Both the position numbers and the translations under genes were made by a program. From a virus, in IMG/VR virus record IMGVR_UViG_3300030109_005647, positions 74,596 to 138,595 of that record: DNA of 64,000 nt; one strand, written 5' to 3'. Below the pieces are notes generated by a model, which was not told the DNA's origin, searched no databases, and worked only from the letters and a program-made list of their open reading frames with translations. Of the stretch, positions 1 through 64,000 are shown piece after piece (positions within the stretch are counted from its first letter, which is position 1; each line of letters opens with the position of its first letter).

Positions 1-233
1 TTCGAGGTATTGTTTGTAAACGCCTCAAACACCGGTGTTTGTAATATCTCCAAATCATAATATGCTGACCCTGATGGGTGGTTTCCATTATAAGAGGAAT
101 AATCAATCTCATCATCACCAAATGCAAATTTTGTAATCTTAAATGAACCGTCACCTCTCGCCAAACGTAGACGACCAGTATCGGTTAAAACCGCGTCTAA
201 AATTATATCACCTGAATTGTCTAAGAAAGCCAT
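1..233 (-). CDS. Partial virion-associated protein, cut by window edge
   Basis: The start codon ATG lies at 233-231 behind a strong ribosome binding site (GAGGAG, about eight bases upstream), and the frame stays open to base 1, so only the N-terminal 77 residues are visible. The protein begins MAFLDNSGDIILDAVLTDTG and continues with a basic patch and FKITKFAFGDDEIDY. I recall this N-terminus as recurrent in uncharacterised structural-region proteins of marine T4-like phages, but I know no function. It is the last visible gene of the tail block, so a tail or virion role is inferred from position only. Confidence 0.75.
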   Translation of the reverse strand, partial: MAFLDNSGDIILDAVLTDTGRLRLARGDGSFKITKFAFGDDEIDYSSYNGNHPSGSAYYDLEILQTPVFEAFTNNTS

Positions 234-261
234 ACGTGTTCTCCTCTTTAACTAAATAGTA

Positions 262-3200
262 TTATAGATCATTTATGATGTTTTTTGGTGTTTTGACTGT
301 AAAATTAATATCTATTTTCTTGCCTGTTTGCTTTGATGTAATTCTTAATTTATATTTTTTACCAAAAACTGTATTTCCACTTGGATCGCCTAGTTCAACC
401 TTTGTAGAAATAAAATTGCCGGTGCCAGTGCCGGTTTCTTGATTTATCTCAAGATTGTCGTAACGCACTGTGTTTTGTAATTGGCTTGGTTGTATTAGTA
501 AATACTTTTCAAAATTCTTAAATGAAGAAAATTTTTCATTATTTTGTTTTTTAATCGTATCTTCTATATCATACACCTCTATTTTTGTATACGGCGCCAC
601 TCCTATGTTTTGCACAATTTTAATTTTATATATTGAAGAAGGATTAGAAAGTTTATCATGAATGTCTCTAAATCTAAAAGTATAATAGTAATCTACATTT
701 GGAATAATTGTATCTTGTAGGCTGGTATTTCCTTGCTCTAAAATATAAGATGTAAGACTGACATCTGTTTGAAAATCCGAGTATGAAGCAGGGGCGTTTA
801 AAACCCTGTATACCTCATAACTACCGATAGAGTCATCAGACTTAAAGGTTATTTTTTTACCATACTCTACATCTTGCGTTATAGAGGCTAATTTAAAAAC
901 CTCTTCATCGTTTGCAAATATAGGTTTTGGTATTTGTTGCAATTCACCTGTTGACAGCCCAAACAAAAACAATATTTTATCGTTAACATTTCTGTAAGGT
1001 ATCGCATTAACCTGTGGTGGTAACGGTGGCGAATCCTCCACACGAGTGTAATTTAACTCGTCAGTCTCAATATTGACCTCTTTCGTGTTGTAATATGGCA
1101 CCCTTACAAATTGCATGTAAGGTGCTACTTGATATCTTAATCTAAAATGTTTTTTAGACTCATCAGATGCAACATAAGGTGGCACAAAGTTAAGTAAAGT
1201 AACAGCTTTGTTTTCTTCAGGGGTGTCTTTTATCATTTTATACTCTGTCCCAACAACAACCTTGTGAGCAAAGATTTTATAAAAATAATTTTTATATGGT
1301 ATTATTTGTGTATCGTAATAAGAAGTATTTTCTTTTTCGGTTATTGGCAAAAATATGCTTTGTAGATACCGCTCAACGCCGTCAGAGTCAATCTTATACT
1401 TGGCTATTTCATACATTAAAGTTTCTTGATGAGCTAGCTTACCAGTATTTATATCGTATGGTGATCTTAAAAGCTTTTCTTCAAGTAATAATTCTTCTAG
1501 TTGCTTGTTGTAGACTTCTATTTTCAACTTTTGTATTAGATCTGCCAGTTCGCCTTCTATGTTCATATTGTCATCAGCGTCTTTATACACAAATAGATTC
1601 TTTGAAGTGTTTGAAAATTTAAAAGCCATTGTGTCAAGAAACACATCGGAATCATATGATGGTGTTATGGGCATCAAATCAGGATTAATATTAGCCTGTG
1701 GAAGAAACTGGTCTCTAAAATAGAGCTTGAAGGTTGGAAGATTAACTCCTGAATAGATATTATAATTTGTAGTATCTACACCATTTATTAAAGCGCCATA
1801 AAACTTAGCAAATGTTTTTTGACTATCCTCTGTTACGTTGTTCTCTGAGGTTATGTTTGGAATGGTGACGGATGCTGCGTATGTGTTAACTCCATCCAAT
1901 AGGTTATTTTTTGAAAATAATTTGGCAATTGGTCCTTTAGTTTCATTTGGTATATTGATCTTGACTAGATAAGGAAAAATATTATTTTTATCTAGAGCCT
2001 GATTAAAGATGTCAATTGATTTTTCAGAAAAATATATGCCAGTTTTCATTTGTTGTATCCATCTAGGAACAGTTTGGCTTTTATCGTTTATAAGTTGCAA
2101 AGGAAAATTTTGTTTATCATTTTCCAAAAGAAGCATAAAGTTTTGTTTTGATACATCATTTACATTAGCAGCCTCATTTTTAGGAGCAAGCTGTCCCAGT
2201 GTATCATCAGTTGGGGATATAGTTTTGGCACCGATTAAGCCATCGTCAGTGACAAAATATTTTTCTTTTACACTTTGAATTGTCTCTATTGGGGAGTCTT
2301 CTATCAAATACTTCTCATACAACTGAGAGTAGTTATCTAGATAATCATTTAAATTAGATAACGTAATGTCCTCAATATCAAAGCTTGGTAAGCCTAAAAA
2401 AGTTCTTATTGACTCTTTTTGAGTCTCTAAAAATAAAAAGTCATATATACTTGGTAAAGATTTTTCATCTACAATAAAGTTTTCTATAATTCCTATCGAT
2501 ACCGGTTCATACTGCGGATCATAGTAGTTATAAATTTTATCATAAGTTGGCTGCACGGCTGTCTTAACACCTAAAGATTTATTATTTATATTCTCTTTAA
2601 GATCCGTCTTAAAATCATAAGGCACGCCATATTTTGTTGCAGCATTAAATTGCACACCTTGACCATCTAAGGTTTGTAAATTATCAAAGTAAGGTTGAAA
2701 TATTTTAGAATTTACTGTAGCTTCAAACGTTTCATCGTTAGCTAATCCAATAGCAGTGTTAAATAAAGGCAGAACTTGATTAAAATCAGCAGTAACATAA
2801 TCTTTACTTGTGTATACAAACTTGCTATTTGTTTTTTTTAAGTCATAATCTAAATCAAACTTCTTTTGCGCATCTACGCTTGTCGGCATAATTTTTTTAA
2901 AAAACACATTTAGGCTATATGTCGTGTTGTCGGGAATATTTAATCTGTATTCACCAGTAACTTTTATATTTCTATATTCTATCGTTTTATTATCAAAAAC
3001 AAATATGTTTCTTTGTCTTGGATCGTCACCAGGATCGTTACTAGATACTTTTAAATCAATGTCTAGTTTATTTATATTTGCAGAAGAGTTCTCTACAAAC
3101 CCATTTTCTGTCTCAGTTCTTTCAATTGATTGTAGAGAAGATGGAAAGTCAAAAGAATCTGGTCCAAAAACTTGATATTTTACTTGATTTGGCGCTACTA

Positions 3201-3351
3201 ATTCTATTAGTGCCGATACCGCTGTGACATTTTTGAAATCCTCACCCAATACAGCATCTACATCATCTAGACTTGCTGCGGCGGTGGCTCGAATACTGTT
3301 TGGATTATCAAAAAGATAAATATAGTTTGTGTAGTTGGCACTAGTAAACAC
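262..3351 (-). CDS. Large tail/baseplate structural protein (1029 aa)
   Basis: Long structural-type protein of unknown specific role. I chose GTG at 3351 as the start, with GGGAGG seven bases upstream, reading VFTSANYTNYIYLF; it overlaps the preceding gene by 11 bases. The upstream ATG at 3399 in the same frame would overlap more deeply and lacks a site. The protein is Asn/Thr/Asp-rich with many short beta-prone segments and no signal peptide or membrane span. Residues about 820-930 look fibronectin-III-like (SYEVYRVL, then YYYTFRFRD), which suits an exposed virion protein. Its position at the end of the baseplate block points to a baseplate-peripheral or fibre-connector role. Function is inferred from context. 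Confidence 0.75.
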   Translation of the reverse strand: MFTSANYTNYIYLFDNPNSIRATAAASLDDVDAVLGEDFKNVTAVSALIELVAPNQVKYQVFGPDSFDFPSSLQSIERTETENGFVENSSANINKLDIDLKVSSNDPGDDPRQRNIFVFDNKTIEYRNIKVTGEYRLNIPDNTTYSLNVFFKKIMPTSVDAQKKFDLDYDLKKTNSKFVYTSKDYVTADFNQVLPLFNTAIGLANDETFEATVNSKIFQPYFDNLQTLDGQGVQFNAATKYGVPYDFKTDLKENINNKSLGVKTAVQPTYDKIYNYYDPQYEPVSIGIIENFIVDEKSLPSIYDFLFLETQKESIRTFLGLPSFDIEDITLSNLNDYLDNYSQLYEKYLIEDSPIETIQSVKEKYFVTDDGLIGAKTISPTDDTLGQLAPKNEAANVNDVSKQNFMLLLENDKQNFPLQLINDKSQTVPRWIQQMKTGIYFSEKSIDIFNQALDKNNIFPYLVKINIPNETKGPIAKLFSKNNLLDGVNTYAASVTIPNITSENNVTEDSQKTFAKFYGALINGVDTTNYNIYSGVNLPTFKLYFRDQFLPQANINPDLMPITPSYDSDVFLDTMAFKFSNTSKNLFVYKDADDNMNIEGELADLIQKLKIEVYNKQLEELLLEEKLLRSPYDINTGKLAHQETLMYEIAKYKIDSDGVERYLQSIFLPITEKENTSYYDTQIIPYKNYFYKIFAHKVVVGTEYKMIKDTPEENKAVTLLNFVPPYVASDESKKHFRLRYQVAPYMQFVRVPYYNTKEVNIETDELNYTRVEDSPPLPPQVNAIPYRNVNDKILFLFGLSTGELQQIPKPIFANDEEVFKLASITQDVEYGKKITFKSDDSIGSYEVYRVLNAPASYSDFQTDVSLTSYILEQGNTSLQDTIIPNVDYYYTFRFRDIHDKLSNPSSIYKIKIVQNIGVAPYTKIEVYDIEDTIKKQNNEKFSSFKNFEKYLLIQPSQLQNTVRYDNLEINQETGTGTGNFISTKVELGDPSGNTVFGKKYKLRITSKQTGKKIDINFTVKTPKNIINDL

Positions 3352-3562
3352 TACTACCACCTCCCGTAAGGTTTTGTGGCACGAGTGGAGTAATCTCATT
3401 TACACTTAGAGATTCGGCGCTTTGAGGATCCTGAAGTTCACTTGGAAGAGGCTGGTTTTGTTGGTTTTGATCTGTCACCTGAACACCAGAAAAGGTATTA
3501 GAGGTTACGTTTTTTAAGTCTTGTAATATCATATTAAAAGAAGTGTTTACAAAATCTTCCAT
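3341..3562 (-). CDS. Small hypothetical protein in tail block
   Basis: A 73-residue acidic protein, unrecognised. The first 25 residues form a likely amphipathic helix (MEDFVNTSFNMILQDLKNVT); the rest is Gln/Pro/Ser-rich, low in complexity and probably disordered, ending GGGSSVY. It sits between two giant structural genes, its ATG touching the previous gene's stop at 3562 and its own stop overlapping the next gene's GTG start. The tight coupling suggests production in step with those proteins, as a small linker or chaperone would be, but there is no direct evidence for this. Confidence 0.6.
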   Translation of the reverse strand: MEDFVNTSFNMILQDLKNVTSNTFSGVQVTDQNQQNQPLPSELQDPQSAESLSVNEITPLVPQNLTGGGSSVY

Positions 3563-6500
3563 TATGTCCCGCCTCCTGGTAGCAATCCAGGTAACGGACC
3601 ACCTGGAGCTTGTAAATTAGATGGATCTTGAGCGATTACTTGCACTGGTCCGGTATTTAATTGTGTTTGACCTATGGCTTGTCCTGGGGTTATCACATTG
3701 TCTCCTGTGTCTGTAGACTGTTGGCTCAATATAAAGTAATTATTAACCAAAGGAAGATTTGCTTCGTTCACTAATTTCTTATTTATGTAATATGAATAGT
3801 TATATCTTACCAACCTACAAAGTGTTTTTTTAACAGAAGAAGTTGGGTCTGACAAGCTATCTAAGAGTTCTTTGTTTACAACCTTCCACACTGGCTTGTT
3901 TACATTTCTTCTAGTTATTGTTTTCTGCGGTCCCTGTTCATAAGGATTGGACTTATCTTTTAAGTATACGGTTTCGTTTGACTCTTCAAAACCACTTAGA
4001 TACTCTACTCTAACTATGTTTTGATGCTTAAACCAGAAAAATGAAAGCAATAGAGGGTTGATCACGCCATTTCTAATATAGTTTTGATCAGTAGCGGAGT
4101 AATCTCTAAATGGTCCTATGTTATCAGTGGTAGTTGCCAAGCTTAAAACCTGTAATGGTGGCAGAGTTGGTAGACCGCCGATAGAGTGAACAAAAAAGAA
4201 AGTTAAATTGCCAAAAATTCCTGATGGGTAGGGTAGAAAATCTTCTTTAGACATGTTCAATTTGAAAGATCCTGCTTCAGAAAACAACTTTCTATTTACA
4301 AAAGATGATATTAAAAAATTGTCGGCTGCAGTGAAAATCTGTAAATCTGGCTTTGGTAAAAAAGTATTTCCTATCAAATTTTGTATGCCGGGTGATATTA
4401 AACTCTGGATGCCCTCATTTTCAGAACTGCTCTCTTGGTTGGTATCTTCTTCTACTAGACCGTTACTATCTGATAGATTGATCTTTGTGAGATTGACAAT
4501 ATCAAAACCAGATTTCTTAAGAAAAGACAAGTTATCCTTCTGCAGAGATAGGTTTTGCTTTTTTTGAGCCGATCCGACCTGTTCTGGGTTGATTGAGTTT
4601 TCGATATTAACGTCACTCTTAAATTTTAAAATATTTGTAAAAACACGTTGAGCAATTGTTTCAACTGGTGTTGAATTATTGAAAAATGAATAATCCAAAA
4701 CAGTTGTGGGAAGCATAACACAAGACTTGATAAACTTTATTGGTAAATTTAAGTATGAATAAACTGATGTTTCTGGTATAGCCGTAGATAGTCCTTTCGA
4801 CGTAAACGCCTCTTTCAAAGATTCTGATGTGGTATTTCCATCAGTAGCAGACTTTGGAATTATTTTTGAAAATAAAAATAAACAAGAGTTTTTATAATCA
4901 TCAACAAGAACCTCTGTAAAATTAAAGGTTCTTCTTCCCGAGACCCCCTCTAGTGTAAGAGTGCTGTCTTGAAAGTTTTTATCTAGATATCCGAGAAAAT
5001 CATAGCCATGATCAGTAGCAATAAATTTGTTATTATCTTTACTACTAACTTGTATAATTTTAGTGCCTAAAGAAGCTTCTATGTTGCCTTGCTGTTTTAA
5101 TTGACCGTAAAATTGTGGATTTGTAGATTTTGCCGGTTTAGATCCAAAGCTGCTAAGAGTTTGTAACAACTTGGACTTTAAATCGGTCAAGAAATCCTCC
5201 AACAAAAGTAAATCAGTTAATGTCGCAGTGTATAGGTTTGATAACTTTAAAAAGTAATTAACAAAATCAATGACAGATACATCTGGAGAATAAAAGAAAG
5301 TAAACACACTAAAGTCTGGAGATGCAAAATAATCGTAAACATCCTTTATGACTGTGTAGCTATCTGCTAGTTCCGTAACGGGAACTTGATCGTAGGGTGA
5401 TTGATTATTTACAATTTTTTGGATAGTTAAACTTTTTAACTTCTCGGTTGTGATATCAAATCCGCTTTTTTTATCGTTAGAGGCAAAACTGACCAATCTA
5501 CTGACTGATTCAATGGCTGGAGTGAGACCAAGTACTAATTCTCTAACATAATTAATTGTTGGATCTTTATATTCAACTTCTATTCTATACTTATTCTCAC
5601 TTCCAACAAGCGCTGGAGTAAAATGTTTAAATGAAAAATATTCTAGTCCAGTCGTGCTTTCTGTTTCTGGTAAATCAAAGTTGTTTTTATTTATTACTAT
5701 CTTCTCTTTGTTAGACATGTAGCCAGCTTGATTTTGATTTTTACCTTTTACATCAAAGCTTATAAAAGTTTCGTTTTGAGTTATCTGACCAAGCAGTTCA
5801 TCTTTTTCATAAATTAAAAGCTTTTCTAGCGTCGTTAGCTGCATCATATTATTTAAGAACGATTTATATCCAGATTGTGTAAGTGACTGTTTTGCATTAT
5901 CAAAAAGAAAAGGATAAGCGGTTAAGTTTTTTATAATTTCTAATTTATCTACAACAAATGCGCCTTGTATGTTGGCTTGTTTGTCTTGCGATAAATAGAT
6001 ATCACTAATATAGGTTTTATTTTTTGTTTCGGAAAAATCTAAAATGTTTTTGCTAGCTTGAAACCTAGCCGTTAAAGAATTTAACGTTTCAAAAGATTTT
6101 GTTATGTTTACAATATTTCTTTTAACTTTGTCTTTGACGCGATTGTCGATGTATTTCGTCATCGCAACAATTTTATAATCTAAAGAAGGGTGTGGTTCAT
6201 TAGGAGTATGTTCTGCCCCGACCATAAAAGACTTTGATTCTTCGTGATAATGAACTGGACCAGCCCACACATCACCAGCTTTACCAAACTTTCCTGTAAA
6301 TTGATTAACTTTATCTGGTGGATACTGTGCTAAAGTAAATACTAAACCTTCATTTTGTAAAGACTTATCTAGAATTACTATTTCTCTAGATGGATCTGCT
6401 ATAAAGACATCATTAATACTTTCGTGCTGTATAGCGGTCACAATTATGTAAGCTAAAAACTCCGTGCCTGCTGAGAAATCAAACTCTACTTCTGATATTA

Positions 6501-6975
6501 ATTCTGATAATATTGTGCCATCATCTAGAGTTTCCTCTGGTAATTCTATAACATTTCCACTACTTTTAAAGTTTCCATCCCCAATAAGATTTAAAATCTT
6601 TGTTTGTATATGCGGGTTTAAGCCTGTGTTGTCGGTTGTTAGCTCTACTTTTGTAGCAGTGCTTACCAAGCTATTATAAAACTCTTTATCTGTTATCTGA
6701 TGGACATACGTTTTTACAAATTGTGATAATTCTGAGTCTAGTAATAGTGCCAACTCTGATTGAATATTATAATTTTTTAATATTTTTGCTGATAAAACTA
6801 ACCTACTTGTTGATGAGTCGCCAGGGGTTAAAACGGTTTGAGACGAATTATCATAGTAACCAGGATTGTTGCTTTTAGACTTCACAACCTTCTGTTTATA
6901 ATTTGAATCTAATGTTATCTTTTTAACATAAGTTTTTGGCAATAATTCCTGTGATAAGCTGTTTAATGATATCAT
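3562..6975 (-). CDS. Large virion structural protein (1137 aa)
   Basis: Unrecognised long protein of the tail block. The start MISLNSLSQEL at 6975 is preferred because its ATG overlaps the previous stop as TAATG; a start nine bases upstream is possible in frame. Composition is Asn/Ser/Lys-rich with many beta-type segments, and no membrane span or signal is seen. The C-terminal 60 residues are Gln/Pro/Gly-rich and end LPGGGT, a tail similar in style to that of the 3173-residue protein upstream. Size and position suggest a baseplate wedge or fibre-attachment protein, downstream of the gp25 and gp6 homologues as in T4. I see no enzymatic motif. Confidence 0.75.
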   Translation of the reverse strand: MISLNSLSQELLPKTYVKKITLDSNYKQKVVKSKSNNPGYYDNSSQTVLTPGDSSTSRLVLSAKILKNYNIQSELALLLDSELSQFVKTYVHQITDKEFYNSLVSTATKVELTTDNTGLNPHIQTKILNLIGDGNFKSSGNVIELPEETLDDGTILSELISEVEFDFSAGTEFLAYIIVTAIQHESINDVFIADPSREIVILDKSLQNEGLVFTLAQYPPDKVNQFTGKFGKAGDVWAGPVHYHEESKSFMVGAEHTPNEPHPSLDYKIVAMTKYIDNRVKDKVKRNIVNITKSFETLNSLTARFQASKNILDFSETKNKTYISDIYLSQDKQANIQGAFVVDKLEIIKNLTAYPFLFDNAKQSLTQSGYKSFLNNMMQLTTLEKLLIYEKDELLGQITQNETFISFDVKGKNQNQAGYMSNKEKIVINKNNFDLPETESTTGLEYFSFKHFTPALVGSENKYRIEVEYKDPTINYVRELVLGLTPAIESVSRLVSFASNDKKSGFDITTEKLKSLTIQKIVNNQSPYDQVPVTELADSYTVIKDVYDYFASPDFSVFTFFYSPDVSVIDFVNYFLKLSNLYTATLTDLLLLEDFLTDLKSKLLQTLSSFGSKPAKSTNPQFYGQLKQQGNIEASLGTKIIQVSSKDNNKFIATDHGYDFLGYLDKNFQDSTLTLEGVSGRRTFNFTEVLVDDYKNSCLFLFSKIIPKSATDGNTTSESLKEAFTSKGLSTAIPETSVYSYLNLPIKFIKSCVMLPTTVLDYSFFNNSTPVETIAQRVFTNILKFKSDVNIENSINPEQVGSAQKKQNLSLQKDNLSFLKKSGFDIVNLTKINLSDSNGLVEEDTNQESSSENEGIQSLISPGIQNLIGNTFLPKPDLQIFTAADNFLISSFVNRKLFSEAGSFKLNMSKEDFLPYPSGIFGNLTFFFVHSIGGLPTLPPLQVLSLATTTDNIGPFRDYSATDQNYIRNGVINPLLLSFFWFKHQNIVRVEYLSGFEESNETVYLKDKSNPYEQGPQKTITRRNVNKPVWKVVNKELLDSLSDPTSSVKKTLCRLVRYNYSYYINKKLVNEANLPLVNNYFILSQQSTDTGDNVITPGQAIGQTQLNTGPVQVIAQDPSNLQAPGGPLPGLLPGGGT

Positions 6976-8036
6976 TAGTCGCAAACGTCCCTTGTGTCAT
7001 CTTCATCTGCATAGACATTTTCTATCTCTACAGAGTTATTTAGATCCTCACAGTTAAATATTTTAGTATTGTATATTTGTTCTGTTTTATCGCTAGAGAT
7101 AATCGGACATATAATCGATTCGTCTATTTCAGAGTCGACCAAGAAATCAAATAAATAATCAACAGTCTGAGTGTCTATTTTTTCGTCCAAGTTGTCACTA
7201 AACAAATCCTCTTTACTTTTGTAAAAATCTATTGGTGATAATACTTCCTCTATCGAAGCTTGACCATTTTTGCCAATAGTTTCCACATCGGTTACTTCAA
7301 ACATCTCAACTTCAAAGTTTTCCTTACCATAAAATATATTGGACTCTTCTAGTCTAATGATTAAAGCGTCTTTAAATGTTTTTATAGTATCACCATTATT
7401 AAAATCTAGACCATCCAAGAAAAAAGGATCAGTAGCTTGATTAACCTGTTCTGGATATATTTTATTATATTTGTTGTTGTTTCTTACAATCTCATATTCA
7501 ATGTTACTATCTAGTTGCGGGATGTTTAAAAACTTTTCTCCCTTAGAACTGCTAATACTAGTATAATTTACTGAAGCTGATAGTGGTGCCTTTAAAAAAG
7601 CGGCATTCCATGCTGGAGCGTATCCGGCTGACGGATCATAAACAGCCAAAGGCTGTTGTAGTACCTCTGTTTGTTCTGGTCCATCTTGTAAAATTAAATC
7701 CCCTCTTTCTACTGGCGCCTCGAATATACTATTTTCTGTTAAGAATTCAGCGCCTATAATAAGGTCATTAACAATGTTTGGATTCTTATTAAAGATTGCA
7801 ATATCTCTACCAGAATAAACAGGTTGTGCTGTCATTCTAGGAGTGTTCTCTTGAATTCTAGGTTCGATTTCACTTTGAGTTTCAGTTGTTACTCCTGCGA
7901 AAGCATTATCATAAATAATGTCGTCATCAAAAAAGGCATAATAAACAGGCTTTAACTTACCTACGGCAAGCAAATATTTACCGTAAGATGTGAGTTCTAA
8001 ATTTATTACTTGTTCTTTTGGATCTAAATAACTCAA
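6975..8036 (-). CDS. Virion structural protein (353 aa)
   Basis: The N-terminus (YLDPKEQVINLELTSYGKYL, then PVYYAFFDDDIIYD) resembles a family I recall beside baseplate genes of marine myoviruses; its function is not known to me. It is strongly acidic, especially the C-terminal 100 residues, and ends DDTRDVCD. The first 50 residues are well-ordered and hydrophobic, while the middle is Asn/Asp-rich. It lies between two giant structural genes, ten bases after the 3173-residue gene and overlapping the next gene's start by one base. Its thematic likeness to the partial protein at 1-233 (both begin with a short segment about a ground state or decay-type phrase, LELTSYGKYLL and ILDAVLTDTGR) is slight and may be chance. 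Confidence 0.75.
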   Translation of the reverse strand: MSYLDPKEQVINLELTSYGKYLLAVGKLKPVYYAFFDDDIIYDNAFAGVTTETQSEIEPRIQENTPRMTAQPVYSGRDIAIFNKNPNIVNDLIIGAEFLTENSIFEAPVERGDLILQDGPEQTEVLQQPLAVYDPSAGYAPAWNAAFLKAPLSASVNYTSISSSKGEKFLNIPQLDSNIEYEIVRNNNKYNKIYPEQVNQATDPFFLDGLDFNNGDTIKTFKDALIIRLEESNIFYGKENFEVEMFEVTDVETIGKNGQASIEEVLSPIDFYKSKEDLFSDNLDEKIDTQTVDYLFDFLVDSEIDESIICPIISSDKTEQIYNTKIFNCEDLNNSVEIENVYADEDDTRDVCD

Positions 8037-8046
8037 TTAATAACTC

Positions 8047-11000
8047 CTATTGCCCAAAGGGATCGGAACCGCCAAGGTTGCCAAGCTGCGCTAATGACTG
8101 CCCTACTGCTGTAGCGCTGTCCACTGTTGTCGATGGACCTCCATCTGGTGTGCTTACACCTGCTCCAGTACTACTACCAAAACCGCCTGGACCAGAAGGA
8201 TCTATGAAATCTGTAGTGCCGCCTGCGCCGACTCCAGGTAATGCCGATGCTGGTGTCTCTGGTAGTGGAGCATATTCATTCTGGTCGGCATCAGACTTAG
8301 ACGGTGCGCCAAACTTTTCTTGTATTTCTTGCGTCGGAACTTTAACAGAACCATCTTGCGGGGTCATTGTAATTTCCGCATCTAATTTTACTAGCTCTAC
8401 CATACTAAAGAAATCATATGGCCAGTTATATGTGATATTTGGAAACTGCTGTTGATTTGCAAATTTAAAATCAAACTGACCGCCATCATTAATATTGGTT
8501 GTTCTCTCAAAGTAATTAGTCGCTGCTCGTTTCTTAGCCTTGAATACCATCCATTGTATATCACTAGTATACTCTCGTGATTTAGATATTTGTTCTTCGT
8601 TCCCTAATATCTTTTTGCCATTGATCAAATTCAACTTAAGAGAGTTAAATACTTCGTGTGATATTGTAACTTCATCGCTGTCATGGTAAAATGGTGATGC
8701 TCCAATTGACACTGGGGGTAGGTTTTGCCAAATGTTAGCCAAGTCTTCTTGTGTTAGAGTGCGTGTAAATTCAAAAATATACATGGCAAATGGACCACCA
8801 GGAATTTGTTCAATACCAAGTTTACCAGGAACATTGTTTTTGTAAGTTATAAAGTCCATGTGTGGTGGAATAACATATCTCTGCATTTTGTCTACCATAT
8901 CCACAATACTTTGATCTGCTAATGGATTTTCTGGTAGCGTCCCGTCTCCTGGCTGGTTTCCTTGTAGTATTAATTCTGCCTGATTAACAGCATCTCTGGA
9001 TATTTTAAATGTAACTTTATTACCGCCTACAACTCTAAATGGAATAGCGACCACAGCTTCGCTAATTTCTTTACTTGATCCCACTTTTCCTATGCGTTGT
9101 GGTACTTTACCGTTTGTTTTGTCGAACCCAAGAAGGTCAGCGAGTGAACCAGTGAGGCTTGTATCGTTAACACTAGATGGGTCGGCTATAGAAAGAAACG
9201 CACCATTTGCCTCGTCAATTTCTCCATATTGGTGCCACATGCCAACTCTTCCAGTGTCACCAGTGCTGGCTATTGTTGATTGTGTTACGTTTTTAAAATT
9301 CAACATGGGGCATTCCCATTTTGGCTCAATAATCATAACATCAATTTCATTAATATCTTTTTTAACCGTTTTTGGTTGACCGGTAATCGCATCAAAATCT
9401 GTCTCTAATATTCTTGCCTTTCCAATGTTAAAAGAAGAAGTAAAATGCTGTGCGTATTTTGTGGCGGCTTGGTCAAACGCAGAGCCTTGGGCTCCTTGAA
9501 AGCTAGCGGTTAAATTATTCATTATTTCATCTAAATCGAAATAAGTAAAATCGTCTGGATCGAGCGGTCTATAGGTTAAAGTTAATATTCCTGCGCCCGT
9601 CTTGCTGTCTAGGGTAGCATGTTTATATACAGGAGCGAAAGCTGAGAAGTCGACTGCTGTTCCTACCGGTACGCCATATGCTGATCCTTGTTCATAGTTA
9701 AAGAATGTAGTGTTTTCATTTTTAAAGTTAGGACTATTTGAAATTCTTACCTGCATTGTATACTCTTTAAACGATTCTCCTCCTGGCTGAATTAATTTTT
9801 TAGTATTGCTTGCAAAATCAGGATGATTTGATGGCAACGAGGTCAGTCTTGTCATCCTTCCTTGTGGTAAGAAAAAGTTAATCGATTCTGCGAAGAAATT
9901 ATTTGCCGCTAAGGTATAAAGTAGTGTGCTTTGATTATCTGAAACTTTAAACGTGTATTGTGAGGTACTTTGTAATCCTTCAAACTTCTCTCCAGCATAT
10001 GAAGTACCAAAACCAGAGGCTTGGTTAGCAATTCTAGCATCATTTATATGTAAATCATACCATGTTAAACTTCCAACGTTGCCACCTATATTCCCATCAG
10101 GATCTATAATTGCTTCAAATGGTATTCTTGTAAACGGCTGTGTTCTTTCATAGAAAGGATTAGTGCCTGTAGATGATGTCACATAAGCAACGCTTCTTCT
10201 TGTGTCATTAACAGAATTACTGGGCATTGGAAAGTCAACCGCCAAGCCTGCTTTAATAGAATTATACATTATGCCTGGTGCGTAGAAAGGTGTAAGTCCA
10301 GCGCGTGCTGAACCGCTCGTTAAGTTATTCCCCTCAAATGGTCCTAGATATGAAGCGCTAAATAAGTTTGCCAACTGCGTTGTTCTTTGAGCAGGGTAAA
10401 AACCGTCATAGGGCAAGAACTTTATCAACGATTTACAACGCATAGTAACTCTATCTATCACTGTATCATCTGTTGCGTCCTCTGTGATTTCAAAGAACTT
10501 TAATAAATCAGTAGTGTTATAAACTTTGTAAAATTCTGGATTGGTGGCATCTAAAACAGATGACCCGGTTAAATCTAAGAATGGCTTTGTTGGGTTAATC
10601 TGTGGATTTCGTGCGTTAATATCGAAACCAGTGTTGATGTAATCTGTCATATACTCTGATATTCTAAACTCTGGTATAATAGAATAATCTTTTCCTAGTG
10701 TTCGAATCTCATTAGCATATTCAGCATATGTTGTGTAAGAAGGATTTAGTCCTGATTGTAAGCCGGCATCCCAAGCGGTATCGTTGACGATGCCAATCGT
10801 TGAAGAACTAACCGGCAGCGTGTAAAGAGGGCTAACAAAGTGATCACCGGCAGAGTTCATAAATACTGTACAGTTATTTTGAAGCTCACCTGCGCCATCC
10901 GTACCCTCAAGATTTGCTGCGGCGCTCTTTACGTTTAGTCTCGCATCAAGTGCAAAAATACTTTGCTTTGGAATGGTGAACCCAATAGAATTAACTGCGT

Positions 11001-14000
11001 TTTCTTCTTCTCTCAACTCTTGAGAGTCATCTTTTGAAGCGTCACCTTTCCAGAATAAATTTTCAAAATTCTCGCGACCTCTAACTTTAGAAAGGTAAGT
11101 GTTTTGTTCTTTCGGGAAAACTGTTTCTCTAACAGTGTATGAAAGTAATTCATCTATCGGGTTTAACTCTGATACACCAGCAAAATCACCAGCACTGTAT
11201 AGATAATAGTTTATGACATCTAGTGTCTGCTGTTCTGATTTTTTATTTCTTTCAGCGAGTATATCACTATCTAGATCTATTCCATCGGCTCCGTGATCCG
11301 TAAAGTAGCCCAAATTATTAAGGTATGAGTGGTTTATTGTAATCCCTTTGGTTGTAAAGTCTTCTGGATTGGAAGATATTCCAAGCTTTACTGATAGCTT
11401 ATGACGTAGCTGCTTATATTTACTTGTAATTGGAGGCTCTATAACTGATGTAATACTGCCTTTAGCTCCGTCAATTACAATTGGATCTCCCTCTGAATTT
11501 GTTGCCTTTTGAGGTTTTAGATAACTTAGCCTGTTTTCACCTCGATGTGTTCTTACAATTGGATGATTGTCTTTTCTATATAGTTTCCAGTTTGAGCCGC
11601 CTACTGGACCTCCACGAGAAGATAAAATACCTTGTAGCACTCTAGAAGGTGGCGCAAATACATTAACTGAAAAATTATCAACCAACCCTCCCTTGTACAC
11701 TCTTAAATCTGCTTCTGGAGGAGTACTGTCCATCTCCCCGACATTTGGAAATCCTAGTTGATTTGCGCTAGATGTCAAGGGGTTAACAATATTCGTATTA
11801 AGACCAGCAAAATCAACAGGAATAAACTCAGCGCTAGACGCTGCAGCCAACTCAAGTAAACCAAAGACCCTAATTCCACTCGAATTAACAAAACTACCAA
11901 CAACACTAGAGGTAATAAAAGTTAAATCAGTAGAGGCAAGACTTGCATTACTAAAATCTGGCTGTTCAAAACCATAAAGAGCGGAGCCAGTATAGTCATT
12001 TATCAAGCTAGCTGTGATCCATGCATATTGAACATCTGTTTGCGGTATTTGATGTGTAACAAAGAAATTATCAAATACAGTTTCGGTCGAAACAGTCCCA
12101 AAGTCACCAGTAAACTCATTAGAATATTTTATCTGTTTCCTACCATTTCTATTGACCTTGTGAAAAGAACCAGTGCCAATGTATTTCAAATTAGCCCCAG
12201 GATCGTTTATAGAAGAAGAGCCGCCAGGATATGTTCCCCAGGATGCTCTTTCGTAATCTGCTATAGTTCTTGCGTCACTAAATAAACCAAATTGATTTGT
12301 ATGATCTGACAACAACTCTTGAAGAGGAAGTCTCACACTTAAATTTCTAAAAGGTAGCGCATTATAAACACTATATTCCGCCGCGGCGACATCTAACATT
12401 CCTTCGCACATCGTCGCAGGATCACCGGGAGCGGAGAATCGATTCACAATAATCGCTTTGTTCTTACCGGTTAAATCTCTTCTAGGCAGCGCAAAGTCAA
12501 CAACACCTGACACGTATAAAGAATCAGTCACCGTTGTCGCCAAATCGCCATCAGATTCCGCTAAATAACGATTATTCAATGAACGACCATTAGTCATTAC
12601 AATTTCATAAGTTTTAGAATAGTTTCCAATGTTCGTGCTACTATCAGAGTCAATACCGGTGCCATCTGAAGACGCCGTTATTTGTTGAATATTTTTTATA
12701 TTTACAGGTCTTTTGGCATACTCTTCACGGAAGAACACAGACTTTGGATTCTCTACTGCAACATTAACTAAATCTAATGCGGTAGAAGATACTTTTAATC
12801 TCCAGCCCTCTAGTCTTTCACCTTCTCTTTGAGGTTCTTCATTGTCTGTCACAAGATTAGTCATGACATGGCGATAGGCGCGACCACCCACATATTTTTC
12901 TGTAAATGGACCCTGCATTGGGACATCGCCAAAAGGACCGTAACTATCGTGATGTAAGTTTGTAATTGCCAACTCTGGTTTAAAGTCTGCTAAGTCTGTC
13001 ATAGCAGGGTTTGCGACGACAGAAGAGCTATAAAGACTAAATGGAAACACCAAATCTCCTTTATAAACTTCGGAAAATGACTCAGCATTATCTTGAGATA
13101 CCCCTACAGAAAATTTATATTTTCTCTTACCCTTGTTTAAGATCAAATTATCATCACAAGATTTAAACGATTCAAGTTCTGATTCTGCAGGCTCTATAGA
13201 AATTAACGCACCCTCTGTTGCGCCGGGGGCTGTTGGACGCTTCCGAAGTGAGTCCCAAAAGCCCACTTTTTTATTTTCATATGCGTTGCCGCCGCCGTGA
13301 ATTTCAGGCTCTTTTATCGCATTAATTTTATAAGGTCTTGCAAATCTTCGTAAAGCATACGTGGATCCCTGGTAAGTTCCACTTGAACCTTTAAAACTTG
13401 GAGCGCTGGCATCATTTAAATTATTTACAACATTTAATATCGCTTGTCGATCTGAATCTATAATGGAATCACCACTTGTCAACGCCGATCTTTCTGCTCT
13501 TTCTTTAGCCCATAAACAATTTTCAGCTTCAGTTTCAGATAAAGGCTTGTGACCCTCTTTCCAGGGGTATAGCATCTCATTTATTCCAAATATCGAAGCC
13601 TCTGGATCTGACTGTTTAAACTCATATGTAGGAAACTTTGATTGATATTTATTTCTCTCTAAAATATGCGATTCAATAACGTTTCTAAGAGGTCTTTCAT
13701 CTAAACCAGAAGACATTGGCGCTAACTTTTGAATCATAGAGGAAACTGCTAGATCAAACCATTTAAAATATTCAATATATTTATCAACATCCGGTGTTGT
13801 TGTTCTTTGGAAAAACAACTGCCTTAGCATTTTAAGTGCTTTGTATTCTCCACGATATCTATCAACACCTTGACCAATAAGATTATTAAAATCAACCACT
13901 GTTGACATAAAATTTAACATATCTTCTGATATGTTTTGATAGGGGCTTTTTTCTACATATAAATCAAAAAAAGTAGGTCTGCTATCTCTTGTAAAGTAGA

Positions 14001-17000
14001 TGTCGTCGTTTTGTAAAACCTTGACGGTGTTTTCACTAGCCATAGTCTCTGGTATGTTTTGCTTTGCAATGATTATGTCATCAGTTAAAACAACGTCAGT
14101 GCTAGATGCCTTAAACTCGTGTCCAATGCCGGTGTGTTGTTTATTTGAAAGATTACTTAAAAATCCATATCTATTTATTTGTTCCACAGAGCCTGACGTA
14201 AAATCATCTACGATGAAACTACCTGCTGTGTCTGAGCCTGTTACATTATCAAAATTCCAGTGCAGCAATAATGTTTCTTTATTTGGAACATAAACGTTAT
14301 TTATAGAAGTATTAAAAAGATAAGCATTTTGCTCTGGGTTCTTAATGCTATAATTGTTTGGGTTTGAGGCGTGTAACGATAAGTCATTAATTGTTAACTT
14401 ATTCTGCCATGCTCTGATAGTGTTAAATTTAACGTCAGATTGCTGTAAGACTGATCCAGTAAAGTTTGTTTTATGGGAACCGACAAATAAACGCTTTGGA
14501 GATGCCAAGAAATTGATTGCCTGCTGTTGCGTTATAGATCCTGTTAGGGTGAATTGATTCATTGTGACATCTAAAACTTTACTAATACCAGAAAATTGAA
14601 CAACATATCCGGTATTTTCAGTTGCGCCGTTTGATAAAGTTGCAGGTGAGGCACCAGTAGCGCCATCTTCAACAAAAGTCCCCTCGATATCGGTTAATGT
14701 AATTGAATTCCCTATTGGACCAGCTACGTTTGCTGTAATTGTTATATCATCTGGTGTAGAGCCGATAGCAGCAGTGATACCTTTAATTCCACTTGTTGCA
14801 TTACCTGATCCGGCGCCGTATTGAATAATTGAAGTATCGCTGCTTCCATTAATTGCCGCCACAAGTCGAGTAGCAGTTGAGTTAGCCGCAATGGGCGAAG
14901 TGCCTTTTACTTGTATTTCGTTGGCAGTGCCTGCAGATGGCGTGGCAGCTTCAAGTATCCTGATAGTGATATCATTTCCGGTTCCACCTGCAGCAACTGG
15001 AACATTAATTTTAAATCTATCGTTTTGTGCCTGACCAGCAAAACTTAATAATATATTAACACCGGATGCTTTTGAATCACTTAGTGTTCCTGATACTTGA
15101 TTTGCGTTTGGATATGCCTCTGGATATAACGATACCAAAAAACTCCAATTGGTGTCACTGTAAACATCGTCATAATAAGAGGACACTAATTCTGGTAAAA
15201 AACCTCCAGCGGTTCCAGTTAGAACAAATCTTGCTTTATCAGAGTATGTATTTAATTTTTCTGATTTTACAACAAAGTTAGCGTAGTCGTTTGTGTTCCA
15301 AGTTGTATGCTGGGGGATGCTATCTTCTGCGGTATGTTGACCGAACAGCGATGCGGTTATCATAATCGGATATTGATTGGCATAACTCGCGAACCCATGT
15401 TTAAACGTGTTAAGGTTTGATTGATCTACTCTATTTGGAAAAGTAATGTTTGCTTCGACACTAAATGGGAGACTAGCTTCTTGAGATGTTCTTGCATTGA
15501 AGTCCTTGCTAGCAGACATAAAAGTAACAGAATTGCTATTTAAGCTGCTAGAATATTGGTGAACACTTGCGTCGGCATTTGGTATAGTATTAAAATTGAT
15601 TAACTTAAACTTACCAGATGCAGTCCTAAAGTTATCTTCCAAAACATAATCAACATTGTTTGAATAGATGTTTAATTTATATACTTGATCATCAATTCCA
15701 AAACATCTTATTAGGTTTCTAAAAGATTTCTCTGTTCCTTTGGATTTGTTTATATAAGTCAAGTTGTTGTAAATGTTTTTATATATGATGTTTTTAACAT
15801 CATTAAACTTTTCAGTATATTTTATATTATTATCTCTATTCTCAAAATACTCTAAACTATCAATGGCGTTAAATATCTCTGGTGTGATAAACCCTTTTGA
15901 CTGTAAAATCCTATTCATAAAGGGTATTGGTTTTTGAGAACCACTAACATAATCGTTTTGCGGAAGAGAAGGCATTGATTTAGCAAAGTTTGTTGCACTA
16001 TCAAAGTAACTACTTATGATTTGTGTTAAATTCCATAACGAATTAGCAATGATGCCTTCATCATCTGGATTATTAGCGTCGTGTTCTTCTAGAATCCAAC
16101 CTGGTAGTGTATAGTATATTGTTGATGGATTTGTATAATCATATTGTTTACCCTCTTTTCTTCTATCAGAAAGATATGAAACAACATCAGGGTGAGATGA
16201 ATATATAATTGGATCTCTGAACTCTACTCCAGAATAAGAAGCTAGTCCTGATTCATTGATTGCGGACCCAGTGTCCCTAGAATATAAAGAAGAGTAGCCA
16301 GTCCACGATCCATTACTAATTCGACCAGAGTAATCTAAAACTTTTGCGTCTGTGGATGCTGTAAGAGTCAACCCTTCGTTAAACTTATAGTATAAACCAA
16401 GATGAGTATTGGCATCGTCAGTATTGGTGCCTCCACCAACTTGATCAAACCATCGTGTTTGTATTTGTTTTGAAGTTCTCCAGTTTTTCCAAAATCTAAA
16501 TTCATCAACAGAGCCAGATAACTTACCCCAGCCTCTGCCCGCCTGTGGTGATCCATCGTTTGTACCCGATGGGTGTGTAGCAAGGGCGCCAATGGTACCG
16601 ACTATGGTGCCACTTACATAGTCAACAGTTGTTCCTGTTTTTATTGTATGATTGTAGCCGCCATCAACAAAAAGATCCACTGCGGTGTTTGAGCCATCAT
16701 TTTTAAATCTAAATGAGTAATGGTGCCAATTATCATCAGCAACGGATGATGTGGTAAGTGAAGAACCTATATTTTCTTTTGATATGCCAGACGTACCTGA
16801 CATGTAGGTTACATAAAATGGAGACAGAGTGTTTGTCGCTGCGCCATGTCCCGACATCTCAATTGTCATTCGACCATAATCTAAACTTGAAGAGATTGAA
16901 CTTGTAGTGAATATATCGAATACAACCTCAGTTTGGGTAGCCGCAGGATTAAAAGCTGCTTTTTTAAGCCAAAACTCTACGGTATTTCCATCGTTTCCGC

Positions 17001-17568
17001 CTATCTTTAAGTTACACTCGCGATCTTTTGAAAGATCGTAAAGATTTGCTTTTTCTCTATAGTGTGCTTCGCCGGTGTCAGGATCAATGTAAACGTTTGT
17101 GCCAAAGCCCGCATGTGGACCTCCGTTAAACGATACAAATTCATAGGTGCCTGAGCCGGCGGCTCCGTATGAACCCCAGGTGCTATAATCAGTAGATGTA
17201 TCGGTCGCTGATAGACTAGCTGTTGAAAAAACAGCGTATCCGGTGCTTCTTGGGTACCCGTTTTCAAAAAGATATAAATCTAGACCAGAGGAGGAGAGTT
17301 CCCAAAGTATTTTTTCTTTTTTAGATCCATCATAAGGATACGTCTCATAAACTCTTGTAATGGAATCATAGTAATACTTTTCTGCAGAGCCAAATTTAGC
17401 AAAATTTTCTGGTTTTGAATAATCAACTAAAGGAATAAATCTATCGCGATCTTCAATGAATACTTTTACATAATCAGGTGATTCCACCCCACTAGCAGTA
17501 AGAGAAGATAAGTTAGTGTTCGAAATATATTTGTATTTTTGTTCTTTAAATAAATCTTTTAAGGACAT
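8047..17568 (-). CDS. Giant virion protein with LamG-like domain (3173 aa)
   Basis: The largest gene of the window. Residues about 180-410 form a LamG/concanavalin-like jelly-roll: VEFWLKK, then DNWHHYSFRF, VDLFVDGG and VDEFRFWKNW in the usual order, implying carbohydrate or protein binding. Residues about 845-985 hold a Gly/Ala/Thr-rich module (GNDITIRIL, then GNSITLTD) like those seen as inserts in phage tail proteins. Most of the rest is Asn/Ser/Thr-rich beta structure without named domains, and the last 80 residues are Pro/Gly-rich. It follows a DNRLRE-type tail protein and the gp6 homologue, so a very large baseplate wedge or fibre protein, in the gp7/gp10 position of T4, is the best guess. 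No frameshift is seen over 9.5 kb. Confidence 0.85.
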   Translation of the reverse strand: MSLKDLFKEQKYKYISNTNLSSLTASGVESPDYVKVFIEDRDRFIPLVDYSKPENFAKFGSAEKYYYDSITRVYETYPYDGSKKEKILWELSSSGLDLYLFENGYPRSTGYAVFSTASLSATDTSTDYSTWGSYGAAGSGTYEFVSFNGGPHAGFGTNVYIDPDTGEAHYREKANLYDLSKDRECNLKIGGNDGNTVEFWLKKAAFNPAATQTEVVFDIFTTSSISSSLDYGRMTIEMSGHGAATNTLSPFYVTYMSGTSGISKENIGSSLTTSSVADDNWHHYSFRFKNDGSNTAVDLFVDGGYNHTIKTGTTVDYVSGTIVGTIGALATHPSGTNDGSPQAGRGWGKLSGSVDEFRFWKNWRTSKQIQTRWFDQVGGGTNTDDANTHLGLYYKFNEGLTLTASTDAKVLDYSGRISNGSWTGYSSLYSRDTGSAINESGLASYSGVEFRDPIIYSSHPDVVSYLSDRRKEGKQYDYTNPSTIYYTLPGWILEEHDANNPDDEGIIANSLWNLTQIISSYFDSATNFAKSMPSLPQNDYVSGSQKPIPFMNRILQSKGFITPEIFNAIDSLEYFENRDNNIKYTEKFNDVKNIIYKNIYNNLTYINKSKGTEKSFRNLIRCFGIDDQVYKLNIYSNNVDYVLEDNFRTASGKFKLINFNTIPNADASVHQYSSSLNSNSVTFMSASKDFNARTSQEASLPFSVEANITFPNRVDQSNLNTFKHGFASYANQYPIMITASLFGQHTAEDSIPQHTTWNTNDYANFVVKSEKLNTYSDKARFVLTGTAGGFLPELVSSYYDDVYSDTNWSFLVSLYPEAYPNANQVSGTLSDSKASGVNILLSFAGQAQNDRFKINVPVAAGGTGNDITIRILEAATPSAGTANEIQVKGTSPIAANSTATRLVAAINGSSDTSIIQYGAGSGNATSGIKGITAAIGSTPDDITITANVAGPIGNSITLTDIEGTFVEDGATGASPATLSNGATENTGYVVQFSGISKVLDVTMNQFTLTGSITQQQAINFLASPKRLFVGSHKTNFTGSVLQQSDVKFNTIRAWQNKLTINDLSLHASNPNNYSIKNPEQNAYLFNTSINNVYVPNKETLLLHWNFDNVTGSDTAGSFIVDDFTSGSVEQINRYGFLSNLSNKQHTGIGHEFKASSTDVVLTDDIIIAKQNIPETMASENTVKVLQNDDIYFTRDSRPTFFDLYVEKSPYQNISEDMLNFMSTVVDFNNLIGQGVDRYRGEYKALKMLRQLFFQRTTTPDVDKYIEYFKWFDLAVSSMIQKLAPMSSGLDERPLRNVIESHILERNKYQSKFPTYEFKQSDPEASIFGINEMLYPWKEGHKPLSETEAENCLWAKERAERSALTSGDSIIDSDRQAILNVVNNLNDASAPSFKGSSGTYQGSTYALRRFARPYKINAIKEPEIHGGGNAYENKKVGFWDSLRKRPTAPGATEGALISIEPAESELESFKSCDDNLILNKGKRKYKFSVGVSQDNAESFSEVYKGDLVFPFSLYSSSVVANPAMTDLADFKPELAITNLHHDSYGPFGDVPMQGPFTEKYVGGRAYRHVMTNLVTDNEEPQREGERLEGWRLKVSSTALDLVNVAVENPKSVFFREEYAKRPVNIKNIQQITASSDGTGIDSDSSTNIGNYSKTYEIVMTNGRSLNNRYLAESDGDLATTVTDSLYVSGVVDFALPRRDLTGKNKAIIVNRFSAPGDPATMCEGMLDVAAAEYSVYNALPFRNLSVRLPLQELLSDHTNQFGLFSDARTIADYERASWGTYPGGSSSINDPGANLKYIGTGSFHKVNRNGRKQIKYSNEFTGDFGTVSTETVFDNFFVTHQIPQTDVQYAWITASLINDYTGSALYGFEQPDFSNASLASTDLTFITSSVVGSFVNSSGIRVFGLLELAAASSAEFIPVDFAGLNTNIVNPLTSSANQLGFPNVGEMDSTPPEADLRVYKGGLVDNFSVNVFAPPSRVLQGILSSRGGPVGGSNWKLYRKDNHPIVRTHRGENRLSYLKPQKATNSEGDPIVIDGAKGSITSVIEPPITSKYKQLRHKLSVKLGISSNPEDFTTKGITINHSYLNNLGYFTDHGADGIDLDSDILAERNKKSEQQTLDVINYYLYSAGDFAGVSELNPIDELLSYTVRETVFPKEQNTYLSKVRGRENFENLFWKGDASKDDSQELREEENAVNSIGFTIPKQSIFALDARLNVKSAAANLEGTDGAGELQNNCTVFMNSAGDHFVSPLYTLPVSSSTIGIVNDTAWDAGLQSGLNPSYTTYAEYANEIRTLGKDYSIIPEFRISEYMTDYINTGFDINARNPQINPTKPFLDLTGSSVLDATNPEFYKVYNTTDLLKFFEITEDATDDTVIDRVTMRCKSLIKFLPYDGFYPAQRTTQLANLFSASYLGPFEGNNLTSGSARAGLTPFYAPGIMYNSIKAGLAVDFPMPSNSVNDTRRSVAYVTSSTGTNPFYERTQPFTRIPFEAIIDPDGNIGGNVGSLTWYDLHINDARIANQASGFGTSYAGEKFEGLQSTSQYTFKVSDNQSTLLYTLAANNFFAESINFFLPQGRMTRLTSLPSNHPDFASNTKKLIQPGGESFKEYTMQVRISNSPNFKNENTTFFNYEQGSAYGVPVGTAVDFSAFAPVYKHATLDSKTGAGILTLTYRPLDPDDFTYFDLDEIMNNLTASFQGAQGSAFDQAATKYAQHFTSSFNIGKARILETDFDAITGQPKTVKKDINEIDVMIIEPKWECPMLNFKNVTQSTIASTGDTGRVGMWHQYGEIDEANGAFLSIADPSSVNDTSLTGSLADLLGFDKTNGKVPQRIGKVGSSKEISEAVVAIPFRVVGGNKVTFKISRDAVNQAELILQGNQPGDGTLPENPLADQSIVDMVDKMQRYVIPPHMDFITYKNNVPGKLGIEQIPGGPFAMYIFEFTRTLTQEDLANIWQNLPPVSIGASPFYHDSDEVTISHEVFNSLKLNLINGKKILGNEEQISKSREYTSDIQWMVFKAKKRAATNYFERTTNINDGGQFDFKFANQQQFPNITYNWPYDFFSMVELVKLDAEITMTPQDGSVKVPTQEIQEKFGAPSKSDADQNEYAPLPETPASALPGVGAGGTTDFIDPSGPGGFGSSTGAGVSTPDGGPSTTVDSATAVGQSLAQLGNLGGSDPFGQ
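14620..15030 (-). other. Similar Gly/Ala/Thr-rich module inside giant protein
   Basis: Approximate boundaries of a roughly 135-residue module within the 3173-residue protein. It alternates short strands (GNDITIRIL, DDITITANVAGPIGNSITL) with Ala/Ser/Gly stretches, ending near LSNGATENTG. The style matches the insert in the neighbouring DNRLRE-type protein: an ATAIAASI / ATRLVAAING helix followed by strands with TITAN or KVTVTQ. Homology between the two is suggested by layout, not proven. Confidence 0.4.
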
Positions 17569-17569
17569 A

Positions 17570-19402
17570 TTATTCTACTCTAAACCTAAACCTTTCTGGT
17601 TGCTCAACGTAACTTCCATTAATTAGATAAGAAAAGCTTAATTCATAGACAGTATCGCTATCAAATAAGTTCATTTCTAAGTCAAAGTAGCTACCACTCG
17701 CATCATAAGATAACCGAGTGTGGTTTAGCGAACCGGTCCCAAAAGGAATAACTTCTAGATTATCGCTCACGCGGGTGAAGCGATAGTAAGTATTGTCAAT
17801 TATACTTGTTTCTATTTCGTTATTCGCTACTGTATAAATAGTTGGGGACCAATCTTTTTGACGAGTATAGAGTCTAAATCTTACCTTTTCACCTTGATTA
17901 TAAACTGCACGTAAGTTGGTGACTTTAGAGACATATCTTTGGTCAAAATTATAATTTTGACTGTTAAAGGTTTGTACAGTTACCGCTGAACCGGTGTGGT
18001 ACTCAATCCCGTCTTTATTCCAAACATCAAATATTTTTGTGATGCTTGAAGAGGCGTAAGCAAATGAACATGAGTAAATACCCGTTTCGACGTGAGAGCC
18101 TGTAATGGTTAGAGTGTCTGGTGAGTTTACGCCGCCGCCGAAAGGTAAAGAAAGTTTATTTCCAGTAGGGGCGGTGCTGCCGCTATAAATATTAACGAAA
18201 ATATTTCCTGTCCCTATCGCTGGGATATCTTTAAGCTGTCCTCTGACCACGTTGTATAGATATAGATTCATTAAATTATCAGAAGCTGGAACAAGAGAGG
18301 AACTTAAGAAAAAATCTCCACGATTATCTTTTTTGCTGTCATCCCATCGGGCTTCGATAATGGGTCGTTTGTGAAAAAACTGTGATCCACGCGCAAAGAA
18401 CATTTTAGTATAATAAGATTGTTCTTCAGTTTCATTGGCGGCGGTAAGACGCACACCAAAGCCATGATTACTTAAATCACCAGAAACCCAATCCTCCACG
18501 AGATGGCTTACATCAACCTCTAAGTTTTCGAAACCAGAGTCAAAAGATTGTGTGAAAGTATATTCTGCACTGTCGATATAACTGCCACCTTCAACATTGG
18601 CGCCGCCAGTAAAGTTAGCCACTGTAACACCATTGACGCTATCTGTATTATCTTTATCACCTATTGTGCCAGCAGTTGTCTGAGTAACTGTAACTTTAGT
18701 GCTATCTGTAACTACAGCAGTAAACCCAGCATTTGTGGTCGCAGTAATTGACGCGGCAATTGCCGTTGCTATGTTCGCATTGCTCGTGGCGCCGCCATAG
18801 CCTAATTCTACAGTGCCCCCCGCAGTGCCTCCTGGTTGTGACCCAAAGGGAGTAGTATCTTTAAACTGATACGTTGTGGCAACGCCAGCCGCATCGACCA
18901 AAATAAATGTTTCATTATTTCCTATCGATCCGTGACCAGTGACCGTAATTAGAGCGGTTGATCTTCCTGAATTCTCTGCCCACGGAACGCCACTAGAAGC
19001 AGAAAGATAGTTAGATGCATCTTCATCTGTATAATTTTCCATGTCCAGACCAAGACCTTCATTCCAAGATTGAGATATCGGCTGTACTAATAAAGCGTAA
19101 TCCTTCGGCGTAGTTTGTGTATGCTCCGCGTCATACATGGTTAAGAAGAAATTAACACTACCAGATGCTGGAATTATGCCACTTGTTCTATCTGTATTTA
19201 TTGCAGTTGTGTCGAATTCAATAAGAACTCGCGCTAATTCTGAGGATAGACCAGTGCTTGAACTTACTTGGGCATATATGCTAAAAACTTCAAGGATATC
19301 AGATTGACCCATATTTCCGCTGACACCACGGGTATCAAGGTTTGATTTGAAAGCGTTTGTTATGGTGTTATCTTTTGTCGCGTAGTATCTTTTTATAGCC
19401 AT
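17570..19402 (-). CDS. Tail protein with DNRLRE/CBM96-like domain and insert
   Basis: A 610-residue structural protein. Residues about 30-390 look like a DNRLRE (disaggregatase-related, CBM96-like) beta-sandwich, with ARVLIEFDT, then SQSWNEGLGLDMENYTDED, LEVDVSHLVEDWVSG and FFARGSQFFHKRPIIEARW; such domains bind polysaccharide in other proteins. The domain seems interrupted by a Gly/Ala/Thr-rich module (about residues 147-275), described separately. The C-terminal 200 residues carry further beta repeats. It directly follows the gp6-like gene, with the start ATG sharing a base with the previous stop, and sits one base before the giant LamG protein. A role in tail-tip binding to host surface glycans is likely but inferred. 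Confidence 0.8.
   Translation of the reverse strand: MAIKRYYATKDNTITNAFKSNLDTRGVSGNMGQSDILEVFSIYAQVSSSTGLSSELARVLIEFDTTAINTDRTSGIIPASGSVNFFLTMYDAEHTQTTPKDYALLVQPISQSWNEGLGLDMENYTDEDASNYLSASSGVPWAENSGRSTALITVTGHGSIGNNETFILVDAAGVATTYQFKDTTPFGSQPGGTAGGTVELGYGGATSNANIATAIAASITATTNAGFTAVVTDSTKVTVTQTTAGTIGDKDNTDSVNGVTVANFTGGANVEGGSYIDSAEYTFTQSFDSGFENLEVDVSHLVEDWVSGDLSNHGFGVRLTAANETEEQSYYTKMFFARGSQFFHKRPIIEARWDDSKKDNRGDFFLSSSLVPASDNLMNLYLYNVVRGQLKDIPAIGTGNIFVNIYSGSTAPTGNKLSLPFGGGVNSPDTLTITGSHVETGIYSCSFAYASSSITKIFDVWNKDGIEYHTGSAVTVQTFNSQNYNFDQRYVSKVTNLRAVYNQGEKVRFRLYTRQKDWSPTIYTVANNEIETSIIDNTYYRFTRVSDNLEVIPFGTGSLNHTRLSYDASGSYFDLEMNLFDSDTVYELSFSYLINGSYVEQPERFRFRVE
18577..18961 (-). other. Gly/Ala/Thr-rich module inserted in DNRLRE-like domain
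   Basis: This stretch encodes about 128 residues (ITVTGHGSIGNNETFILVD onward, through NIATAIAASITATT) that break an otherwise continuous DNRLRE-like domain between SGVPW and GGSYIDSAEY. Its base composition looks richer in G and C than its flanks. A module of similar style occurs at 14620-15030 in the giant protein. Boundaries are approximate, by eye. Interpretation as an exchangeable inserted domain is inference. Confidence 0.5.
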
Positions 19403-21198
19403 TATTGAACAGTCCCTATGATGTCTGTGTTTGGAAATTTAATTTCAAAAACTGAATCGAATGGGCAAATTATTTTTCTACCATCTCTGCTTAAATTCCC
19501 GTCAACAGAAAAGTTTGTATCTGAATATAAAGAGCCAGTTTTTGTTTCAACCTGTACGTCAATAACATCCAACACTAAAGGTGAATTTTTCAAGACAGAG
19601 AATATATCTGTTATAAAAAATGATTCTCCAATTTCATATTTGCCTCTACTATTAAAGAAATTAGCAATGCTATTTTTTGAAGAGTCTAAAGCGGCAAATT
19701 TATCTACGTCTGGGTATGCTATTATTTTGTAATTTACTTGTAAGTTTATTATTTTAGCATCCAATATATCAATTGTATCGTTAATCATTTTAAACTTAGA
19801 AATGTAAGTTCTTAAATTATTTTTAATCGTAGCGCTGCTAACCTCTAAATTTCCTAAATTATTCTGGGAGACAACATACAAATTAATATTTCTCTGGTTA
19901 AATGAGTCTGAGTCTTGATAGACGCCCACTTTCTTAATAGTGCCGAATTTTGGAGGCATGTTGTATGCGGCTGTCATCATGTCTTCTTTTGTTACTATTC
20001 TATTCTGCATAGAATAACTTCCAAAGGCTCTTTCTTTTATTTCTTCTTGAGATGGGAAAGGATTATCACCTACGAAAGCCTCTTCGTTTATCACCTCTAA
20101 GCTATCTCTTGTGGTAGTAACAGAGTTGGCATTGAGAACAGCCTCGCTCTCAAAAGAGAAAATAGGATCATATACAACGTTAACTGTATTTTGAGCAGTG
20201 TTTGTATCTTCAGAAGAATTAATTCTATAGATTATTGTTAATACTGTGTTACTTGGGCTTACACCAAGAGAGTCTGTTTTTATTAAAGAAGCCGGGTCAA
20301 AAGAATCATCTATTATGTGCGTTCTGCCGTGCGTGTTTATCAAAACCTTGCTCGGGTCCAAAACCTCTTCAACGTTTTCTTCTGATCCCGCACCAAATTG
20401 TAAAAAAACTGAATTTCTTTCTTTTATAACGGTATATCGGCGTGGAACAGAAATTGGTTTCATAATACTTGCAACAGTCTGACTGTCGGACCCATTATTG
20501 TCAACTCCAACAAATACAGTGTTCTGGCTTAGGTAGTCGACTTCAAAATATGGATTTCCATCTGAATCGATTACAGAAACAATTTCTGTAATGTTTTCTC
20601 CCGGTACCTCAACTTGTCTATAACGAATATACGAACCTAGTACTTGCTCTGTAACAGCTAGTTCTCCTGAGATGGCTTGTCCTCTTGCGCGAATGGCGTA
20701 AGATGTTGGGACGCCAGTGTTATTATCAACCTCACCAACAACAACCTCATTTTGTTCTGTATCTTTAAAATTGACATCTTCCAAAAGAGTAAATGTTTTT
20801 CCACCATTAGTTTTAAATTTGCTATTAGATTTTAATATTGGCGCATAATCATAATCTGGAGCACCAGTGAGATTAGCAGGAACTAAAATAAAAAATGTTA
20901 AAGTGCCGTATGAAGCGGGGGATAAATCTGCTTTATATCCCATCTGTCTAGATATTTTTAATATATTGTCGTACTCTGTTGCGGTTGTTAAAAAGCTTTC
21001 GTTTACTTGATAATCCAAATAAAAAGAAAGAATATCGCCAACATAAGAAACAGTATCCAACATCAAAGATCCAAAAGAGTTAACAGAAAAGTCTCTAAAT
21101 GTCTCTGGGTAGTATCTTCTGGCATAGTTTACCAAATCGTTCTTTATAGTGGTAAAGTCTCTACTTGTGTAGTCTATAGATGGTTTTTTTGGTGGCAT
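19402..21198 (-). CDS. Baseplate wedge protein, T4 gp6-like (baseplate J family)
   Basis: Homologue of T4 gp6, the wedge protein that forms the inner ring of the contractile-tail baseplate. The 598-residue length is close to the family's. The N-terminus DYTSRDFTTIKNDLVNYAR, followed by FGSLMLDTVSYVGDILSFYL and VNESFLTTATEYDNILKIS, is the family signature. The conserved region continues with a central domain containing PFPSQEEIKERA and AYNMPPKFGTIKKV. It lies directly after gp25, the same order as in T4 (25 then 6). Start ATG at 21198 has no competing start nearby. Function is well supported by family resemblance. Confidence 0.93.
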   Translation of the reverse strand: MPPKKPSIDYTSRDFTTIKNDLVNYARRYYPETFRDFSVNSFGSLMLDTVSYVGDILSFYLDYQVNESFLTTATEYDNILKISRQMGYKADLSPASYGTLTFFILVPANLTGAPDYDYAPILKSNSKFKTNGGKTFTLLEDVNFKDTEQNEVVVGEVDNNTGVPTSYAIRARGQAISGELAVTEQVLGSYIRYRQVEVPGENITEIVSVIDSDGNPYFEVDYLSQNTVFVGVDNNGSDSQTVASIMKPISVPRRYTVIKERNSVFLQFGAGSEENVEEVLDPSKVLINTHGRTHIIDDSFDPASLIKTDSLGVSPSNTVLTIIYRINSSEDTNTAQNTVNVVYDPIFSFESEAVLNANSVTTTRDSLEVINEEAFVGDNPFPSQEEIKERAFGSYSMQNRIVTKEDMMTAAYNMPPKFGTIKKVGVYQDSDSFNQRNINLYVVSQNNLGNLEVSSATIKNNLRTYISKFKMINDTIDILDAKIINLQVNYKIIAYPDVDKFAALDSSKNSIANFFNSRGKYEIGESFFITDIFSVLKNSPLVLDVIDVQVETKTGSLYSDTNFSVDGNLSRDGRKIICPFDSVFEIKFPNTDIIGTVQ

Positions 21199-21215
21199 AA
21201 TCTAAATTAATCCTT

Positions 21216-21620
21216 TTAATTCTGTATAGTTTCGACTAGTGTTACCGAATCTGTATTTTTCGTGCCTTTTATAAGATATTCAAATCTCACAGACAATAGA
21301 TTTCTTTGTCCTGTTGTTGATATTTCGCGGTTAGAACCTCTATTAACCTGTAGATCAATTATTTGTATTTCTGGTAAATAGGTTGCAACTTGACTTCTTA
21401 TTCTTTCCTCTATATCGAATTCAGGTGTGTTTTCAAATAGATAGTTTCTTAATCCAACCCCATAATCTGGAATCATAATACGTTCACCAGGAGCAGTAAG
21501 CATTAACATTTTTACCTTTTGTTTTGTATTTTCTTTGGCAGTTTTTGTTAAACCGTAAAAAAGATCTGTTCTGTCTTCGAGTAAAGGTAACTTTGCATCT
21601 AACCCTATAGTGCCTTGCAT
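21216..21620 (-). CDS. Baseplate wedge protein, T4 gp25-like
   Basis: A 134-residue member of the GPW/gp25 family, the small wedge protein that nucleates sheath polymerisation and is universal in contractile tails. Diagnostic segments are LMLTAPGERIMIPDYGVGLR, then LFENTPEFDIEERIRSQVAT and a beta pair near IQIIDLQV. Length and domain are complete. The start ATG at 21620 is preceded by GGGGG at about eight bases, and a copy of the AATAAATAGT motif (complement) lies 18 bases further upstream. It precedes the gp6 gene by 17 bases, as in T4. Confidence 0.93.
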   Translation of the reverse strand: MQGTIGLDAKLPLLEDRTDLFYGLTKTAKENTKQKVKMLMLTAPGERIMIPDYGVGLRNYLFENTPEFDIEERIRSQVATYLPEIQIIDLQVNRGSNREISTTGQRNLLSVRFEYLIKGTKNTDSVTLVETIQN

Positions 21621-21638
21621 TTATTGACCCCCAATACA

Positions 21639-21648
21639 AATAAATAGT
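21639..21648 (-). promoter_or_regulatory. Recurrent motif ACTATTTATT upstream of gp25-like gene
   Basis: The coding strand reads ACTATTTATT here (plus strand AATAAATAGT), in the 42-base gap between the 1697-residue gene's stop side and gp25. The same ten bases occur at three other gene junctions in the window. It may be a promoter element or other signal; its complement resembles the T4 late-promoter core. No experiment or conservation data support it. Confidence 0.3.
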
Positions 21649-21662
21649 TTATTTAATAAATA

Positions 21663-24600
21663 CTAATCTTCGCAATCCAAAGTATTTTCGGAGCCCTGTA
21701 TTATGTTATTGGCTTCTTGAGTGCCATCAGACAGCGTGCTTTGGTCTGAATCGTCCGGTATGCCATCTAGAATTTTTGCTACGATTCCAATTGGAGTTAG
21801 TGGTCCAGGTAAAAGCCAAGGCGTTCTCCAGGTTGGATCGACCATGTTTGCTGCGCCTTTTAATAAAGTTTCTAGAAAAAGATTAATTAAATTAAAATCA
21901 AAAGAATCAGCAGGAAGTTGGGCTTCAGGTGTATACTTATAAAAATCTTGATTATTTTCTCTATCTGCCGTAGCAGCAACATTGTTTTTAGAGGAATTTA
22001 GAGTTTGTAACGTGTTCCTAAATAAATTATCCATATTAGGGTAATTTTTTTGAACCGATTCTGTAAGCAATACAGCAACAAAAGATAAAATATTTTTATA
22101 CTGCATTGAGTCCACGAGCGCTCGAAAAGTATCAGAATTTGCGAAACTAGCCTCAAAGCCTGCCCCTTCACCGCAAACTTCAGGAAAGAAGCTAAACTGA
22201 CTGTCGCCCTTAAACGCTGTTGGTTTTACTGTACAAGTTTGAATTTTAACAAGAGGTAGTTTGAAATACTTTTTACCATCAGTGCCCTCTTGAACGAAGT
22301 ATTTTCTTTGAAGGGCAGCGTTAACGAAATCTTTCCTACTTAGTTTATCTATTTGATTATTTAAATCAGAACTGTCTTCGGCATTTAAAATTAAACTAAA
22401 TGAATTTGCTAAATCAGCAAATAAACTTAAATAATTTGTGTCAGATAGTTCATCAACAGGTATTAATATATTTAAAGTCTTATAGCCACTCAAAGAAGAA
22501 AAGTATTTACTTTGATCTTTTAGTTCCTGTTCTATAGCGTTTATTGCGTGAACTGGCAATGGGCTAAACTGTAAATTAGTCACAACTAAAGATATAAAAT
22601 CACTAACACTATTGAATACATTTTCGGGCGATGCGAGAGTGCTGCGATAAGTTTGGTATTCTGTAGAGTCATATGATATATAACCATTAATTTTAGACAA
22701 TTCTTTGACTTGATCGCTCGTTAAATACTGAAAAGCTTGGTTATCAAAGTACACGTCTTGAATATCATAAGAGGGCACTTTGTTGCCAGTGCTAGACACT
22801 GAACCAAACAAATACTTAGAAATTATGCTGCCGCCAAAGACATCCTGATTAAAGTTTCCCCTAAGATATATTCCAGATTGTTGAACTTCCGAAGGTGTTA
22901 AAAGAGTTTTTGTCGCATCAATCATCGGCGCAGTCTCTGGTAGCGCGAGAAAGATCGTGTCATACAAGCTTTTTTCAAATACTCCACTCTCGCCAAAGCG
23001 CTTGTGTTGTACTTCAAATCCATTTTCTAAAAAGAATCCACCGTTAAATAATCTGCTTGGTTTACCTTCAGCATCTTTAGAATAAAAACCATTTGGTATT
23101 TTTGTTATGTGATTGTCAAAATCAATCTCAATTACAGGGGGAGGATTATAATTTTGACTAGTGGCAAGTATGTTATTCAGACAAGTTTGATATACATTTT
23201 GTAAAGGATCTGTAAATTCTTGAGCAAACTCTCCCTCTTCAAAAAATGTGCCCTTCGTTGCAAACCCAGAATTAACTATTTTTTCCACAACTACCGGTTG
23301 TATTTGTTTTATAGATGTAGAGATTATTTCTCTTAATGAGTTAGATTTTATTTGTTCATCTGTCAACCCAGGGTTGTCCAAGTCTAAATTGTTTCTAGCT
23401 ATATAAACCTGTCTTATTGACTCCTGCAAGACGTTTTCAAAAAAGAATATATCATTTTGTTCAAAAATTAACACTTTTCGTTTTACCTGATCCACAAGGT
23501 ATGTAAAATAAAATGAATCAAAGTCTTTTTTATCTTCGGAGTCAGGAGGGATAATAGCATCGATACCATAAGATGCAAAAGTAAAAAAGCTTTTTAAAAA
23601 CTCATTTATTGTAAGTACCCTCACATATGCTTCATAAAAAGAATATATCTTTGCTTTTTCTACTGCAGTTGGTACCGCATTGAGACCTAGAATACAGCCT
23701 AATTTATCAGAATTTTCTTTAAATCTAGTGACTATATCTTCGTATCCAAACAATGATTTATCACAAGAGTTTTTCTTGTTTACTTGAAGTTTATCAAAGT
23801 TTTCTTTTTTAAATAAATCGTTACCAGAAGAAACATACTCTGCGTGCTCTTTAATCATTTGTTCTATCAACGCGCCGAAAAATGATATACTTTTAACTGT
23901 TGATAAAATGTTGTTTGAATACTCCGATTGATCTTCCGTGCTGTTTAGATTATTAATACTGTCAAAAAAGTCTTGATAGGAGTGAGATTCCAAACTAGAA
24001 AAGAAAGATGTTGATCCAACTACTAATGCGGCAGTGCTTGGAGGAATATTATCTGTTTCAAAGTCTCCGTAATTTAGTCGATATTGTATTGGAGATCCCT
24101 CTGGTTGATCGCTTAATATAGTACTCAAATATATTTTGATATATTGAGTTAAAAGTGTGGTTTCTGTTATAATGCCGTTTTTTGATGCCGCTACAATATT
24201 GTTATAAACTTTTTTACCGACAGTGTTAAATTGATTCACTAAGCCATTTAAAGTTGCTTTATTGACATCCTGAAGACCTTGAATGCTAGAATTATTAGGG
24301 TCCGCAAACTTGTAAAGGCTATTCATCGCATTGGTTAAATTCGCAGGAGCTAGTGGTCCTTGAAAGAATTTTGCTAGGCTTTCTGGACCTGTGCCAAACT
24401 GATTTGTAAAAATCATTTTGAACCCGACTAATTCTCTCTCAAAAATCTCTTGAATAGAAAGAAAAGAATCATTAAGAAATTTTTCATCTATGTATTGAGA
24501 TGTGTCATGCTGCAATGTTTTGAATATTGGAGGATTATCTGATCCGTCCGCATCTGGACCGCAAAAAACTGGCGTATTAAATAAACTTGGGTTCTGCAGT

Positions 24601-26756
24601 TGATAGATTGAATCCATAACCTTTTCTAGTATCTGATTTTCTGAATCATTCAATGCCTTTAAAGCATCCTCTGTGAGTTTTTGCCTTAAATCTTCAGCTA
24701 AAAAATCATCACTGACGGGACTACATAACGCATTTAAAACTTTTTTCGTATTCTCTAGGGCATCTATTTTTTCTTTACATAGTTTTGAATCAATGCTTCC
24801 AGCAAATAAGAGAAACAATTCTTTAACACCCTGTTCATCTCCCAGGGCGTCTCGCAGAGACTTAAAGCGTTCTAAAGACAAAAGACCATAGAAGATTTTG
24901 TTAATTATTGAATTGTAATTCAATCCAGTTGAAAATGTTGAAAACAGAGAGCACATTTCAGATACAGTCAGAAGATCATTTAAACTGTCAAAAAAGTCAT
25001 CTAAAACATTCCTGCTCACTTTGTTTTCCAGGTAAGCCTCTATTTCGTCAAATATCTCCGGGTTCGTAACTATTTCTTGAAGATTATCTTGCTCATATGG
25101 AAATTGTAGGTCCCCTAAATCATCCAACTCTTCTGATTCTTGGGCTGCTCCATCAGGACTTTTGAGGTTGGAAAAATCTGCAGCACTCGTACCATCACAC
25201 AAGCCAGCTAATTCTCTCAATATCGCTCCAATTGTCTCGACAACTATTTGTGTTACTAGGCTGTATATCGCTTCTTTTAATGTTTGACTTGAATCGGAAC
25301 CCATACGCATCCCTTGATATTGATCAAGGGTGCCTGCTATGTTCTCCATAGCCTCTCTAGCTGGGTTGGCTAAACTATCTGCCTGTCTACGAATGAGTTC
25401 ACCGGCTTTTATATTTGCATCTTGTATGTCTTCTAGTGCCTCTTTTGATATGTTCTTGATTTCATTTACAGTATTTTCTAATTGTTGTTGACCGGATAAA
25501 GCAGATAAAAGAGATAGTGCGGCGGGTATAGCACCCAAGACAACAACACAAATTATATCTCTCTCCTGTGGATTTGCTTGTCGATATGTTTGTATTAAAA
25601 AATCTCTTACTATAGCTACAGTTGTTGAACTAGGGGTCGGTTGATTTAAATCACTATCTTGAAGACTTGTTTCTGTCTTTATTAGTGAAGCTAAAATGGC
25701 GGCTTCTGGATTTACACTATTGTATAAATACAATATTATGTTTTGTACATCTCTATTGGTCAGGTTTCTCATAATTGTATTACAAACCTGAGATAGAGGA
25801 GAAGACTTGATCAGCTTAACTGTACATTTTGCTGCTTGTCGTATTAAATATTCTACAGGTATTGAATTCAATACTTTTTTATAAACATCGTCAATTGTCT
25901 TTATCTCGGTGGCATTTCGTAAAATATTAAGAACCACTGGATCACCAACTTGAAGAAGTGTTTTACGGACATCATCATTTATAATTCTTTTATCAGTGAT
26001 ACCCAATCTCAATAATTCTTGATCCACCTGCTCAGTGGTCTTATAAGCGGTGGAGCCGTCATTATAAATTTTTCTCAATAGTTTATTTGGCTTGTTTAAT
26101 CTATCTTCTCCATCTCCTATACCAACAACGCCTCTTTTTTCATCCTTATCTACTATAGGAGAATCTAGTGCTTCTGTTTCCTCTTCAATCCCAAGATTGT
26201 TTATTGGGTTTTCTATTAAATCTATAGTATCTGACAATGTAACATCAACAAATAATAGAACCTGAAAGTAGATTAGAGATCCAGCGTCTTTGTTGCCTGG
26301 GTCGACATAAAAGTTTCGAGTAATGAGCATTTGCTGCGGAAGTCTTTCTGATACTTCCTCGCTTGCTATATCATCTTCACTATCTTCGGCAAAACCCAAT
26401 ACAAAATTAAAAGTTTTATCTGTTTTAAAACTTTGGGCAAAAACACTTAAAGCTTCGCTTTTAATAGTAACAATTAATTCTTCATTAAAATCATTAGAGC
26501 TAAACTTTTCTTTCCCTAGAATGTCTAAAACTTGCTTTATTGAAAATTGAGTTGTTATGTGATAAACATTTGTCTCTTTTCTTATTGTTTCATCAAAAGT
26601 TTGAAATATAATTTCATCTTGACTGTTCTTGATGTTAGTATTTTCATCAAGAAAGCTCTCAGCATTTGGAGAAGCAAAAGCAATGCCTTCTGCTTCGTCA
26701 TAGCTTATTTCTGTAGAGCCAATTTGTTTATACCATCTTGTTATTTGATTTGCCAT
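21663..26756 (-). CDS. Large baseplate-region structural protein (1697 aa)
   Basis: Unrecognised giant protein between the hub/spike genes and gp25. Residues about 1-200 are beta-rich with a short acidic stretch; residues about 398-420 form an unbroken hydrophobic run (IICVVVLGAIPAALSLLSAL) followed by a charged heptad-like helix (NEIKNISKEALEDIQ); the remainder is mostly helical and acidic. The C-terminus contains DPTWRTPWLLPGPLTPIGI, a motif I recall near the end of large structural proteins of marine myoviruses. Position suggests a baseplate wedge component; a tape-measure role is an alternative because of the hydrophobic segment and helical make-up. Start ATG at 26756 follows AAGAGA. Confidence 0.75.
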   Translation of the reverse strand: MANQITRWYKQIGSTEISYDEAEGIAFASPNAESFLDENTNIKNSQDEIIFQTFDETIRKETNVYHITTQFSIKQVLDILGKEKFSSNDFNEELIVTIKSEALSVFAQSFKTDKTFNFVLGFAEDSEDDIASEEVSERLPQQMLITRNFYVDPGNKDAGSLIYFQVLLFVDVTLSDTIDLIENPINNLGIEEETEALDSPIVDKDEKRGVVGIGDGEDRLNKPNKLLRKIYNDGSTAYKTTEQVDQELLRLGITDKRIINDDVRKTLLQVGDPVVLNILRNATEIKTIDDVYKKVLNSIPVEYLIRQAAKCTVKLIKSSPLSQVCNTIMRNLTNRDVQNIILYLYNSVNPEAAILASLIKTETSLQDSDLNQPTPSSTTVAIVRDFLIQTYRQANPQERDIICVVVLGAIPAALSLLSALSGQQQLENTVNEIKNISKEALEDIQDANIKAGELIRRQADSLANPAREAMENIAGTLDQYQGMRMGSDSSQTLKEAIYSLVTQIVVETIGAILRELAGLCDGTSAADFSNLKSPDGAAQESEELDDLGDLQFPYEQDNLQEIVTNPEIFDEIEAYLENKVSRNVLDDFFDSLNDLLTVSEMCSLFSTFSTGLNYNSIINKIFYGLLSLERFKSLRDALGDEQGVKELFLLFAGSIDSKLCKEKIDALENTKKVLNALCSPVSDDFLAEDLRQKLTEDALKALNDSENQILEKVMDSIYQLQNPSLFNTPVFCGPDADGSDNPPIFKTLQHDTSQYIDEKFLNDSFLSIQEIFERELVGFKMIFTNQFGTGPESLAKFFQGPLAPANLTNAMNSLYKFADPNNSSIQGLQDVNKATLNGLVNQFNTVGKKVYNNIVAASKNGIITETTLLTQYIKIYLSTILSDQPEGSPIQYRLNYGDFETDNIPPSTAALVVGSTSFFSSLESHSYQDFFDSINNLNSTEDQSEYSNNILSTVKSISFFGALIEQMIKEHAEYVSSGNDLFKKENFDKLQVNKKNSCDKSLFGYEDIVTRFKENSDKLGCILGLNAVPTAVEKAKIYSFYEAYVRVLTINEFLKSFFTFASYGIDAIIPPDSEDKKDFDSFYFTYLVDQVKRKVLIFEQNDIFFFENVLQESIRQVYIARNNLDLDNPGLTDEQIKSNSLREIISTSIKQIQPVVVEKIVNSGFATKGTFFEEGEFAQEFTDPLQNVYQTCLNNILATSQNYNPPPVIEIDFDNHITKIPNGFYSKDAEGKPSRLFNGGFFLENGFEVQHKRFGESGVFEKSLYDTIFLALPETAPMIDATKTLLTPSEVQQSGIYLRGNFNQDVFGGSIISKYLFGSVSSTGNKVPSYDIQDVYFDNQAFQYLTSDQVKELSKINGYISYDSTEYQTYRSTLASPENVFNSVSDFISLVVTNLQFSPLPVHAINAIEQELKDQSKYFSSLSGYKTLNILIPVDELSDTNYLSLFADLANSFSLILNAEDSSDLNNQIDKLSRKDFVNAALQRKYFVQEGTDGKKYFKLPLVKIQTCTVKPTAFKGDSQFSFFPEVCGEGAGFEASFANSDTFRALVDSMQYKNILSFVAVLLTESVQKNYPNMDNLFRNTLQTLNSSKNNVAATADRENNQDFYKYTPEAQLPADSFDFNLINLFLETLLKGAANMVDPTWRTPWLLPGPLTPIGIVAKILDGIPDDSDQSTLSDGTQEANNIIQGSENTLDCED

Positions 26757-26768
26757 AGTTTTCTCTTG

Positions 26769-27737
26769 TTAAGTTGTGTATACGGTTTTACTAGCGCTAT
26801 TCTCATAGCCAAAAGGTTCTGCCGTTGTAAGACCATCAAGTGTTGTTTTTAATTCGTTCATTATAACATCAGCTTGAGCAATTCCAGTGTTGCTAGCGCA
26901 TTTTATACCGCTAACAATAAGATCTATACTTGGTGAAACTTTGCCGCCTGCTACCGCTGCAGGACCTCCACCGGCTGCGACACCTACAGCTTGAATAGCT
27001 ACACTATCGTGCTGGTGTTTTGATATTTCAAGATTAAACTCACTTTGTGCTATTAGAAAGTTTCTAACTATCAATTGAAGTTCGTTTATTCTTTCTACCA
27101 ATTTTTTTATGTTTTTGTTGTTTTGCTCTGCTTTCGTTACAGGCTGTAGTAACTCGCCTTTATTAGCGGCAATAAACTCTATTCTGGAGTGGCTTGCAAT
27201 ATCAGTACCGTGCGAAGAATTTAAATCTGTCCTAGTCGCTATAACTAATTTTTGCCTAGATAAAAGCCTGACAGAATCAGCCTTTGCGATGAAAGACGAC
27301 ACACCGCGTGCCTGAGATGTGGTGCCTTTTGATATATTCTCGTTTCCATCAGGATCATTAAGCTGGGAGATATTAATATATGCCGCGTCCTTAGCTAGAT
27401 TTGGTTCTGTGACCAAAGACGCTTGAGATTTCACACCGGTGACATATCTACGAATGTCACTAGAAGACGGACCAGCACAAATAGAAATTTCTCCAGCGCC
27501 CATATATCTTCCATAACCAGAATCAGGATCACCTGGGCGATTTCTTCCTTGTCTAATATATGTCCCATTTTGACCGTAATCTACTTTTTCCCCTGGTAGC
27601 CTTCTAAGTCTTGCGACCCGTTCAACTAATGGATCACCATTGATTCCACACTTATTAAAATAAGTTGAATCTAAATTTGCCGCTCTTTGAGCCTCTGGTG
27701 AAAGATCGTCAGGATTAAAAACCGATTTAAGAGACAT
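26769..27737 (-). CDS. Baseplate hub/spike-associated protein (322 aa)
   Basis: Unassigned 322-residue protein between the muramidase and the 1697-residue structural gene. The N-terminal 100 residues have many Gly/Arg turns (GQNGTYIRQGRNRPGDPDSG). The middle alternates short hydrophobic strands with polar turns (VRLLSRQKLVIATRTDLN), as in beta-helical spike or OB-fold/beta-prism proteins. Residues about 215-240 form a helix (ELQLIVRNFLIAQSEFNLEI), then an Ala/Gly-rich stretch. A central-spike or hub-associated role is inferred from the pattern and the neighbouring muramidase gene; I could not match it to gp5 or gp27 directly. The promoter-like CTAAATA lies between it and the preceding gene. 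Confidence 0.65.
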   Translation of the reverse strand: MSLKSVFNPDDLSPEAQRAANLDSTYFNKCGINGDPLVERVARLRRLPGEKVDYGQNGTYIRQGRNRPGDPDSGYGRYMGAGEISICAGPSSSDIRRYVTGVKSQASLVTEPNLAKDAAYINISQLNDPDGNENISKGTTSQARGVSSFIAKADSVRLLSRQKLVIATRTDLNSSHGTDIASHSRIEFIAANKGELLQPVTKAEQNNKNIKKLVERINELQLIVRNFLIAQSEFNLEISKHQHDSVAIQAVGVAAGGGPAAVAGGKVSPSIDLIVSGIKCASNTGIAQADVIMNELKTTLDGLTTAEPFGYENSASKTVYTT

Positions 27738-27745
27738 ATATGTTT

Positions 27746-27758
27746 CCTTTTATATTAT
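27746..27758 (-). promoter_or_regulatory. Possible late-promoter-like CTAAATAATATAA
   Basis: The 21-base gap after the muramidase gene reads, in coding direction, CTAAATAATATAAAAGG, in which the previous gene's TAA stop forms part of CTAAATA. CTAAATA/NATAAATA elements are late promoters in T4-like cyanophages, and a gp55-type sigma gene is present in this window. The AAAGGA that follows is the ribosome binding site for the gene at 27737. Coordinates are approximate and confidence is low because only one base-composition-prone match is involved. Confidence 0.25.
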
Positions 27759-30035
27759 TTAGCATTTTTGTTGTAATGAGTTGTTACTTCCCACTCCCTC
27801 CACTGTTTTTACTTTTTTACCTGCTTTTACTTCTTCTTCGCTTGGTCTTGTACCGGGAAGCAGACTAAGAACTAAATCTCTATAAGCCTTCTTCTCTTTT
27901 CCAGTTCTATAGTGTACTTTATGACCACCGGTTGGATTAAGTCCTGCAGCAATAGCAGCTAGTTTAATTTTTCTTGTTTGTTCAAAAACAGAGAAATATC
28001 TGATTTTGTATTGAGCAGCCTTTCGTATTTGAGCTTTATCCATAGCCTCGCGGCGTTTTTTTAAACCGCTATTATCACCACCAGCATCAGGATTTTGACC
28101 ATAAGGAGGACCAAGGACAACAACATTAGTGCCCCCTGACTGTAGGGATGCTAACTTTTTATAAAGTTTTTCCAGTTCTTGATCCCAAGCTCCACCAGGC
28201 TTTAAACTTTTTGAATTAGCTTTAGCAGAACTGGCGTCGTTTCCTCCACAAGATCCAAAAATGACTGCGACAGCTTTTTGAGACGTCACAGAAGTCAATG
28301 CTGTGCCGCCCTTATTAGATTTTGAAGTTGGACCATTTAAATTACTTGACTGAGGACCGACTGCCTTTCTTCCATCTACCGCCTGCCAGCTTATTTTTGA
28401 ACCAGGATAGTTCTTTTTTGCCCAAGCCAATATCGCGCCTTTGTTGGCATTTGTATTTGAATCTCCATATATATAAACTACTTTTCCATTCGCTTTAGCG
28501 GAATCTACTGCTGCTTGTGCTTTTTCATTAGCCTTTGCCACAACATTAGGAGTCTGTTCGGTTGTCTCTACTTCATTTGGTTTTTTTAAATTTTCATCGT
28601 TTTTGCTTGCTTCTGTTTTGGATTTATACCAACTGGGGTAATAGGACTCTTTCGCTTTCTTAGCTTTCGCTTTCTTAGCTGCCGCTTCAACTTCCTCGGC
28701 TGATGGATCAGGAGAATCAACCTCAACTACTGTTGTTGCTGTTGTTGTGCTTGGCACTGATACTTGCGAGCCGGTTTGTCTTTGTTTATCCAAGTCGGAT
28801 ATAGCTTTCATTTTTGCGCCATATTTACAAATAGATCTTGGTTGACCGTTGTAAAATTTTCCCATTGAACACCAATCAAAAGTTTGCATAGCTTTTAAAA
28901 GGTATTGATTTCCACTTTTTGATTTTTTAACAACCGTACAAAACTTAATAAGCGCGTCGGCTTGTGCCTCTACTGATCTTGTCATGCCTATGGCACAGTC
29001 TTTTGGATCTTTATAGCCTAAAGCTTTTGGGACACCTCCCCACGGATGAATTTGGAAAATACCCCATGATGTGTTTGCGTACGCACCTTTGTCCCAAAGC
29101 GATCTCCCTTGTCCCCAAATTCCAGTGCTATTGGTAAATCTTTTACCAGCCCAAGTTACATTTGGCTGTTTTTTAAAAACTGCTCGATACTTTTTAGTCC
29201 AATGGTTGCTTATCATAAAAAGAAAATGCGGCATTTTATTTAAATCGGCTTCACCGTTCCAGTTATTTGCTTTTGGCTTACGACCACCAGTTTCAGTAAT
29301 TATAAATCCCCTAATGAGTGAGATGTCGCAATTCAATGTTTGTGATATATGTTTTAATACAGGAAGAGGAATATTTCTATCTAACGCTTCTAATTTACCA
29401 AGTAAGCTGCGAGTACCAAATTTATGACCATTGGTTCCACCGCCGGTGGCACCTTTCATGGCGCACTCGCCAAAGTGACCCGATGCTGCTAACCTTCTTG
29501 CTACAGCGTCAAATCCTGCACCAGCTAAAGGAAACTCAAATAATGGATCAGTTAACGTTACAGGATCTCCAAAACTTACAGCGACTTTAGCTCCAGGGGT
29601 CGGAGTTTCACCTAGATAATCATATGATTTAAAAATACCTAAATTTGCTACAATATCTTCAATTTTTTTAACATAATCATCATAACCAGCTTCTCCAGGC
29701 TGTTTAAGATCTGGGGTTTCTATATGTGTTAACGAGGGTACATTGACGATTGCCAAAAACGGTTCAAAATTTTCACTTTGTATGTTTTCTTCAGATAGTT
29801 TTACGCTAGCCAATAGTGGATCAAAAAACAAGTTCCCCGCTGTGGATAAGCCATCTGGAAATACTTGTGCTATGAAGTCCCCATAAAATATATTTTTTGA
29901 TTTATAGCTATCGCTCTGTGCTTGGCTTTGCGCTTGATTTTTTAACCATCCAACAAAATCTCCATTTATCTTGTCAAAAGGGACTGAATCTACGGGGGTG
30001 CTAGTATTATTTAAGAAAGAACGATTTTTTGCCAT
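27759..30035 (-). CDS. Tail-associated muramidase fused to SGNH-type hydrolase
   Basis: A 758-residue two-enzyme protein. Residues about 205-410 match the N-acetylmuramidase (PF11860-like) fold, with likely catalytic Glu in FIITETGG (about residue 248), then TSWGIFQIHPWGG and TFDWCSMGKFYNG; it would cut peptidoglycan glycan strands during infection. After a charged, Ala/Lys-rich linker, residues about 518-725 resemble an SGNH/GDSL hydrolase: GDSN (Ser, about 524), GSCGGND (Asn, about 600) and GGHKVHY (His, about 705). The usual Asp before the last His is not obvious. The N-terminal 200 residues include an OB-like stretch (GAKVAVSFGDPVTL), as in hub lysozymes such as gp5. It begins the baseplate block. 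Muramidase activity is likely, esterase activity plausible. Confidence 0.85.
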   Translation of the reverse strand: MAKNRSFLNNTSTPVDSVPFDKINGDFVGWLKNQAQSQAQSDSYKSKNIFYGDFIAQVFPDGLSTAGNLFFDPLLASVKLSEENIQSENFEPFLAIVNVPSLTHIETPDLKQPGEAGYDDYVKKIEDIVANLGIFKSYDYLGETPTPGAKVAVSFGDPVTLTDPLFEFPLAGAGFDAVARRLAASGHFGECAMKGATGGGTNGHKFGTRSLLGKLEALDRNIPLPVLKHISQTLNCDISLIRGFIITETGGRKPKANNWNGEADLNKMPHFLFMISNHWTKKYRAVFKKQPNVTWAGKRFTNSTGIWGQGRSLWDKGAYANTSWGIFQIHPWGGVPKALGYKDPKDCAIGMTRSVEAQADALIKFCTVVKKSKSGNQYLLKAMQTFDWCSMGKFYNGQPRSICKYGAKMKAISDLDKQRQTGSQVSVPSTTTATTVVEVDSPDPSAEEVEAAAKKAKAKKAKESYYPSWYKSKTEASKNDENLKKPNEVETTEQTPNVVAKANEKAQAAVDSAKANGKVVYIYGDSNTNANKGAILAWAKKNYPGSKISWQAVDGRKAVGPQSSNLNGPTSKSNKGGTALTSVTSQKAVAVIFGSCGGNDASSAKANSKSLKPGGAWDQELEKLYKKLASLQSGGTNVVVLGPPYGQNPDAGGDNSGLKKRREAMDKAQIRKAAQYKIRYFSVFEQTRKIKLAAIAAGLNPTGGHKVHYRTGKEKKAYRDLVLSLLPGTRPSEEEVKAGKKVKTVEGVGSNNSLQQKC

Positions 30036-30038
30036 CCT

Positions 30039-30335
30039 TTATTTTTCCCCTTGGATTACGTCAAAAAGCTCTCTTTTGTCGTCTTCCGATAGTTCTACAC
30101 TAGAATCAGTTTTCTTAGCCATAATGGACGTAAGTTTTACTAATTGTTCATTGGATCTTTGTAAAGTTTCTACATACTTGGCTGCGATCAAACCTAAATC
30201 TTTGTGAGTTTCTTGACCATTGGTGATTTCTGCAAAAACTTGTGTGAGGAGTGTGGCTGTGATATCGCGATCGTCGCGAATATTGTCTATTGCTTCTTTA
30301 ATGTAGACCTCTAGGTCCTTTACTGATCGTCCCAT
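30039..30335 (-). CDS. Small helical hypothetical protein
   Basis: A 98-residue acidic, all-helical protein, unrecognised. It begins MGRSVKDLEVYIKEAIDNI and contains a long helix through LIAAKYVETLQRSNEQLVKL, typical of small coiled-coil partners or adaptor proteins. Its start overlaps the end of the sigma-factor gene by 16 bases, and the muramidase gene starts three bases after its stop, so it links transcription control and tail genes in one operon. A late-transcription cofactor or a small-terminase-like protein are conceivable, but nothing in the sequence supports either specifically. Confidence 0.65.
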   Translation of the reverse strand: MGRSVKDLEVYIKEAIDNIRDDRDITATLLTQVFAEITNGQETHKDLGLIAAKYVETLQRSNEQLVKLTSIMAKKTDSSVELSEDDKRELFDVIQGEK

Positions 30336-31018
30336 TCTTTTTTAAACTCCGCGTATCTCTTACGCACCTTGTTTAGAGAACTTACAACCTGCTTTGTGTT
30401 AAGCCCAGTTATCTCTCTAATATACAAGTAAATAGCTTTTTTGTTAAAAATTTCTATATTACTCGCTTCGTTAAAAAGAATCTCGATTGCTTTAATAGTC
30501 TTCACTTCATTTTCGCGGAGGGGCATCTTTTTCCAACCTTCAATTTCTTTATTAAGGTGTGAGAAAAATTCATGCTTGTTTCTATCTTCAATATAGGTAT
30601 TGTGAACTACTAATTGTTGTATAGTGGTTGTATTTGACTGACCGGAGTGAGTTAGAAAATATTCTTCAAGATGGGTTTCTCTTTTAGCCTTTTTGGAGGT
30701 TTTTTTAACTTCCGCAATGAACCAATTTTTTGAAACAACACTAAAATAGGTGAACGCTTTGGAGCCTTTATCTGGATCGAAGTTGTTTAAAACAGTAATG
30801 AGCCAGTTTTTACAATCGTCTTTGAGTGAGTCAATATTAGGGAGAGATGTGAACTTATAAGTGTAAACTATCTTGTCAACCATTTCGTCAAACACTGGTC
30901 CAATGTATTCTTTGTAAAGCTCGTTGCGGCGCTTGGGCTCTTGCGTTTGACAATACTCCACAATAGCATCTTGATGCTCTCTGCGAAAATAATGGTTTTT
31001 AGTTCTCTTCCTTGGCAT
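30320..31018 (-). CDS. Late-transcription sigma factor, T4 gp55-like
   Basis: A 232-residue RNA polymerase sigma-type protein resembling the gp55 family, which directs host polymerase to TATAAATA-like late promoters. The segment DDCKNWLITVLNNFDPDKG followed by KAFTYFSVVSKNWFIAEVKK is the sigma region 2-type core of this family. The C-terminus has a helix-turn-helix-like region (YLYIREITGLNTKQVVSSL). I chose ATG at 31018 (MPRKRTKNHYF), preceded by GAGGAAGAAG, over an ATG 51 bases upstream whose ribosome binding site would be too close. It overlaps the membrane-protein gene by 20 bases. Confidence 0.85.
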   Translation of the reverse strand: MPRKRTKNHYFRREHQDAIVEYCQTQEPKRRNELYKEYIGPVFDEMVDKIVYTYKFTSLPNIDSLKDDCKNWLITVLNNFDPDKGSKAFTYFSVVSKNWFIAEVKKTSKKAKRETHLEEYFLTHSGQSNTTTIQQLVVHNTYIEDRNKHEFFSHLNKEIEGWKKMPLRENEVKTIKAIEILFNEASNIEIFNKKAIYLYIREITGLNTKQVVSSLNKVRKRYAEFKKEWDDQ

Positions 31019-31289
31019 ACTCTTCTTCCTCTTGTCTAAGGACACGCTGAAAACTTTGGCATTCCTCAACGAGAGATTTTGAGTGACGAAGTAGGTTTCC
31101 TAGTGTTTCGTCGCCATAAAAACGCTCAAGACCATTAACAATGTTAATATGATCTCTGTATTCTTCTAGTGTTTCACTGAAGCCGTCTAATTCTTCTTGA
31201 AAAGTTAAAAACCTCCTTAAGAGTTGAACGATATACCAGACAAAAACAATATTAAGAATGGTTGAGAGAGTCAAGAAAAGGTGTGTCAT
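30999..31289 (-). CDS. Small membrane-anchored coiled-coil protein
   Basis: A 96-residue protein with one N-terminal membrane segment (LFLTLSTILNIVFVWYIVQL, about residues 4-23), then a basic LLRRF stop-transfer patch and a Glu-rich helical tail, probably facing the cytoplasm. The acidic C-terminus ends EEEYAKEEN. This layout is common for small phage inner-membrane proteins of unknown role, such as holin partners or superinfection factors, but length and composition do not fix the function. Its start overlaps the zinc-ribbon gene by four bases (ATGA-type) and its end overlaps the sigma-factor start. Confidence 0.75.
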   Translation of the reverse strand: MTHLFLTLSTILNIVFVWYIVQLLRRFLTFQEELDGFSETLEEYRDHINIVNGLERFYGDETLGNLLRHSKSLVEECQSFQRVLRQEEEEYAKEEN

Positions 31290-31534
31290 CTGCTACTATC
31301 TAGTTCCTTTTTTTGATTTTTGAGATCTTCTTTTGAGTTTTCAATAAACTCATTCGTTAAATCACCAGTTTTTTTCTTTTTTTGCTGTTTATTAGCATTA
31401 TAGGAGAAGTTTGTTGGCTTTCGTCCAATGTTTTTAGAACTACACCAAGGGCATTCATCTATTGATTCGGACATTAAATGGTTTTCTTTCCACTCTCCTA
31501 AACAGTCTCCACACTGATAAACATAAATTGGCAA
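31286..31534 (-). CDS. FmdB-type zinc ribbon protein
   Basis: An 82-residue protein whose N-terminus PIYVYQCGDCLGEWKE followed by ECPWCSSKNIGRKP is an FmdB/CxxC-CxxC zinc ribbon: two cysteine pairs (CGDC near residue 8, CPWC near 28) bind one zinc. Beyond residue 45 it is Lys/Asn/Glu-rich and probably disordered. Such proteins are frequent in T4-like phages and are guessed to bind nucleic acid or transcription complexes. It lies two genes upstream of the late sigma factor. AAAGGAGAG precedes the ATG at 31534. Confidence 0.8.
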   Translation of the reverse strand: MPIYVYQCGDCLGEWKENHLMSESIDECPWCSSKNIGRKPTNFSYNANKQQKKKKTGDLTNEFIENSKEDLKNQKKELDSSR

Positions 31535-31546
31535 TTTAGCTCTCCT

Positions 31547-31780
31547 TTATAGCGTGTCGGGTTGATCGGTAATGACATCCCAATCTGTTGACGACGTTGT
31601 GTTGTCATTAAGTTTCACTAGCGGCGGATTTAAAACAACTAATCCTTCTGGTGAGCTTGTCATCTTAAAATTCTCCAACATTGGAACAATATCAGATTGC
31701 TCCATTAGAGATTTTTGCAGTGCCATCATTAGCGCACCAATAGCTTGTTTTGATAAATTTGTATGTTTTACTTCAGTCAT
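31547..31780 (-). CDS. Small hypothetical protein
   Basis: A 77-residue protein, unrecognised. The first 35 residues are helical (LSKQAIGALMMALQKSLMEQ); the rest is beta-prone (GLVVLNPPLVKL) and ends with a polar Asp/Thr tail. The ATG at 31780 has AAGGAG at seven bases. It follows the UDP-sugar dehydrogenase gene by nine bases and precedes the zinc ribbon by twelve, so it marks the boundary between the glycan island and the transcription genes. No function can be assigned. Confidence 0.6.
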   Translation of the reverse strand: MTEVKHTNLSKQAIGALMMALQKSLMEQSDIVPMLENFKMTSSPEGLVVLNPPLVKLNDNTTSSTDWDVITDQPDTL

Positions 31781-31789
31781 GTTTACTCC

Positions 31790-32629
31790 TTATTCTTCAC
31801 TAACTGCGCGACCTTTAAGCTGTTCCCAGTCTTTTTCTGGTCTTACTTCTAAATTTTTATTCCAAACCGATTTTAACACTGCAGGGTTCATACCTGCTGA
31901 TTCAGCAAAACTGATCAAAGCGTTGATATCTTTTGGAAAACACGAGCCTCCAAATCCAAATTTGCCATCAGGACCAGGGGAGCTAAAATGTGTTTTACCT
32001 ATTCTTTGGTCGTAAAGACCATACTCTACTACTTTATCATAGTCTACGTTTATTTTTTCACATACTTGTCTAATTTCATTAGAAAAACTAACCTTTGTAG
32101 CCAGAAAACAATTAGTAAAGTATTTTACCATCTCTGCTGTGTTTGATCCTGTTTTGATTATGGATGCCGTAGGATAACACTTTCTATAAAGATTCTTAAC
32201 TTTTGTAGTTCCAGGTCTTGGACCACCAATTATAACTCTATTTTGATTTTTAAAATCATTAATAAAATTAGCCTCGGTTAAGAACTCTGGATTAAATAAC
32301 ACTTGTAAATTGTTACATTCTTTGTTAAATTTTTCAGTTGTTCCTGGTAAAACTGTAGATTTTATAACTGCAATGTTGTCGTTGCCAAAAGAGTCTAGCT
32401 TGTAAACCGTTTCAGAGACGATAGATAAGTCACAGTCTCCACTTTTTCTCATCGGAGTGGGAAGGCAAACAAAAATAATCTCTGCCCTCTGGCTTAATTG
32501 TTCAAGAGAATCACAGGTTGATTGTTTAAATTTATCATAAGTTTCAATCTGAACAAAGTCCTTAAAGCCTTCTCTTATGGCAGTTCCAACAAAACCTTGT
32601 CCTACCACTCCAATCGTATTATTTTTCAT
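31790..32629 (-). CDS. UDP-glucose/GDP-mannose 6-dehydrogenase-like, short form
   Basis: Would oxidise a nucleotide sugar at C6 to the uronic acid, using two NAD. The N-terminal Rossmann motif GVVGQGFVGTAI, the VFVCLPTP-type strand, STVLPGTTEKF, NPEFLTEANFI and the catalytic cysteine in FGGSCFPKD (about residue 228) are all present in order. At 279 residues it lacks the C-terminal UDP-binding domain of the usual 390-450-residue enzyme, so its substrate binding must differ or it is inactive. It overlaps the epimerase gene upstream by 11 bases. The pairing with an epimerase suggests supply of an acidic sugar to the phage's glycosyltransferases. Confidence 0.85.
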   Translation of the reverse strand: MKNNTIGVVGQGFVGTAIREGFKDFVQIETYDKFKQSTCDSLEQLSQRAEIIFVCLPTPMRKSGDCDLSIVSETVYKLDSFGNDNIAVIKSTVLPGTTEKFNKECNNLQVLFNPEFLTEANFINDFKNQNRVIIGGPRPGTTKVKNLYRKCYPTASIIKTGSNTAEMVKYFTNCFLATKVSFSNEIRQVCEKINVDYDKVVEYGLYDQRIGKTHFSSPGPDGKFGFGGSCFPKDINALISFAESAGMNPAVLKSVWNKNLEVRPEKDWEQLKGRAVSEE

Positions 32630-33482
32630 TTTTCAACCTCTCAAAGCACTTATTTATTCCTTCTTTAATTGCAACTGATGTTTGCCAGCCAAGTTGTTTT
32701 ATTTTATCAGTCTTAGCACACGTAAATAAAACATCTCCCTTTCTCTTTCCAACATAATCGAACCTAACACTTGGTAGGTTTTTTTGTACTATTTCTTTAA
32801 TTTCATTTAAAGAAATATTTGTCCCGGTGCCAATGTCGTAATGCTCGCCATTAAAATCACCCTTTCTTGTCATCGCAAAAATGTTTGCACGCACAGCATC
32901 AGAGACATGAAGCATGTCTCTACACTGATCTCCCTCTCCTGTGATATACGGATTTACGCCCTTTCTTATACTGTCCATCCAGTTGGCAATTGCAGTGCAA
33001 TAAGGACCGTCTACAGTCTGATCTTCCGAGTATACATTAAAATATCTAAGAGATACTGTATCTAAATCATATAAATCTGAATATAGTTTGCATTCCATCT
33101 CGGATACTAATTTTTGTAAAGCATAGGGACTCGTAGGTCCATTACCATTACCCACAACAGAAGAAGAGCTAGAATAGATAACCCTTTTTGCTCCAACTTG
33201 TTTAGCAAAATCTAAAACACAGCTTGTGCATAAAACATTATTTTCCATCGTTATAACAGGGTTTTCTACACTATAAGCAACGCGTGGGAAACAAGCTAAA
33301 TGAAAAACATATTCTGGTTTGAAATTATAGTAATGAGGGTGAAATTTATCCTTGAGGTCTTTTTTTATGTCATGACCTTCTACCAGATCGATACCTAATA
33401 CCTCGTGACCCGCTTCTTCTAGCGCTTTAACGAGATGGCTTCCTATGTATCCGCGATGACCAGTAACCAAACATCTACTCAT
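32619..33482 (-). CDS. NAD-dependent sugar epimerase/dehydratase
   Basis: Extended short-chain dehydrogenase acting on a nucleotide sugar (UDP-glucose 4-epimerase type; exact substrate unknown). It has the N-terminal TGHRGYIGSHLVKAL Rossmann motif, SSSSVVGNGNGPTSPYALQK with the catalytic Ser, Tyr (about 118) and Lys (about 122), and a substrate-domain segment SLRYFNVYSED. At 287 residues it is slightly shorter than GalE. GGAGAG precedes the ATG at 33482. It is coupled to the dehydrogenase downstream. Activity as an epimerase or a 4,6-dehydratase-like enzyme cannot be separated by eye. Confidence 0.9.
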   Translation of the reverse strand: MSRCLVTGHRGYIGSHLVKALEEAGHEVLGIDLVEGHDIKKDLKDKFHPHYYNFKPEYVFHLACFPRVAYSVENPVITMENNVLCTSCVLDFAKQVGAKRVIYSSSSSVVGNGNGPTSPYALQKLVSEMECKLYSDLYDLDTVSLRYFNVYSEDQTVDGPYCTAIANWMDSIRKGVNPYITGEGDQCRDMLHVSDAVRANIFAMTRKGDFNGEHYDIGTGTNISLNEIKEIVQKNLPSVRFDYVGKRKGDVLFTCAKTDKIKQLGWQTSVAIKEGINKCFERLKNEK

Positions 33483-33489
33483 TTAACTC

Positions 33490-33530
33490 TCCGTGTTTCT
33501 TAAATATTATACATCATCTCATTTAATAAT
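33490..33530 (-). promoter_or_regulatory. Possible sigma70-type promoter before epimerase
   Basis: The 48-base gap upstream of the epimerase gene contains, in coding direction, GATGTATAATATTTAAG, a perfect TATAAT -10 hexamer; the sequence 17 bases upstream is TTAAAT, a poor -35. It may be an early promoter for the last two glycan genes and the downstream transcription genes. It lies in one of the few real gaps of the glycan island. The extreme AT content makes chance matches likely. Confidence 0.3.
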
Positions 33531-34355
33531 TTAATTAATTTTAAATTGATGTGGCTTATCCCAAAAACCTTTAGCTTCGACCATTCTCTCTTCTTCGTAC
33601 ACCAGCTTCTTATTCAAAACATACTCTTCAAAATTTATTATTGGATAAACATCTAGCTTTGTTTTTTTAGATGCATTAAAAAATTTAACGCTTTTGTCTT
33701 TTTCTAAAAACTTTTTATATGCAAGAGAATGTATATTTCTCATCTGATTATTTGCTTTGTATACTTTATTTTCTGGTATATCAGCCCTATAAGATTTATC
33801 AAAGTGGTTAGGATCGCTGGTTGAGCCTCTATCTGCCGTCCAGCCTAAATCGGCGCCTACAAAAATAATTTCATTAAAGCCCATATAATAAGATAACTGT
33901 AGTGCTAAACTTATAGTAGTTGCGCTCTTGTCAATCCTGTCAACAACATTGGTTGAAAAGCAGCTTTCTAGAATATTTCCAGATGTATCCGGCTTGTTTT
34001 CTGACATAGAATCAAACCATTTTATTTGTGGATATTTATTTTTAGGATCGATAGTTGGTTTAAAGATTCGTGCTATAAAGGATGTTGTTTTTGGATCAGA
34101 CGCGGACCTTCTTACTGATTCTGTCCAAGCAGAACCCCACACTGGGTTTCTAACATTAGTAGAAGAAAATAAATAATAAGTTGGTTTCCATTTTGGATTC
34201 TTATCATAAATAAGAGAAATTCTATTCATAGCTATTGTTGTTTCATTTTTTAACAAATCTAAATTAGTTTCAGCTAGACTTGGACCATTTGCTATGATAA
34301 AAACCCTCTGTGCAGTGTGCCTGTCTTTAAATTGTTCAAATACTGTATTTTTCAT
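33531..34355 (-). CDS. DUF115/MptE-like glycan transferase-family protein
   Basis: A 274-residue protein of the DUF115 (6-hydroxymethylpterin pyrophosphokinase MptE-like) group found in glycan clusters, related to the Maf flagellin-glycosylation proteins and with a fold reminiscent of GT29/GT42 sialyltransferases. Visible features are VFIIANGPSLAETNLDLL, then TTIAMNRISLIYDK and KPTYYLF, and the second conserved block ALQLSYYMGFNEIIFVGADL. AGAGGAA precedes the ATG at 34355. It could transfer a CMP-activated sugar, which would fit the CMP-sugar synthetase 6 kb upstream; this is inference. Pterin chemistry is less likely in this setting. Confidence 0.7.
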   Translation of the reverse strand: MKNTVFEQFKDRHTAQRVFIIANGPSLAETNLDLLKNETTIAMNRISLIYDKNPKWKPTYYLFSSTNVRNPVWGSAWTESVRRSASDPKTTSFIARIFKPTIDPKNKYPQIKWFDSMSENKPDTSGNILESCFSTNVVDRIDKSATTISLALQLSYYMGFNEIIFVGADLGWTADRGSTSDPNHFDKSYRADIPENKVYKANNQMRNIHSLAYKKFLEKDKSVKFFNASKKTKLDVYPIINFEEYVLNKKLVYEEERMVEAKGFWDKPHQFKIN

Positions 34356-34356
34356 T

Positions 34357-35052
34357 TTAACTTTCCTCTGTGAACAACATTACTGTTCTTTTATAGTTTA
34401 AACCACTTTTTCTATCCTCATAAGTGTGATAACCGTTTATCCCATTTTTTTTCATTCTATCGATTACATACTTTTTTGTTGGCGTATAATGCAATCCGTT
34501 CCACTCATTAGATTTAGAATTGCCACCATGGTATTTGTATGTTGATTCTTCACTATCTAAAGTTTTAAATTCTAATATTATGTTTTTGCCTATTGCAGCT
34601 AGCTTATCTAAACAAGCATCCATATTTGGTACACGATGTATTAAACCCAAACCAAGAACTATATCAAATTTATTCTTTTCGTCTAATTTGTATAAGTCAA
34701 ACACTTCAAATTTAGTGTTTTCAAGACCATAAACATCTTTAGCAAAATTTGCTCTTTCTATTCTTGTATGATCGGGGTCGATGCCGTAAACCTTTGACAT
34801 TTCTTTTTTCGCTGACATTATAGAAAAATATCCGTCACTGCATCCTACATCAATCATTGTCTTTCCTTTTGGAGATAGGCTTTCTACAATTGGATCTAAT
34901 CTTTTCCATTTGTTTGTATTGAACCCAGGGCTGTTCACTTTATTGCTGACGGTTTTTATTCCCCCTGGAAACTCGTATAAATGATTCCAAGATTTTTCTA
35001 ATTTAAATTTTTTTACTTTTTCTTTTATTTCTTCCTTTGTGTATTTAGACAT
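34357..35052 (-). CDS. SAM-dependent methyltransferase (class I)
   Basis: A 231-residue methyltransferase with the class I motif I MIDVGCSDGYFSIM, acidic motif VYGIDPDH and motif for the adenine pocket FEVFDLY, followed by DIVLGLGLIHRVPN. The substrate is unknown; similar proteins in polysaccharide clusters methylate sugars or lipid-linked intermediates. A good GGAGG site precedes the ATG at 35052, which lies eight bases inside the end of the ParB-like gene. The C-terminal third (RTVMLFTEES) is a short domain typical of CmoB-like and sugar-methyltransferase families. Confidence 0.85.
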   Translation of the reverse strand: MSKYTKEEIKEKVKKFKLEKSWNHLYEFPGGIKTVSNKVNSPGFNTNKWKRLDPIVESLSPKGKTMIDVGCSDGYFSIMSAKKEMSKVYGIDPDHTRIERANFAKDVYGLENTKFEVFDLYKLDEKNKFDIVLGLGLIHRVPNMDACLDKLAAIGKNIILEFKTLDSEESTYKYHGGNSKSNEWNGLHYTPTKKYVIDRMKKNGINGYHTYEDRKSGLNYKRTVMLFTEES

Positions 35053-35758
35053 TTAAATAAACCTCCATAATTTTTTGTGCCTCGGCAGATGTTAGAAATC
35101 CACTTCTGACGGACGCCCAAGACGATGCATCTTTACTATCGTATACTTCCAAAAAGTCACTCTTTTCTCTACCTTGTAACTCTCTTGGTTTTGCAAATTT
35201 TACGCTCTCATAAGATACAGGTAACTCTTGATCTGGAAACAAAGCAAAGAACACAGAAGTGCGATGATTACCACTAACAATATAAAATTTTTTTAAATTA
35301 TTTTTTTTAATAAAGTATCCAGTGATATTTCCTTGTTTGCGATCAGGAAATTGTTTTGGACTATATCCGTTTTCTCTAAAAGAATCAATTAGTTGCTTTA
35401 TCTTTAAAACTTGTTTATAAACAAAATCTTCTGTTTCAAAGCTTATAAACGCAATATCAGTCATTGTTTTTAAGGGTTTTTTGTAAATCCAAGGTAAAAA
35501 TGGATTAGTCACTGTATAATTTTTCAGTTTATCAACCGCATTGTATAAACTATAAATTGAATCTGGAGAATATGAAATGTAATGTTTATACAGTGGGCTT
35601 TCCTTGTAATAAGAAGCGGCATTAAACTTAGTTTCTGCGCTCTCCATATCGATAATTTGTTTTGCTGTTCTATAACAGGGGTTTTTTTCAACACCGATCG
35701 GTATTCTACTTAAATTACAAACATCGGATTTTTTTATTTTAATTAATTGACTATTCAT
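35045..35758 (-). CDS. ParB/sulfiredoxin-fold protein in glycan island
   Basis: A 237-residue protein with the ParB box-II-like motif KFYIVSGNHRTSVFFAL (GNHR, about residue 160), preceded by the strand QGNITGYFI. ParB/Srx-fold proteins bind nucleotides and include nucleases and free-serine kinases such as SbnI. Related proteins occur in LPS and exopolysaccharide clusters, where a kinase or modification role is thought possible. No helix-turn-helix DNA-binding domain of chromosomal ParB follows, so plasmid partition is unlikely. No clear ribosome binding site precedes the ATG at 35758. The function is not established; the fold assignment is moderate. Confidence 0.6.
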   Translation of the reverse strand: MNSQLIKIKKSDVCNLSRIPIGVEKNPCYRTAKQIIDMESAETKFNAASYYKESPLYKHYISYSPDSIYSLYNAVDKLKNYTVTNPFLPWIYKKPLKTMTDIAFISFETEDFVYKQVLKIKQLIDSFRENGYSPKQFPDRKQGNITGYFIKKNNLKKFYIVSGNHRTSVFFALFPDQELPVSYESVKFAKPRELQGREKSDFLEVYDSKDASSWASVRSGFLTSAEAQKIMEVYLNV

Positions 35759-35762
35759 TTTT

Positions 35763-36827
35763 TTATTTTAGATAACTACTAAGCTTGTCATTTCTTTTTA
35801 TAGAAATTGCGGCGCAAGATGGATATGGATTAGTGGCAGCAAAATCATTAATTATAATCCTCTTACTATGATTACAATTAGAAATAATTGTCTTGTATGT
35901 TATACCTTTTTCTTTTAAGTATTCTTTAACCACGCTTAAGTATTTTTCTGGTCGAGCCGTCATAAATATAATTTCGTTTCCTGTATCTGACAAGCGTTTT
36001 AAGATTTCAACATTTTCTTCTATAGGTTTGAAGTAGTTGGACCAGTTCCTAGAGCCATATTTGCCACAATTTTCCAGTATAACACCGTCTATATCAAAAA
36101 CATATGTATTATGTTTTTCCATTTCTTTGTACCACTCATTTGCAGTTCCCCAATCTACATAACGATCAGCTTCAACATATTCAAAAATATGAGAATTACA
36201 AATTATCAAATAAGATATGACATGGCTGACGTATATTTCATTTTCATGCTTATATACATCACTGGAACATATATTTTCATATGCTCGAACAAAATCTATT
36301 GAGTCAACACAATATACACCCAAGCAAATTATGTTAGATACCATCTCTTTTTCTAGAATATCAACAATAACATCATCATCGTTTTTAATGATAAAACTCT
36401 TTTGTTGCAATCTATCCACCTGTACATTGTGATCTATAGTTAAACCTACAATGTGATCTTTTTCTGGTAGGTAATTTATTTCGACTACGCAGTCAGAGTC
36501 TTTTATTGTTAGCTGTCCAGATAGATTTGCCTGCTGAATGGTCTTATAAACCGTTTCAGCAGAGCAAGTGGTAGGCTTTTCTAGTATTATAATCTCAACC
36601 GTATCCCCAAAAGCCTGATTTAGAATAATATCTGCTTCATAAACATCACAGTGTTCTCTCAAAACCGTAATTATTGTTTTCTCATATCTTTGATAATTCG
36701 AAGAGGTCAAAACCTTTTCAATCATTAAATGTCCAGATGGATGTGTAAGCAACCATTTTGGTTTCATGTTGGGATACCTGCTTGACTTACCAGCGGCAGG
36801 AATAAGTAGGGTTTTTTGTTTTAACAT
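35763..36827 (-). CDS. Sugar-phosphate nucleotidyltransferase fused to HAD phosphatase
   Basis: A 354-residue fusion. Residues 1-235 form a nucleotidyltransferase: the N-terminal TLLIPAAGKSSRYPNMKPKW carries the G-rich nucleotide-binding signature, with DSDCVVEIN and VDWGTANEW further on. Residues about 241-354 form a HAD phosphatase/kinase-like domain opening with VFDIDGVILEN (nucleophile Asp) and continuing with IFMTARPEKYL and RIIINDFA. Start ATG at 36827 immediately follows the kinase gene's stop. Together with the kinase upstream it resembles a phosphorylate-then-activate pair (as in licA/licC), making an NDP- or CDP-linked building block. The HAD domain may remove a phosphate from an intermediate. 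Confidence 0.8.
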   Translation of the reverse strand: MLKQKTLLIPAAGKSSRYPNMKPKWLLTHPSGHLMIEKVLTSSNYQRYEKTIITVLREHCDVYEADIILNQAFGDTVEIIILEKPTTCSAETVYKTIQQANLSGQLTIKDSDCVVEINYLPEKDHIVGLTIDHNVQVDRLQQKSFIIKNDDDVIVDILEKEMVSNIICLGVYCVDSIDFVRAYENICSSDVYKHENEIYVSHVISYLIICNSHIFEYVEADRYVDWGTANEWYKEMEKHNTYVFDIDGVILENCGKYGSRNWSNYFKPIEENVEILKRLSDTGNEIIFMTARPEKYLSVVKEYLKEKGITYKTIISNCNHSKRIIINDFAATNPYPSCAAISIKRNDKLSSYLK

Positions 36828-36828
36828 T

Positions 36829-37626
36829 TTATGGTATACCAAATATCTTACCAAGATATTGTAATCTATTTTGTAAGTATTTTAAAGTTGTTCCATTTGA
36901 ATATGGAATAATTCTAAGTAGATTTAAGACTAAAAGTCTTTTTGAAGCTTCAATCTCTTCAAAGGACATTTCTTGTAGCATCTTGTCATACAAATGTATT
37001 GTCTTTATTAAAGGCTTGTCCATGTTATGACGCCATGACCAATCTAAGACGACATCTTGCATTATTTTTGAATAGTCAACATACTTTGTCTGTATAAAAG
37101 AGTCAAGAAAATCAATGAAATATATTTTATTTCTATAGATTAATATATTTTCAAAAGTAAGATCGCCATGATTTTGCGATACCGGCGTTTTTGACCAGTC
37201 ATGCTCTTTACAATAACTATAATATTTATTTGTATAAGAGGGTAGTCGAGAAGTTAATGAACTTAACTTCTTGTTTATTAGGGGTGTTATATCTTTAGTG
37301 TTGTCAACTTTTTCTTGTAGATACTTGTAGATTTTATCAAAAATAGGCATTATGTTATTTATGCTGCTCAAGGATACATAGTTGTGCATCGGTGCGCCGC
37401 GAATAAATTCCATATCGAAATAAAAAAGATTGTTAGTATAGCCTGATTTGTAAACAATTGGCGTGTGGAAATCACTATGATTAAACGATTGTTGCTTTTC
37501 CATCTGTTTGAATAAACGAGAATTGTATTCCTGAGAGGAAGATACTTTTCGAATAAACTTTTTTCCGGCTTCCTCTTGAAGATAAATGTGGCATCCAGAG
37601 TGCCCGTTCATTTTTTTTATTATCAT
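36829..37626 (-). CDS. APH/choline-kinase-family phosphotransferase
   Basis: A 265-residue kinase of the aminoglycoside/choline/sugar kinase superfamily. The catalytic loop is QNHGDLTFENILI (Asp acting as base) and the metal-binding Asp follows in YFIDFLDSF. The upstream segment FYFDMEFIRG resembles the linker strand of the hinge. Phosphorylation of a small molecule such as a sugar or choline-like alcohol is expected. It directly precedes the nucleotidyltransferase-HAD fusion, the likely next step. Antibiotic resistance is unlikely in this setting. The start ATG at 37626 has a weak AGG at about seven bases. Confidence 0.8.
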   Translation of the reverse strand: MIIKKMNGHSGCHIYLQEEAGKKFIRKVSSSQEYNSRLFKQMEKQQSFNHSDFHTPIVYKSGYTNNLFYFDMEFIRGAPMHNYVSLSSINNIMPIFDKIYKYLQEKVDNTKDITPLINKKLSSLTSRLPSYTNKYYSYCKEHDWSKTPVSQNHGDLTFENILIYRNKIYFIDFLDSFIQTKYVDYSKIMQDVVLDWSWRHNMDKPLIKTIHLYDKMLQEMSFEEIEASKRLLVLNLLRIIPYSNGTTLKYLQNRLQYLGKIFGIP

Positions 37627-37643
37627 CTGTGCCTTGTTTGATG

Positions 37644-38573
37644 CTATCTTCCTTGCGGTCTGTCATAATTAAGATAATTCAACGAATTTAGATCTAAATC
37701 TTTTTCAAAATATAGGTACCTTATTGCTGTTTTAACTTTTGATTTCTTAATATCAGGAGGATGGTTTACAATTTCATTACTCCAGTTTTTAATCCAGCCC
37801 TGCTTTTCAGAGGTATGAATAGGATCTCCGTGTTTCCAAGTGCCTTTCCATTTGTTATAGAAATAGTTCCAAGCAGTTTTTTTATATATACCACCTCTAC
37901 TGTTATGCCATATTTTTTGTTGTTCTGCGTCATCGGGCTTTCTTTTTATGATGCTTTCACCCTTTTGTTCTACTGTAACAAAATTACGATCCTCAAAAGA
38001 CTCAATCGGATAATCTGGCTCATGGTTTAATTTAATGCCATGGACTATATCGTTAATAGAAGATTTCTCTTTATTAAAGATCAACGCTCTCAAAAAATAG
38101 TCTGTCTCTTTGTATTGTGCAGGTAAGTTTTCATCCCACATGCCAATTTTTTTGATTGCCTCTGGTCTGTAAGCAGTGACCGTATCTCCACATAGCCCTG
38201 TGACAAAACTATAACCTTTTTTATTAAAAAGTGCATCTAGATTCGAACAAAAATTTGGGTGGACCACGGCATCATTTTGTAGTGTCACTAGTATCTCTGT
38301 ATCTGGATTTTTTAAGTCCACAATGCCATTAATAAAAGCTTGATTATAATTCTCAGATACGTTTCCATTTGACCAATCAGGTCTTAGTACGTTATGAAGA
38401 ACGTTAACTTTTTCTTTAAACTCTGGGTCTAGGTTAAATTCAGAGTGATTGTTTATGATATTAACTTCTGTATTTTTTACAGTTGAAAAGTCAGATTTAA
38501 ACAATTTACGCAGCGTATCATTGAGCACTTCACATCTTTTGTATGTAACAATATAAACTTTTATTTTTTTCAT
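37644..38573 (-). CDS. Glycosyltransferase family 2-type (GT-A)
   Basis: A 309-residue GT-A glycosyltransferase. The N-terminus KIKVYIVTYKRCEVLNDTL is the usual beta-alpha opening, followed by a nucleotide-binding strand VNIINNH, the metal-site region TLQNDAVVHPNF (Asp acting in place of DxD) and IGMWDENLPAQYKETDYFL. The C-terminal 80 residues are Trp/Lys/Asp-rich. No membrane span is seen, so it is a soluble or peripheral transferase. It overlaps the SIS-HAD gene by four bases (ATGA-type). Substrate sugar is unknown. Confidence 0.85.
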   Translation of the reverse strand: MKKIKVYIVTYKRCEVLNDTLRKLFKSDFSTVKNTEVNIINNHSEFNLDPEFKEKVNVLHNVLRPDWSNGNVSENYNQAFINGIVDLKNPDTEILVTLQNDAVVHPNFCSNLDALFNKKGYSFVTGLCGDTVTAYRPEAIKKIGMWDENLPAQYKETDYFLRALIFNKEKSSINDIVHGIKLNHEPDYPIESFEDRNFVTVEQKGESIIKRKPDDAEQQKIWHNSRGGIYKKTAWNYFYNKWKGTWKHGDPIHTSEKQGWIKNWSNEIVNHPPDIKKSKVKTAIRYLYFEKDLDLNSLNYLNYDRPQGR

Positions 38574-39547
38574 AAAATATTACTATCTTTTAGTTGTTCC
38601 AAACAGCCACTCCAGTCAGAGAAACGAAAAGCTTTGTCGTCAATATAAGCCACCGCTCTAGGCTTTTCAGCAGTAACTTTTGCGACATATTTTGATGCAT
38701 TATGTTTTTCTAGCCACTCCCATATCATTTGCGTTCCAGTTTTTCCATTTACCAAGCCGCGATCAGATTTCGCTTTGCAGGTATAAATAATAACATTATA
38801 TTTTTCAGCCAATGTTGCTAACGCCTCTATCGCTCCGTCAACCGGTGAATCATAAATTGTTCCATCATAATAACCCTTTGAGCATTGGTGGACCACTCCA
38901 TCAAAATCGACACCAATATTTACTTGCTCATCAGGATACGAGTATTCCCTGATTTTAGATCTCCAATGTTTAGCGTTTTTAATATCATCTGGAGAATTTT
39001 TGCCGATAGGAGGGCACACGTTTCCAGATCCATGGGTGAGTTCATATGTCAGCAAAAGAGTTAGCACTTCTGAGGTATGATAATATTCTGCGCCTAAGAT
39101 GACCTGTGTTAAGTTTGGGATCTGTATTTTGATAGGTCTGCTAGTGATCATTGCTATATGCATATTGTTATCACCAGCCCACTGTAGGGCTTTAATAATG
39201 TCAGTTGAGCTTCCAGAAGAAGAAACACCCAAAACCAAAGATTTTTTCATTTGAGTTTTAGTTTTTGTAGTGGTTCTTGCTCTGAGCCAGTCAACCATCC
39301 ACTGTTCAAAACTCGTATCATTAATTAAAGAAGTTGCGACGATAGCAGAGCCAGGGCAAATTGCGTTTTTTGTGCCATTTGACAATCTAGTCATATCTAC
39401 TGCTGCGTGATCCGCAATGGCTAAATTACCGCCATGTCCTAATACATATATATCATTAGACGAATTGAATTTTTTTTGAAGCTCAGTCCAATCGCCTGAA
39501 TTAACGACTTGTACAAATTTTTCTCCAATATTCTCAAAATCAAGCAT
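38570..39547 (-). CDS. SIS sugar isomerase fused to HAD-type phosphatase
   Basis: A 325-residue fusion. Residues 1-190 form a SIS (GmhA-like sedoheptulose-7-phosphate isomerase-like) domain: YVLGHGGNLAIADHAAVDM, then LGVSSSGSSTDIIKAL and HIAMITS. Residues about 210-325 form a HAD domain starting at NIGVDFDGVV (about residue 212) and continuing with IIYTCKAKSD and VAYIDDKAF. In heptose synthesis these are separate proteins (GmhA isomerase and GmhB phosphatase). Here they are joined, which implies channelling of one sugar phosphate from isomerisation to dephosphorylation. The gene overlaps the aldolase gene by eight bases. Substrate is not determined. Confidence 0.85.
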   Translation of the reverse strand: MLDFENIGEKFVQVVNSGDWTELQKKFNSSNDIYVLGHGGNLAIADHAAVDMTRLSNGTKNAICPGSAIVATSLINDTSFEQWMVDWLRARTTTKTKTQMKKSLVLGVSSSGSSTDIIKALQWAGDNNMHIAMITSRPIKIQIPNLTQVILGAEYYHTSEVLTLLLTYELTHGSGNVCPPIGKNSPDDIKNAKHWRSKIREYSYPDEQVNIGVDFDGVVHQCSKGYYDGTIYDSPVDGAIEALATLAEKYNVIIYTCKAKSDRGLVNGKTGTQMIWEWLEKHNASKYVAKVTAEKPRAVAYIDDKAFRFSDWSGCLEQLKDSNIL

Positions 39548-40220
39548 GTTGTATTTCCTTGTATGTTTCTATTAAAGCTATGGTGTCCATACCCATAGCA
39601 ATTATACCATAACCGGTATACTTTTTAATTTGTTTTTTAACATCTTTTGGTATGTGAACAGCCATTTTTTCTATTGGAATTTGCTTTTTTATCTTTTCTA
39701 CTGCCGACATATATTTGGGATTATCAAAATCCGCAGGACAGCCTAAACTAGCTGAGAGGTCGTAAGGACCAATCATATAGTAATCAAAGCCAGTTATGTC
39801 TTTAATGTTTTTTACGCCGAGCGAAGTTTCTATCTGGGCAATCAATATTGGAGATTCAGAAACAATATCCTTGTTTAGACCCCATCTATTTTGTCTCACC
39901 AAACCCAAGCCTCTTAAACCTCCATATTTTGGGTATTTACACAAACTATGGATCTCTTCAACTTCAGATTTTTGTTCGACTGTGGAAAATATTATACCTG
40001 ATGCTCCTGCGTCCAAACAATATTTTGCCATGAACTTATCTTGTTTACCAAGCCTAACGAAACATTTTTTATTATTTGAAGTTATAACCTGTATACAGCT
40101 ATACAAGGTTTCTTTATTATAACAAGCATGTTCAGTGTCTAGAACAACGCCATCTAGATCATTTTGACAAAGAATATCGGATATAATTGTGGAGGGTATC
40201 TGCTGCCAAGCTAATTTCAT
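39540..40220 (-). CDS. HpcH/HpaI-type aldolase
   Basis: A 226-residue class II pyruvate aldolase-like TIM barrel. LDGVVLDTEHACYNKE, then KDAGASGIIF-type strand CLDAGASGIIFSTVEQ, GGLRGLGLVRQNRWG and IAQIETSLGVKNI follow the family order, with the metal-binding Glu in QIET and Asp in GPYDLSASLG. Members add pyruvate to an aldehyde, giving 2-keto-3-deoxy acids, or cleave them. The ATG at 40220 overlaps the CMP-sugar synthetase's stop (ATATGA), a translationally coupled pair. A keto-deoxy-sugar acid for CMP activation would be a natural product. Specific substrate is unknown. Confidence 0.88.
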   Translation of the reverse strand: MKLAWQQIPSTIISDILCQNDLDGVVLDTEHACYNKETLYSCIQVITSNNKKCFVRLGKQDKFMAKYCLDAGASGIIFSTVEQKSEVEEIHSLCKYPKYGGLRGLGLVRQNRWGLNKDIVSESPILIAQIETSLGVKNIKDITGFDYYMIGPYDLSASLGCPADFDNPKYMSAVEKIKKQIPIEKMAVHIPKDVKKQIKKYTGYGIIAMGMDTIALIETYKEIQHA

Positions 40221-40870
40221 ATGTTCACCATAATATTTGCTAGCTTCCAATCATCTTCTATATCTATATCTAAACTTTCTTTTTGTTCTGTTGTATAGAA
40301 ATATGGTTGAGATCCTATTCTGTTCCCTGTTTTTGTCATTTGACCAGCAAAAAACATATAAAATAAAGAGTTCTCCTCATAATAACAAGGAAGATCTTGA
40401 GTTTGCTCAAGTTTCATTGGATTATGATTTACAGGGCACATTCCATAACCTTCTTTCCTCCACAATCTAGTATGTAAAGCGTTGCATGAAACGACAGAAT
40501 CATAATTACCATCTATTAAAATTCTTTTGGCATCATTTAGTGTATTTACGTTTAAAAATGGAGAAGTTACGTGAACTTGGCATATGATATCATTCTGTTG
40601 ACAATATTTTTTTACAAAATTTGCTATCAAATCGCAAACTGGTGTTTCATCTCCCAAAAGGTGAGACTGTCTAGCATACGCGGTGACATGTTGTAGTTCT
40701 TTATCTGCTGAGACCTGTTCAAGTATTTCTTCACTGTCAGTGTCAACAAAAACTTCAAAACTTTTTAATTTATAGAGTGTGTGTTTATATAATGGTAAAT
40801 CTTTAAATATTCTAAAGTTTTTACCAGGCACACGTTGTGAGTTTTTTTTTATAGGAATAAAAATTTTCAA
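40217..40870 (-). CDS. CMP-ulosonic-acid synthetase-like cytidylyltransferase
   Basis: A 217-residue member of the acylneuraminate/Kdo cytidylyltransferase family, which activates keto-deoxy sugar acids as CMP-sugars. The N-terminus FIPIKKNSQRVPGKNFRIF has the diagnostic KxSxRxPGKN signature, followed by DTDSEEIL and HVTSPFLNVNTLNDA. The start is TTG at 40870, which overlaps the upstream stop as TTGA; there is no ATG before the family's conserved N-terminus. The C-terminal SLDIDIEDDWKLA is also characteristic. It is the central enzyme of the inferred ulosonic-acid pathway, preceding the aldolase and following the GT29-like gene. NeuA- or KdsB-type substrate cannot be told. Confidence 0.9.
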   Translation of the reverse strand: MKIFIPIKKNSQRVPGKNFRIFKDLPLYKHTLYKLKSFEVFVDTDSEEILEQVSADKELQHVTAYARQSHLLGDETPVCDLIANFVKKYCQQNDIICQVHVTSPFLNVNTLNDAKRILIDGNYDSVVSCNALHTRLWRKEGYGMCPVNHNPMKLEQTQDLPCYYEENSLFYMFFAGQMTKTGNRIGSQPYFYTTEQKESLDIDIEDDWKLANIMVNI

Positions 40871-41631
40871 TTAACAGCCTCTTTAAATAAGCTCTTATCT
40901 AGATCTTTTAAGTTTAATATTTTTTCTAAAGTGCCATCTAGTTTTACAATTGGATGATCAATTAAGGTCTCTTTAGCGTGTTTCCACATATTTTTTTGAT
41001 TGTGTCTTTTTGAAGAAAAAGCCATGTGTGCAAACTCATCTTCCGTAACTTTTTTTTCTTTTTCTATTCCTGACTTACACCCAGGTATAAAACCGTCGAG
41101 ATAAAAACTAAATCCATATATGGACAAAGATTTTGGTTTAAAGCTAAGTAGGTCATATATTGCTAAGTAACCAGTATTTGGTCTGCTTTTTACTTTCTTA
41201 GCAAGTTTTGTATGAAAGTCATGTGATACGATTCTTACAGGCATAACTGATTGTATCTTTTTTACTGTTTTTTTATTCACCATGTAATGAAATTTTGTTT
41301 TCTTGGAAACACCAGAATAAGACGACTCTGGAGGAGCCACCAAAAAATCAACGCCATATTCATTTTTTAATTCGCTTGCATTTATTTTTCCTGCGTTCTG
41401 CGCTGTTTCAATCAAGCAAGAATATAGAATATCACACTTAACACCTATGTCATTGGGGTATTGTCTGGTTGTTTCTATACTCCTATTGATTCTAACGACT
41501 AAATCATTTTTATCAATCTCATCGCCTAAATTTTTACCCATCATATATTTGGCAGGACCAACAATAGCTATATTCTTATCGCGAACAAGCTCACTGAATT
41601 TAAAATTATTATCTTCGTTTGATATTTTCAT
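40867..41631 (-). CDS. GT29-like sialyltransferase
   Basis: A 254-residue protein with the order of sialylmotifs. Motif L resembles IAIVGPAKYMMGKNLGDEID followed by NDLVVRINRS; motif S resembles SRPNTGYLAIYDLLSF followed by LSIYGFSFYLDG. GT29 enzymes transfer sialic acid from CMP-sialate. They are mainly eukaryotic but occur in some viruses and bacteria. I chose ATG at 41631; a TTG at 41649 extends it by six residues, and neither has a good ribosome binding site. The neighbouring CMP-ulosonate synthetase makes CMP-sugar use plausible. No signal anchor is present, so it would act in the cytoplasm or on the inner membrane face. Family assignment is by eye. Confidence 0.75.
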   Translation of the reverse strand: MKISNEDNNFKFSELVRDKNIAIVGPAKYMMGKNLGDEIDKNDLVVRINRSIETTRQYPNDIGVKCDILYSCLIETAQNAGKINASELKNEYGVDFLVAPPESSYSGVSKKTKFHYMVNKKTVKKIQSVMPVRIVSHDFHTKLAKKVKSRPNTGYLAIYDLLSFKPKSLSIYGFSFYLDGFIPGCKSGIEKEKKVTEDEFAHMAFSSKRHNQKNMWKHAKETLIDHPIVKLDGTLEKILNLKDLDKSLFKEAVN

Positions 41632-42205
41632 TTTTTTTAAAAATTCCAATTTTGTTTTCTACCAATTGTCCAGAAATTAAATTTTCTTTGCCAAAGAAAT
41701 GGTATGCGTATTTACTCTCAATATGTCTACCCATATCATCCATAACACATATGCCACCATCTTTTAATAAATTCCAAGCAGCAAAAATACTTTTCATCCT
41801 ACCAGGACCCTTATAAGGTCTTGGTGGGTTATGACCTAACGGTCCATCTACGAATATCATGTCCCAGTTTTCTGATTTAATGCTTTTTGGTAATGCCATT
41901 TTTAATTTTCTTAAATCAAATCCTATTTTCTCATGGTCTTTTGCCTCTGTGTTGTATTTTACAGTATGTATCTCCAATCCAGATCCGTTGAATTTTGAGA
42001 TCCACTCCTCATCATCTTCTAGGAAAGCTGTACGACCACCCTCATTTATCTTTTGCCAAACAAATGCGTCGTGTCCTAATCCAAAAACTAAAAAGTTACA
42101 GGGAGATAATAAATTTAACTCTTTTGCGACAGCTAAGTACTGATTTGTCGACATCAAACCATAACCTTTTATCTTCATCTGCTTAATTAATTGATTATAA
42201 CTCAT
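41609..42205 (-). CDS. DUF579/GXM-like polysaccharide methyltransferase
   Basis: A 198-residue methyltransferase-like protein with the DUF579 (plant IRX15/glucuronoxylan 4-O-methyltransferase) pattern: CNFLVFGLGHDAFVWQKIN, then GGRTAFLEDDEEWIS, DMIFVDGPLGHNPPRP and PGRMKSIFAAW. In plants this family methylates glucuronic acid on xylan. In this setting it may O-methylate a uronic or ulosonic acid on the phage-directed glycan. It is shorter than plant members and lacks their membrane anchor. It overlaps the GT29-like gene by 23 bases. The family match is strong by motif; the substrate is inferred. Confidence 0.8.
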   Translation of the reverse strand: MSYNQLIKQMKIKGYGLMSTNQYLAVAKELNLLSPCNFLVFGLGHDAFVWQKINEGGRTAFLEDDEEWISKFNGSGLEIHTVKYNTEAKDHEKIGFDLRKLKMALPKSIKSENWDMIFVDGPLGHNPPRPYKGPGRMKSIFAAWNLLKDGGICVMDDMGRHIESKYAYHFFGKENLISGQLVENKIGIFKKNENIKRR

Positions 42206-42207
42206 TG

Positions 42208-42951
42208 TTAATATTCCATAAAATTCTTTTTTACTACTTCTAAGGCTTGTTCTAGCGTTTGTATTTCATAAGTACCCTGGTTGATTCTAGTGTCTGCGTG
42301 CATATGATATATTCTAGGGGTTAGGTGCTCTTCGCCAAAAGTGTGATGAAACTTTCTTTGCTTTTCTCTGTTTGCCTTACTTCTAATGTTATATTCTACA
42401 GGAAAAACATAAAATTGAAGACCGTTTTGTATAGCCTCCCACAGTGATACTCTAAAGGATGGTTGATCCCATGGACAATGTTGATAATATTTGTAAAAAT
42501 TTTCTCTCCATTTTTTAAACAAAGTGGTGACTTTATCGCTTTTATTAAACACCATAACACCAGTATTTACCTCAGAAAAAGAATAAGGAATGTCTCCATA
42601 CTCTGGTATGGCTTCTGAATACTTTTTTCTTTTCCTAGCTAGATCATGAGTAGCCGCAAGATCAAAGTTGTCTAATAAATCATACATATCTTCTATATTA
42701 TAATCAATAATCGTATCTGTATCCAGGAACAGTGTTTTTTCATATGGTGACATTATAATATAATCAATTTTAGGTCTAAGATGTTTTGCTCTTATTAAAA
42801 CACACTTATCTACATATTCAGAATCGACTGGTTTATCTACAAATGCCGTAATATGTAACTCTGGATTGTGTTTTTTTACAGATTCTGCAGATATCAACAT
42901 TTCTTTTAAAAAATTTTCTCCAAAAGCAATATACAATACGCCTCTTTTCAT
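42208..42951 (-). CDS. GT8-like nucleotide-diphospho-sugar transferase
   Basis: A 247-residue GT-A glycosyltransferase. FGENFLKEMLISAESVKKHN is the opening helix after the first strand, then MSPYEKTLFLDTDTIID carries the metal-binding DxD (DTD, about residue 78), and EVNTGVMVFNKS with WDQPSFRVSL follow as in GT8 and related families. It has no membrane segment. AGGAG precedes the ATG at 42951. It is coupled to the next glycosyltransferase upstream (four-base overlap). Donor and acceptor sugars are unknown. Confidence 0.85.
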   Translation of the reverse strand: MKRGVLYIAFGENFLKEMLISAESVKKHNPELHITAFVDKPVDSEYVDKCVLIRAKHLRPKIDYIIMSPYEKTLFLDTDTIIDYNIEDMYDLLDNFDLAATHDLARKRKKYSEAIPEYGDIPYSFSEVNTGVMVFNKSDKVTTLFKKWRENFYKYYQHCPWDQPSFRVSLWEAIQNGLQFYVFPVEYNIRSKANREKQRKFHHTFGEEHLTPRIYHMHADTRINQGTYEIQTLEQALEVVKKNFMEY

Positions 42952-43946
42952 TTTTTTATGCTCCTAATGTTAAAATAAAGTCTCTCTGCCCAAGAAATAG
43001 GATTATATAATCTATCAAATTCTTCTTTTGCGTTCTTCGCAACTTTTGTTCTGACTTTTGGGTCTTTATATTTTAATATCCCTTTTATCCAGCTTTGCTT
43101 ATTAAAAGCAATGGTCCCGCATCTTGGGTCTCCCAATATGTGGAAATTACTTGGGGTTAAATCAGTCACTATAGGTATTCCTAGTTGATGAAAAACAAAT
43201 GACCTGCCGGCATTTGATTTATTTTTCATACGAATTACGTGATCAGTAGAGTGCATACCATAATGGTCATTTATTGGAAAGTTATGATTTTTCATATCAA
43301 TGTAAGTTACATTTGGTACAATTCCAACGTCACAAGTCATTAAGTTTTGTTTGATTGTATCCAAGCCCCACTTCTTGATAGCGATATTTTTAATGTTTGG
43401 TCTGCCATATTGCCAATTTATATTCTCGTGAGTCGTGACGACTAATAATTCAATGTCACAAATCTTATCAATATACTCTAAAGCCGATTTTAAATGGGGC
43501 TCGAATTTACTTAGGTGAGGGTAATGCCCGTGATATCCAATTCTTAAGACATCTTTCTCAATATGTTCTTTTTGTTTACAATTTTGGAACATATTTTCTA
43601 TGAGGGGAAATAAAAATACATTTTCATAAGTTGACAAACTATCCATTTCTTCTAATGAGCCAACTATGACAAAATCAATATTTAAATTTTTCTTTTCAGC
43701 AGATAAGTTAATAACGCCAACAGTTCTTTCAGGATATTTTGTTTTTATTTTTGAAGCAGCTTCTGCATCTTCTTTACCACAAATGATAATATCATGATCT
43801 TCAACCCTGCTATTTGGATTGGCTATCTCTGATTGTATCCCTGCTTGTTTAAAATAATTGTTTAAATCGTGAACCCATATTCTATACGAGCCAACATTTA
43901 TGAAAGGTGTGGTGCAATAAAATAATATTTTTTTTTCTTTTGACAT
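42948..43946 (-). CDS. GT-B-type glycosyltransferase
   Basis: A 332-residue GT-B-like protein. The N-terminal half begins KKILFYCTTPFINVGSYRI and has alternating Rossmann strands (DIIICGKED, DFVIVGSLEEM). The C-terminal half contains LRIGYHGHYPH as the second Rossmann domain's first strand, then IELLVVTTH and CDVGIVPNVTYI. The late conserved region NKSNAGRSFVFHQLGIPIVT resembles the donor-binding KxxxGR... LGxPV pattern. It lies between two other glycosyltransferase genes. Donor sugar is not determinable. Confidence 0.75.
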   Translation of the reverse strand: MSKEKKILFYCTTPFINVGSYRIWVHDLNNYFKQAGIQSEIANPNSRVEDHDIIICGKEDAEAASKIKTKYPERTVGVINLSAEKKNLNIDFVIVGSLEEMDSLSTYENVFLFPLIENMFQNCKQKEHIEKDVLRIGYHGHYPHLSKFEPHLKSALEYIDKICDIELLVVTTHENINWQYGRPNIKNIAIKKWGLDTIKQNLMTCDVGIVPNVTYIDMKNHNFPINDHYGMHSTDHVIRMKNKSNAGRSFVFHQLGIPIVTDLTPSNFHILGDPRCGTIAFNKQSWIKGILKYKDPKVRTKVAKNAKEEFDRLYNPISWAERLYFNIRSIKK

Positions 43947-43950
43947 GATT

Positions 43951-44841
43951 TTATTTTTTAATAAACTCTTTGTATTTATTTGATACTTCTTTCATATCAT
44001 AACTCACTTCATGTATATTTTTAATTTTTTTATCAAAACTAAGGACTGGTGGTTTGTATAATTCAACAGGCTTAAAATCCCAATCTTTTTCCTGTATTAC
44101 AATGGCATCCAAACCAGCTATTTCTTTTGTGCCGCCGGCGGAAGAGCAGATAATTTGGCATCCACTAGCCCTTGCATCAACAACAACATTAGGGCAGTGA
44201 TCAAGCCAAGCTAAATGCAGAAAATATTTTGATCTCTTGTATAAAGAAATTAAGTTAGGTACGGATATCTCTCCAACATAAAATATTCTTTCACTTTTTT
44301 GTATTTTTTTATCTGATTTTCCTGCGATTACTAGGCAATCTTTTTCAGAGGAGTGTTCTAAAAAATATCTAATATTGTCGTCTAATCTTTTATGTGGACG
44401 CCATGATGCGGCGCAAGACCAAACATTTTCGAATTTATCTATTTTTGGATGACTCAGAGGTGTAACAGTTTCAATAAAATCTGTGTCAGCGCCATTGTGG
44501 ATTACAGCAGAATATTCATGCTCTCCGAAATATTCTGTTGTTAGCTTTTTATTAAAATTAGATTGAAATATAACACCGGTGGAATGGTGATATGTTTTTT
44601 CAATATTTTGATTTTGTATTTTATACGGTTGAGATAAATTAAAGTATATCCCATCTAATCTCTGAAAAAGAGGAATTTTGCTTTGAAAATCTCTTGTTTC
44701 TATAAAGCATAGTCTAGCATCGGCGGTAGAGGTTTTGTTAAATGTGACACCATTTTTTTTGCCATATTTAACTAATTTTGATGCGAAATGGTTAGGTCCC
44801 GAAGCGCTTTGAAGGTTTACGTTTTCTAGTTGTATATTCAT
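43951..44841 (-). CDS. Glycosyltransferase family 4/1-type (GT-B)
   Basis: A 296-residue GT-B glycosyltransferase, shorter than typical members (about 350-400). After HSTGVIFQSNFNKKLTTEYF comes the second domain: VWSCAASWRPHKRLDDNIRY (first strand and basic patch) and IFYVGEISVPNLISLYKRS. The donor-binding region HLAWLDHCPNVVVDARASGC with SAGGTKEIAG matches the ExxxxG-type loop, with Asp-Ala in place of Glu-Ala. It has no membrane segment. The start ATG at 44841 overlaps the two-domain enzyme gene by four bases (ATGA). Confidence 0.85.
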   Translation of the reverse strand: MNIQLENVNLQSASGPNHFASKLVKYGKKNGVTFNKTSTADARLCFIETRDFQSKIPLFQRLDGIYFNLSQPYKIQNQNIEKTYHHSTGVIFQSNFNKKLTTEYFGEHEYSAVIHNGADTDFIETVTPLSHPKIDKFENVWSCAASWRPHKRLDDNIRYFLEHSSEKDCLVIAGKSDKKIQKSERIFYVGEISVPNLISLYKRSKYFLHLAWLDHCPNVVVDARASGCQIICSSAGGTKEIAGLDAIVIQEKDWDFKPVELYKPPVLSFDKKIKNIHEVSYDMKEVSNKYKEFIKK

Positions 44842-46457
44842 ATTCTTTTATATGGAGTTTTACTCCTGATTTTGTCTGCCAATTCAGATTGTTTTTTTGC
44901 CTTAATCTTATCTACACTTAAGGGGTTTTGTCTATTGTAAACATAAAGCGCTTCTGGTATATATCGTGATCTCTCTGCAGACATCTCTAATAGTGGCAAC
45001 ATTATAGCTTGATCATAAGTCATTTCGAAATATTTACCGCTCTCTTTAAGATCTTTTTGATCTAACTTTTCCCACAGGCAATATTTAAAAGTTCTAAGAT
45101 GTGATGCTCGCCAACTGTCTTTTCTAAACGAATTATTTTTGATAATCTCCTCTGGGTATTCAGAAGGCTCTACGCCTCTTTGACCGGTTGGGTTATATAT
45201 ATAACTTCCATAAGTTAATAGTGTATCTGTCGTGTATTCATCACTTAACCTAGATAAAACCGCCGTAGATGATAACCAATCATCGCCATCCATCAATATT
45301 ACGATATCCTGTTTTTTTATACTCTTCTCATTTAAGATGTAAGCAATGTTTCCCAAAGCATACTTTTTTTCTTTATTTTGTATTAATTCAAATCGGGTAT
45401 CATCTCTTATCATTTGCTTGATTATATCTGAGGAGTTATCAGTCGACATATCATCAACCAAATAACACTTAAAATTAGTATAACTTTGACGCCTAATACT
45501 GTTTATACATTTGTCAATCCACTTTTCACAATTATAAAAAGGAACAACAAAAATAAATTTATCATTTTCAATATGTGTTTCCTTTGGCTCCGGTAAAGAT
45601 AAATTTTCAAATGCTAATTTTTCTATTTGTGTCCAGAATATTTCTGTTCGTTTTCTCAAATAATATAAAGTGTTTTCTCTTGTTTGGAACCAAGGCTCGT
45701 CTTTGTGTTGAACATTTTCATTTAAAATCAACTCACAGTCCAATAATTTGGCTTCTATTGTCATCCTTGGGCAAGTATCACCAGCATTTGGAAAAAATAT
45801 AATTCCTTTGGAATTTGCTAGCTTTTGTAAAAGTTCCTTATGACTCAAACCCCAAACCAATTCATACTCTAAGTTATTCTCTTCAGCATATGCTTTGGAT
45901 TCGCTTACGCCTTTAATCCAAGAAGGTGAATTTAAAATTAAATATTTATTATTTTTGTTTTTTGTATCTAGAGAACAAATGTAATCCAATGTTTCATTTG
46001 AAAAAACAGAGCTTAAGACTTGACTCCTATCGTTATCTAAAAATGGAAATTTATTTCTATAATGATCAAATTGATTTCTAGACATCCACCAAGCCATCTT
46101 TGCATTGTTTAAAAATATTGAGGTTATTTTTCCTTGACTTGTTAATTCGCAATTACAAGTTTCACCCTCTAATATGTGTTTACCTGGGGATCTATATTTA
46201 CAATATTTATAATCATACTCCAGAACAGAGTAATTTAAATTTTTAGCAGCAAATAAAAGGACTTGTTGCGATGCGTTGGCAAAATTGCCAAAAATCCAAA
46301 AAGCTTTGGTATTTTTTTTCATTAATGAAATTAAGCGTGGATCTGAGGACAGCACCTTATTGCAAGGAAAATAAGATGCTTTAATCAATGCTTCAGTTGT
46401 TAACTCGGCGCCTCCCTCATAATGTTCAACAAATAAATCGGATACAAAAAAAATCAT
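44838..46457 (-). CDS. Bifunctional glycosyltransferase (GT-B-like plus GT2)
   Basis: A 539-residue protein of two parts. Residues 1-290 are GT-B-like: MIFFVSDLFVEHYEGGAEL at the N-terminus, NKYLILNSPSWIKGVSESKA in the middle and ITKGIIFFPNAGDT-type loop GIIFFPNAGDTCPRMTIEAK as donor site. Residues about 297-539 are a GT2 domain: FIFVVPFYNCEKWIDKCINS, LVDDMSTDNSSDII and VILMDGDDWLSS (metal-binding DGD, about residue 389). Two transferases in one chain usually add two successive sugars. The start overlaps the next gene's stop by four bases. No membrane anchor is seen. Confidence 0.85.
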   Translation of the reverse strand: MIFFVSDLFVEHYEGGAELTTEALIKASYFPCNKVLSSDPRLISLMKKNTKAFWIFGNFANASQQVLLFAAKNLNYSVLEYDYKYCKYRSPGKHILEGETCNCELTSQGKITSIFLNNAKMAWWMSRNQFDHYRNKFPFLDNDRSQVLSSVFSNETLDYICSLDTKNKNNKYLILNSPSWIKGVSESKAYAEENNLEYELVWGLSHKELLQKLANSKGIIFFPNAGDTCPRMTIEAKLLDCELILNENVQHKDEPWFQTRENTLYYLRKRTEIFWTQIEKLAFENLSLPEPKETHIENDKFIFVVPFYNCEKWIDKCINSIRRQSYTNFKCYLVDDMSTDNSSDIIKQMIRDDTRFELIQNKEKKYALGNIAYILNEKSIKKQDIVILMDGDDWLSSTAVLSRLSDEYTTDTLLTYGSYIYNPTGQRGVEPSEYPEEIIKNNSFRKDSWRASHLRTFKYCLWEKLDQKDLKESGKYFEMTYDQAIMLPLLEMSAERSRYIPEALYVYNRQNPLSVDKIKAKKQSELADKIRSKTPYKRI

Positions 46458-47737
46458 GCGTAGTTTGAAATTTTAGAGAATAGATCATCTATTTCTTCAT
46501 CTGAAATACTTTCGACAAAATACTCATCAATAATTTCTTTAAATTTATTAATTTGTTTTTCACTATTAAATTCTTCTAGAATCCAATCTTGAAGTTTTTT
46601 TGCTTGAGATTTAAATCGTCCATAATCTTTATAAACTTCTCTTAGCTTTATTTTACAAGAACCCTGCTGTGGATATGCCCACATAGAGTCTTTCTGTATC
46701 ACTCCATCCCAAACAGCGTCTGGGGGGACCGGCTGAAGGTCATAATCAATTCTAGCAAAATGAGGTTTGTTTTTCTCTCTACCTTTTTTATCTTTTGTCG
46801 GTTTATAGAGAAAATCCAAGTGACCAGACCAATCTGTTGCTAAAACAGGTAATCCACAATATGCAGCCTCAAAAAGTGGTAGACCAAACCCCTCTCCGTG
46901 TGTTAAGCTTATTAACGCATTAATGCTCTTGTGAGAATACAAACAATGCATCTCTTCATCTGTTAGATCACCGTGAAGAAGATAAACTTTACATTCTCTA
47001 TCTTTATACTGTGGTCTAGAAAGAAGTTTTTCTAATTCTTGAGTTACTGCATTTTTATCTAATATACTGCCGCCTCTAACAAATGTTTTAACAACTAGTC
47101 CGACCTCTGGATTGTCTATAAATTCTTCAACAAACCACTTCACCGTCGAGCCTAAATTTTTGCGTGGACCCCACTGTGCGACTGTAAGAAAATTAAATTT
47201 AGTGTTTAAATCTAGATCAAGATCTGAAGTTAAATTATTTAGAATATCTTCTTTTACCGGGTAATGAACAATATCAACTTTTTTAGCACATTTTAATATT
47301 AAAGGTTGATTTGTATTTCTGTCTATTGCCTCGTATATAGTATTTACTAAACCAGCTTTTGAATGCTGAGATATGGTGACTACTCTATCCATCTCATTGC
47401 ACTTTTGTAACCATATCGGTGCTACTTTTGTTGTTTCAATGCCCGCTGTAACTCCAATGTTGATGGGAGCCATTTTTTGCCACTCATTTGGAATTGTAAC
47501 CTGCACGGACATATCATATTGCCCTCTTTCTTGGCTATATAATGCTGTCTTTTTAATAATTTTATCCATCCAGTCTCTTTCTTCTGAATTTTCCCATATC
47601 CAAGAAGATTTGCCCCAGTTAACCGGGAGCAAATAGATGTCTAGACCTTTAATTTCCCTAAGAACGCGCAACACAAAACGACAATGTTCGCCGTATCCAG
47701 TTCGTGTTAATGCTGGTCCTCTTACTAGAACTTTCAT
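46454..47737 (-). CDS. Glycosyltransferase family 4
   Basis: A 427-residue GT4-type enzyme. Start ATG at 47737 (MKVLVRGPALTRTGYGEHCR) has AAGGAGGT six bases upstream and overlaps the previous stop as TAATG. The second domain opens NFLTVAQWGPRKNLGSTVKW, with the donor-binding loop SLTHGEGFGLPLFEAAYCGL followed by PVLATDWSGHLDFL, the ExGFGLPxxEA signature of the family. The C-terminus is a helical tail ending IDDLFSKISN. It pairs with the preceding GT4 gene; the two probably act on the same glycan. Confidence 0.92.
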   Translation of the reverse strand: MKVLVRGPALTRTGYGEHCRFVLRVLREIKGLDIYLLPVNWGKSSWIWENSEERDWMDKIIKKTALYSQERGQYDMSVQVTIPNEWQKMAPINIGVTAGIETTKVAPIWLQKCNEMDRVVTISQHSKAGLVNTIYEAIDRNTNQPLILKCAKKVDIVHYPVKEDILNNLTSDLDLDLNTKFNFLTVAQWGPRKNLGSTVKWFVEEFIDNPEVGLVVKTFVRGGSILDKNAVTQELEKLLSRPQYKDRECKVYLLHGDLTDEEMHCLYSHKSINALISLTHGEGFGLPLFEAAYCGLPVLATDWSGHLDFLYKPTKDKKGREKNKPHFARIDYDLQPVPPDAVWDGVIQKDSMWAYPQQGSCKIKLREVYKDYGRFKSQAKKLQDWILEEFNSEKQINKFKEIIDEYFVESISDEEIDDLFSKISNYA

Positions 47738-49005
47738 TAGGCTACCTCCTTGATGGTCCAACGTTTTGAGTATTTTCTAGTCGACCAAGAGCCTTTCTCT
47801 TCATGTAATTTAGTCATTACATCAACCCAAGTTTTTTTAAAGTTTTCAAAATTATAATTTTCCATAACGTGGGCGCGACCAAGAAGACCGATTTGCTTTC
47901 TCTCTTCTTCAGAAAGGTTGTAAATTTTTTCCATCGCGGCGACCACATCATCACCATTAAGTCGATCCTCATATATCCAAGGAATTTGTTGAGATCCGAT
48001 AACAGCCCTGGATGATGGGTAAAGAGCTACTCCAAATTCTTTTTCATCAGCTTTAATTTGTTCTTGGAGACCTCCTGTCATATTAACAATGATAGGAGTG
48101 CCACAGGAAAGCGATTCTAAAGTTGCCAATCCAAAACCTTCAGCATCAGAGATGTTCACCGTGCAGTCAGATATATTGTACATAAAAGATAATCTCTTTA
48201 AATCAACTTTTTGCTGACTGAACAGGATTTGACCCTCAGTTAGATTTAAATGTTCTATTATGGCTTGCAGATCTTGACCATTCGGGTCTTTTACATCAGT
48301 ATGCATAACTAAACATGCTTTATCGTGACCAACTTTATCTAGAAATTCCTTAAACCAAAAAATTAAAGAACCAGATTGTTTTCGTCGCGCATTTCGATTA
48401 TTCCAAAAGAAAACAAATTTATTGGGATCATAATATTCCCCAAATACTTGTTTTTTAAACTCTTCCAGTTCTTCTTGATTATCAACAGGAGCAAAAATTT
48501 CACTATTAACCGCATGTGGGATGTATTGAGATTCTACACTTGGTGCTACAGTTTTAACAATATCATCTGTCACTTTTGAAATTGTTGCGATAAAATCATT
48601 CGACTCGTAAAGTTGTTTATTATAAGTGGGATAAGGATAATTATCCCAAACATGGTAATAAACCATAGGCATAAGAGGACGGATTTCATTTTCCATTTCC
48701 CACAACCAGCCCCAAAAACGGGGATCAGTCATAAACCAAATAATGTCTGGCTTTTCTTGTCTAATAATCGAGCGGACCATCTCCTGATTGCCGTATCCAT
48801 CAACAGGGAACATAAGCCAATCGTCTCCGTATTGTTCAGTCTTGATTGGGTCATAGTTTGGGTGTTTGATTGCGCCACCAAAAGAACGAATTTGGAACTT
48901 ACCAGTTTTTAATAACGCTTCACAAATATACCTAGTTTGAGTTCCAACGCCACTAGGACTAAGAGGCATATCACTAAGAGTGAAGACCTTAATTTTTTTA
49001 TCCAT
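47737..49005 (-). CDS. Glycosyltransferase family 4
   Basis: A 422-residue GT4-type enzyme, opening KVFTLSDMPLSPSGVGTQTR with the Gly-rich acceptor loop. The second Rossmann domain begins FVFFWNNRNARRKQSGSLIF, and the donor site reads NISDAEGFGLATLESLSCGT followed by PIIVNMTGG. GAGGTTTAA precedes the ATG at 49005. This is the first glycan gene in the direction of transcription; the nuclease gene ends seven bases before it. Substrate is unknown; LPS or capsule precursor sugars are the usual targets of this family. Confidence 0.92.
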   Translation of the reverse strand: MDKKIKVFTLSDMPLSPSGVGTQTRYICEALLKTGKFQIRSFGGAIKHPNYDPIKTEQYGDDWLMFPVDGYGNQEMVRSIIRQEKPDIIWFMTDPRFWGWLWEMENEIRPLMPMVYYHVWDNYPYPTYNKQLYESNDFIATISKVTDDIVKTVAPSVESQYIPHAVNSEIFAPVDNQEELEEFKKQVFGEYYDPNKFVFFWNNRNARRKQSGSLIFWFKEFLDKVGHDKACLVMHTDVKDPNGQDLQAIIEHLNLTEGQILFSQQKVDLKRLSFMYNISDCTVNISDAEGFGLATLESLSCGTPIIVNMTGGLQEQIKADEKEFGVALYPSSRAVIGSQQIPWIYEDRLNGDDVVAAMEKIYNLSEEERKQIGLLGRAHVMENYNFENFKKTWVDVMTKLHEEKGSWSTRKYSKRWTIKEVA

Positions 49006-49012
49006 TTAAACC

Positions 49013-49813
49013 TCATGAGCAATGCTTTGTCTTGTAGTATTCACACACGCCATATTTGCCGTAGCAGGAAAGTCTATTTTTGACGTGGTTACTTTTATTA
49101 ATATTATATACGGCTTTGTTCAATAGTTTAAGGGCATTGCCTATTTTCTTTTCGCCGTTAGTGACTTTAAATAGTTCAACATTATTTTTATTAGCTGTTC
49201 TTTTCAACAAGGCAAAATGGGTAGTAATATCATTATAATTCTTCTCGTGTTTTTTAGCCCAGAAATGTTTATAAAGGGTAAGCTGATAGGTTATCATTTT
49301 ATCTGATTTTTTACGACTGTCCCAGCCCCAAGAGCAAGTTTTCCAATCAATTATGTGATACTTTTTAGTGTCTGGAGTGTAAACGACAAGATCTATAAAA
49401 CCCTTAAAATTTTTATTTTTATTTTCAATATTTTCATAAAGCTGTTCTTCTACAGAAACCATCTTAAACTTACCAAAATATTTTTTCAGAGCGGGGAGAA
49501 TAAACTTTATAATGTGCTTTCCTTGAGTTCGCATAGAAGCAACAAGTTCCGGTTTAAACTCAATCTTAGGTGTGGACTTTTTTACTTTTTGTAAATTTTT
49601 TACAAACTCTTGTTCAAAAAGTTTCTCTAAACCCTCAGATTTTTTATTTTCGTCGTTATCCTGTACAATTACTTCACAAACAGTGTGAAGAGCAGAACCG
49701 AACGAGGTGTGCTCGTTTCCTTTAAATTGCTTTATCTTGTCAATATAATTTAATTTATGTTTCCAAGCACAACCTGTCCATTCTTTAAGCTCGGAGTAAG
49801 ATATGTGAGACAT
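49013..49813 (-). CDS. PD-(D/E)XK nuclease, Cas4/RecB-like with Cys cluster
   Basis: A 266-residue exonuclease-like protein. SYSELKEWTGCAWKHKLNYI is the RecB-family N-terminal motif, with FGSALHTVCEVI (His) next. The active site is GFIDLVVY and HIIDWKTCSWG (Asp about 155, Lys about 157). One cysteine at the N-terminus (GCAW) and three near the C-terminus (CYGKYGVCEYYKTKHC) have the spacing of the iron-sulphur clusters in Cas4 and AddB-type nucleases. It may trim DNA ends in replication or recombination. AGAGGAA precedes the ATG at 49813. No cas genes are nearby. Confidence 0.88.
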   Translation of the reverse strand: MSHISYSELKEWTGCAWKHKLNYIDKIKQFKGNEHTSFGSALHTVCEVIVQDNDENKKSEGLEKLFEQEFVKNLQKVKKSTPKIEFKPELVASMRTQGKHIIKFILPALKKYFGKFKMVSVEEQLYENIENKNKNFKGFIDLVVYTPDTKKYHIIDWKTCSWGWDSRKKSDKMITYQLTLYKHFWAKKHEKNYNDITTHFALLKRTANKNNVELFKVTNGEKKIGNALKLLNKAVYNINKSNHVKNRLSCYGKYGVCEYYKTKHCS

Positions 49814-50233
49814 TTATTCCTCTGTTGTTTTTCTTTGGGCTCTTTTTCTTCTTGTCGTATTTGCCCTTGGGGTTGCTTTTTTTACCGGGTTTTTCTTTAA
49901 ACCATAAGGTAAAGATTCCTTGAGTTCTGCTTTTGCTTGCTTTTTCACAGGAGTCTCTGTTACGGTTGCGGTTTTATCTATTTTAACATAATTGTTTGAA
50001 ATGTCAATTTGTTTCTTTTCAAAAACATATACCCCTTTTCTTTTACTTTTCGACAAATTTCCACTGCTCTCTGTTGGTAAAAAAATATAATCTCCAAGCG
50101 TAAACTTGGTTTGTATTTTTTTTATTATTATATCTAATTTTACATCTATTTTTTTAGCCCTAGAATCGGAATAGATTTCAATTTCAAAAAATCTTTTGTT
50201 ATCGTTTTTACTTTTTATTTCACTGACGTGCAT
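49814..50233 (-). CDS. Hypothetical basic protein
   Basis: A 139-residue protein starting at ATG 50233 (MHVSEIKSKNDNKRFFEIEI), chosen for the AAGGAG at seven bases; an upstream ATG in frame overlaps the previous gene and lacks a site. Residues 1-60 are an ordered beta-rich region with KKIDVKLDIIIKKI; residues about 90-139 are Lys/Arg/Ala/Thr-rich and disordered (TRRKRAQRKTTEE), a likely nucleic-acid-binding tail. It is unrecognised. It shares its operon with the nuclease that follows by one base, which fits a DNA-binding accessory but proves nothing. Confidence 0.65.
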   Translation of the reverse strand: MHVSEIKSKNDNKRFFEIEIYSDSRAKKIDVKLDIIIKKIQTKFTLGDYIFLPTESSGNLSKSKRKGVYVFEKKQIDISNNYVKIDKTATVTETPVKKQAKAELKESLPYGLKKNPVKKATPRANTTRRKRAQRKTTEE

Positions 50234-50243
50234 ATTGCTCCTT

Positions 50244-50912
50244 TTAGAAATCAAAAAATGAATCCAATATGCCATAAAGCACTGGACTCAACTCTTTGAG
50301 TTTATTCTTGTTTCCTAATAAATAGTTCTCAAATCCATTTGCCCAATATTCTCGTAAAGCAGTTATTGCATAGGGAGAATAAAATAAATTAGAAGAAATA
50401 GTCCTTAATTTATCATAACCAATTTCTCTATATAAGTGTTGATCGAAGTTATAGTCATATTCAGAATTTTTATAATCTTCTAAACTGTATTTGCTATCAT
50501 CTAGCAAATGATACAGAGTGCTTCTTTTGGAAATAAATTCTCTCTCTAGTCTACCATCTCCATAAATTTTTTCTTTATTTTTTTTCTCAACTGCATGAGC
50601 TAACTCGTGAAGAATATCGTCTAGTAGGTCTTCCTCATTGTCCTGATCTGGTGACAGATATATTGCTCCGTCTTGAAACATTGCATTATATTCTCTGCCA
50701 TCTTTAAAAAATTCATCAACATAGCCAACAAAAAGCCCATCAACATTATCAAAGAAATAATCTGGGGTTAGCATTTCTATCTTTTTTTTAACAAAATTAA
50801 TGTTAATATCATTTTCAAATGGTTGTGCAAAAACAAGCGGCTTCCCATGGATTTTGTATTGTTTAAGCTTCTTTTTAGATTTTTCTACACCTTCAGAAAT
50901 ATATTGTTTCAT
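50244..50912 (-). CDS. HExxH zinc metallopeptidase-like protein
   Basis: A 222-residue predicted zinc peptidase. The metal site is DDILHELAHAVEKK (HELAH, about residue 113) and the third ligand is likely the Glu in LREYWANGFENYLLG near the C-terminus, an arrangement seen in anthrax lethal-factor-like (ATLF) domains. No signal peptide or membrane span is present. The first residues MKQYISEGVEK are reminiscent of a T4-style targeting peptide with a possible cut after ISE. The substrate is unknown; processing of phage head proteins or host proteins are both possible. It follows the 93-residue gene without a gap. Confidence 0.8.
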   Translation of the reverse strand: MKQYISEGVEKSKKKLKQYKIHGKPLVFAQPFENDININFVKKKIEMLTPDYFFDNVDGLFVGYVDEFFKDGREYNAMFQDGAIYLSPDQDNEEDLLDDILHELAHAVEKKNKEKIYGDGRLEREFISKRSTLYHLLDDSKYSLEDYKNSEYDYNFDQHLYREIGYDKLRTISSNLFYSPYAITALREYWANGFENYLLGNKNKLKELSPVLYGILDSFFDF

Positions 50913-51194
50913 TTAATCAACACTTCCAAACGCCCCATTTTCAGAGATACTAGGATTTGTCATTGTCTCGGAATCAACAAGCCCCTGTTTGTATCCACGG
51001 ATGAAATTCTCTTCTGCAATAACCAAAACAAACTCAGGAAATTCACTTGCCATCACTTGAATAATCATTTCAACATTTACCTCATCATTCTCAGGGTTTA
51101 ATTTGTCACCGACATAGTTAATTAGCCACTTTTTCATTTCATTTACTGGATTTACTGCTTGTAGTAGTTCTGGATTTTCATTATTTAAAGACAT
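50913..51194 (-). CDS. Small hypothetical acidic protein
   Basis: A 93-residue acidic helical protein, unrecognised. Visible features are MKKWLINYVGDKLNPENDEV followed by NVEMIIQVMASEFPEFVLVI and a polar tail. The ATG at 51194 has a very good AAAAGGAGG site at eight bases, so it is well translated. The style (helix, Pro-turn, amphipathic helix) is that of small conserved proteins of T4-like phages. It lies after PhoH and before the metallopeptidase. Function unknown. Confidence 0.7.
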   Translation of the reverse strand: MSLNNENPELLQAVNPVNEMKKWLINYVGDKLNPENDEVNVEMIIQVMASEFPEFVLVIAEENFIRGYKQGLVDSETMTNPSISENGAFGSVD

Positions 51195-51238
51195 ATAAGT
51201 CCTCCTTTTATGTAAATATAACAGATATTTGGCATAGT

Positions 51239-52552
51239 TTAAAGGATTTTAGAAGCGATAGTAGCTACTTTGGAGCGCTCACCCTTTAAGAGAGTTACAT
51301 GTCCAGAAATATCATAACTTTTAAACTTTTCGACGGCGTGTGTGAGACCGTTTGATGTTTCGTCTAGATATACATTATCAATCTGTTCTACGTCACCTGT
51401 TAAAATAATTTTTGTTCCCTCGCCAACTCTGGTAAGAATAGTTTTGAGTTCGTGGGCTGTAAGATTTTGAGCTTCATCAATGATGATAAATGCATTCGCT
51501 ATAGAGCGACCACGAATATAAGTTAAAGCCTCTACTTCTATTTTGCCTCTATCCATATAGCTTTCCAGAGTGGCTTTGTCATTTGCCATTAAATATTCTA
51601 AATTATCACGAATGGGAGCAACCCAAGGAGACATTTTTTCTTCCATTGTTCCCGGTAAAAATCCAATATCTCTACCCATCGGCTGTATTGGTCTAGACAC
51701 CACAAGCCTACTATAAGTTTCTTTTTCTACAACTTGGCTAAGACCGGCTGCGATCGCCATTAAAGTTTTACCACAACCAGCCTTGCCAACCAGTGTAACA
51801 ACATTGATTTTTGGATCTTCCAATAAATCCATTGCAAATATTTGCTCTTTATTTCTAGGTTTTAACCCCCAAAGTCTTTTTTTATTACCCGGGTTGAGTA
51901 ACTTTATAGGCTTTTCGTAAGATTCAAATTTACCTAGAGCAGTCTTTTTTTCATTTTGATTAGAAATCAGCATGAGGAACTGATTTGGATTTAATCGTAA
52001 ATCTTCTTCTTCGATATAAACCTCTTCGCCGGAATAAAACCGGTCAAGAACCGGTTCGTCTACCAAATGAGTAATGAAACCAGTGTATATTGTATCTGTA
52101 TCTTTTACAACTTGATCTGAATCAAAATCCTCGGTCGTTAAACCCAAAGAATCGCACTTAACACGCATGTTAATATCTCGTGTGACCACGATTACTTTTC
52201 TTCTTGGGTTTTCATTTTTCTGGTTTAACGCAACGCTAATGATCTCGTTATCAGGAACAGAAAGATCAAAATCTTCTGGTAGACCTTCTCTTTTAACCAT
52301 CTTCACGCATATTAGACCCTTACCCTTATCTATTCTCACACCTTTAGATAAACTACCTTTTTCACGGAGAACATCAAGATTGCGAATAAGCATTCTTGCA
52401 TTGGTTCCGGCGCCGTCTTGTCTTTTTTTGTTGTTATCTATTTCTTCAAGAACCTTGAGGGGAAGAACAATATCGTTATTACCATAAGAGCGAATACAAC
52501 TCGCGTCTGTCAAACAAACGCTTGTATCAAGAATATAAATTTTTTTAGCCAT
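51239..52552 (-). CDS. phoH: PIN-PhoH protein (PhoH2-like)
   Basis: A 437-residue protein fusing an N-terminal PIN RNase domain with a C-terminal PhoH ATPase. PIN: YILDTSVCLTDASCI (catalytic Asp), then VLEEIDNNK and VVTRDINMRVK. PhoH: VGKAGCGKTLMAIAAG Walker A at about residue 256 and FIIIDEAQNLTAHELKTI with LTGDVEQID as Walker B and sensor. Such PhoH2-type proteins are RNA helicase-nucleases; phoH is common in marine phages. It is the first gene of a minus-strand run leaving the divergent region at 52553-52732. The start ATG at 52552 has a weak site. Confidence 0.93.
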   Translation of the reverse strand: MAKKIYILDTSVCLTDASCIRSYGNNDIVLPLKVLEEIDNNKKRQDGAGTNARMLIRNLDVLREKGSLSKGVRIDKGKGLICVKMVKREGLPEDFDLSVPDNEIISVALNQKNENPRRKVIVVTRDINMRVKCDSLGLTTEDFDSDQVVKDTDTIYTGFITHLVDEPVLDRFYSGEEVYIEEEDLRLNPNQFLMLISNQNEKKTALGKFESYEKPIKLLNPGNKKRLWGLKPRNKEQIFAMDLLEDPKINVVTLVGKAGCGKTLMAIAAGLSQVVEKETYSRLVVSRPIQPMGRDIGFLPGTMEEKMSPWVAPIRDNLEYLMANDKATLESYMDRGKIEVEALTYIRGRSIANAFIIIDEAQNLTAHELKTILTRVGEGTKIILTGDVEQIDNVYLDETSNGLTHAVEKFKSYDISGHVTLLKGERSKVATIASKIL

Positions 52553-52633
52553 GTTAACTCACTTTGTTAAACACTTGATCTTCTTCATCAAAACACCCAC
52601 TTTCAATAAGTATAATCTGAAAAAGCAGTCATT

Positions 52634-52641
52634 ATAAATAG
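52634..52641 (+). promoter_or_regulatory. T4-type late promoter match TATAAATA
   Basis: An exact TATAAATA on the plus strand in the 180-base divergent region, 92 bases before the ATG of the only plus-strand gene and oriented towards it. T4-type late promoters consist of this element alone, and a gp55-like sigma gene lies at 30320-31018. The rest of the region (52553-52732) contains a short GC-rich patch near 52668-52680 and no other recognisable signal. Confidence 0.5.
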
Positions 52642-52732
52642 TCTTTTTGTTTATAAAAAAGGAAAAAGCGGTGCGGCGCCCTTATTTATTTATATGAGAG
52701 TAAAAATCTCAGAGACATGGGAGGATAAAAAA

Positions 52733-53488
52733 ATGAGTAGGGTTATGATTGGTGCCCTAGCGTTCGTTATGCTGTTTGCTTTCTCTTGCGGCACGATGAA
52801 TTCAAGTGTAAAAAATGATTTTCCAAGAGAAGGATTTGCGTTTATTAGTAAAACAGTTCAGTTAAAAAGATGTTTTGGTAAAGACAATTGCGCCACAATG
52901 GATTTACGATCTTCAGGTTCTGGTTACGTCGTTAAGCTTTCCGACAAGGGCGCATACATAGTTACCGCCGCTCACGTTTGTGATGGCGAAAAAGGTTTGT
53001 TAGAATCAGTTGAGCAAACTATTCACATGAGAGTCTCAACATTATCATTAAAAAGGTATGATGCTATTGTTCTAAAAAAAGATCAGTCAATTGACGCTTG
53101 TTTACTTTTTGCAGAGGGTTTAACTGAAGGGGTGGAGGTTATACCTCTAGCCACGAAACCTCCGAAAAGAGGTGAAAAAGTTTATAATATAGCGGCTCCT
53201 TTAGGTATGTTTGATTATGATATGGTTCCAGTCTTCGAAGGTAGATATGCTGGTGAGGAAAATGGTCAAGATGTCTATTCCTTAGCTGCTACTTTTGGTT
53301 CTTCTGGATCTATGATTCTTAATTCTAAAGGTGAGTTAGTGGGAATGGTTCACTCTGTTTTAGTAAAGTTTAGAAATATTGCTATTTCTTCGCCTTATGA
53401 AAAACTTATGGAATTTATAAGAAGCGGCTTATCTAAAGCTGAATTAGCCGAGTGGATGTGCATTCCTGAAGAGTGTGTAGACTATTAA
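52733..53488 (+). CDS. Trypsin-like serine protease lipoprotein
   Basis: The sole plus-strand gene, 251 residues. Start ATG at 52733 (MSRVMIGALAFVMLFAFSC) has GGGAGG about eight bases upstream; a longer in-frame ATG at 52694 is less likely. A hydrophobic signal ends in a lipobox FAFSC with lipidated Cys19. The trypsin-like (S1/DegP-type) triad is complete: His81 in VTAAHVC, Asp121 in SIDACLLF and Ser191 in FGSSGS. It would be anchored to the outer or inner membrane facing the periplasm or exterior. The protein has no PDZ domain. It may cleave host envelope proteins or block superinfection; this is inference. Orientation and single-gene unit suggest separate regulation. Confidence 0.88.
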   Translation: MSRVMIGALAFVMLFAFSCGTMNSSVKNDFPREGFAFISKTVQLKRCFGKDNCATMDLRSSGSGYVVKLSDKGAYIVTAAHVCDGEKGLLESVEQTIHMRVSTLSLKRYDAIVLKKDQSIDACLLFAEGLTEGVEVIPLATKPPKRGEKVYNIAAPLGMFDYDMVPVFEGRYAGEENGQDVYSLAATFGSSGSMILNSKGELVGMVHSVLVKFRNIAISSPYEKLMEFIRSGLSKAELAEWMCIPEECVDY

Positions 53489-53871
53489 TATTTATATGTA
53501 GGTTTTTTCTTGTTCCAAACGGTCAGACCTAGTTTGTTTTTAACCCAGATTAGGTCTGTATATAAGTTCATATAATCTGTGTAGTTTTCTTCATCTGTAT
53601 GTGCTTGCATAAAAGTAAACTCATCCATCTGAAAAAATGTTGTTAAATAAAAATTAACTTTATTATCAATTTGTTGTCTATTGTTTGCTATTGATGTTCT
53701 TGTATCCGGTAGGATAAATTCGTAGTCATTTCTATCGTGAACAACTGTTATTAGCAATCTACCTGTTACTAGTTGCACCTTTAAGCTTATGTGATCAATA
53801 TTGGTAACATACCAGTGCTCTTGCTCATATGAACGAATTGAATTTCTTTTTTTACCATACTTAGATGCCAT
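53485..53871 (-). CDS. Hypothetical protein (128 aa)
   Basis: A 128-residue protein, convergent with the protease gene and overlapping it by four bases at the stops, with no terminator hairpin between. It is unrecognised. Residues 1-20 are basic (MASKYGKKRNSIRSYEQEHW); the core has alternating strands (VQLVTGRLLITVVHDRNDYE) and helix. Aromatic and charged residues dominate (YTDYMNLYTDLIWVKN). The start ATG at 53871 overlaps the next upstream gene's stop. Small DNA- or RNA-binding function is possible because of the basic N-terminus, but this is weak. Confidence 0.65.
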   Translation of the reverse strand: MASKYGKKRNSIRSYEQEHWYVTNIDHISLKVQLVTGRLLITVVHDRNDYEFILPDTRTSIANNRQQIDNKVNFYLTTFFQMDEFTFMQAHTDEENYTDYMNLYTDLIWVKNKLGLTVWNKKKPTYKY

Positions 53872-54077
53872 TAATTTACTGCCGATATTAAACTTGCTTG
53901 AACAAACTCAACTTTTTTATTTTTATTTTTTGGATCTTGTAAGGTTAGATATTGTTCTGAATTCCATCGAAGGTATTGAATATCTTCTAACAACCAAACT
54001 TTATTTTTATAGTAAACTGGAGATCCAATGTAGGCTCTTCTTCCGTTCCCGTCTAAAGTAAATCTTGTTGTCGACAT
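53871..54077 (-). CDS. Small hypothetical protein (68 aa) behind RBS hairpin
   Basis: A 68-residue protein starting at ATG 54077 (MSTTRFTLDGNGRRAYIGSP), chosen for AAAGGAGG five to seven bases upstream. It is beta-rich (VYYKNKVWLLEDIQYLRWN) with an SH3-like or small barrel character; no known family was recognised. The upstream strand AAACC and the downstream GGTTT around the ribosome binding site can form a hairpin (see the regulatory feature at 54071-54110). It overlaps the 128-residue gene by one base. Confidence 0.65.
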   Translation of the reverse strand: MSTTRFTLDGNGRRAYIGSPVYYKNKVWLLEDIQYLRWNSEQYLTLQDPKNKNKKVEFVQASLISAVN

Positions 54078-54110
54078 TTTAAACCTCCTTTTAGGGGGTT
54101 TGTGACCCCT
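54078..54110 (-). promoter_or_regulatory. Possible RBS-sequestering hairpin (alternative stems)
   Basis: In coding direction, AGGGGTCACAAACCCCCT, spanning the end of the upstream gene, and AAACCCCCTAAAAGGAGGTT can each form a stem: AGGGG with CCCCT, or AAACCcCC with GGaGGTTT, which covers the GGAGG site. Translation of the upstream gene to its TAA stop would melt the first. This may couple translation of the two genes. Stability was not computed. Confidence 0.35.
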
Positions 54111-54321
54111 CTTCTGTTCGGTGGATAACAAAATCATCTAGTGCATCGATGCATTCTAGCGCTTCTGCTAATATTGTAGTCCATTTGTCAACTTCTTTTA
54201 AGATATCAGTATGTTCTCCAACCATAACAGTCTGAGTAAATAACATATCTAACATCGCTCTAGCTTCCTCTGCTTTGGCTTCATATTTTATTTTTGCTGC
54301 ATTGAATAATTTATTATTCAT
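54091..54321 (-). CDS. Small helical hypothetical protein
   Basis: A 76-residue helical protein, unrecognised: MNNKLFNAAKIKYEAKAEEA, then LDMLFTQTVMVGEHTDILKE and ALECIDALDDFVIH, an arrangement typical of a two-helix hairpin. The start ATG at 54321 overlaps the preceding gene's stop by four bases. It ends in a Gln-Thr-Pro tail that encodes half of the RBS hairpin described for the next gene. Function unknown; small helical partners of DNA-binding proteins have this look. Confidence 0.65.
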   Translation of the reverse strand: MNNKLFNAAKIKYEAKAEEARAMLDMLFTQTVMVGEHTDILKEVDKWTTILAEALECIDALDDFVIHRTEEGSQTP

Positions 54322-54695
54322 ATAACCTCTTTTTCTTCTTCTTCAAAAAATGAAATTGTATTATACTTTTTAATATAGCGGTTAAACTCCATATAGTCAA
54401 CCCCTAAAAATCTAGCTGCTTCTTTTTTTGTTCTTGCAATGCTTAAAGCTGTCTTTAAAAGAGCATCTGTAACTGCATGGCGAGTCAATCTCCAGATTGG
54501 TAAGCCATAAAATTTTCCATACAGATATCTGGTTGATAATTCTAATTTAACTGCTATTAAGTCTTCTAAAGAAATATTATTAATATTATTTAAAGTATTA
54601 TCAGTAATTTTCTTTTCAGATTTTAGTTTGTTTATTATACTATACTTTGAGTATTTTGTAACAGTATTTTTCTTTTTCTTATTTTTCCATGACAT
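54318..54695 (-). CDS. Fis-like helix-turn-helix protein
   Basis: A 125-residue protein with a C-terminal HTH of the Fis/NtrC (HTH_8) type: AVTDALLKTALSIARTKKEA followed by ARFLGVDYMEFNRYIKKY (about residues 73-110). The N-terminal 40 residues are basic and Asn-rich (MSWKNKKKKNTVTKYSKYSI). Fis-like domains bind DNA as dimers, so a phage transcriptional or nucleoid role is likely. The 42-base gap before it is over 85 per cent A or T and includes TATAAATTA-like sequence. It is followed by a four-base overlap with the next gene. Confidence 0.7.
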   Translation of the reverse strand: MSWKNKKKKNTVTKYSKYSIINKLKSEKKITDNTLNNINNISLEDLIAVKLELSTRYLYGKFYGLPIWRLTRHAVTDALLKTALSIARTKKEAARFLGVDYMEFNRYIKKYNTISFFEEEEKEVI

Positions 54696-54737
54696 ATATT
54701 AAATAATAATAGAAATAATGATATAATTTAATTTATA

Positions 54738-55457
54738 TTATTTATTATAATCTGGAGATTCTGGTTCTGGTAGGGTTGGTTGAAGTTCTTCTTCAAATCT
54801 ATCGAAATATAATTTAAGATTAGTTAACATATATTCTTTATAAAGTTTTCTATCTTTTTCATCAGCCAAAGATTCATATGCATCTTGAATTTGATTCTCA
54901 ACTTTATTAAAAGTAGTTGAAGCAAAATTACGACCGGTTACATTCATACCTTGTAGATCTTGAAATTTTTCAGGCTCAGTTTCTTCAACTTCTTCAGGCA
55001 TATCTCGATCACGAACAGGAATAAACTTATCTTCTTCAACATCCACATCTAAAGTAACTTCTTCTTCAAGTTCATTTTCTTCTTGACTTTCTCCAGCAAT
55101 TGCTGTAATATCAACTGGTGCCAATGAGTTCTCGACAGCGTTAAGAATGTGCGCTCTAAAAGAATCTCTCTGAGACTTAGAGGTTGTTAGCCCTTTAAAA
55201 GCATCTTCGATAATCGGAATAATATTTTTTAAAGTATCCTCAAGGACATTTATCCCCGTTGATCTTTGAGGCTGCTCGTCTGGAACATCGGCACTTACTT
55301 CTCTGATAAGAGAACGAATAACACCACGGAGTCTATTCTCCTCAAGCATTACTTTGTCTTCTTTTTCAGCAAGGTAATTTTCTAGAAGTGAGCGAACAAC
55401 TTTACGAAGACGCTTTTCTTCTTTTAGTTCTTTTAAAAATTCATCGCGATCAATCAT
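54738..55457 (-). CDS. Acidic hypothetical head-region-like protein
   Basis: A 239-residue protein starting at ATG 55457 (MIDRDEFLKELKEEKRLRKV), with GGAG at about nine bases; an upstream TTG in frame is possible. It is strongly acidic with a helical, Leu/Arg/Glu-rich N-terminus (VRSLLENYLAEKEDKVMLEE), a central Asp/Glu block and a helical C-terminus (YMLTNLKLYFDRFEEELQP). No known family. Acidic helical composition recalls scaffold-type or portal-cofactor proteins. It follows the ligase-nucleotidyltransferase fusion directly. Confidence 0.65.
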   Translation of the reverse strand: MIDRDEFLKELKEEKRLRKVVRSLLENYLAEKEDKVMLEENRLRGVIRSLIREVSADVPDEQPQRSTGINVLEDTLKNIIPIIEDAFKGLTTSKSQRDSFRAHILNAVENSLAPVDITAIAGESQEENELEEEVTLDVDVEEDKFIPVRDRDMPEEVEETEPEKFQDLQGMNVTGRNFASTTFNKVENQIQDAYESLADEKDRKLYKEYMLTNLKLYFDRFEEELQPTLPEPESPDYNK

Positions 55458-55461
55458 TAAT

Positions 55462-57576
55462 TTAGACTCCAAGTTTCTGTAATAAATAGTTTAACGCCTC
55501 ATTAACTTCATTTTCAGTAACTTTTCTTTTTTTTCGAGGACCCATAGCGACTGCACCCGCCGATATTGCTGAAACTTCTTCTATATCTTCAGGCTTTTTT
55601 ACTTGCTTTGTGGCTATGGCATATGCTATATCTTCACCTTCTTCTTCACCATATTGTTTTTTTGTGCTTTTCATTATCTCTTTAGCGTTTTTATCTCTTT
55701 TTCGAATTTCACTTTTAGTGAGTTTCTTTTTCTTCTTTTTGCGCTTTTCTTCTAGCACCTCATCAACTAGCCCACGAAAGATACCCAAGAAGGGTTCATT
55801 TTCCTCCTTAAGTTCTCCTTTTACCATATCTGCTATGTAATCCACTCGATCTTTTGAAGTATCTGGTAAGAATCGTTCGATATCTTCATCGTTTTTCAAA
55901 GCATTTCTAAAATCAGTGGCGCTTAACACTTCACCAACAGGCTTGAAAGCATAATCCATTGAATTTAGAACTTCAGCGTCCTTAACATATTTTTGAACAT
56001 TTTTATCAAACCTTTCAGCAGCATCGCCATCTTTTGTCGAGGCACCAAGAATAATCTTTGTTCCCTTCATCTCCGGTCTGTTCCCATATTCCATCGCCGC
56101 TTGTACGGGTGTAGGAAAATCAGGAATCTGAACATCAGCATTTGTAATATTAGCGTCATCCAAATAAAGGTTTAAAATTCTTACAGCAGTTTGTGCTGTA
56201 ATCCCATCTCTCTCTTTTGGACTGACCAGAACAACTACTCTATCAGCCAACCTAGCATAATGTTCAATCATGTCAAGGTGCCCACGATGAGCAGGCTTAA
56301 ACTTTCCTGGTAAAATAGCAACAGTTTCACCTTCATTTCGCTCCATAAGCATTTCCTTTACCATCTGTGGGATTTTACCCCTTCCATACTTAAATAACCC
56401 CAAAAGTTGGTTCATTGGGGCAAAGTTTCCTGTAAACTTATACATCTGACCATCGTATTGGAAAACAAAACCTTCTACGACTGTATCGATATTGTCATGG
56501 TGCTTAAGTTTGGTAAGCTGTCTTACTAATATGTCTTGGGCTCCTTCTTGTTCTGGTCCTTCATAATCTTGGATAGCGCGAATAGCAGTCTCTGTTTCTT
56601 TTTTTAGTCTTTCGACCTCTGCTTGGTTATCTAAGATATATGAACTCTTAAGACCCCGAAGAAGTTCTACGGCAAAGTCATGTATTGCCATTTCAATTGG
56701 TTCAATTAATTTTTTTGATAAAATTTTGGAGTTCTTATTAAAGGCAGATACTTTTGCTCTGGTTTCTCTATCCATACCCTTTGTTATCTGTGAAGTAGTT
56801 GGAGCAGTTTTATCACCAAGCATTCGACGGACAAGAAGCTCTACTCTCTCGTCGTCTAGTTCTGGGAGGTTCTTTGCTGTAAAGGGTGTTAGTTTATCAC
56901 GAAGATAATCATTTAATGTCATATCACCAGAATAACCTGTAGCCTGTATACGATCTAAGGTTTCTTGAACAAATGCTTCGTCGGTTATCTTATTGAGGGT
57001 AAGGAAAGCTGTTCTGCGAACGTTAAAGGCTTCATCAGCCGTTGCTTGTTCAAATCTATCAACCACGCTATCTAAAAATGCTGATTGTTTTTCATTTGCT
57101 ACAACTTCTAGACTATTATCTTCTTTATTATATTTTTTATGACCCATGCGATGAATATTCACGACATTTTCGTCATAGTTTACAACATTCGGAGCAACTG
57201 GACCTTGTATTTCTGTGTTGTAGAAGATTTCACCATTAGGTCCAAAGATTTGGGCTTTTTCTTTTTCTGAAAGCGATTCAAGAGCACTTACATAAGCATT
57301 GAAGGCGGTAACATAGGCTCGTTTTGATTCTTCACCACCTCGGAACTCTCTATTGATAAGGTCATCAAAAGTCATCCCACCGCGAGACATGTCACCTTTG
57401 TTTCTTGCTGCGCGGGGCTTTCCGTCGACATAACCAAGAAAAATGTTGTAGCCATCAGTTTTTTCTGTTCCTACAAGTTCACCTTTTGCGGCTTTTTGTA
57501 GGATCTCTGCCATTTTATTAAAGGTGAGATCACGATTATCATAAAGATGTGCTAAATGTCCTGCTACGCCACCCAT
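55462..57576 (-). CDS. Ligase-like domain fused to HxGH nucleotidyltransferase
   Basis: A 704-residue protein. Residues about 1-385 resemble a covalent nucleotidyltransferase of the RNA/DNA ligase fold: motif I EKTDGYNIFLGY (KTDG, about residue 37), motif III-like YNTEIQGP (about 119), motif IV-like VEGFVFQYDG (about 368) and KFTG. Residues about 420-600 are a cytidylyltransferase/NMNAT-like domain: VAILPGKFKPAHRGHLDMIE (HxGH, about 430), and ISATDFRN-type motif LSATDFRNAL. The C-terminus is Lys-rich (about 650) and ends in a helix. The N-terminus GGVAGHLAHLYDN is shared by related proteins in marine T4-like phages. It may join a nucleotide metabolism enzyme to an RNA-repair ligase-like domain; substrate unknown. 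Confidence 0.8.
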   Translation of the reverse strand: MGGVAGHLAHLYDNRDLTFNKMAEILQKAAKGELVGTEKTDGYNIFLGYVDGKPRAARNKGDMSRGGMTFDDLINREFRGGEESKRAYVTAFNAYVSALESLSEKEKAQIFGPNGEIFYNTEIQGPVAPNVVNYDENVVNIHRMGHKKYNKEDNSLEVVANEKQSAFLDSVVDRFEQATADEAFNVRRTAFLTLNKITDEAFVQETLDRIQATGYSGDMTLNDYLRDKLTPFTAKNLPELDDERVELLVRRMLGDKTAPTTSQITKGMDRETRAKVSAFNKNSKILSKKLIEPIEMAIHDFAVELLRGLKSSYILDNQAEVERLKKETETAIRAIQDYEGPEQEGAQDILVRQLTKLKHHDNIDTVVEGFVFQYDGQMYKFTGNFAPMNQLLGLFKYGRGKIPQMVKEMLMERNEGETVAILPGKFKPAHRGHLDMIEHYARLADRVVVLVSPKERDGITAQTAVRILNLYLDDANITNADVQIPDFPTPVQAAMEYGNRPEMKGTKIILGASTKDGDAAERFDKNVQKYVKDAEVLNSMDYAFKPVGEVLSATDFRNALKNDEDIERFLPDTSKDRVDYIADMVKGELKEENEPFLGIFRGLVDEVLEEKRKKKKKKLTKSEIRKRDKNAKEIMKSTKKQYGEEEGEDIAYAIATKQVKKPEDIEEVSAISAGAVAMGPRKKRKVTENEVNEALNYLLQKLGV
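55481..55490 (-). promoter_or_regulatory. Motif ACTATTTATT near a gene start
   Basis: The coding strand reads ACTATTTATT (plus AATAAATAGT), 24 bases before the ATG at 55457. It lies inside the last codons of the preceding gene (NYLLQK), so it may be a chance result of codon choice. It is one of four identical junction copies in the window. Confidence 0.25.
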
Positions 57577-57579
57577 ATG

Positions 57580-58023
57580 CTATCCCCCTCTACGATCTCT
57601 CATGCGAGCTAAATCTTGTGCAACAGATGCTCTTACGTCTTTTTGTCTAGCTATTTCTTTACTACCAACTCTTTTTTCTCGTGATCTTTCATAACTGGTG
57701 CGACCATCCTTGTCAACTCTTCCAACTTTTTGCAACAAATTATCACGAAGTTTTTTTAGCTTATCTTTTTCTTCTTGAGTTCCTTTTTTTCTTATTTGAT
57801 TGCTTACCATATTTTCCAACTCGCTGACGCCGCTCTTCAAGTCAGTGGCAATGTCTTTAGGTAATTCAGGAGCCGCAAGCATTTTTTCTAACGCATCAAT
57901 CAAGCTTGCCATTGAAAACGCACCTGGGGGCAATCCTATTTTTTGTTGTAAACTCTGTTCTTGTAACGTTTTTGATATCTCTTCTTTGATTATTTTTTTT
58001 AGAGTTGATTTATTTATTTTCAT
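57580..58023 (-). CDS. Small protein with possible capsid-targeting N-terminus
   Basis: A 147-residue basic protein. Residues 1-22 are an amphipathic helix (MKINKSTLKKIIKEEISKTL, then QE) resembling T4-type capsid-targeting peptides that are cut after a Leu/Ile-x-Glu; TLQE would be the site. The middle is helical; the C-terminal 50 residues are Arg/Lys/Asp-rich (RDRRGG end). AGGAG precedes the ATG at 58023. An internal head protein injected with the DNA is plausible. No family was recognised. Confidence 0.65.
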   Translation of the reverse strand: MKINKSTLKKIIKEEISKTLQEQSLQQKIGLPPGAFSMASLIDALEKMLAAPELPKDIATDLKSGVSELENMVSNQIRKKGTQEEKDKLKKLRDNLLQKVGRVDKDGRTSYERSREKRVGSKEIARQKDVRASVAQDLARMRDRRGG

Positions 58024-58037
58024 TTATGTGTCTCCTG

Positions 58038-58895
58038 TTATTTACCGGTTAGGAAATAATATCCTAAATCAGCATAATCTTTTTTATTCATAGCTTTTGG
58101 CTCTGAAACACCGGGGAACATTGTCATGAGAGAAATAAATTTTCTTCCACCCTTGGCACCACCAACTTTTCCAAGATCACTAACTATTAAGTTTAATTTA
58201 TTTGTTGGTCTTAAAGGTCCATCAACTACAGCCACCGCTTGATGTGCAAAATATTTCTTTTTTGGATCTGCTTCAGAGGCATTCGACAGTTTTTTACTAT
58301 CATCCGGCATACCTAAAGAGTCAAAAGGAAAATTGCCGTTCTCATCTGCTTCATAAACACCTAAACCTTGCTTCATTTTAAACGGAATTGCTTGGTTATT
58401 TGTAATAAGTTCTTTAAATTGAAAGTCTCTTGGCGATTTACCTGCAGCTTCGCTTTTATGAACGATGGAATCTTCACCTATGTCTCTACCCATATCCACA
58501 TTAAACCATTTTAGTTTTGTAACATAAGGGTTTGATTCTATCTCGTCTGGTTTTGGTTTTTTCTTTAATAGGGTTGCTGCTAAGTTTACTAAAGATTCGT
58601 CTGTTGATAATGAGTCTGCAAACTTAGAACCTGGGAGATCTGATTCTCTTTTGTGAGAATGCTTTGCATGTTCAAAAGTGGTATTTGGTATATACAAGAA
58701 AACATATGGACCCATCTCTACAAGGTTTTCTTCTGTTAGATCGTTGGCATAACCCTTTAGGAAGCGATTCTTCAAGAGAAGTCTTTTTGCTTGGTTAACG
58801 ACCTTTCTCGCTACCCGCTTTTTCATTTTCTCTTCTAACATTTCTTCGTTAGTTTCGTTTATAAACTTATTCCATCTTTCTAATATTAGTTTCAT
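58038..58895 (-). CDS. Hypothetical protein with targeting-like N-terminus
   Basis: A 285-residue protein, unrecognised. The first 14 residues (MKLILERWNKFINE) look like a T4-type capsid-targeting helix with a cut after FINE. The body has a His-rich motif EHAKHSHKRESDLPGS (about residue 80) and a mostly polar, beta/helix mixed sequence, ending YYFLTGK. The His cluster might bind metal or belong to a nuclease or toxin fold, but this is only a guess. The ATG at 58895 overlaps the upstream stop (ATGA) and has GGAAGG upstream. Confidence 0.6.
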   Translation of the reverse strand: MKLILERWNKFINETNEEMLEEKMKKRVARKVVNQAKRLLLKNRFLKGYANDLTEENLVEMGPYVFLYIPNTTFEHAKHSHKRESDLPGSKFADSLSTDESLVNLAATLLKKKPKPDEIESNPYVTKLKWFNVDMGRDIGEDSIVHKSEAAGKSPRDFQFKELITNNQAIPFKMKQGLGVYEADENGNFPFDSLGMPDDSKKLSNASEADPKKKYFAHQAVAVVDGPLRPTNKLNLIVSDLGKVGGAKGGRKFISLMTMFPGVSEPKAMNKKDYADLGYYFLTGK

Positions 58896-59146
58896 TCTTT
58901 ACCTTCCTCCAGCACACGCACTTGTTCTTCTAGAAGTGATATTTTATTTTCAAGAGTTCTAACAACTCTTTTTATTTCAAGTAAGTTTTGACGAGCAACT
59001 GATAGTTGCCTACTTTCCCTTTGACTTTTTGGTCGCACTTCGTCTAGGATACGAAGAACAGACTCGACATAAGCACGAGCAGTAGGATTGCTTTTAACTT
59101 CTCCTATTAAAAAGTCTCTGGTCATCTTTCTTAGATCAACTTTCAT
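58892..59146 (-). CDS. Small coiled-coil hypothetical protein
   Basis: An 84-residue helical protein: MKVDLRKMTRDFLIGEVKSN, then VLRILDEVRPKSQRESRQL and a C-terminal heptad region (VRTLENKISLLEEQVRVLEE), a probable coiled coil. It is unrecognised. Its start ATG overlaps the metallopeptidase gene's stop (TAATG), and its own stop overlaps the next gene's ATG. Positions suggest co-expression with head-associated proteins. Function unknown. Confidence 0.65.
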   Translation of the reverse strand: MKVDLRKMTRDFLIGEVKSNPTARAYVESVLRILDEVRPKSQRESRQLSVARQNLLEIKRVVRTLENKISLLEEQVRVLEEGKE

Positions 59147-59880
59147 TATTCGCTCTTTAGCATTTCGCTAATCATATCACGAACAGCATCTTGTAGCGCC
59201 GCTTCATCTAAATCTTCAAGGACTGCTTCTTTGGCTTCTGTTGACATTGGATGAGCTTCTTCTAGGGCACCTTCTTTCTCTTCTTCATCCAACTCTTCTG
59301 GTGCTTCTTCTAGTTGAGCAGTTGCATAGTCAGCATTGGACAGGTCATAAGTGCCCATACCCTCATTTAAAAATGATTTCTCTTTTGGCTTGTATCCCCA
59401 TTTATCCATAAGCATTTCGCCAAATTCTTTACTTCTCCAATTTTTGTAAGACATTTTCTGTTCTCCTTTGGTGTCTTTATCTTTATAATTAGTTTCGTCA
59501 AGTCGATTCTTCAGACGATCTTCAAAATCACGAAAACACATATTTCCTTTTTCGTATGCCTCGCGTTCCATTTCACGCATGTGTGGATCTTTTTGAGCAT
59601 AACCTGGACCAGTAGGACCCATACTCATTAAGTCTCCTCTTTCGTTTTGTAAGTGATGCACCAGTTCGTGAGCGAGAGAGCGAAGACAGTCTTTCATATG
59701 TCTACCAGTGGTGTAAACTGTTATAGATTGTTCTGCTGGATCATAGTGGGCAGTTTTGCCAAGAGGTTTCATGCTATTTTCTTTGTCTTGCGCGAATACT
59801 ATGGTAGGCTTGTTCTGAAGTTTATATCGCTGATGAAAGAATTGTAATAAATCATCAGCATACGTGCGGATATCATTCAT
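59146..59880 (-). CDS. HExxH zinc metallopeptidase-like protein with acidic tail
   Basis: A 244-residue protein. Residues 1-125 form a compact zinc peptidase-like domain: RSLAHELVHHLQNERGDLMS (HELVH, about residue 72) with the probable third ligand in REMEREAYEKGNMCFRDFE. Such domains are recurrent in T4-like marine phages. The remaining 120 residues are Glu-rich and repetitive (EEAPEELDEEEKEGALEEAH) and end in a helix. The start ATG at 59880 has no ribosome binding site but is preceded directly by ACTATTTATTTT, one of the recurrent motifs. Role unknown; prohead maturation or host-protein processing are possibilities. Confidence 0.75.
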   Translation of the reverse strand: MNDIRTYADDLLQFFHQRYKLQNKPTIVFAQDKENSMKPLGKTAHYDPAEQSITVYTTGRHMKDCLRSLAHELVHHLQNERGDLMSMGPTGPGYAQKDPHMREMEREAYEKGNMCFRDFEDRLKNRLDETNYKDKDTKGEQKMSYKNWRSKEFGEMLMDKWGYKPKEKSFLNEGMGTYDLSNADYATAQLEEAPEELDEEEKEGALEEAHPMSTEAKEAVLEDLDEAALQDAVRDMISEMLKSE

Positions 59881-59882
59881 AA

Positions 59883-59892
59883 AATAAATAGT
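59883..59892 (-). promoter_or_regulatory. Motif ACTATTTATT two bases before a start codon
   Basis: The coding strand reads ACTATTTATTTTATG, placing the motif immediately upstream of the ATG at 59880 where a ribosome binding site is otherwise absent. This is the most suggestive copy of the recurrent element. The 25-base gap after purA holds nothing else, apart from a loose repeat CTAAACTAAAATAACTAACT. Confidence 0.35.
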
Positions 59893-59905
59893 TAGTTATT
59901 TTAGT

Positions 59906-60904
59906 TTAGACTTTATGAGGGGAACGAGAAAACACAACAGACTTAACAAAAGGCACATTGTCCAATCTTTGTGTAATATATTCTTCCATGTGTTTAGCAT
60001 CAATGAACCGTTTAAGAGTGCTGTTTTCATTAACAGCAAAGTGACCGACATTTTCTAGAACATCCATTTTATTAAAAACAACATGAGTTGCTCCATTAAT
60101 ATTAATGGCTTTTTGAAGAAAATTTAAATTCATCCAATTGACTTGCCGGACGCGTCCTGTCGTCGCTCCGTATTCTTGACCTTCTTCTTGTATTTTAGTA
60201 AACACCTCACCTGCAGGTTGGAACTTCTTAGACCCAACATACGTCTCGTAAGATTTAGCTACACCATAGATGTTTCTTACTGTTTGAGGAGGGACACCGT
60301 TCATCAAAGCAGCCGCAGAAATACAGTTTGATGAAGTAACATAAGGATATGAACCCCAATCAATATCTAAGCCAAACCCTTGGGCGCCCTCAAAAAGAAT
60401 AATTGGATTGCCACAGCGTTCATGCAACTCTTCGTATAAATCCATAAGGTAAGGGCGAAGCTCGGGCACGGTTTCAGCCCTAACTCCGGTTCTAGCAAAC
60501 TTATCGCGGTAAGCGGGACCATTACCTCGTTTAGTTGTGCCTATTTTTGTCTCTCTTGCTTCTTCTTCAATATGATTTTGCGTAATAATGTGAGCGTTTT
60601 TAGCGATAAATACAAGACCATCCGTATCAATACCGCCTGCTTTTAGTTCTTCAATCTCTTTGAAAAACTGTTCCACGTTGACGACACACCCCGGACCAAT
60701 AATGGACCGAATGCCAAAAAATACACCGGCAGGTATGTGATGAGTAATAAATTTTTTCCCTCTATGAAAGATAGTGTGCCCTGCATTGCAACCACCATTG
60801 TATCTAATAACATGTGTATATTCTCCTGTTCTACAAAGGTGGTGTGTAACCTTTCCTTTTCCACAATCACCATATTGTAAATCTACAACAATATCTGAAA
60901 TCAT
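59906..60904 (-). CDS. purA: Adenylosuccinate synthetase-family enzyme (PurA/PurZ)
   Basis: A 332-residue member of the adenylosuccinate synthetase family, which joins aspartate to IMP using GTP; phage PurZ relatives act on dGMP to make 2-aminoadenine. Motifs in order are YGDCGKGKV (Asp13 kept, Glu14 replaced by Cys), RYNGGCNAGHTI, IGTTKRGNGPAYRDKFAR, LFEGAQGFGLDIDWGSYPYV, GATTGRVRQVNW (about 247) and NKMDVL (about 276). Cellular PurA has about 430 residues; this compact length is typical of phage forms. The start ATG at 60904 has GGAGGG inside a small stem-loop. Retained Asp13 favours the PurA chemistry. It likely supplies adenine nucleotides for phage DNA. Confidence 0.92.
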   Translation of the reverse strand: MISDIVVDLQYGDCGKGKVTHHLCRTGEYTHVIRYNGGCNAGHTIFHRGKKFITHHIPAGVFFGIRSIIGPGCVVNVEQFFKEIEELKAGGIDTDGLVFIAKNAHIITQNHIEEEARETKIGTTKRGNGPAYRDKFARTGVRAETVPELRPYLMDLYEELHERCGNPIILFEGAQGFGLDIDWGSYPYVTSSNCISAAALMNGVPPQTVRNIYGVAKSYETYVGSKKFQPAGEVFTKIQEEGQEYGATTGRVRQVNWMNLNFLQKAININGATHVVFNKMDVLENVGHFAVNENSTLKRFIDAKHMEEYITQRLDNVPFVKSVVFSRSPHKV

Positions 60905-60926
60905 AAAACCCTCCAAATGAGGTTTT
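60904..60926 (-). promoter_or_regulatory. Hairpin covering purA ribosome binding site
   Basis: The coding strand reads AAAACCTCATTTGGAGGG then TTTTATG: AAAACCTC pairs with GAGGgTTTT around a four-base loop, so the GGAGGG site lies in the stem. This might limit purA translation or respond to a helper. The stem-loop is small and its stability was not calculated. Confidence 0.35.
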
Positions 60927-60941
60927 ATTATAACATAAGGG

Positions 60942-60951
60942 AATAAATAGT
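60942..60951 (-). promoter_or_regulatory. Motif ACTATTTATT upstream of purA
   Basis: Coding strand ACTATTTATTCCC, 38 bases before the purA ATG, in the 54-base gap following the MopE/vWA gene. It is followed by TTATAATAAAACC, a TATAAT-like -10, giving a possible promoter (TTTAAC, 17 bases, TATAAT) for purA. It is one of the four junction copies. Confidence 0.3.
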
Positions 60952-60958
60952 TAAAGAG

Positions 60959-62827
60959 TTAGTTTTCGCCGCAGGCAGTTTCATCGAGGATATCTAGAAG
61001 ATTGGAATACATTTGCTCGGCAGTGGGGACTAAATCAAATTTCTTTGCTTTTGGAAGCGCATCAACAATATCATTCCAGTAAGCATTTCCAAAGCCAGCA
61101 CTAAAAACATAAAAACTAAATTCTGGCGCAGCTTTCATTGAGTCTATAACATCGCTTTGTGTTATCTTTGGAACCAAGTAGCTTTGAGGTTCCTCATCTG
61201 TAAAAACTATTATTACTCTTTTGGTCTCTTCTCTCCACTCTATATTCCAGTTTTCTTTTTCGGGTTCTGAAAGGTTAGCACCTCCCCAGTTTTCAAGCCA
61301 TGCAGCAGAGTTAACATCAAATGTTCCGTTACCAATTAAACTTTGTAGGGAGAGGTATATAGCATCTAAACTTTGCTCGTCTCCACCGTCCATTTGTGTT
61401 GTATCTATGCTTGAAAACGAAGCCATGAAACTTTGAAAGTCAGTTAAATTAATTTCTATTTTTAATTTTTCAACATTTTTTGTTAAGCCTGCATCATACT
61501 CTTCAACAGCAATTAATACTAAACCCCACTTTATGATCTCAGAATCACTGTAATGGACAGCAAACTGACTTAGCGCTGAGAGCACAGCGTTGATATCATT
61601 TAGCATAGAACCTGACATGTCGACAATGAGAAGAATATCAGTAGGCTCAAGTTCTTTTTCTGTTATACCATCACAGTTTGTGTCTTCTCCGTTGCATATG
61701 TCCTCGTCCATCGGGACAACTTCATCCATACACAACTCGGCAACAAACGTGCCGTTCTCGAAATCACTGCCCCAAACTCCTTTATTACAATAAAAATTTC
61801 CAGGCTTGCATATGCCAACACCAAGAGTCTCAGGGGGTCCACTATAACAAATAGAAAACAAGTCCTCATCAACTAATTGATTACAGTTGTCATCATGATT
61901 ATTACAATCCTCTGGCGCTACAGTTCCTAAATATGGATCGCATTTTGTGTCTGGTAGCGTTAGCTCTGGAAACCAGTGACAAGTGGCAAGGCACTCACTC
62001 ATCTTAAAACTTGTGCATTTTTGGTCCTCGCATTCACAAGTTTTGTATCCCTCGCCGCAAACCAATGGAGATTCACCGCAGGGCGCTAATACTCCAACAT
62101 CTTTTTCAGTACAAAAGCATTCTATACCCTCATCGATCTCACCATCACAATCATTATCAAGCCCATCACAAATCTCGTCAAAAGGTTGCTTTGCAGTGCA
62201 AAACCACTGACCTTGAATACAAAACTCTAAATCATCCTCACAAGCAGTTGAACAAGCTTGCACTAAATCTTCATCGGTTAAACCATCGCAATCATTATCT
62301 ATATTATCACAAACTTCTGCCGGTACCGGACCACATAACCCACAGTTATTTAATTGTCCTTCATCTATTTCACCATCACAGTCGTTATCAATACCATCAC
62401 AAATTTCTTCGGTGCAGTTAACAATACATTCAGTATATTGTATCAAACCTTTGACACAAACTTTATCTTGTATTCCTGGCTCGCCCTCTTCATTTAAACA
62501 TGGCGCATCTTTTTCTATTAAATATTGAGTTGGGTTGCATTCAAGTTGTTGTTCACATTCGCCTTGAAATACTATAGTATTTGGTTCTTCACATTCATTA
62601 ATACAAATTTGTTTCCGCCAAACTTCACTTAAATCTTCACAAAAGTACCAGTCGCATTTCACACACGGATCTTGCCATATGGAATACGTGTCTTCTTCAA
62701 CTACAATATCAACTACATCTTTAACATCGGGGACTGCAGGCACAGGACTAGCAGCGACTGGTTCTTTTTTACTGGAACAGGAGGATAATAATATTATACT
62801 AATGAGAAGAAATCTCTTCATCTTCAT
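60959..62827 (-). CDS. Lipoprotein with MopE-type repeats and vWA domain
   Basis: A 622-residue surface-type protein. The N-terminus is a lipoprotein signal (FLLISIILLSSCSSKK; lipidated Cys17) followed by a Ser/Pro/Val linker. A Cys-rich central region holds five copies of an Asp-rich EICDGIDNDCDGEIDE-like repeat (about residues 140, 170, 217, 305 and 374, the last two divergent), the putative metal-binding MopE motif. Residues about 394-610 form a von Willebrand factor A domain with the MIDAS DMSGSM. Such lipoproteins are typical of delta-proteobacteria/Myxococcota-type bacteria, not of phages, and were probably captured from a host. Expression may alter the surface of infected cells. No ribosome binding site is visible. 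Confidence 0.85.
   Translation of the reverse strand: MKMKRFLLISIILLSSCSSKKEPVAASPVPAVPDVKDVVDIVVEEDTYSIWQDPCVKCDWYFCEDLSEVWRKQICINECEEPNTIVFQGECEQQLECNPTQYLIEKDAPCLNEEGEPGIQDKVCVKGLIQYTECIVNCTEEICDGIDNDCDGEIDEGQLNNCGLCGPVPAEVCDNIDNDCDGLTDEDLVQACSTACEDDLEFCIQGQWFCTAKQPFDEICDGLDNDCDGEIDEGIECFCTEKDVGVLAPCGESPLVCGEGYKTCECEDQKCTSFKMSECLATCHWFPELTLPDTKCDPYLGTVAPEDCNNHDDNCNQLVDEDLFSICYSGPPETLGVGICKPGNFYCNKGVWGSDFENGTFVAELCMDEVVPMDEDICNGEDTNCDGITEKELEPTDILLIVDMSGSMLNDINAVLSALSQFAVHYSDSEIIKWGLVLIAVEEYDAGLTKNVEKLKIEINLTDFQSFMASFSSIDTTQMDGGDEQSLDAIYLSLQSLIGNGTFDVNSAAWLENWGGANLSEPEKENWNIEWREETKRVIIVFTDEEPQSYLVPKITQSDVIDSMKAAPEFSFYVFSAGFGNAYWNDIVDALPKAKKFDLVPTAEQMYSNLLDILDETACGEN
62130..62406 (-). repeat. 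Tandem Asp-rich MopE-type repeat region
   Basis: Three nearly identical Asp-rich units (DGIDNDCDGEIDE-type) are encoded at about 62362-62406, 62273-62317 and 62130-62177; the DNA is also very similar between them (for example the complement of GATTGTGATGG and relatives). Two divergent units occur further along the gene. They make the region prone to slippage and copy-number change. Confidence 0.7.
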
Positions 62828-62851
62828 ATAATAAATATGTGTTTAAGGGGG

Positions 62852-63217
62852 CTAAGTGTATTCTTTATCTTGTTTTTGTGGTAGTTTTGTGATGCGAGTT
62901 GATATAATACGGTCGCCGTCCGCGTCTTTCATTGTTGATATTTTTTCTGAGACCAGTTGTAAATACGTGAGCGCTCTTCCTGGTTCAACATAAAAACGAA
63001 GGTAGAGATTCATTAATTTATTGTTTTGAGGATCACGCTGAATACCACCTTCACCGGCACGAATAACAGTAACGCCTTCGATTCCACGGATAGCTTCAAA
63101 AACGCGACCATAAAGTTTAGTAGCAGATTCAGCCTTTACAAGAAGTTCTGCTTCATAAACAGACTTTTGTTCGGTGAGGAAATATTTAAAATTTTCAAAA
63201 AGATTTTTCATTATCAT
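62852..63217 (-). CDS. Small protein with possible capsid-targeting N-terminus
   Basis: A 121-residue protein. The N-terminus MKNLFENFKYFLTE, followed by QKSVYEAELLV, resembles T4-type capsid-targeting peptides, with a cut after FLTE. The remainder alternates strands and helices (YGRVFEAIRGIEGVTVIRAG, MNLYLRFYVEPGRAL, ISTRITKL), a ferredoxin-like fold pattern with a Gly-rich turn. ATG at 63217 or 63211 is possible; no ribosome binding site is evident. It may be a small internal head protein. No family recognised. Confidence 0.65.
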   Translation of the reverse strand: MIMKNLFENFKYFLTEQKSVYEAELLVKAESATKLYGRVFEAIRGIEGVTVIRAGEGGIQRDPQNNKLMNLYLRFYVEPGRALTYLQLVSEKISTMKDADGDRIISTRITKLPQKQDKEYT

Positions 63218-63232
63218 AATTAGTCTATTTTA

Positions 63233-63433
63233 TTACAAAACGTGCTCTAATGTAAATTCTAAACACCAAAAAGCTTCGCCATCTGCCCAATAAACTAAAA
63301 CATCGTATATTCTTTCGTCATCTCTGTCGTCATCACGAGCAAACTCTGGGATTTCGTGAGTTTTAACGACAACGCCTATGCTATGTAATAAATCGAACCT
63401 TACAAGGTCCCCAGGTTTAAAGCTGCAGGACAT
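63233..63433 (-). CDS. Small SH3/KOW-like hypothetical protein
   Basis: A 66-residue protein: KPGDLVRFDLLHSIGVVVKT, then DDDRDDERIYDVLVYWADGE and AFWCLEFTLEHVL. The alternation of strands around GDLVRF ... VLVYWADG resembles a tiny SH3-like or YodL/DUF-type barrel often found in phage small proteins. It starts three bases after the basic gene and precedes the targeting-like gene. Function unknown; the ATG at 63433 has no evident ribosome binding site. Confidence 0.6.
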   Translation of the reverse strand: MSCSFKPGDLVRFDLLHSIGVVVKTHEIPEFARDDDRDDERIYDVLVYWADGEAFWCLEFTLEHVL

Positions 63434-63436
63434 GTT

Positions 63437-63997
63437 TTACTTTTGTTCGGCGGCTTCCTCCAGACTACCGCCAAAACCAGGTGGTGCCGACTTTGCCCTA
63501 TCATATGATGGTTTAGTCATTCCTGGTGAAACATATTTATTACCGCCCTTTCCGATCAGGCGTATTTTCATTTTCCTATAGTTTTTCTTAACTGCTCTTT
63601 GAAAAGGTTCAGTTTGCTCTTTTCTTAATCTTTTTGTTTTTCGCTTTGACGCTTCTTTTCTTTTCTTTGCGTAATCAAAAGCTTTTTTAAGTCTTTTCTT
63701 AACTTTTGGATTTTTTGCATTTTGATATGCCGCTCTTACTCTTTGATGTATGAGGTTGATTATTTGTGATTGTCTTTTGTGCGACTTTGATTTAAAAGAA
63801 GCTTTTGATAAAGTATCTTTAATGTCCTGAACCGTGCTAAACTTTACACTTACAGTATCTTTTGGATTTTCGTCTGTATAGAGTCTTCTACCAGAACCTT
63901 TTGGTTTTTTACCTGTTCCGGTTTTGGGGTCTTTGCCTTCGTTTGTTCTCTCGCCTTTTTTAGAACGAGTTTTTTGATTTTTACAAAACTGCTTCAT
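63437..63997 (-). CDS. Basic DUF5872-like hypothetical protein
   Basis: A 186-residue very basic protein. The region KKPKGSGRRLYTDENPKDTV followed by SVKFSTVQDIKDTL resembles the DUF5872 family found in phages and some bacteria. Residues about 75-150 are Lys/Arg-rich helices (RQSQIINLIHQRVRAAYQNA, then KVKKRLKKAFDYAKKR), and the C-terminus is GGSLEEAAEQK. The ATG at 63997 is only three bases from the window edge, so an upstream start cannot be excluded. Nucleic-acid binding is likely from charge; the exact role is unknown. Confidence 0.7.
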   Translation of the reverse strand: MKQFCKNQKTRSKKGERTNEGKDPKTGTGKKPKGSGRRLYTDENPKDTVSVKFSTVQDIKDTLSKASFKSKSHKRQSQIINLIHQRVRAAYQNAKNPKVKKRLKKAFDYAKKRKEASKRKTKRLRKEQTEPFQRAVKKNYRKMKIRLIGKGGNKYVSPGMTKPSYDRAKSAPPGFGGSLEEAAEQK

Positions 63998-64000
63998 CGT

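Follow-up and report, generated by a model that had tools for sequence, protein, structure and literature searches.

CMP-linked ulosonic acids are made, in the established pathways, with the help of PEP-dependent synthases (KdsA, NeuB and their relatives). The Kdo pathway (KdsD, KdsA, KdsC, KdsB and a Kdo transferase) runs through a SIS isomerase, a condensation that adds a C3 unit, a HAD phosphatase, CMP activation and transfer from the CMP-sugar, and the sialic and pseudaminic acid pathways comprise NeuB or PseI, NeuA or PseF, and transferases of the GT29, GT42 or Maf kind. Aldolases of the HpcH/HpaI family are promiscuous and reversible enzymes, and the characterized ones (HpaI, GarL, YfaU/RhmA) are catabolic. 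With regard to the transferases, the plant GT29 protein RCKT1/MGP2, a eukaryotic Golgi enzyme and the probable Kdo transferase of the pectin RG-II, is required for the presence of Kdo in this polysaccharide (PMC11288761). Loss of RCKT1/MGP2 leaves RG-II without Kdo, suggesting that a GT29 enzyme need not use sialic acid.

The locus described here shares parts with each of these systems. It was found in a record of an uncultured virus (IMGVR_UViG_3300030109_005647; 138,595 bases), of which we analysed bases 74596-138595, a stretch of 64,000 nucleotides referred to below as the window. Genes for a terminase and a Gp23 capsid protein of the T4 type in the record, and for a baseplate wedge protein in the window, indicate a T4-like tailed phage. 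In the middle of a glycan cluster, where glycosyltransferases from several families are encoded together with methyltransferases, an epimerase, an MptE-like protein and a UDP-glucose dehydrogenase-like protein, the genes for a GT29 transferase, a CMP-sugar synthetase and an HpcH/HpaI aldolase follow one another on the minus strand (41631-39540; Table 1). The first two overlap by TTGA (40870-40867) and the last two by ATGA (40220-40217). The preliminary description of this DNA had reported these three consecutive, overlapping genes; they are confirmed, all of them above the Pfam cut-offs, and are joined by a fourth overlapping gene after the aldolase that had been overlooked, encoding a fusion of a SIS isomerase and a HAD phosphatase-like domain (SIS-HAD).

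Table 1. Features of the glycan cluster, with positions counted from the first base of the window.
Feature	Position	Strand	Basis or remark
Glycan cluster around the four-gene set, ~20 genes	30320..50912	-	ORFs and Pfam matches
MptE-like protein, possible second CMP-sugar transferase (uncertain part)	33531..34355	-	PF01973, E 2e-9
Nucleotidyltransferase-HAD protein	35763-36854		just downstream of SIS-HAD
Kinase-like protein	36829-37626		just downstream of SIS-HAD
Fused GmhA-like SIS isomerase and HAD phosphatase-like protein, 325 aa	38570..39547	-	profiles
HpcH/HpaI-family (class II pyruvate-type) aldolase, 226 aa	39540..40220	-	PF03328, active site, tree
CMP-sugar synthetase (CTP_transf_3), 217 aa	40217..40870	-	PF02348, NCBIfam PseF, PDB 1qwj, alignment
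GT29-family (sialyltransferase-type) glycosyltransferase, 254 aa	40867..41631	-	PF00777, AlphaFold2 and Foldseek, motifs

We consider it probable, with a chance of roughly two in three, that the four overlapping genes (41631-38570, minus strand) produce a 2-keto acid sugar in CMP-activated form and put it to use. In the order of reactions that we infer, the SIS half of the fusion would turn a ketose phosphate into an aldose phosphate, which the HAD half would dephosphorylate; the aldolase would join the aldose with pyruvate, presumably the donor, to give a 3-deoxy-2-ulosonic acid; the NeuA/PseF-type synthetase would link this acid to CMP; and the GT29 enzyme would move it onto a glycan made by the neighbouring glycosyltransferases, destined for the virion or for the surface of the infected cell. 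The product would have eight carbons if built from a pentose, nine from a hexose and ten from a heptose, and the surrounding glycan cluster would build the acceptor. In kind, the isomerase, condensation, phosphatase and CMP-activation steps parallel those of the Kdo pathway, with a pyruvate-type aldolase where KdsA would stand. The aldolase and the CMP-sugar synthetase are the firm part of this pathway, and the first step, that of SIS-HAD, is the weakest.

The aldolase matches PF03328 (E 1.9e-19, 70.3 bits against a cut-off of 25). When ten phage sequences were aligned to the HpaI active site, D28, E30, H31, R56, Q129, E131 and D154 were invariant, seven positions that we take to be the catalytic and metal-binding residues of HpaI. 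A longer open reading frame from a TTG start at 40250 is unlikely. The phage enzyme shares the Pfam family and the seven active-site positions checked with HpaI, GarL and YfaU/RhmA, whereas it is encoded beside a CMP-sugar synthetase in a glycan-synthesis cluster and not in a catabolic operon. In a tree of 74 sequences, the phage aldolases fall together (100/100) on the same side as aldolases from surface clusters, and HpaI, GarL and YfaU form a separate clade (100/100); moreover, the score against the HpaI equivalog model (91.9 bits) is far under the cut-off (368.8). The tree speaks against an ordinary catabolic aldolase, and this reading was rejected. Since the characterized HpcH/HpaI enzymes HpaI, GarL and YfaU are catabolic, one might still suppose that the phage aldolase cleaves a keto-deoxy sugar acid of the host, for carbon or for stripping of the surface, and that the neighbourhood of the synthetase is incidental. 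We give this hardly any chance, because the phage aldolases stand in a clade apart from those enzymes, because they are tightly tied to CMP-sugar synthetases and glycosyltransferases in both phages and bacteria, and because scans of the cluster recognised no uptake or catabolic genes.

The Kdo pathway condenses with the PEP-dependent KdsA and the sialic and pseudaminic acid pathways with a NeuB-type synthase, whereas in the phage record (138.6 kb, maybe incomplete) we found neither the NeuB family (PF03102), nor the DAHP/KdsA family (PF00793), nor the DHDPS/NanA family. The HpcH/HpaI aldolase is therefore the only recognised candidate for building the keto-acid sugar. The preliminary description had already set this enzyme apart from the usual NanA- and NeuB-type synthases, and the tree places it outside the catabolic clade.

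The synthetase, the product of the only CTP_transf_3 gene in the 138.6-kb record, matches PF02348 (E 3.8e-15, 56.7 bits against a cut-off of 22.6) and contains the motif MKIFIPIKKNSQRVPGKN. Its TTG start is supported by the N-terminus MKIF[IV]PIK, which is conserved in 11/11 aligned relatives. Judged by sequence, it is nearer to PseF/NeuA than to KdsB: it scores 74.5 of the 205.7 bits needed for the NCBIfam PseF equivalog and 16.9 of the 155.2 bits needed for KdsB, and its best PDB match is the CMP-Neu5Ac synthetase 1qwj (E 8e-14). With a NeuA/PseF-type synthetase and a transferase of GT29 fold, the phage set resembles the sialic and pseudaminic acid pathways; it differs from the Kdo pathway, where KdsB works with a transferase of GT30, GT73 or GT99. 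As the synthetase stays under every equivalog cut-off, it might activate something other than an ulosonic acid (another acid or a phosphonate), the aldolase then making a small building block. However, its nearest characterized relatives are CMP-sialic and CMP-pseudaminic acid synthetases, and the overlapping gene encodes a transferase of GT29, a family that uses CMP-ulosonic donors, so that a non-ulosonic substrate seems very improbable.

The transferase matches PF00777 (E 1.2e-8, 35.1 bits against a cut-off of 23). Its AlphaFold2 model (pLDDT 96.2, pTM 0.93) was compared with the PDB by Foldseek, and the matches ranked 1-31 were all sialyltransferases, headed by ST8SiaIII, with E-values down to 2.7e-7 and modest TM-scores of about 0.5. 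The regions of sialylmotifs L and S are clear, as the preliminary description had noticed; the alignment to ST8SiaIII spans both, and both are kept with invariant residues in the phage relatives (18 sequences). H210, the candidate for the histidine of sialylmotif VS, is likewise invariant in 18 sequences and is not followed by Glu at +5, the yardstick here being the animal motif (His, then Glu at +5). Designed PPR proteins came out on top when PDB sequences were searched with a profile of the transferase alignment, a repeat artefact in which the single domains were not significant; the GT29 assignment was settled by the fold search. Pfam and the predicted fold thus agree on GT29, the point on which the preliminary description had staked its reading of this gene. 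A CMP-linked ulosonic acid is the predicted donor. The plant enzyme RCKT1/MGP2 is alike in being a GT29 protein tied to CMP-Kdo and not to sialic acid, but the phage transferase is small and its similarity to the plant enzyme is at the level of the family only.

To see how regularly these genes occur together, IMG/VR was scanned with an alignment of the aldolase, which gave 71 loci; dereplication at 90% left 49, and 40 of these were of at least 15 kb. A CMP-sugar synthetase lies on the same strand within 8 kb in 39 of these 40. As controls, loci were fetched with an unrelated glycosyltransferase of the cluster; 53 were of at least 15 kb, and among the 51 without the aldolase, ten had any CMP-sugar synthetase and none had one of the close clade (Fisher p 3e-15 for the link of aldolase and synthetase, an overstated value since the loci are related by ancestry and the counts are not independent). 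In the reverse direction, the aldolase was present in 32/32 loci with a close relative of the synthetase. In some loci the two genes overlap and in others they stand as much as about 6 kb apart, a spread that points to selection rather than simple inheritance as a block. On the other hand, a GT29 match of more than 40 bits was obtained in only 24/40 aldolase loci, and either a GT29 or an MptE-like protein in 30/40. The GT29 gene is the least constant member of the set, with an MptE-like protein in some other loci. Accordingly, the conservation of the trio that the preliminary description had expected holds for aldolase and synthetase and only in part for the transferase. Its reading of the trio as genes to make, activate and transfer a sugar stands as far as the placement in GT29, the clade of the aldolase and the link of aldolase and synthetase are concerned, with the transfer step as the inconstant part.

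Other searches gave little. Scans of viral contigs with a single protein (transferase or aldolase) found no relatives, probably because the peptide patterns were too strict, as alignment-based scans did find relatives; a first scan of genome contigs with the synthetase alignment also found none. PHROG had no match for transferase, synthetase or aldolase. Cultured phages gave no match in a DNA search, and in tblastn against cultured phage records (E 1e-5) the synthetase and the transferase had no match and the aldolase only two partial ones (34% identity), in records of Staphylococcus phages.

The fourth protein, SIS-HAD, has a weak match to the Pfam SIS family, a match to the NCBIfam gmhA model (E 4e-7) and one to PHROG 1238, and its profile matches phosphoheptose isomerases in the PDB; its structure model is less good (mean pLDDT 63.7, poor in the HAD half). 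It occurs in 26/40 of the viral aldolase loci, directly downstream of the aldolase in 24/40. We consider that it probably supplies the aldose, the aldehyde partner, to the aldolase; the self-contained route proposed in the preliminary description would depend on such a source. The GmhA-like character of the SIS half, together with the kinase-like and nucleotidyltransferase-like genes just downstream, might instead suggest that SIS-HAD, the kinase-like protein and the nucleotidyltransferase-HAD protein form a separate heptose or nucleotide-sugar route, and that the other three genes act on an ulosonic acid whose aldehyde comes from the host. About half of the loci with SIS-HAD lack the aldolase, which fits such a division: 29 of 62 have a CMP-sugar synthetase and no HpcH/HpaI aldolase, and in nearly all of these 29 no replacement condensing enzyme was recognised. 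We regard the separate route as somewhat unlikely, since SIS-HAD so often directly follows the aldolase, since a CMP-sugar synthetase is nearby in 56 of the 62 loci, and since SIS genes are also found in several cellular aldolase loci. The frequent occurrence of SIS-HAD without the aldolase or a recognisable substitute suggests that it may serve several CMP-sugar routes. In a single related phage locus (L193), a DHDPS-family aldolase adjoins the CMP-sugar synthetase and SIS-HAD in place of the HpcH/HpaI aldolase, as would be anticipated were this position open to any pyruvate aldolase.

The combination of aldolase and synthetase is also found in cells. A scan of GTDB species genomes with the aldolase gave 46 bacterial and archaeal loci (24-46% identity), 31 of which contain a CMP-sugar synthetase; 29 have it on the strand of the aldolase, and in 16 the two genes are immediate neighbours. 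The five outlying loci, from Burkholderiales, lack the synthetase and have catabolic-looking neighbours. The other recurrent neighbours were D-2-hydroxyacid dehydrogenase (25/46), Gfo/Idh oxidoreductase (19/46), inositol-phosphatase family (16/46) and SIS (9/46) genes. As in the phage, the aldolase stands beside a CMP-sugar synthetase in Pelagibacteraceae (L115) and SAR86 (L122-L125). The gene order in the former is Gfo/Idh, SIS, inositol phosphatase, aldolase and CTP_transf_3, and that in an uncultured bacterium (L138) is HAD hydrolase, aldolase, Gfo/Idh, SIS and CTP_transf_3. Such uncharacterized bacterial surface-glycan loci thus often carry SIS or inositol-phosphatase genes alongside aldolase and synthetase, but their aldolases are 28-36% identical to that of the phage, SIS and phosphatase are separate proteins where the phage has a fusion, Gfo/Idh and 2-hydroxyacid dehydrogenase genes are often added, and no GT29 gene was recognised in them.

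The dehydrogenases bear on the donor of the condensation. They are possible suppliers of oxo acids, and they are frequent near the aldolase not only in cells but also in viral loci (18/71 versus 3/80 controls); moreover, the PDB matches of the aldolase include an HpcH/HpaI enzyme, 6r62, that is named hydroxyketoacid aldolase. The aldolase might thus use hydroxypyruvate, or some other 2-oxo acid, as donor; its product would then be a 2-ulosonic acid with the 3-hydroxyl retained, and activation and transfer would be unchanged. Sequence cannot tell this choice from pyruvate, but Pfam scans recognised no D-2-hydroxyacid dehydrogenase in the cluster of the window, and we regard such a donor as distinctly unlikely.

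With pyruvate as the more probable donor, we tentatively propose a route to CMP-ulosonic acids that relies on an HpcH/HpaI pyruvate aldolase instead of the PEP-dependent NeuB or KdsA. It would be distributed across marine bacteria and would have been acquired by a large group of phages, where with GT29 it would put a new acidic sugar on virions or infected cells; we hold this wider proposal to be possible rather than probable. The sugar may be new and may serve as a cap, as the preliminary description had suggested. In the open-licence literature we came across no account of these genes as a set, nor of an HpcH/HpaI aldolase in the synthesis of CMP-ulosonic acids. If true, the route would be a second solution to making these compounds, probably widespread in marine bacteria and phages, and readily missed, since annotation labels the aldolase as catabolic. 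It would also provide sequence handles for predicting new acidic sugars, a set of small GT29 enzymes with which to synthesise glycans, and a testable hypothesis on how phages alter or disguise surfaces.

Finally, the MptE-like protein of the cluster is a possible second CMP-sugar transferase. A solved MptE was among the fold matches of the GT29 model in the Foldseek search of the PDB, and three further loci (L093, L111 and L169) have MptE-like genes in the neighbourhood of aldolase and synthetase.

At five phage loci (L186, L188, L201, L209 and L217) the CMP-sugar synthetase gene directly adjoins the gene for SIS-HAD, the SIS isomerase fused to a phosphatase-like domain, and the aldolase is absent; at L209 the pair is also adjoined by SDR and cupin genes. 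At another locus, L193, a DHDPS/NanA-family aldolase apparently substitutes for the HpcH/HpaI aldolase. A further phage gene set (at L019 and L243), in which an aminotransferase-like protein accompanies the GT29-like protein and the CMP synthetase, suggests an amino-sugar acid variant. Among the 46 cellular loci with distant aldolase relatives, 25 carry the D-2-hydroxyacid dehydrogenase family.

The MptE-like protein of the glycan cluster may be a second CMP-sugar transferase, because a fold search with the predicted structure of the GT29-type transferase returned solved MptE among its matches, and MptE-like genes lie near aldolase and synthetase genes at three loci (L093, L111 and L169).

A phage gene overlapping the GT29 gene encodes a plant-type IRX15/GXM family protein and is kept across many related phages. 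At its upstream boundary the glycan cluster has a PD-(D/E)XK nuclease-family gene. Elsewhere in the window, the adenylosuccinate synthetase family gene, whose product has phrog_1211 ('2-aminooxy adenylosuccinate synthetase') as top PHROG, possibly hints at a modified adenine in the phage DNA.

Features of the window and of related loci (prefix L)
Feature	Position	Strand	Match
IRX15/GXM (glucuronoxylan methyltransferase) family protein, plant-type	41609-42205	-	family match
MptE-like protein	33531-34355	-	PF01973
PD-(D/E)XK nuclease-family protein	49013-49813	-	PF12705, E 4e-18
Adenylosuccinate synthetase family protein	59906-60916	-	PF00709, E 1e-81
Single open frame, 3173 codons, structural region	8047-17568	-	
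D-2-hydroxyacid dehydrogenase-type protein near aldolase	L002:7390-8385		
Same type, near aldolase	L010:3556-4347		
Same type, near aldolase, fused to GT29 protein	L016:3507-5105		
DHDPS/NanA-family aldolase gene overlapping CMP synthetase, beside SIS-HAD	L193:6497-7992		
GT29-like protein, CMP synthetase with cupin-like part, aminotransferase-like protein	L019:1766-6001		
GT29-like protein, CMP synthetase, aminotransferase-like protein	L243:6167-10176
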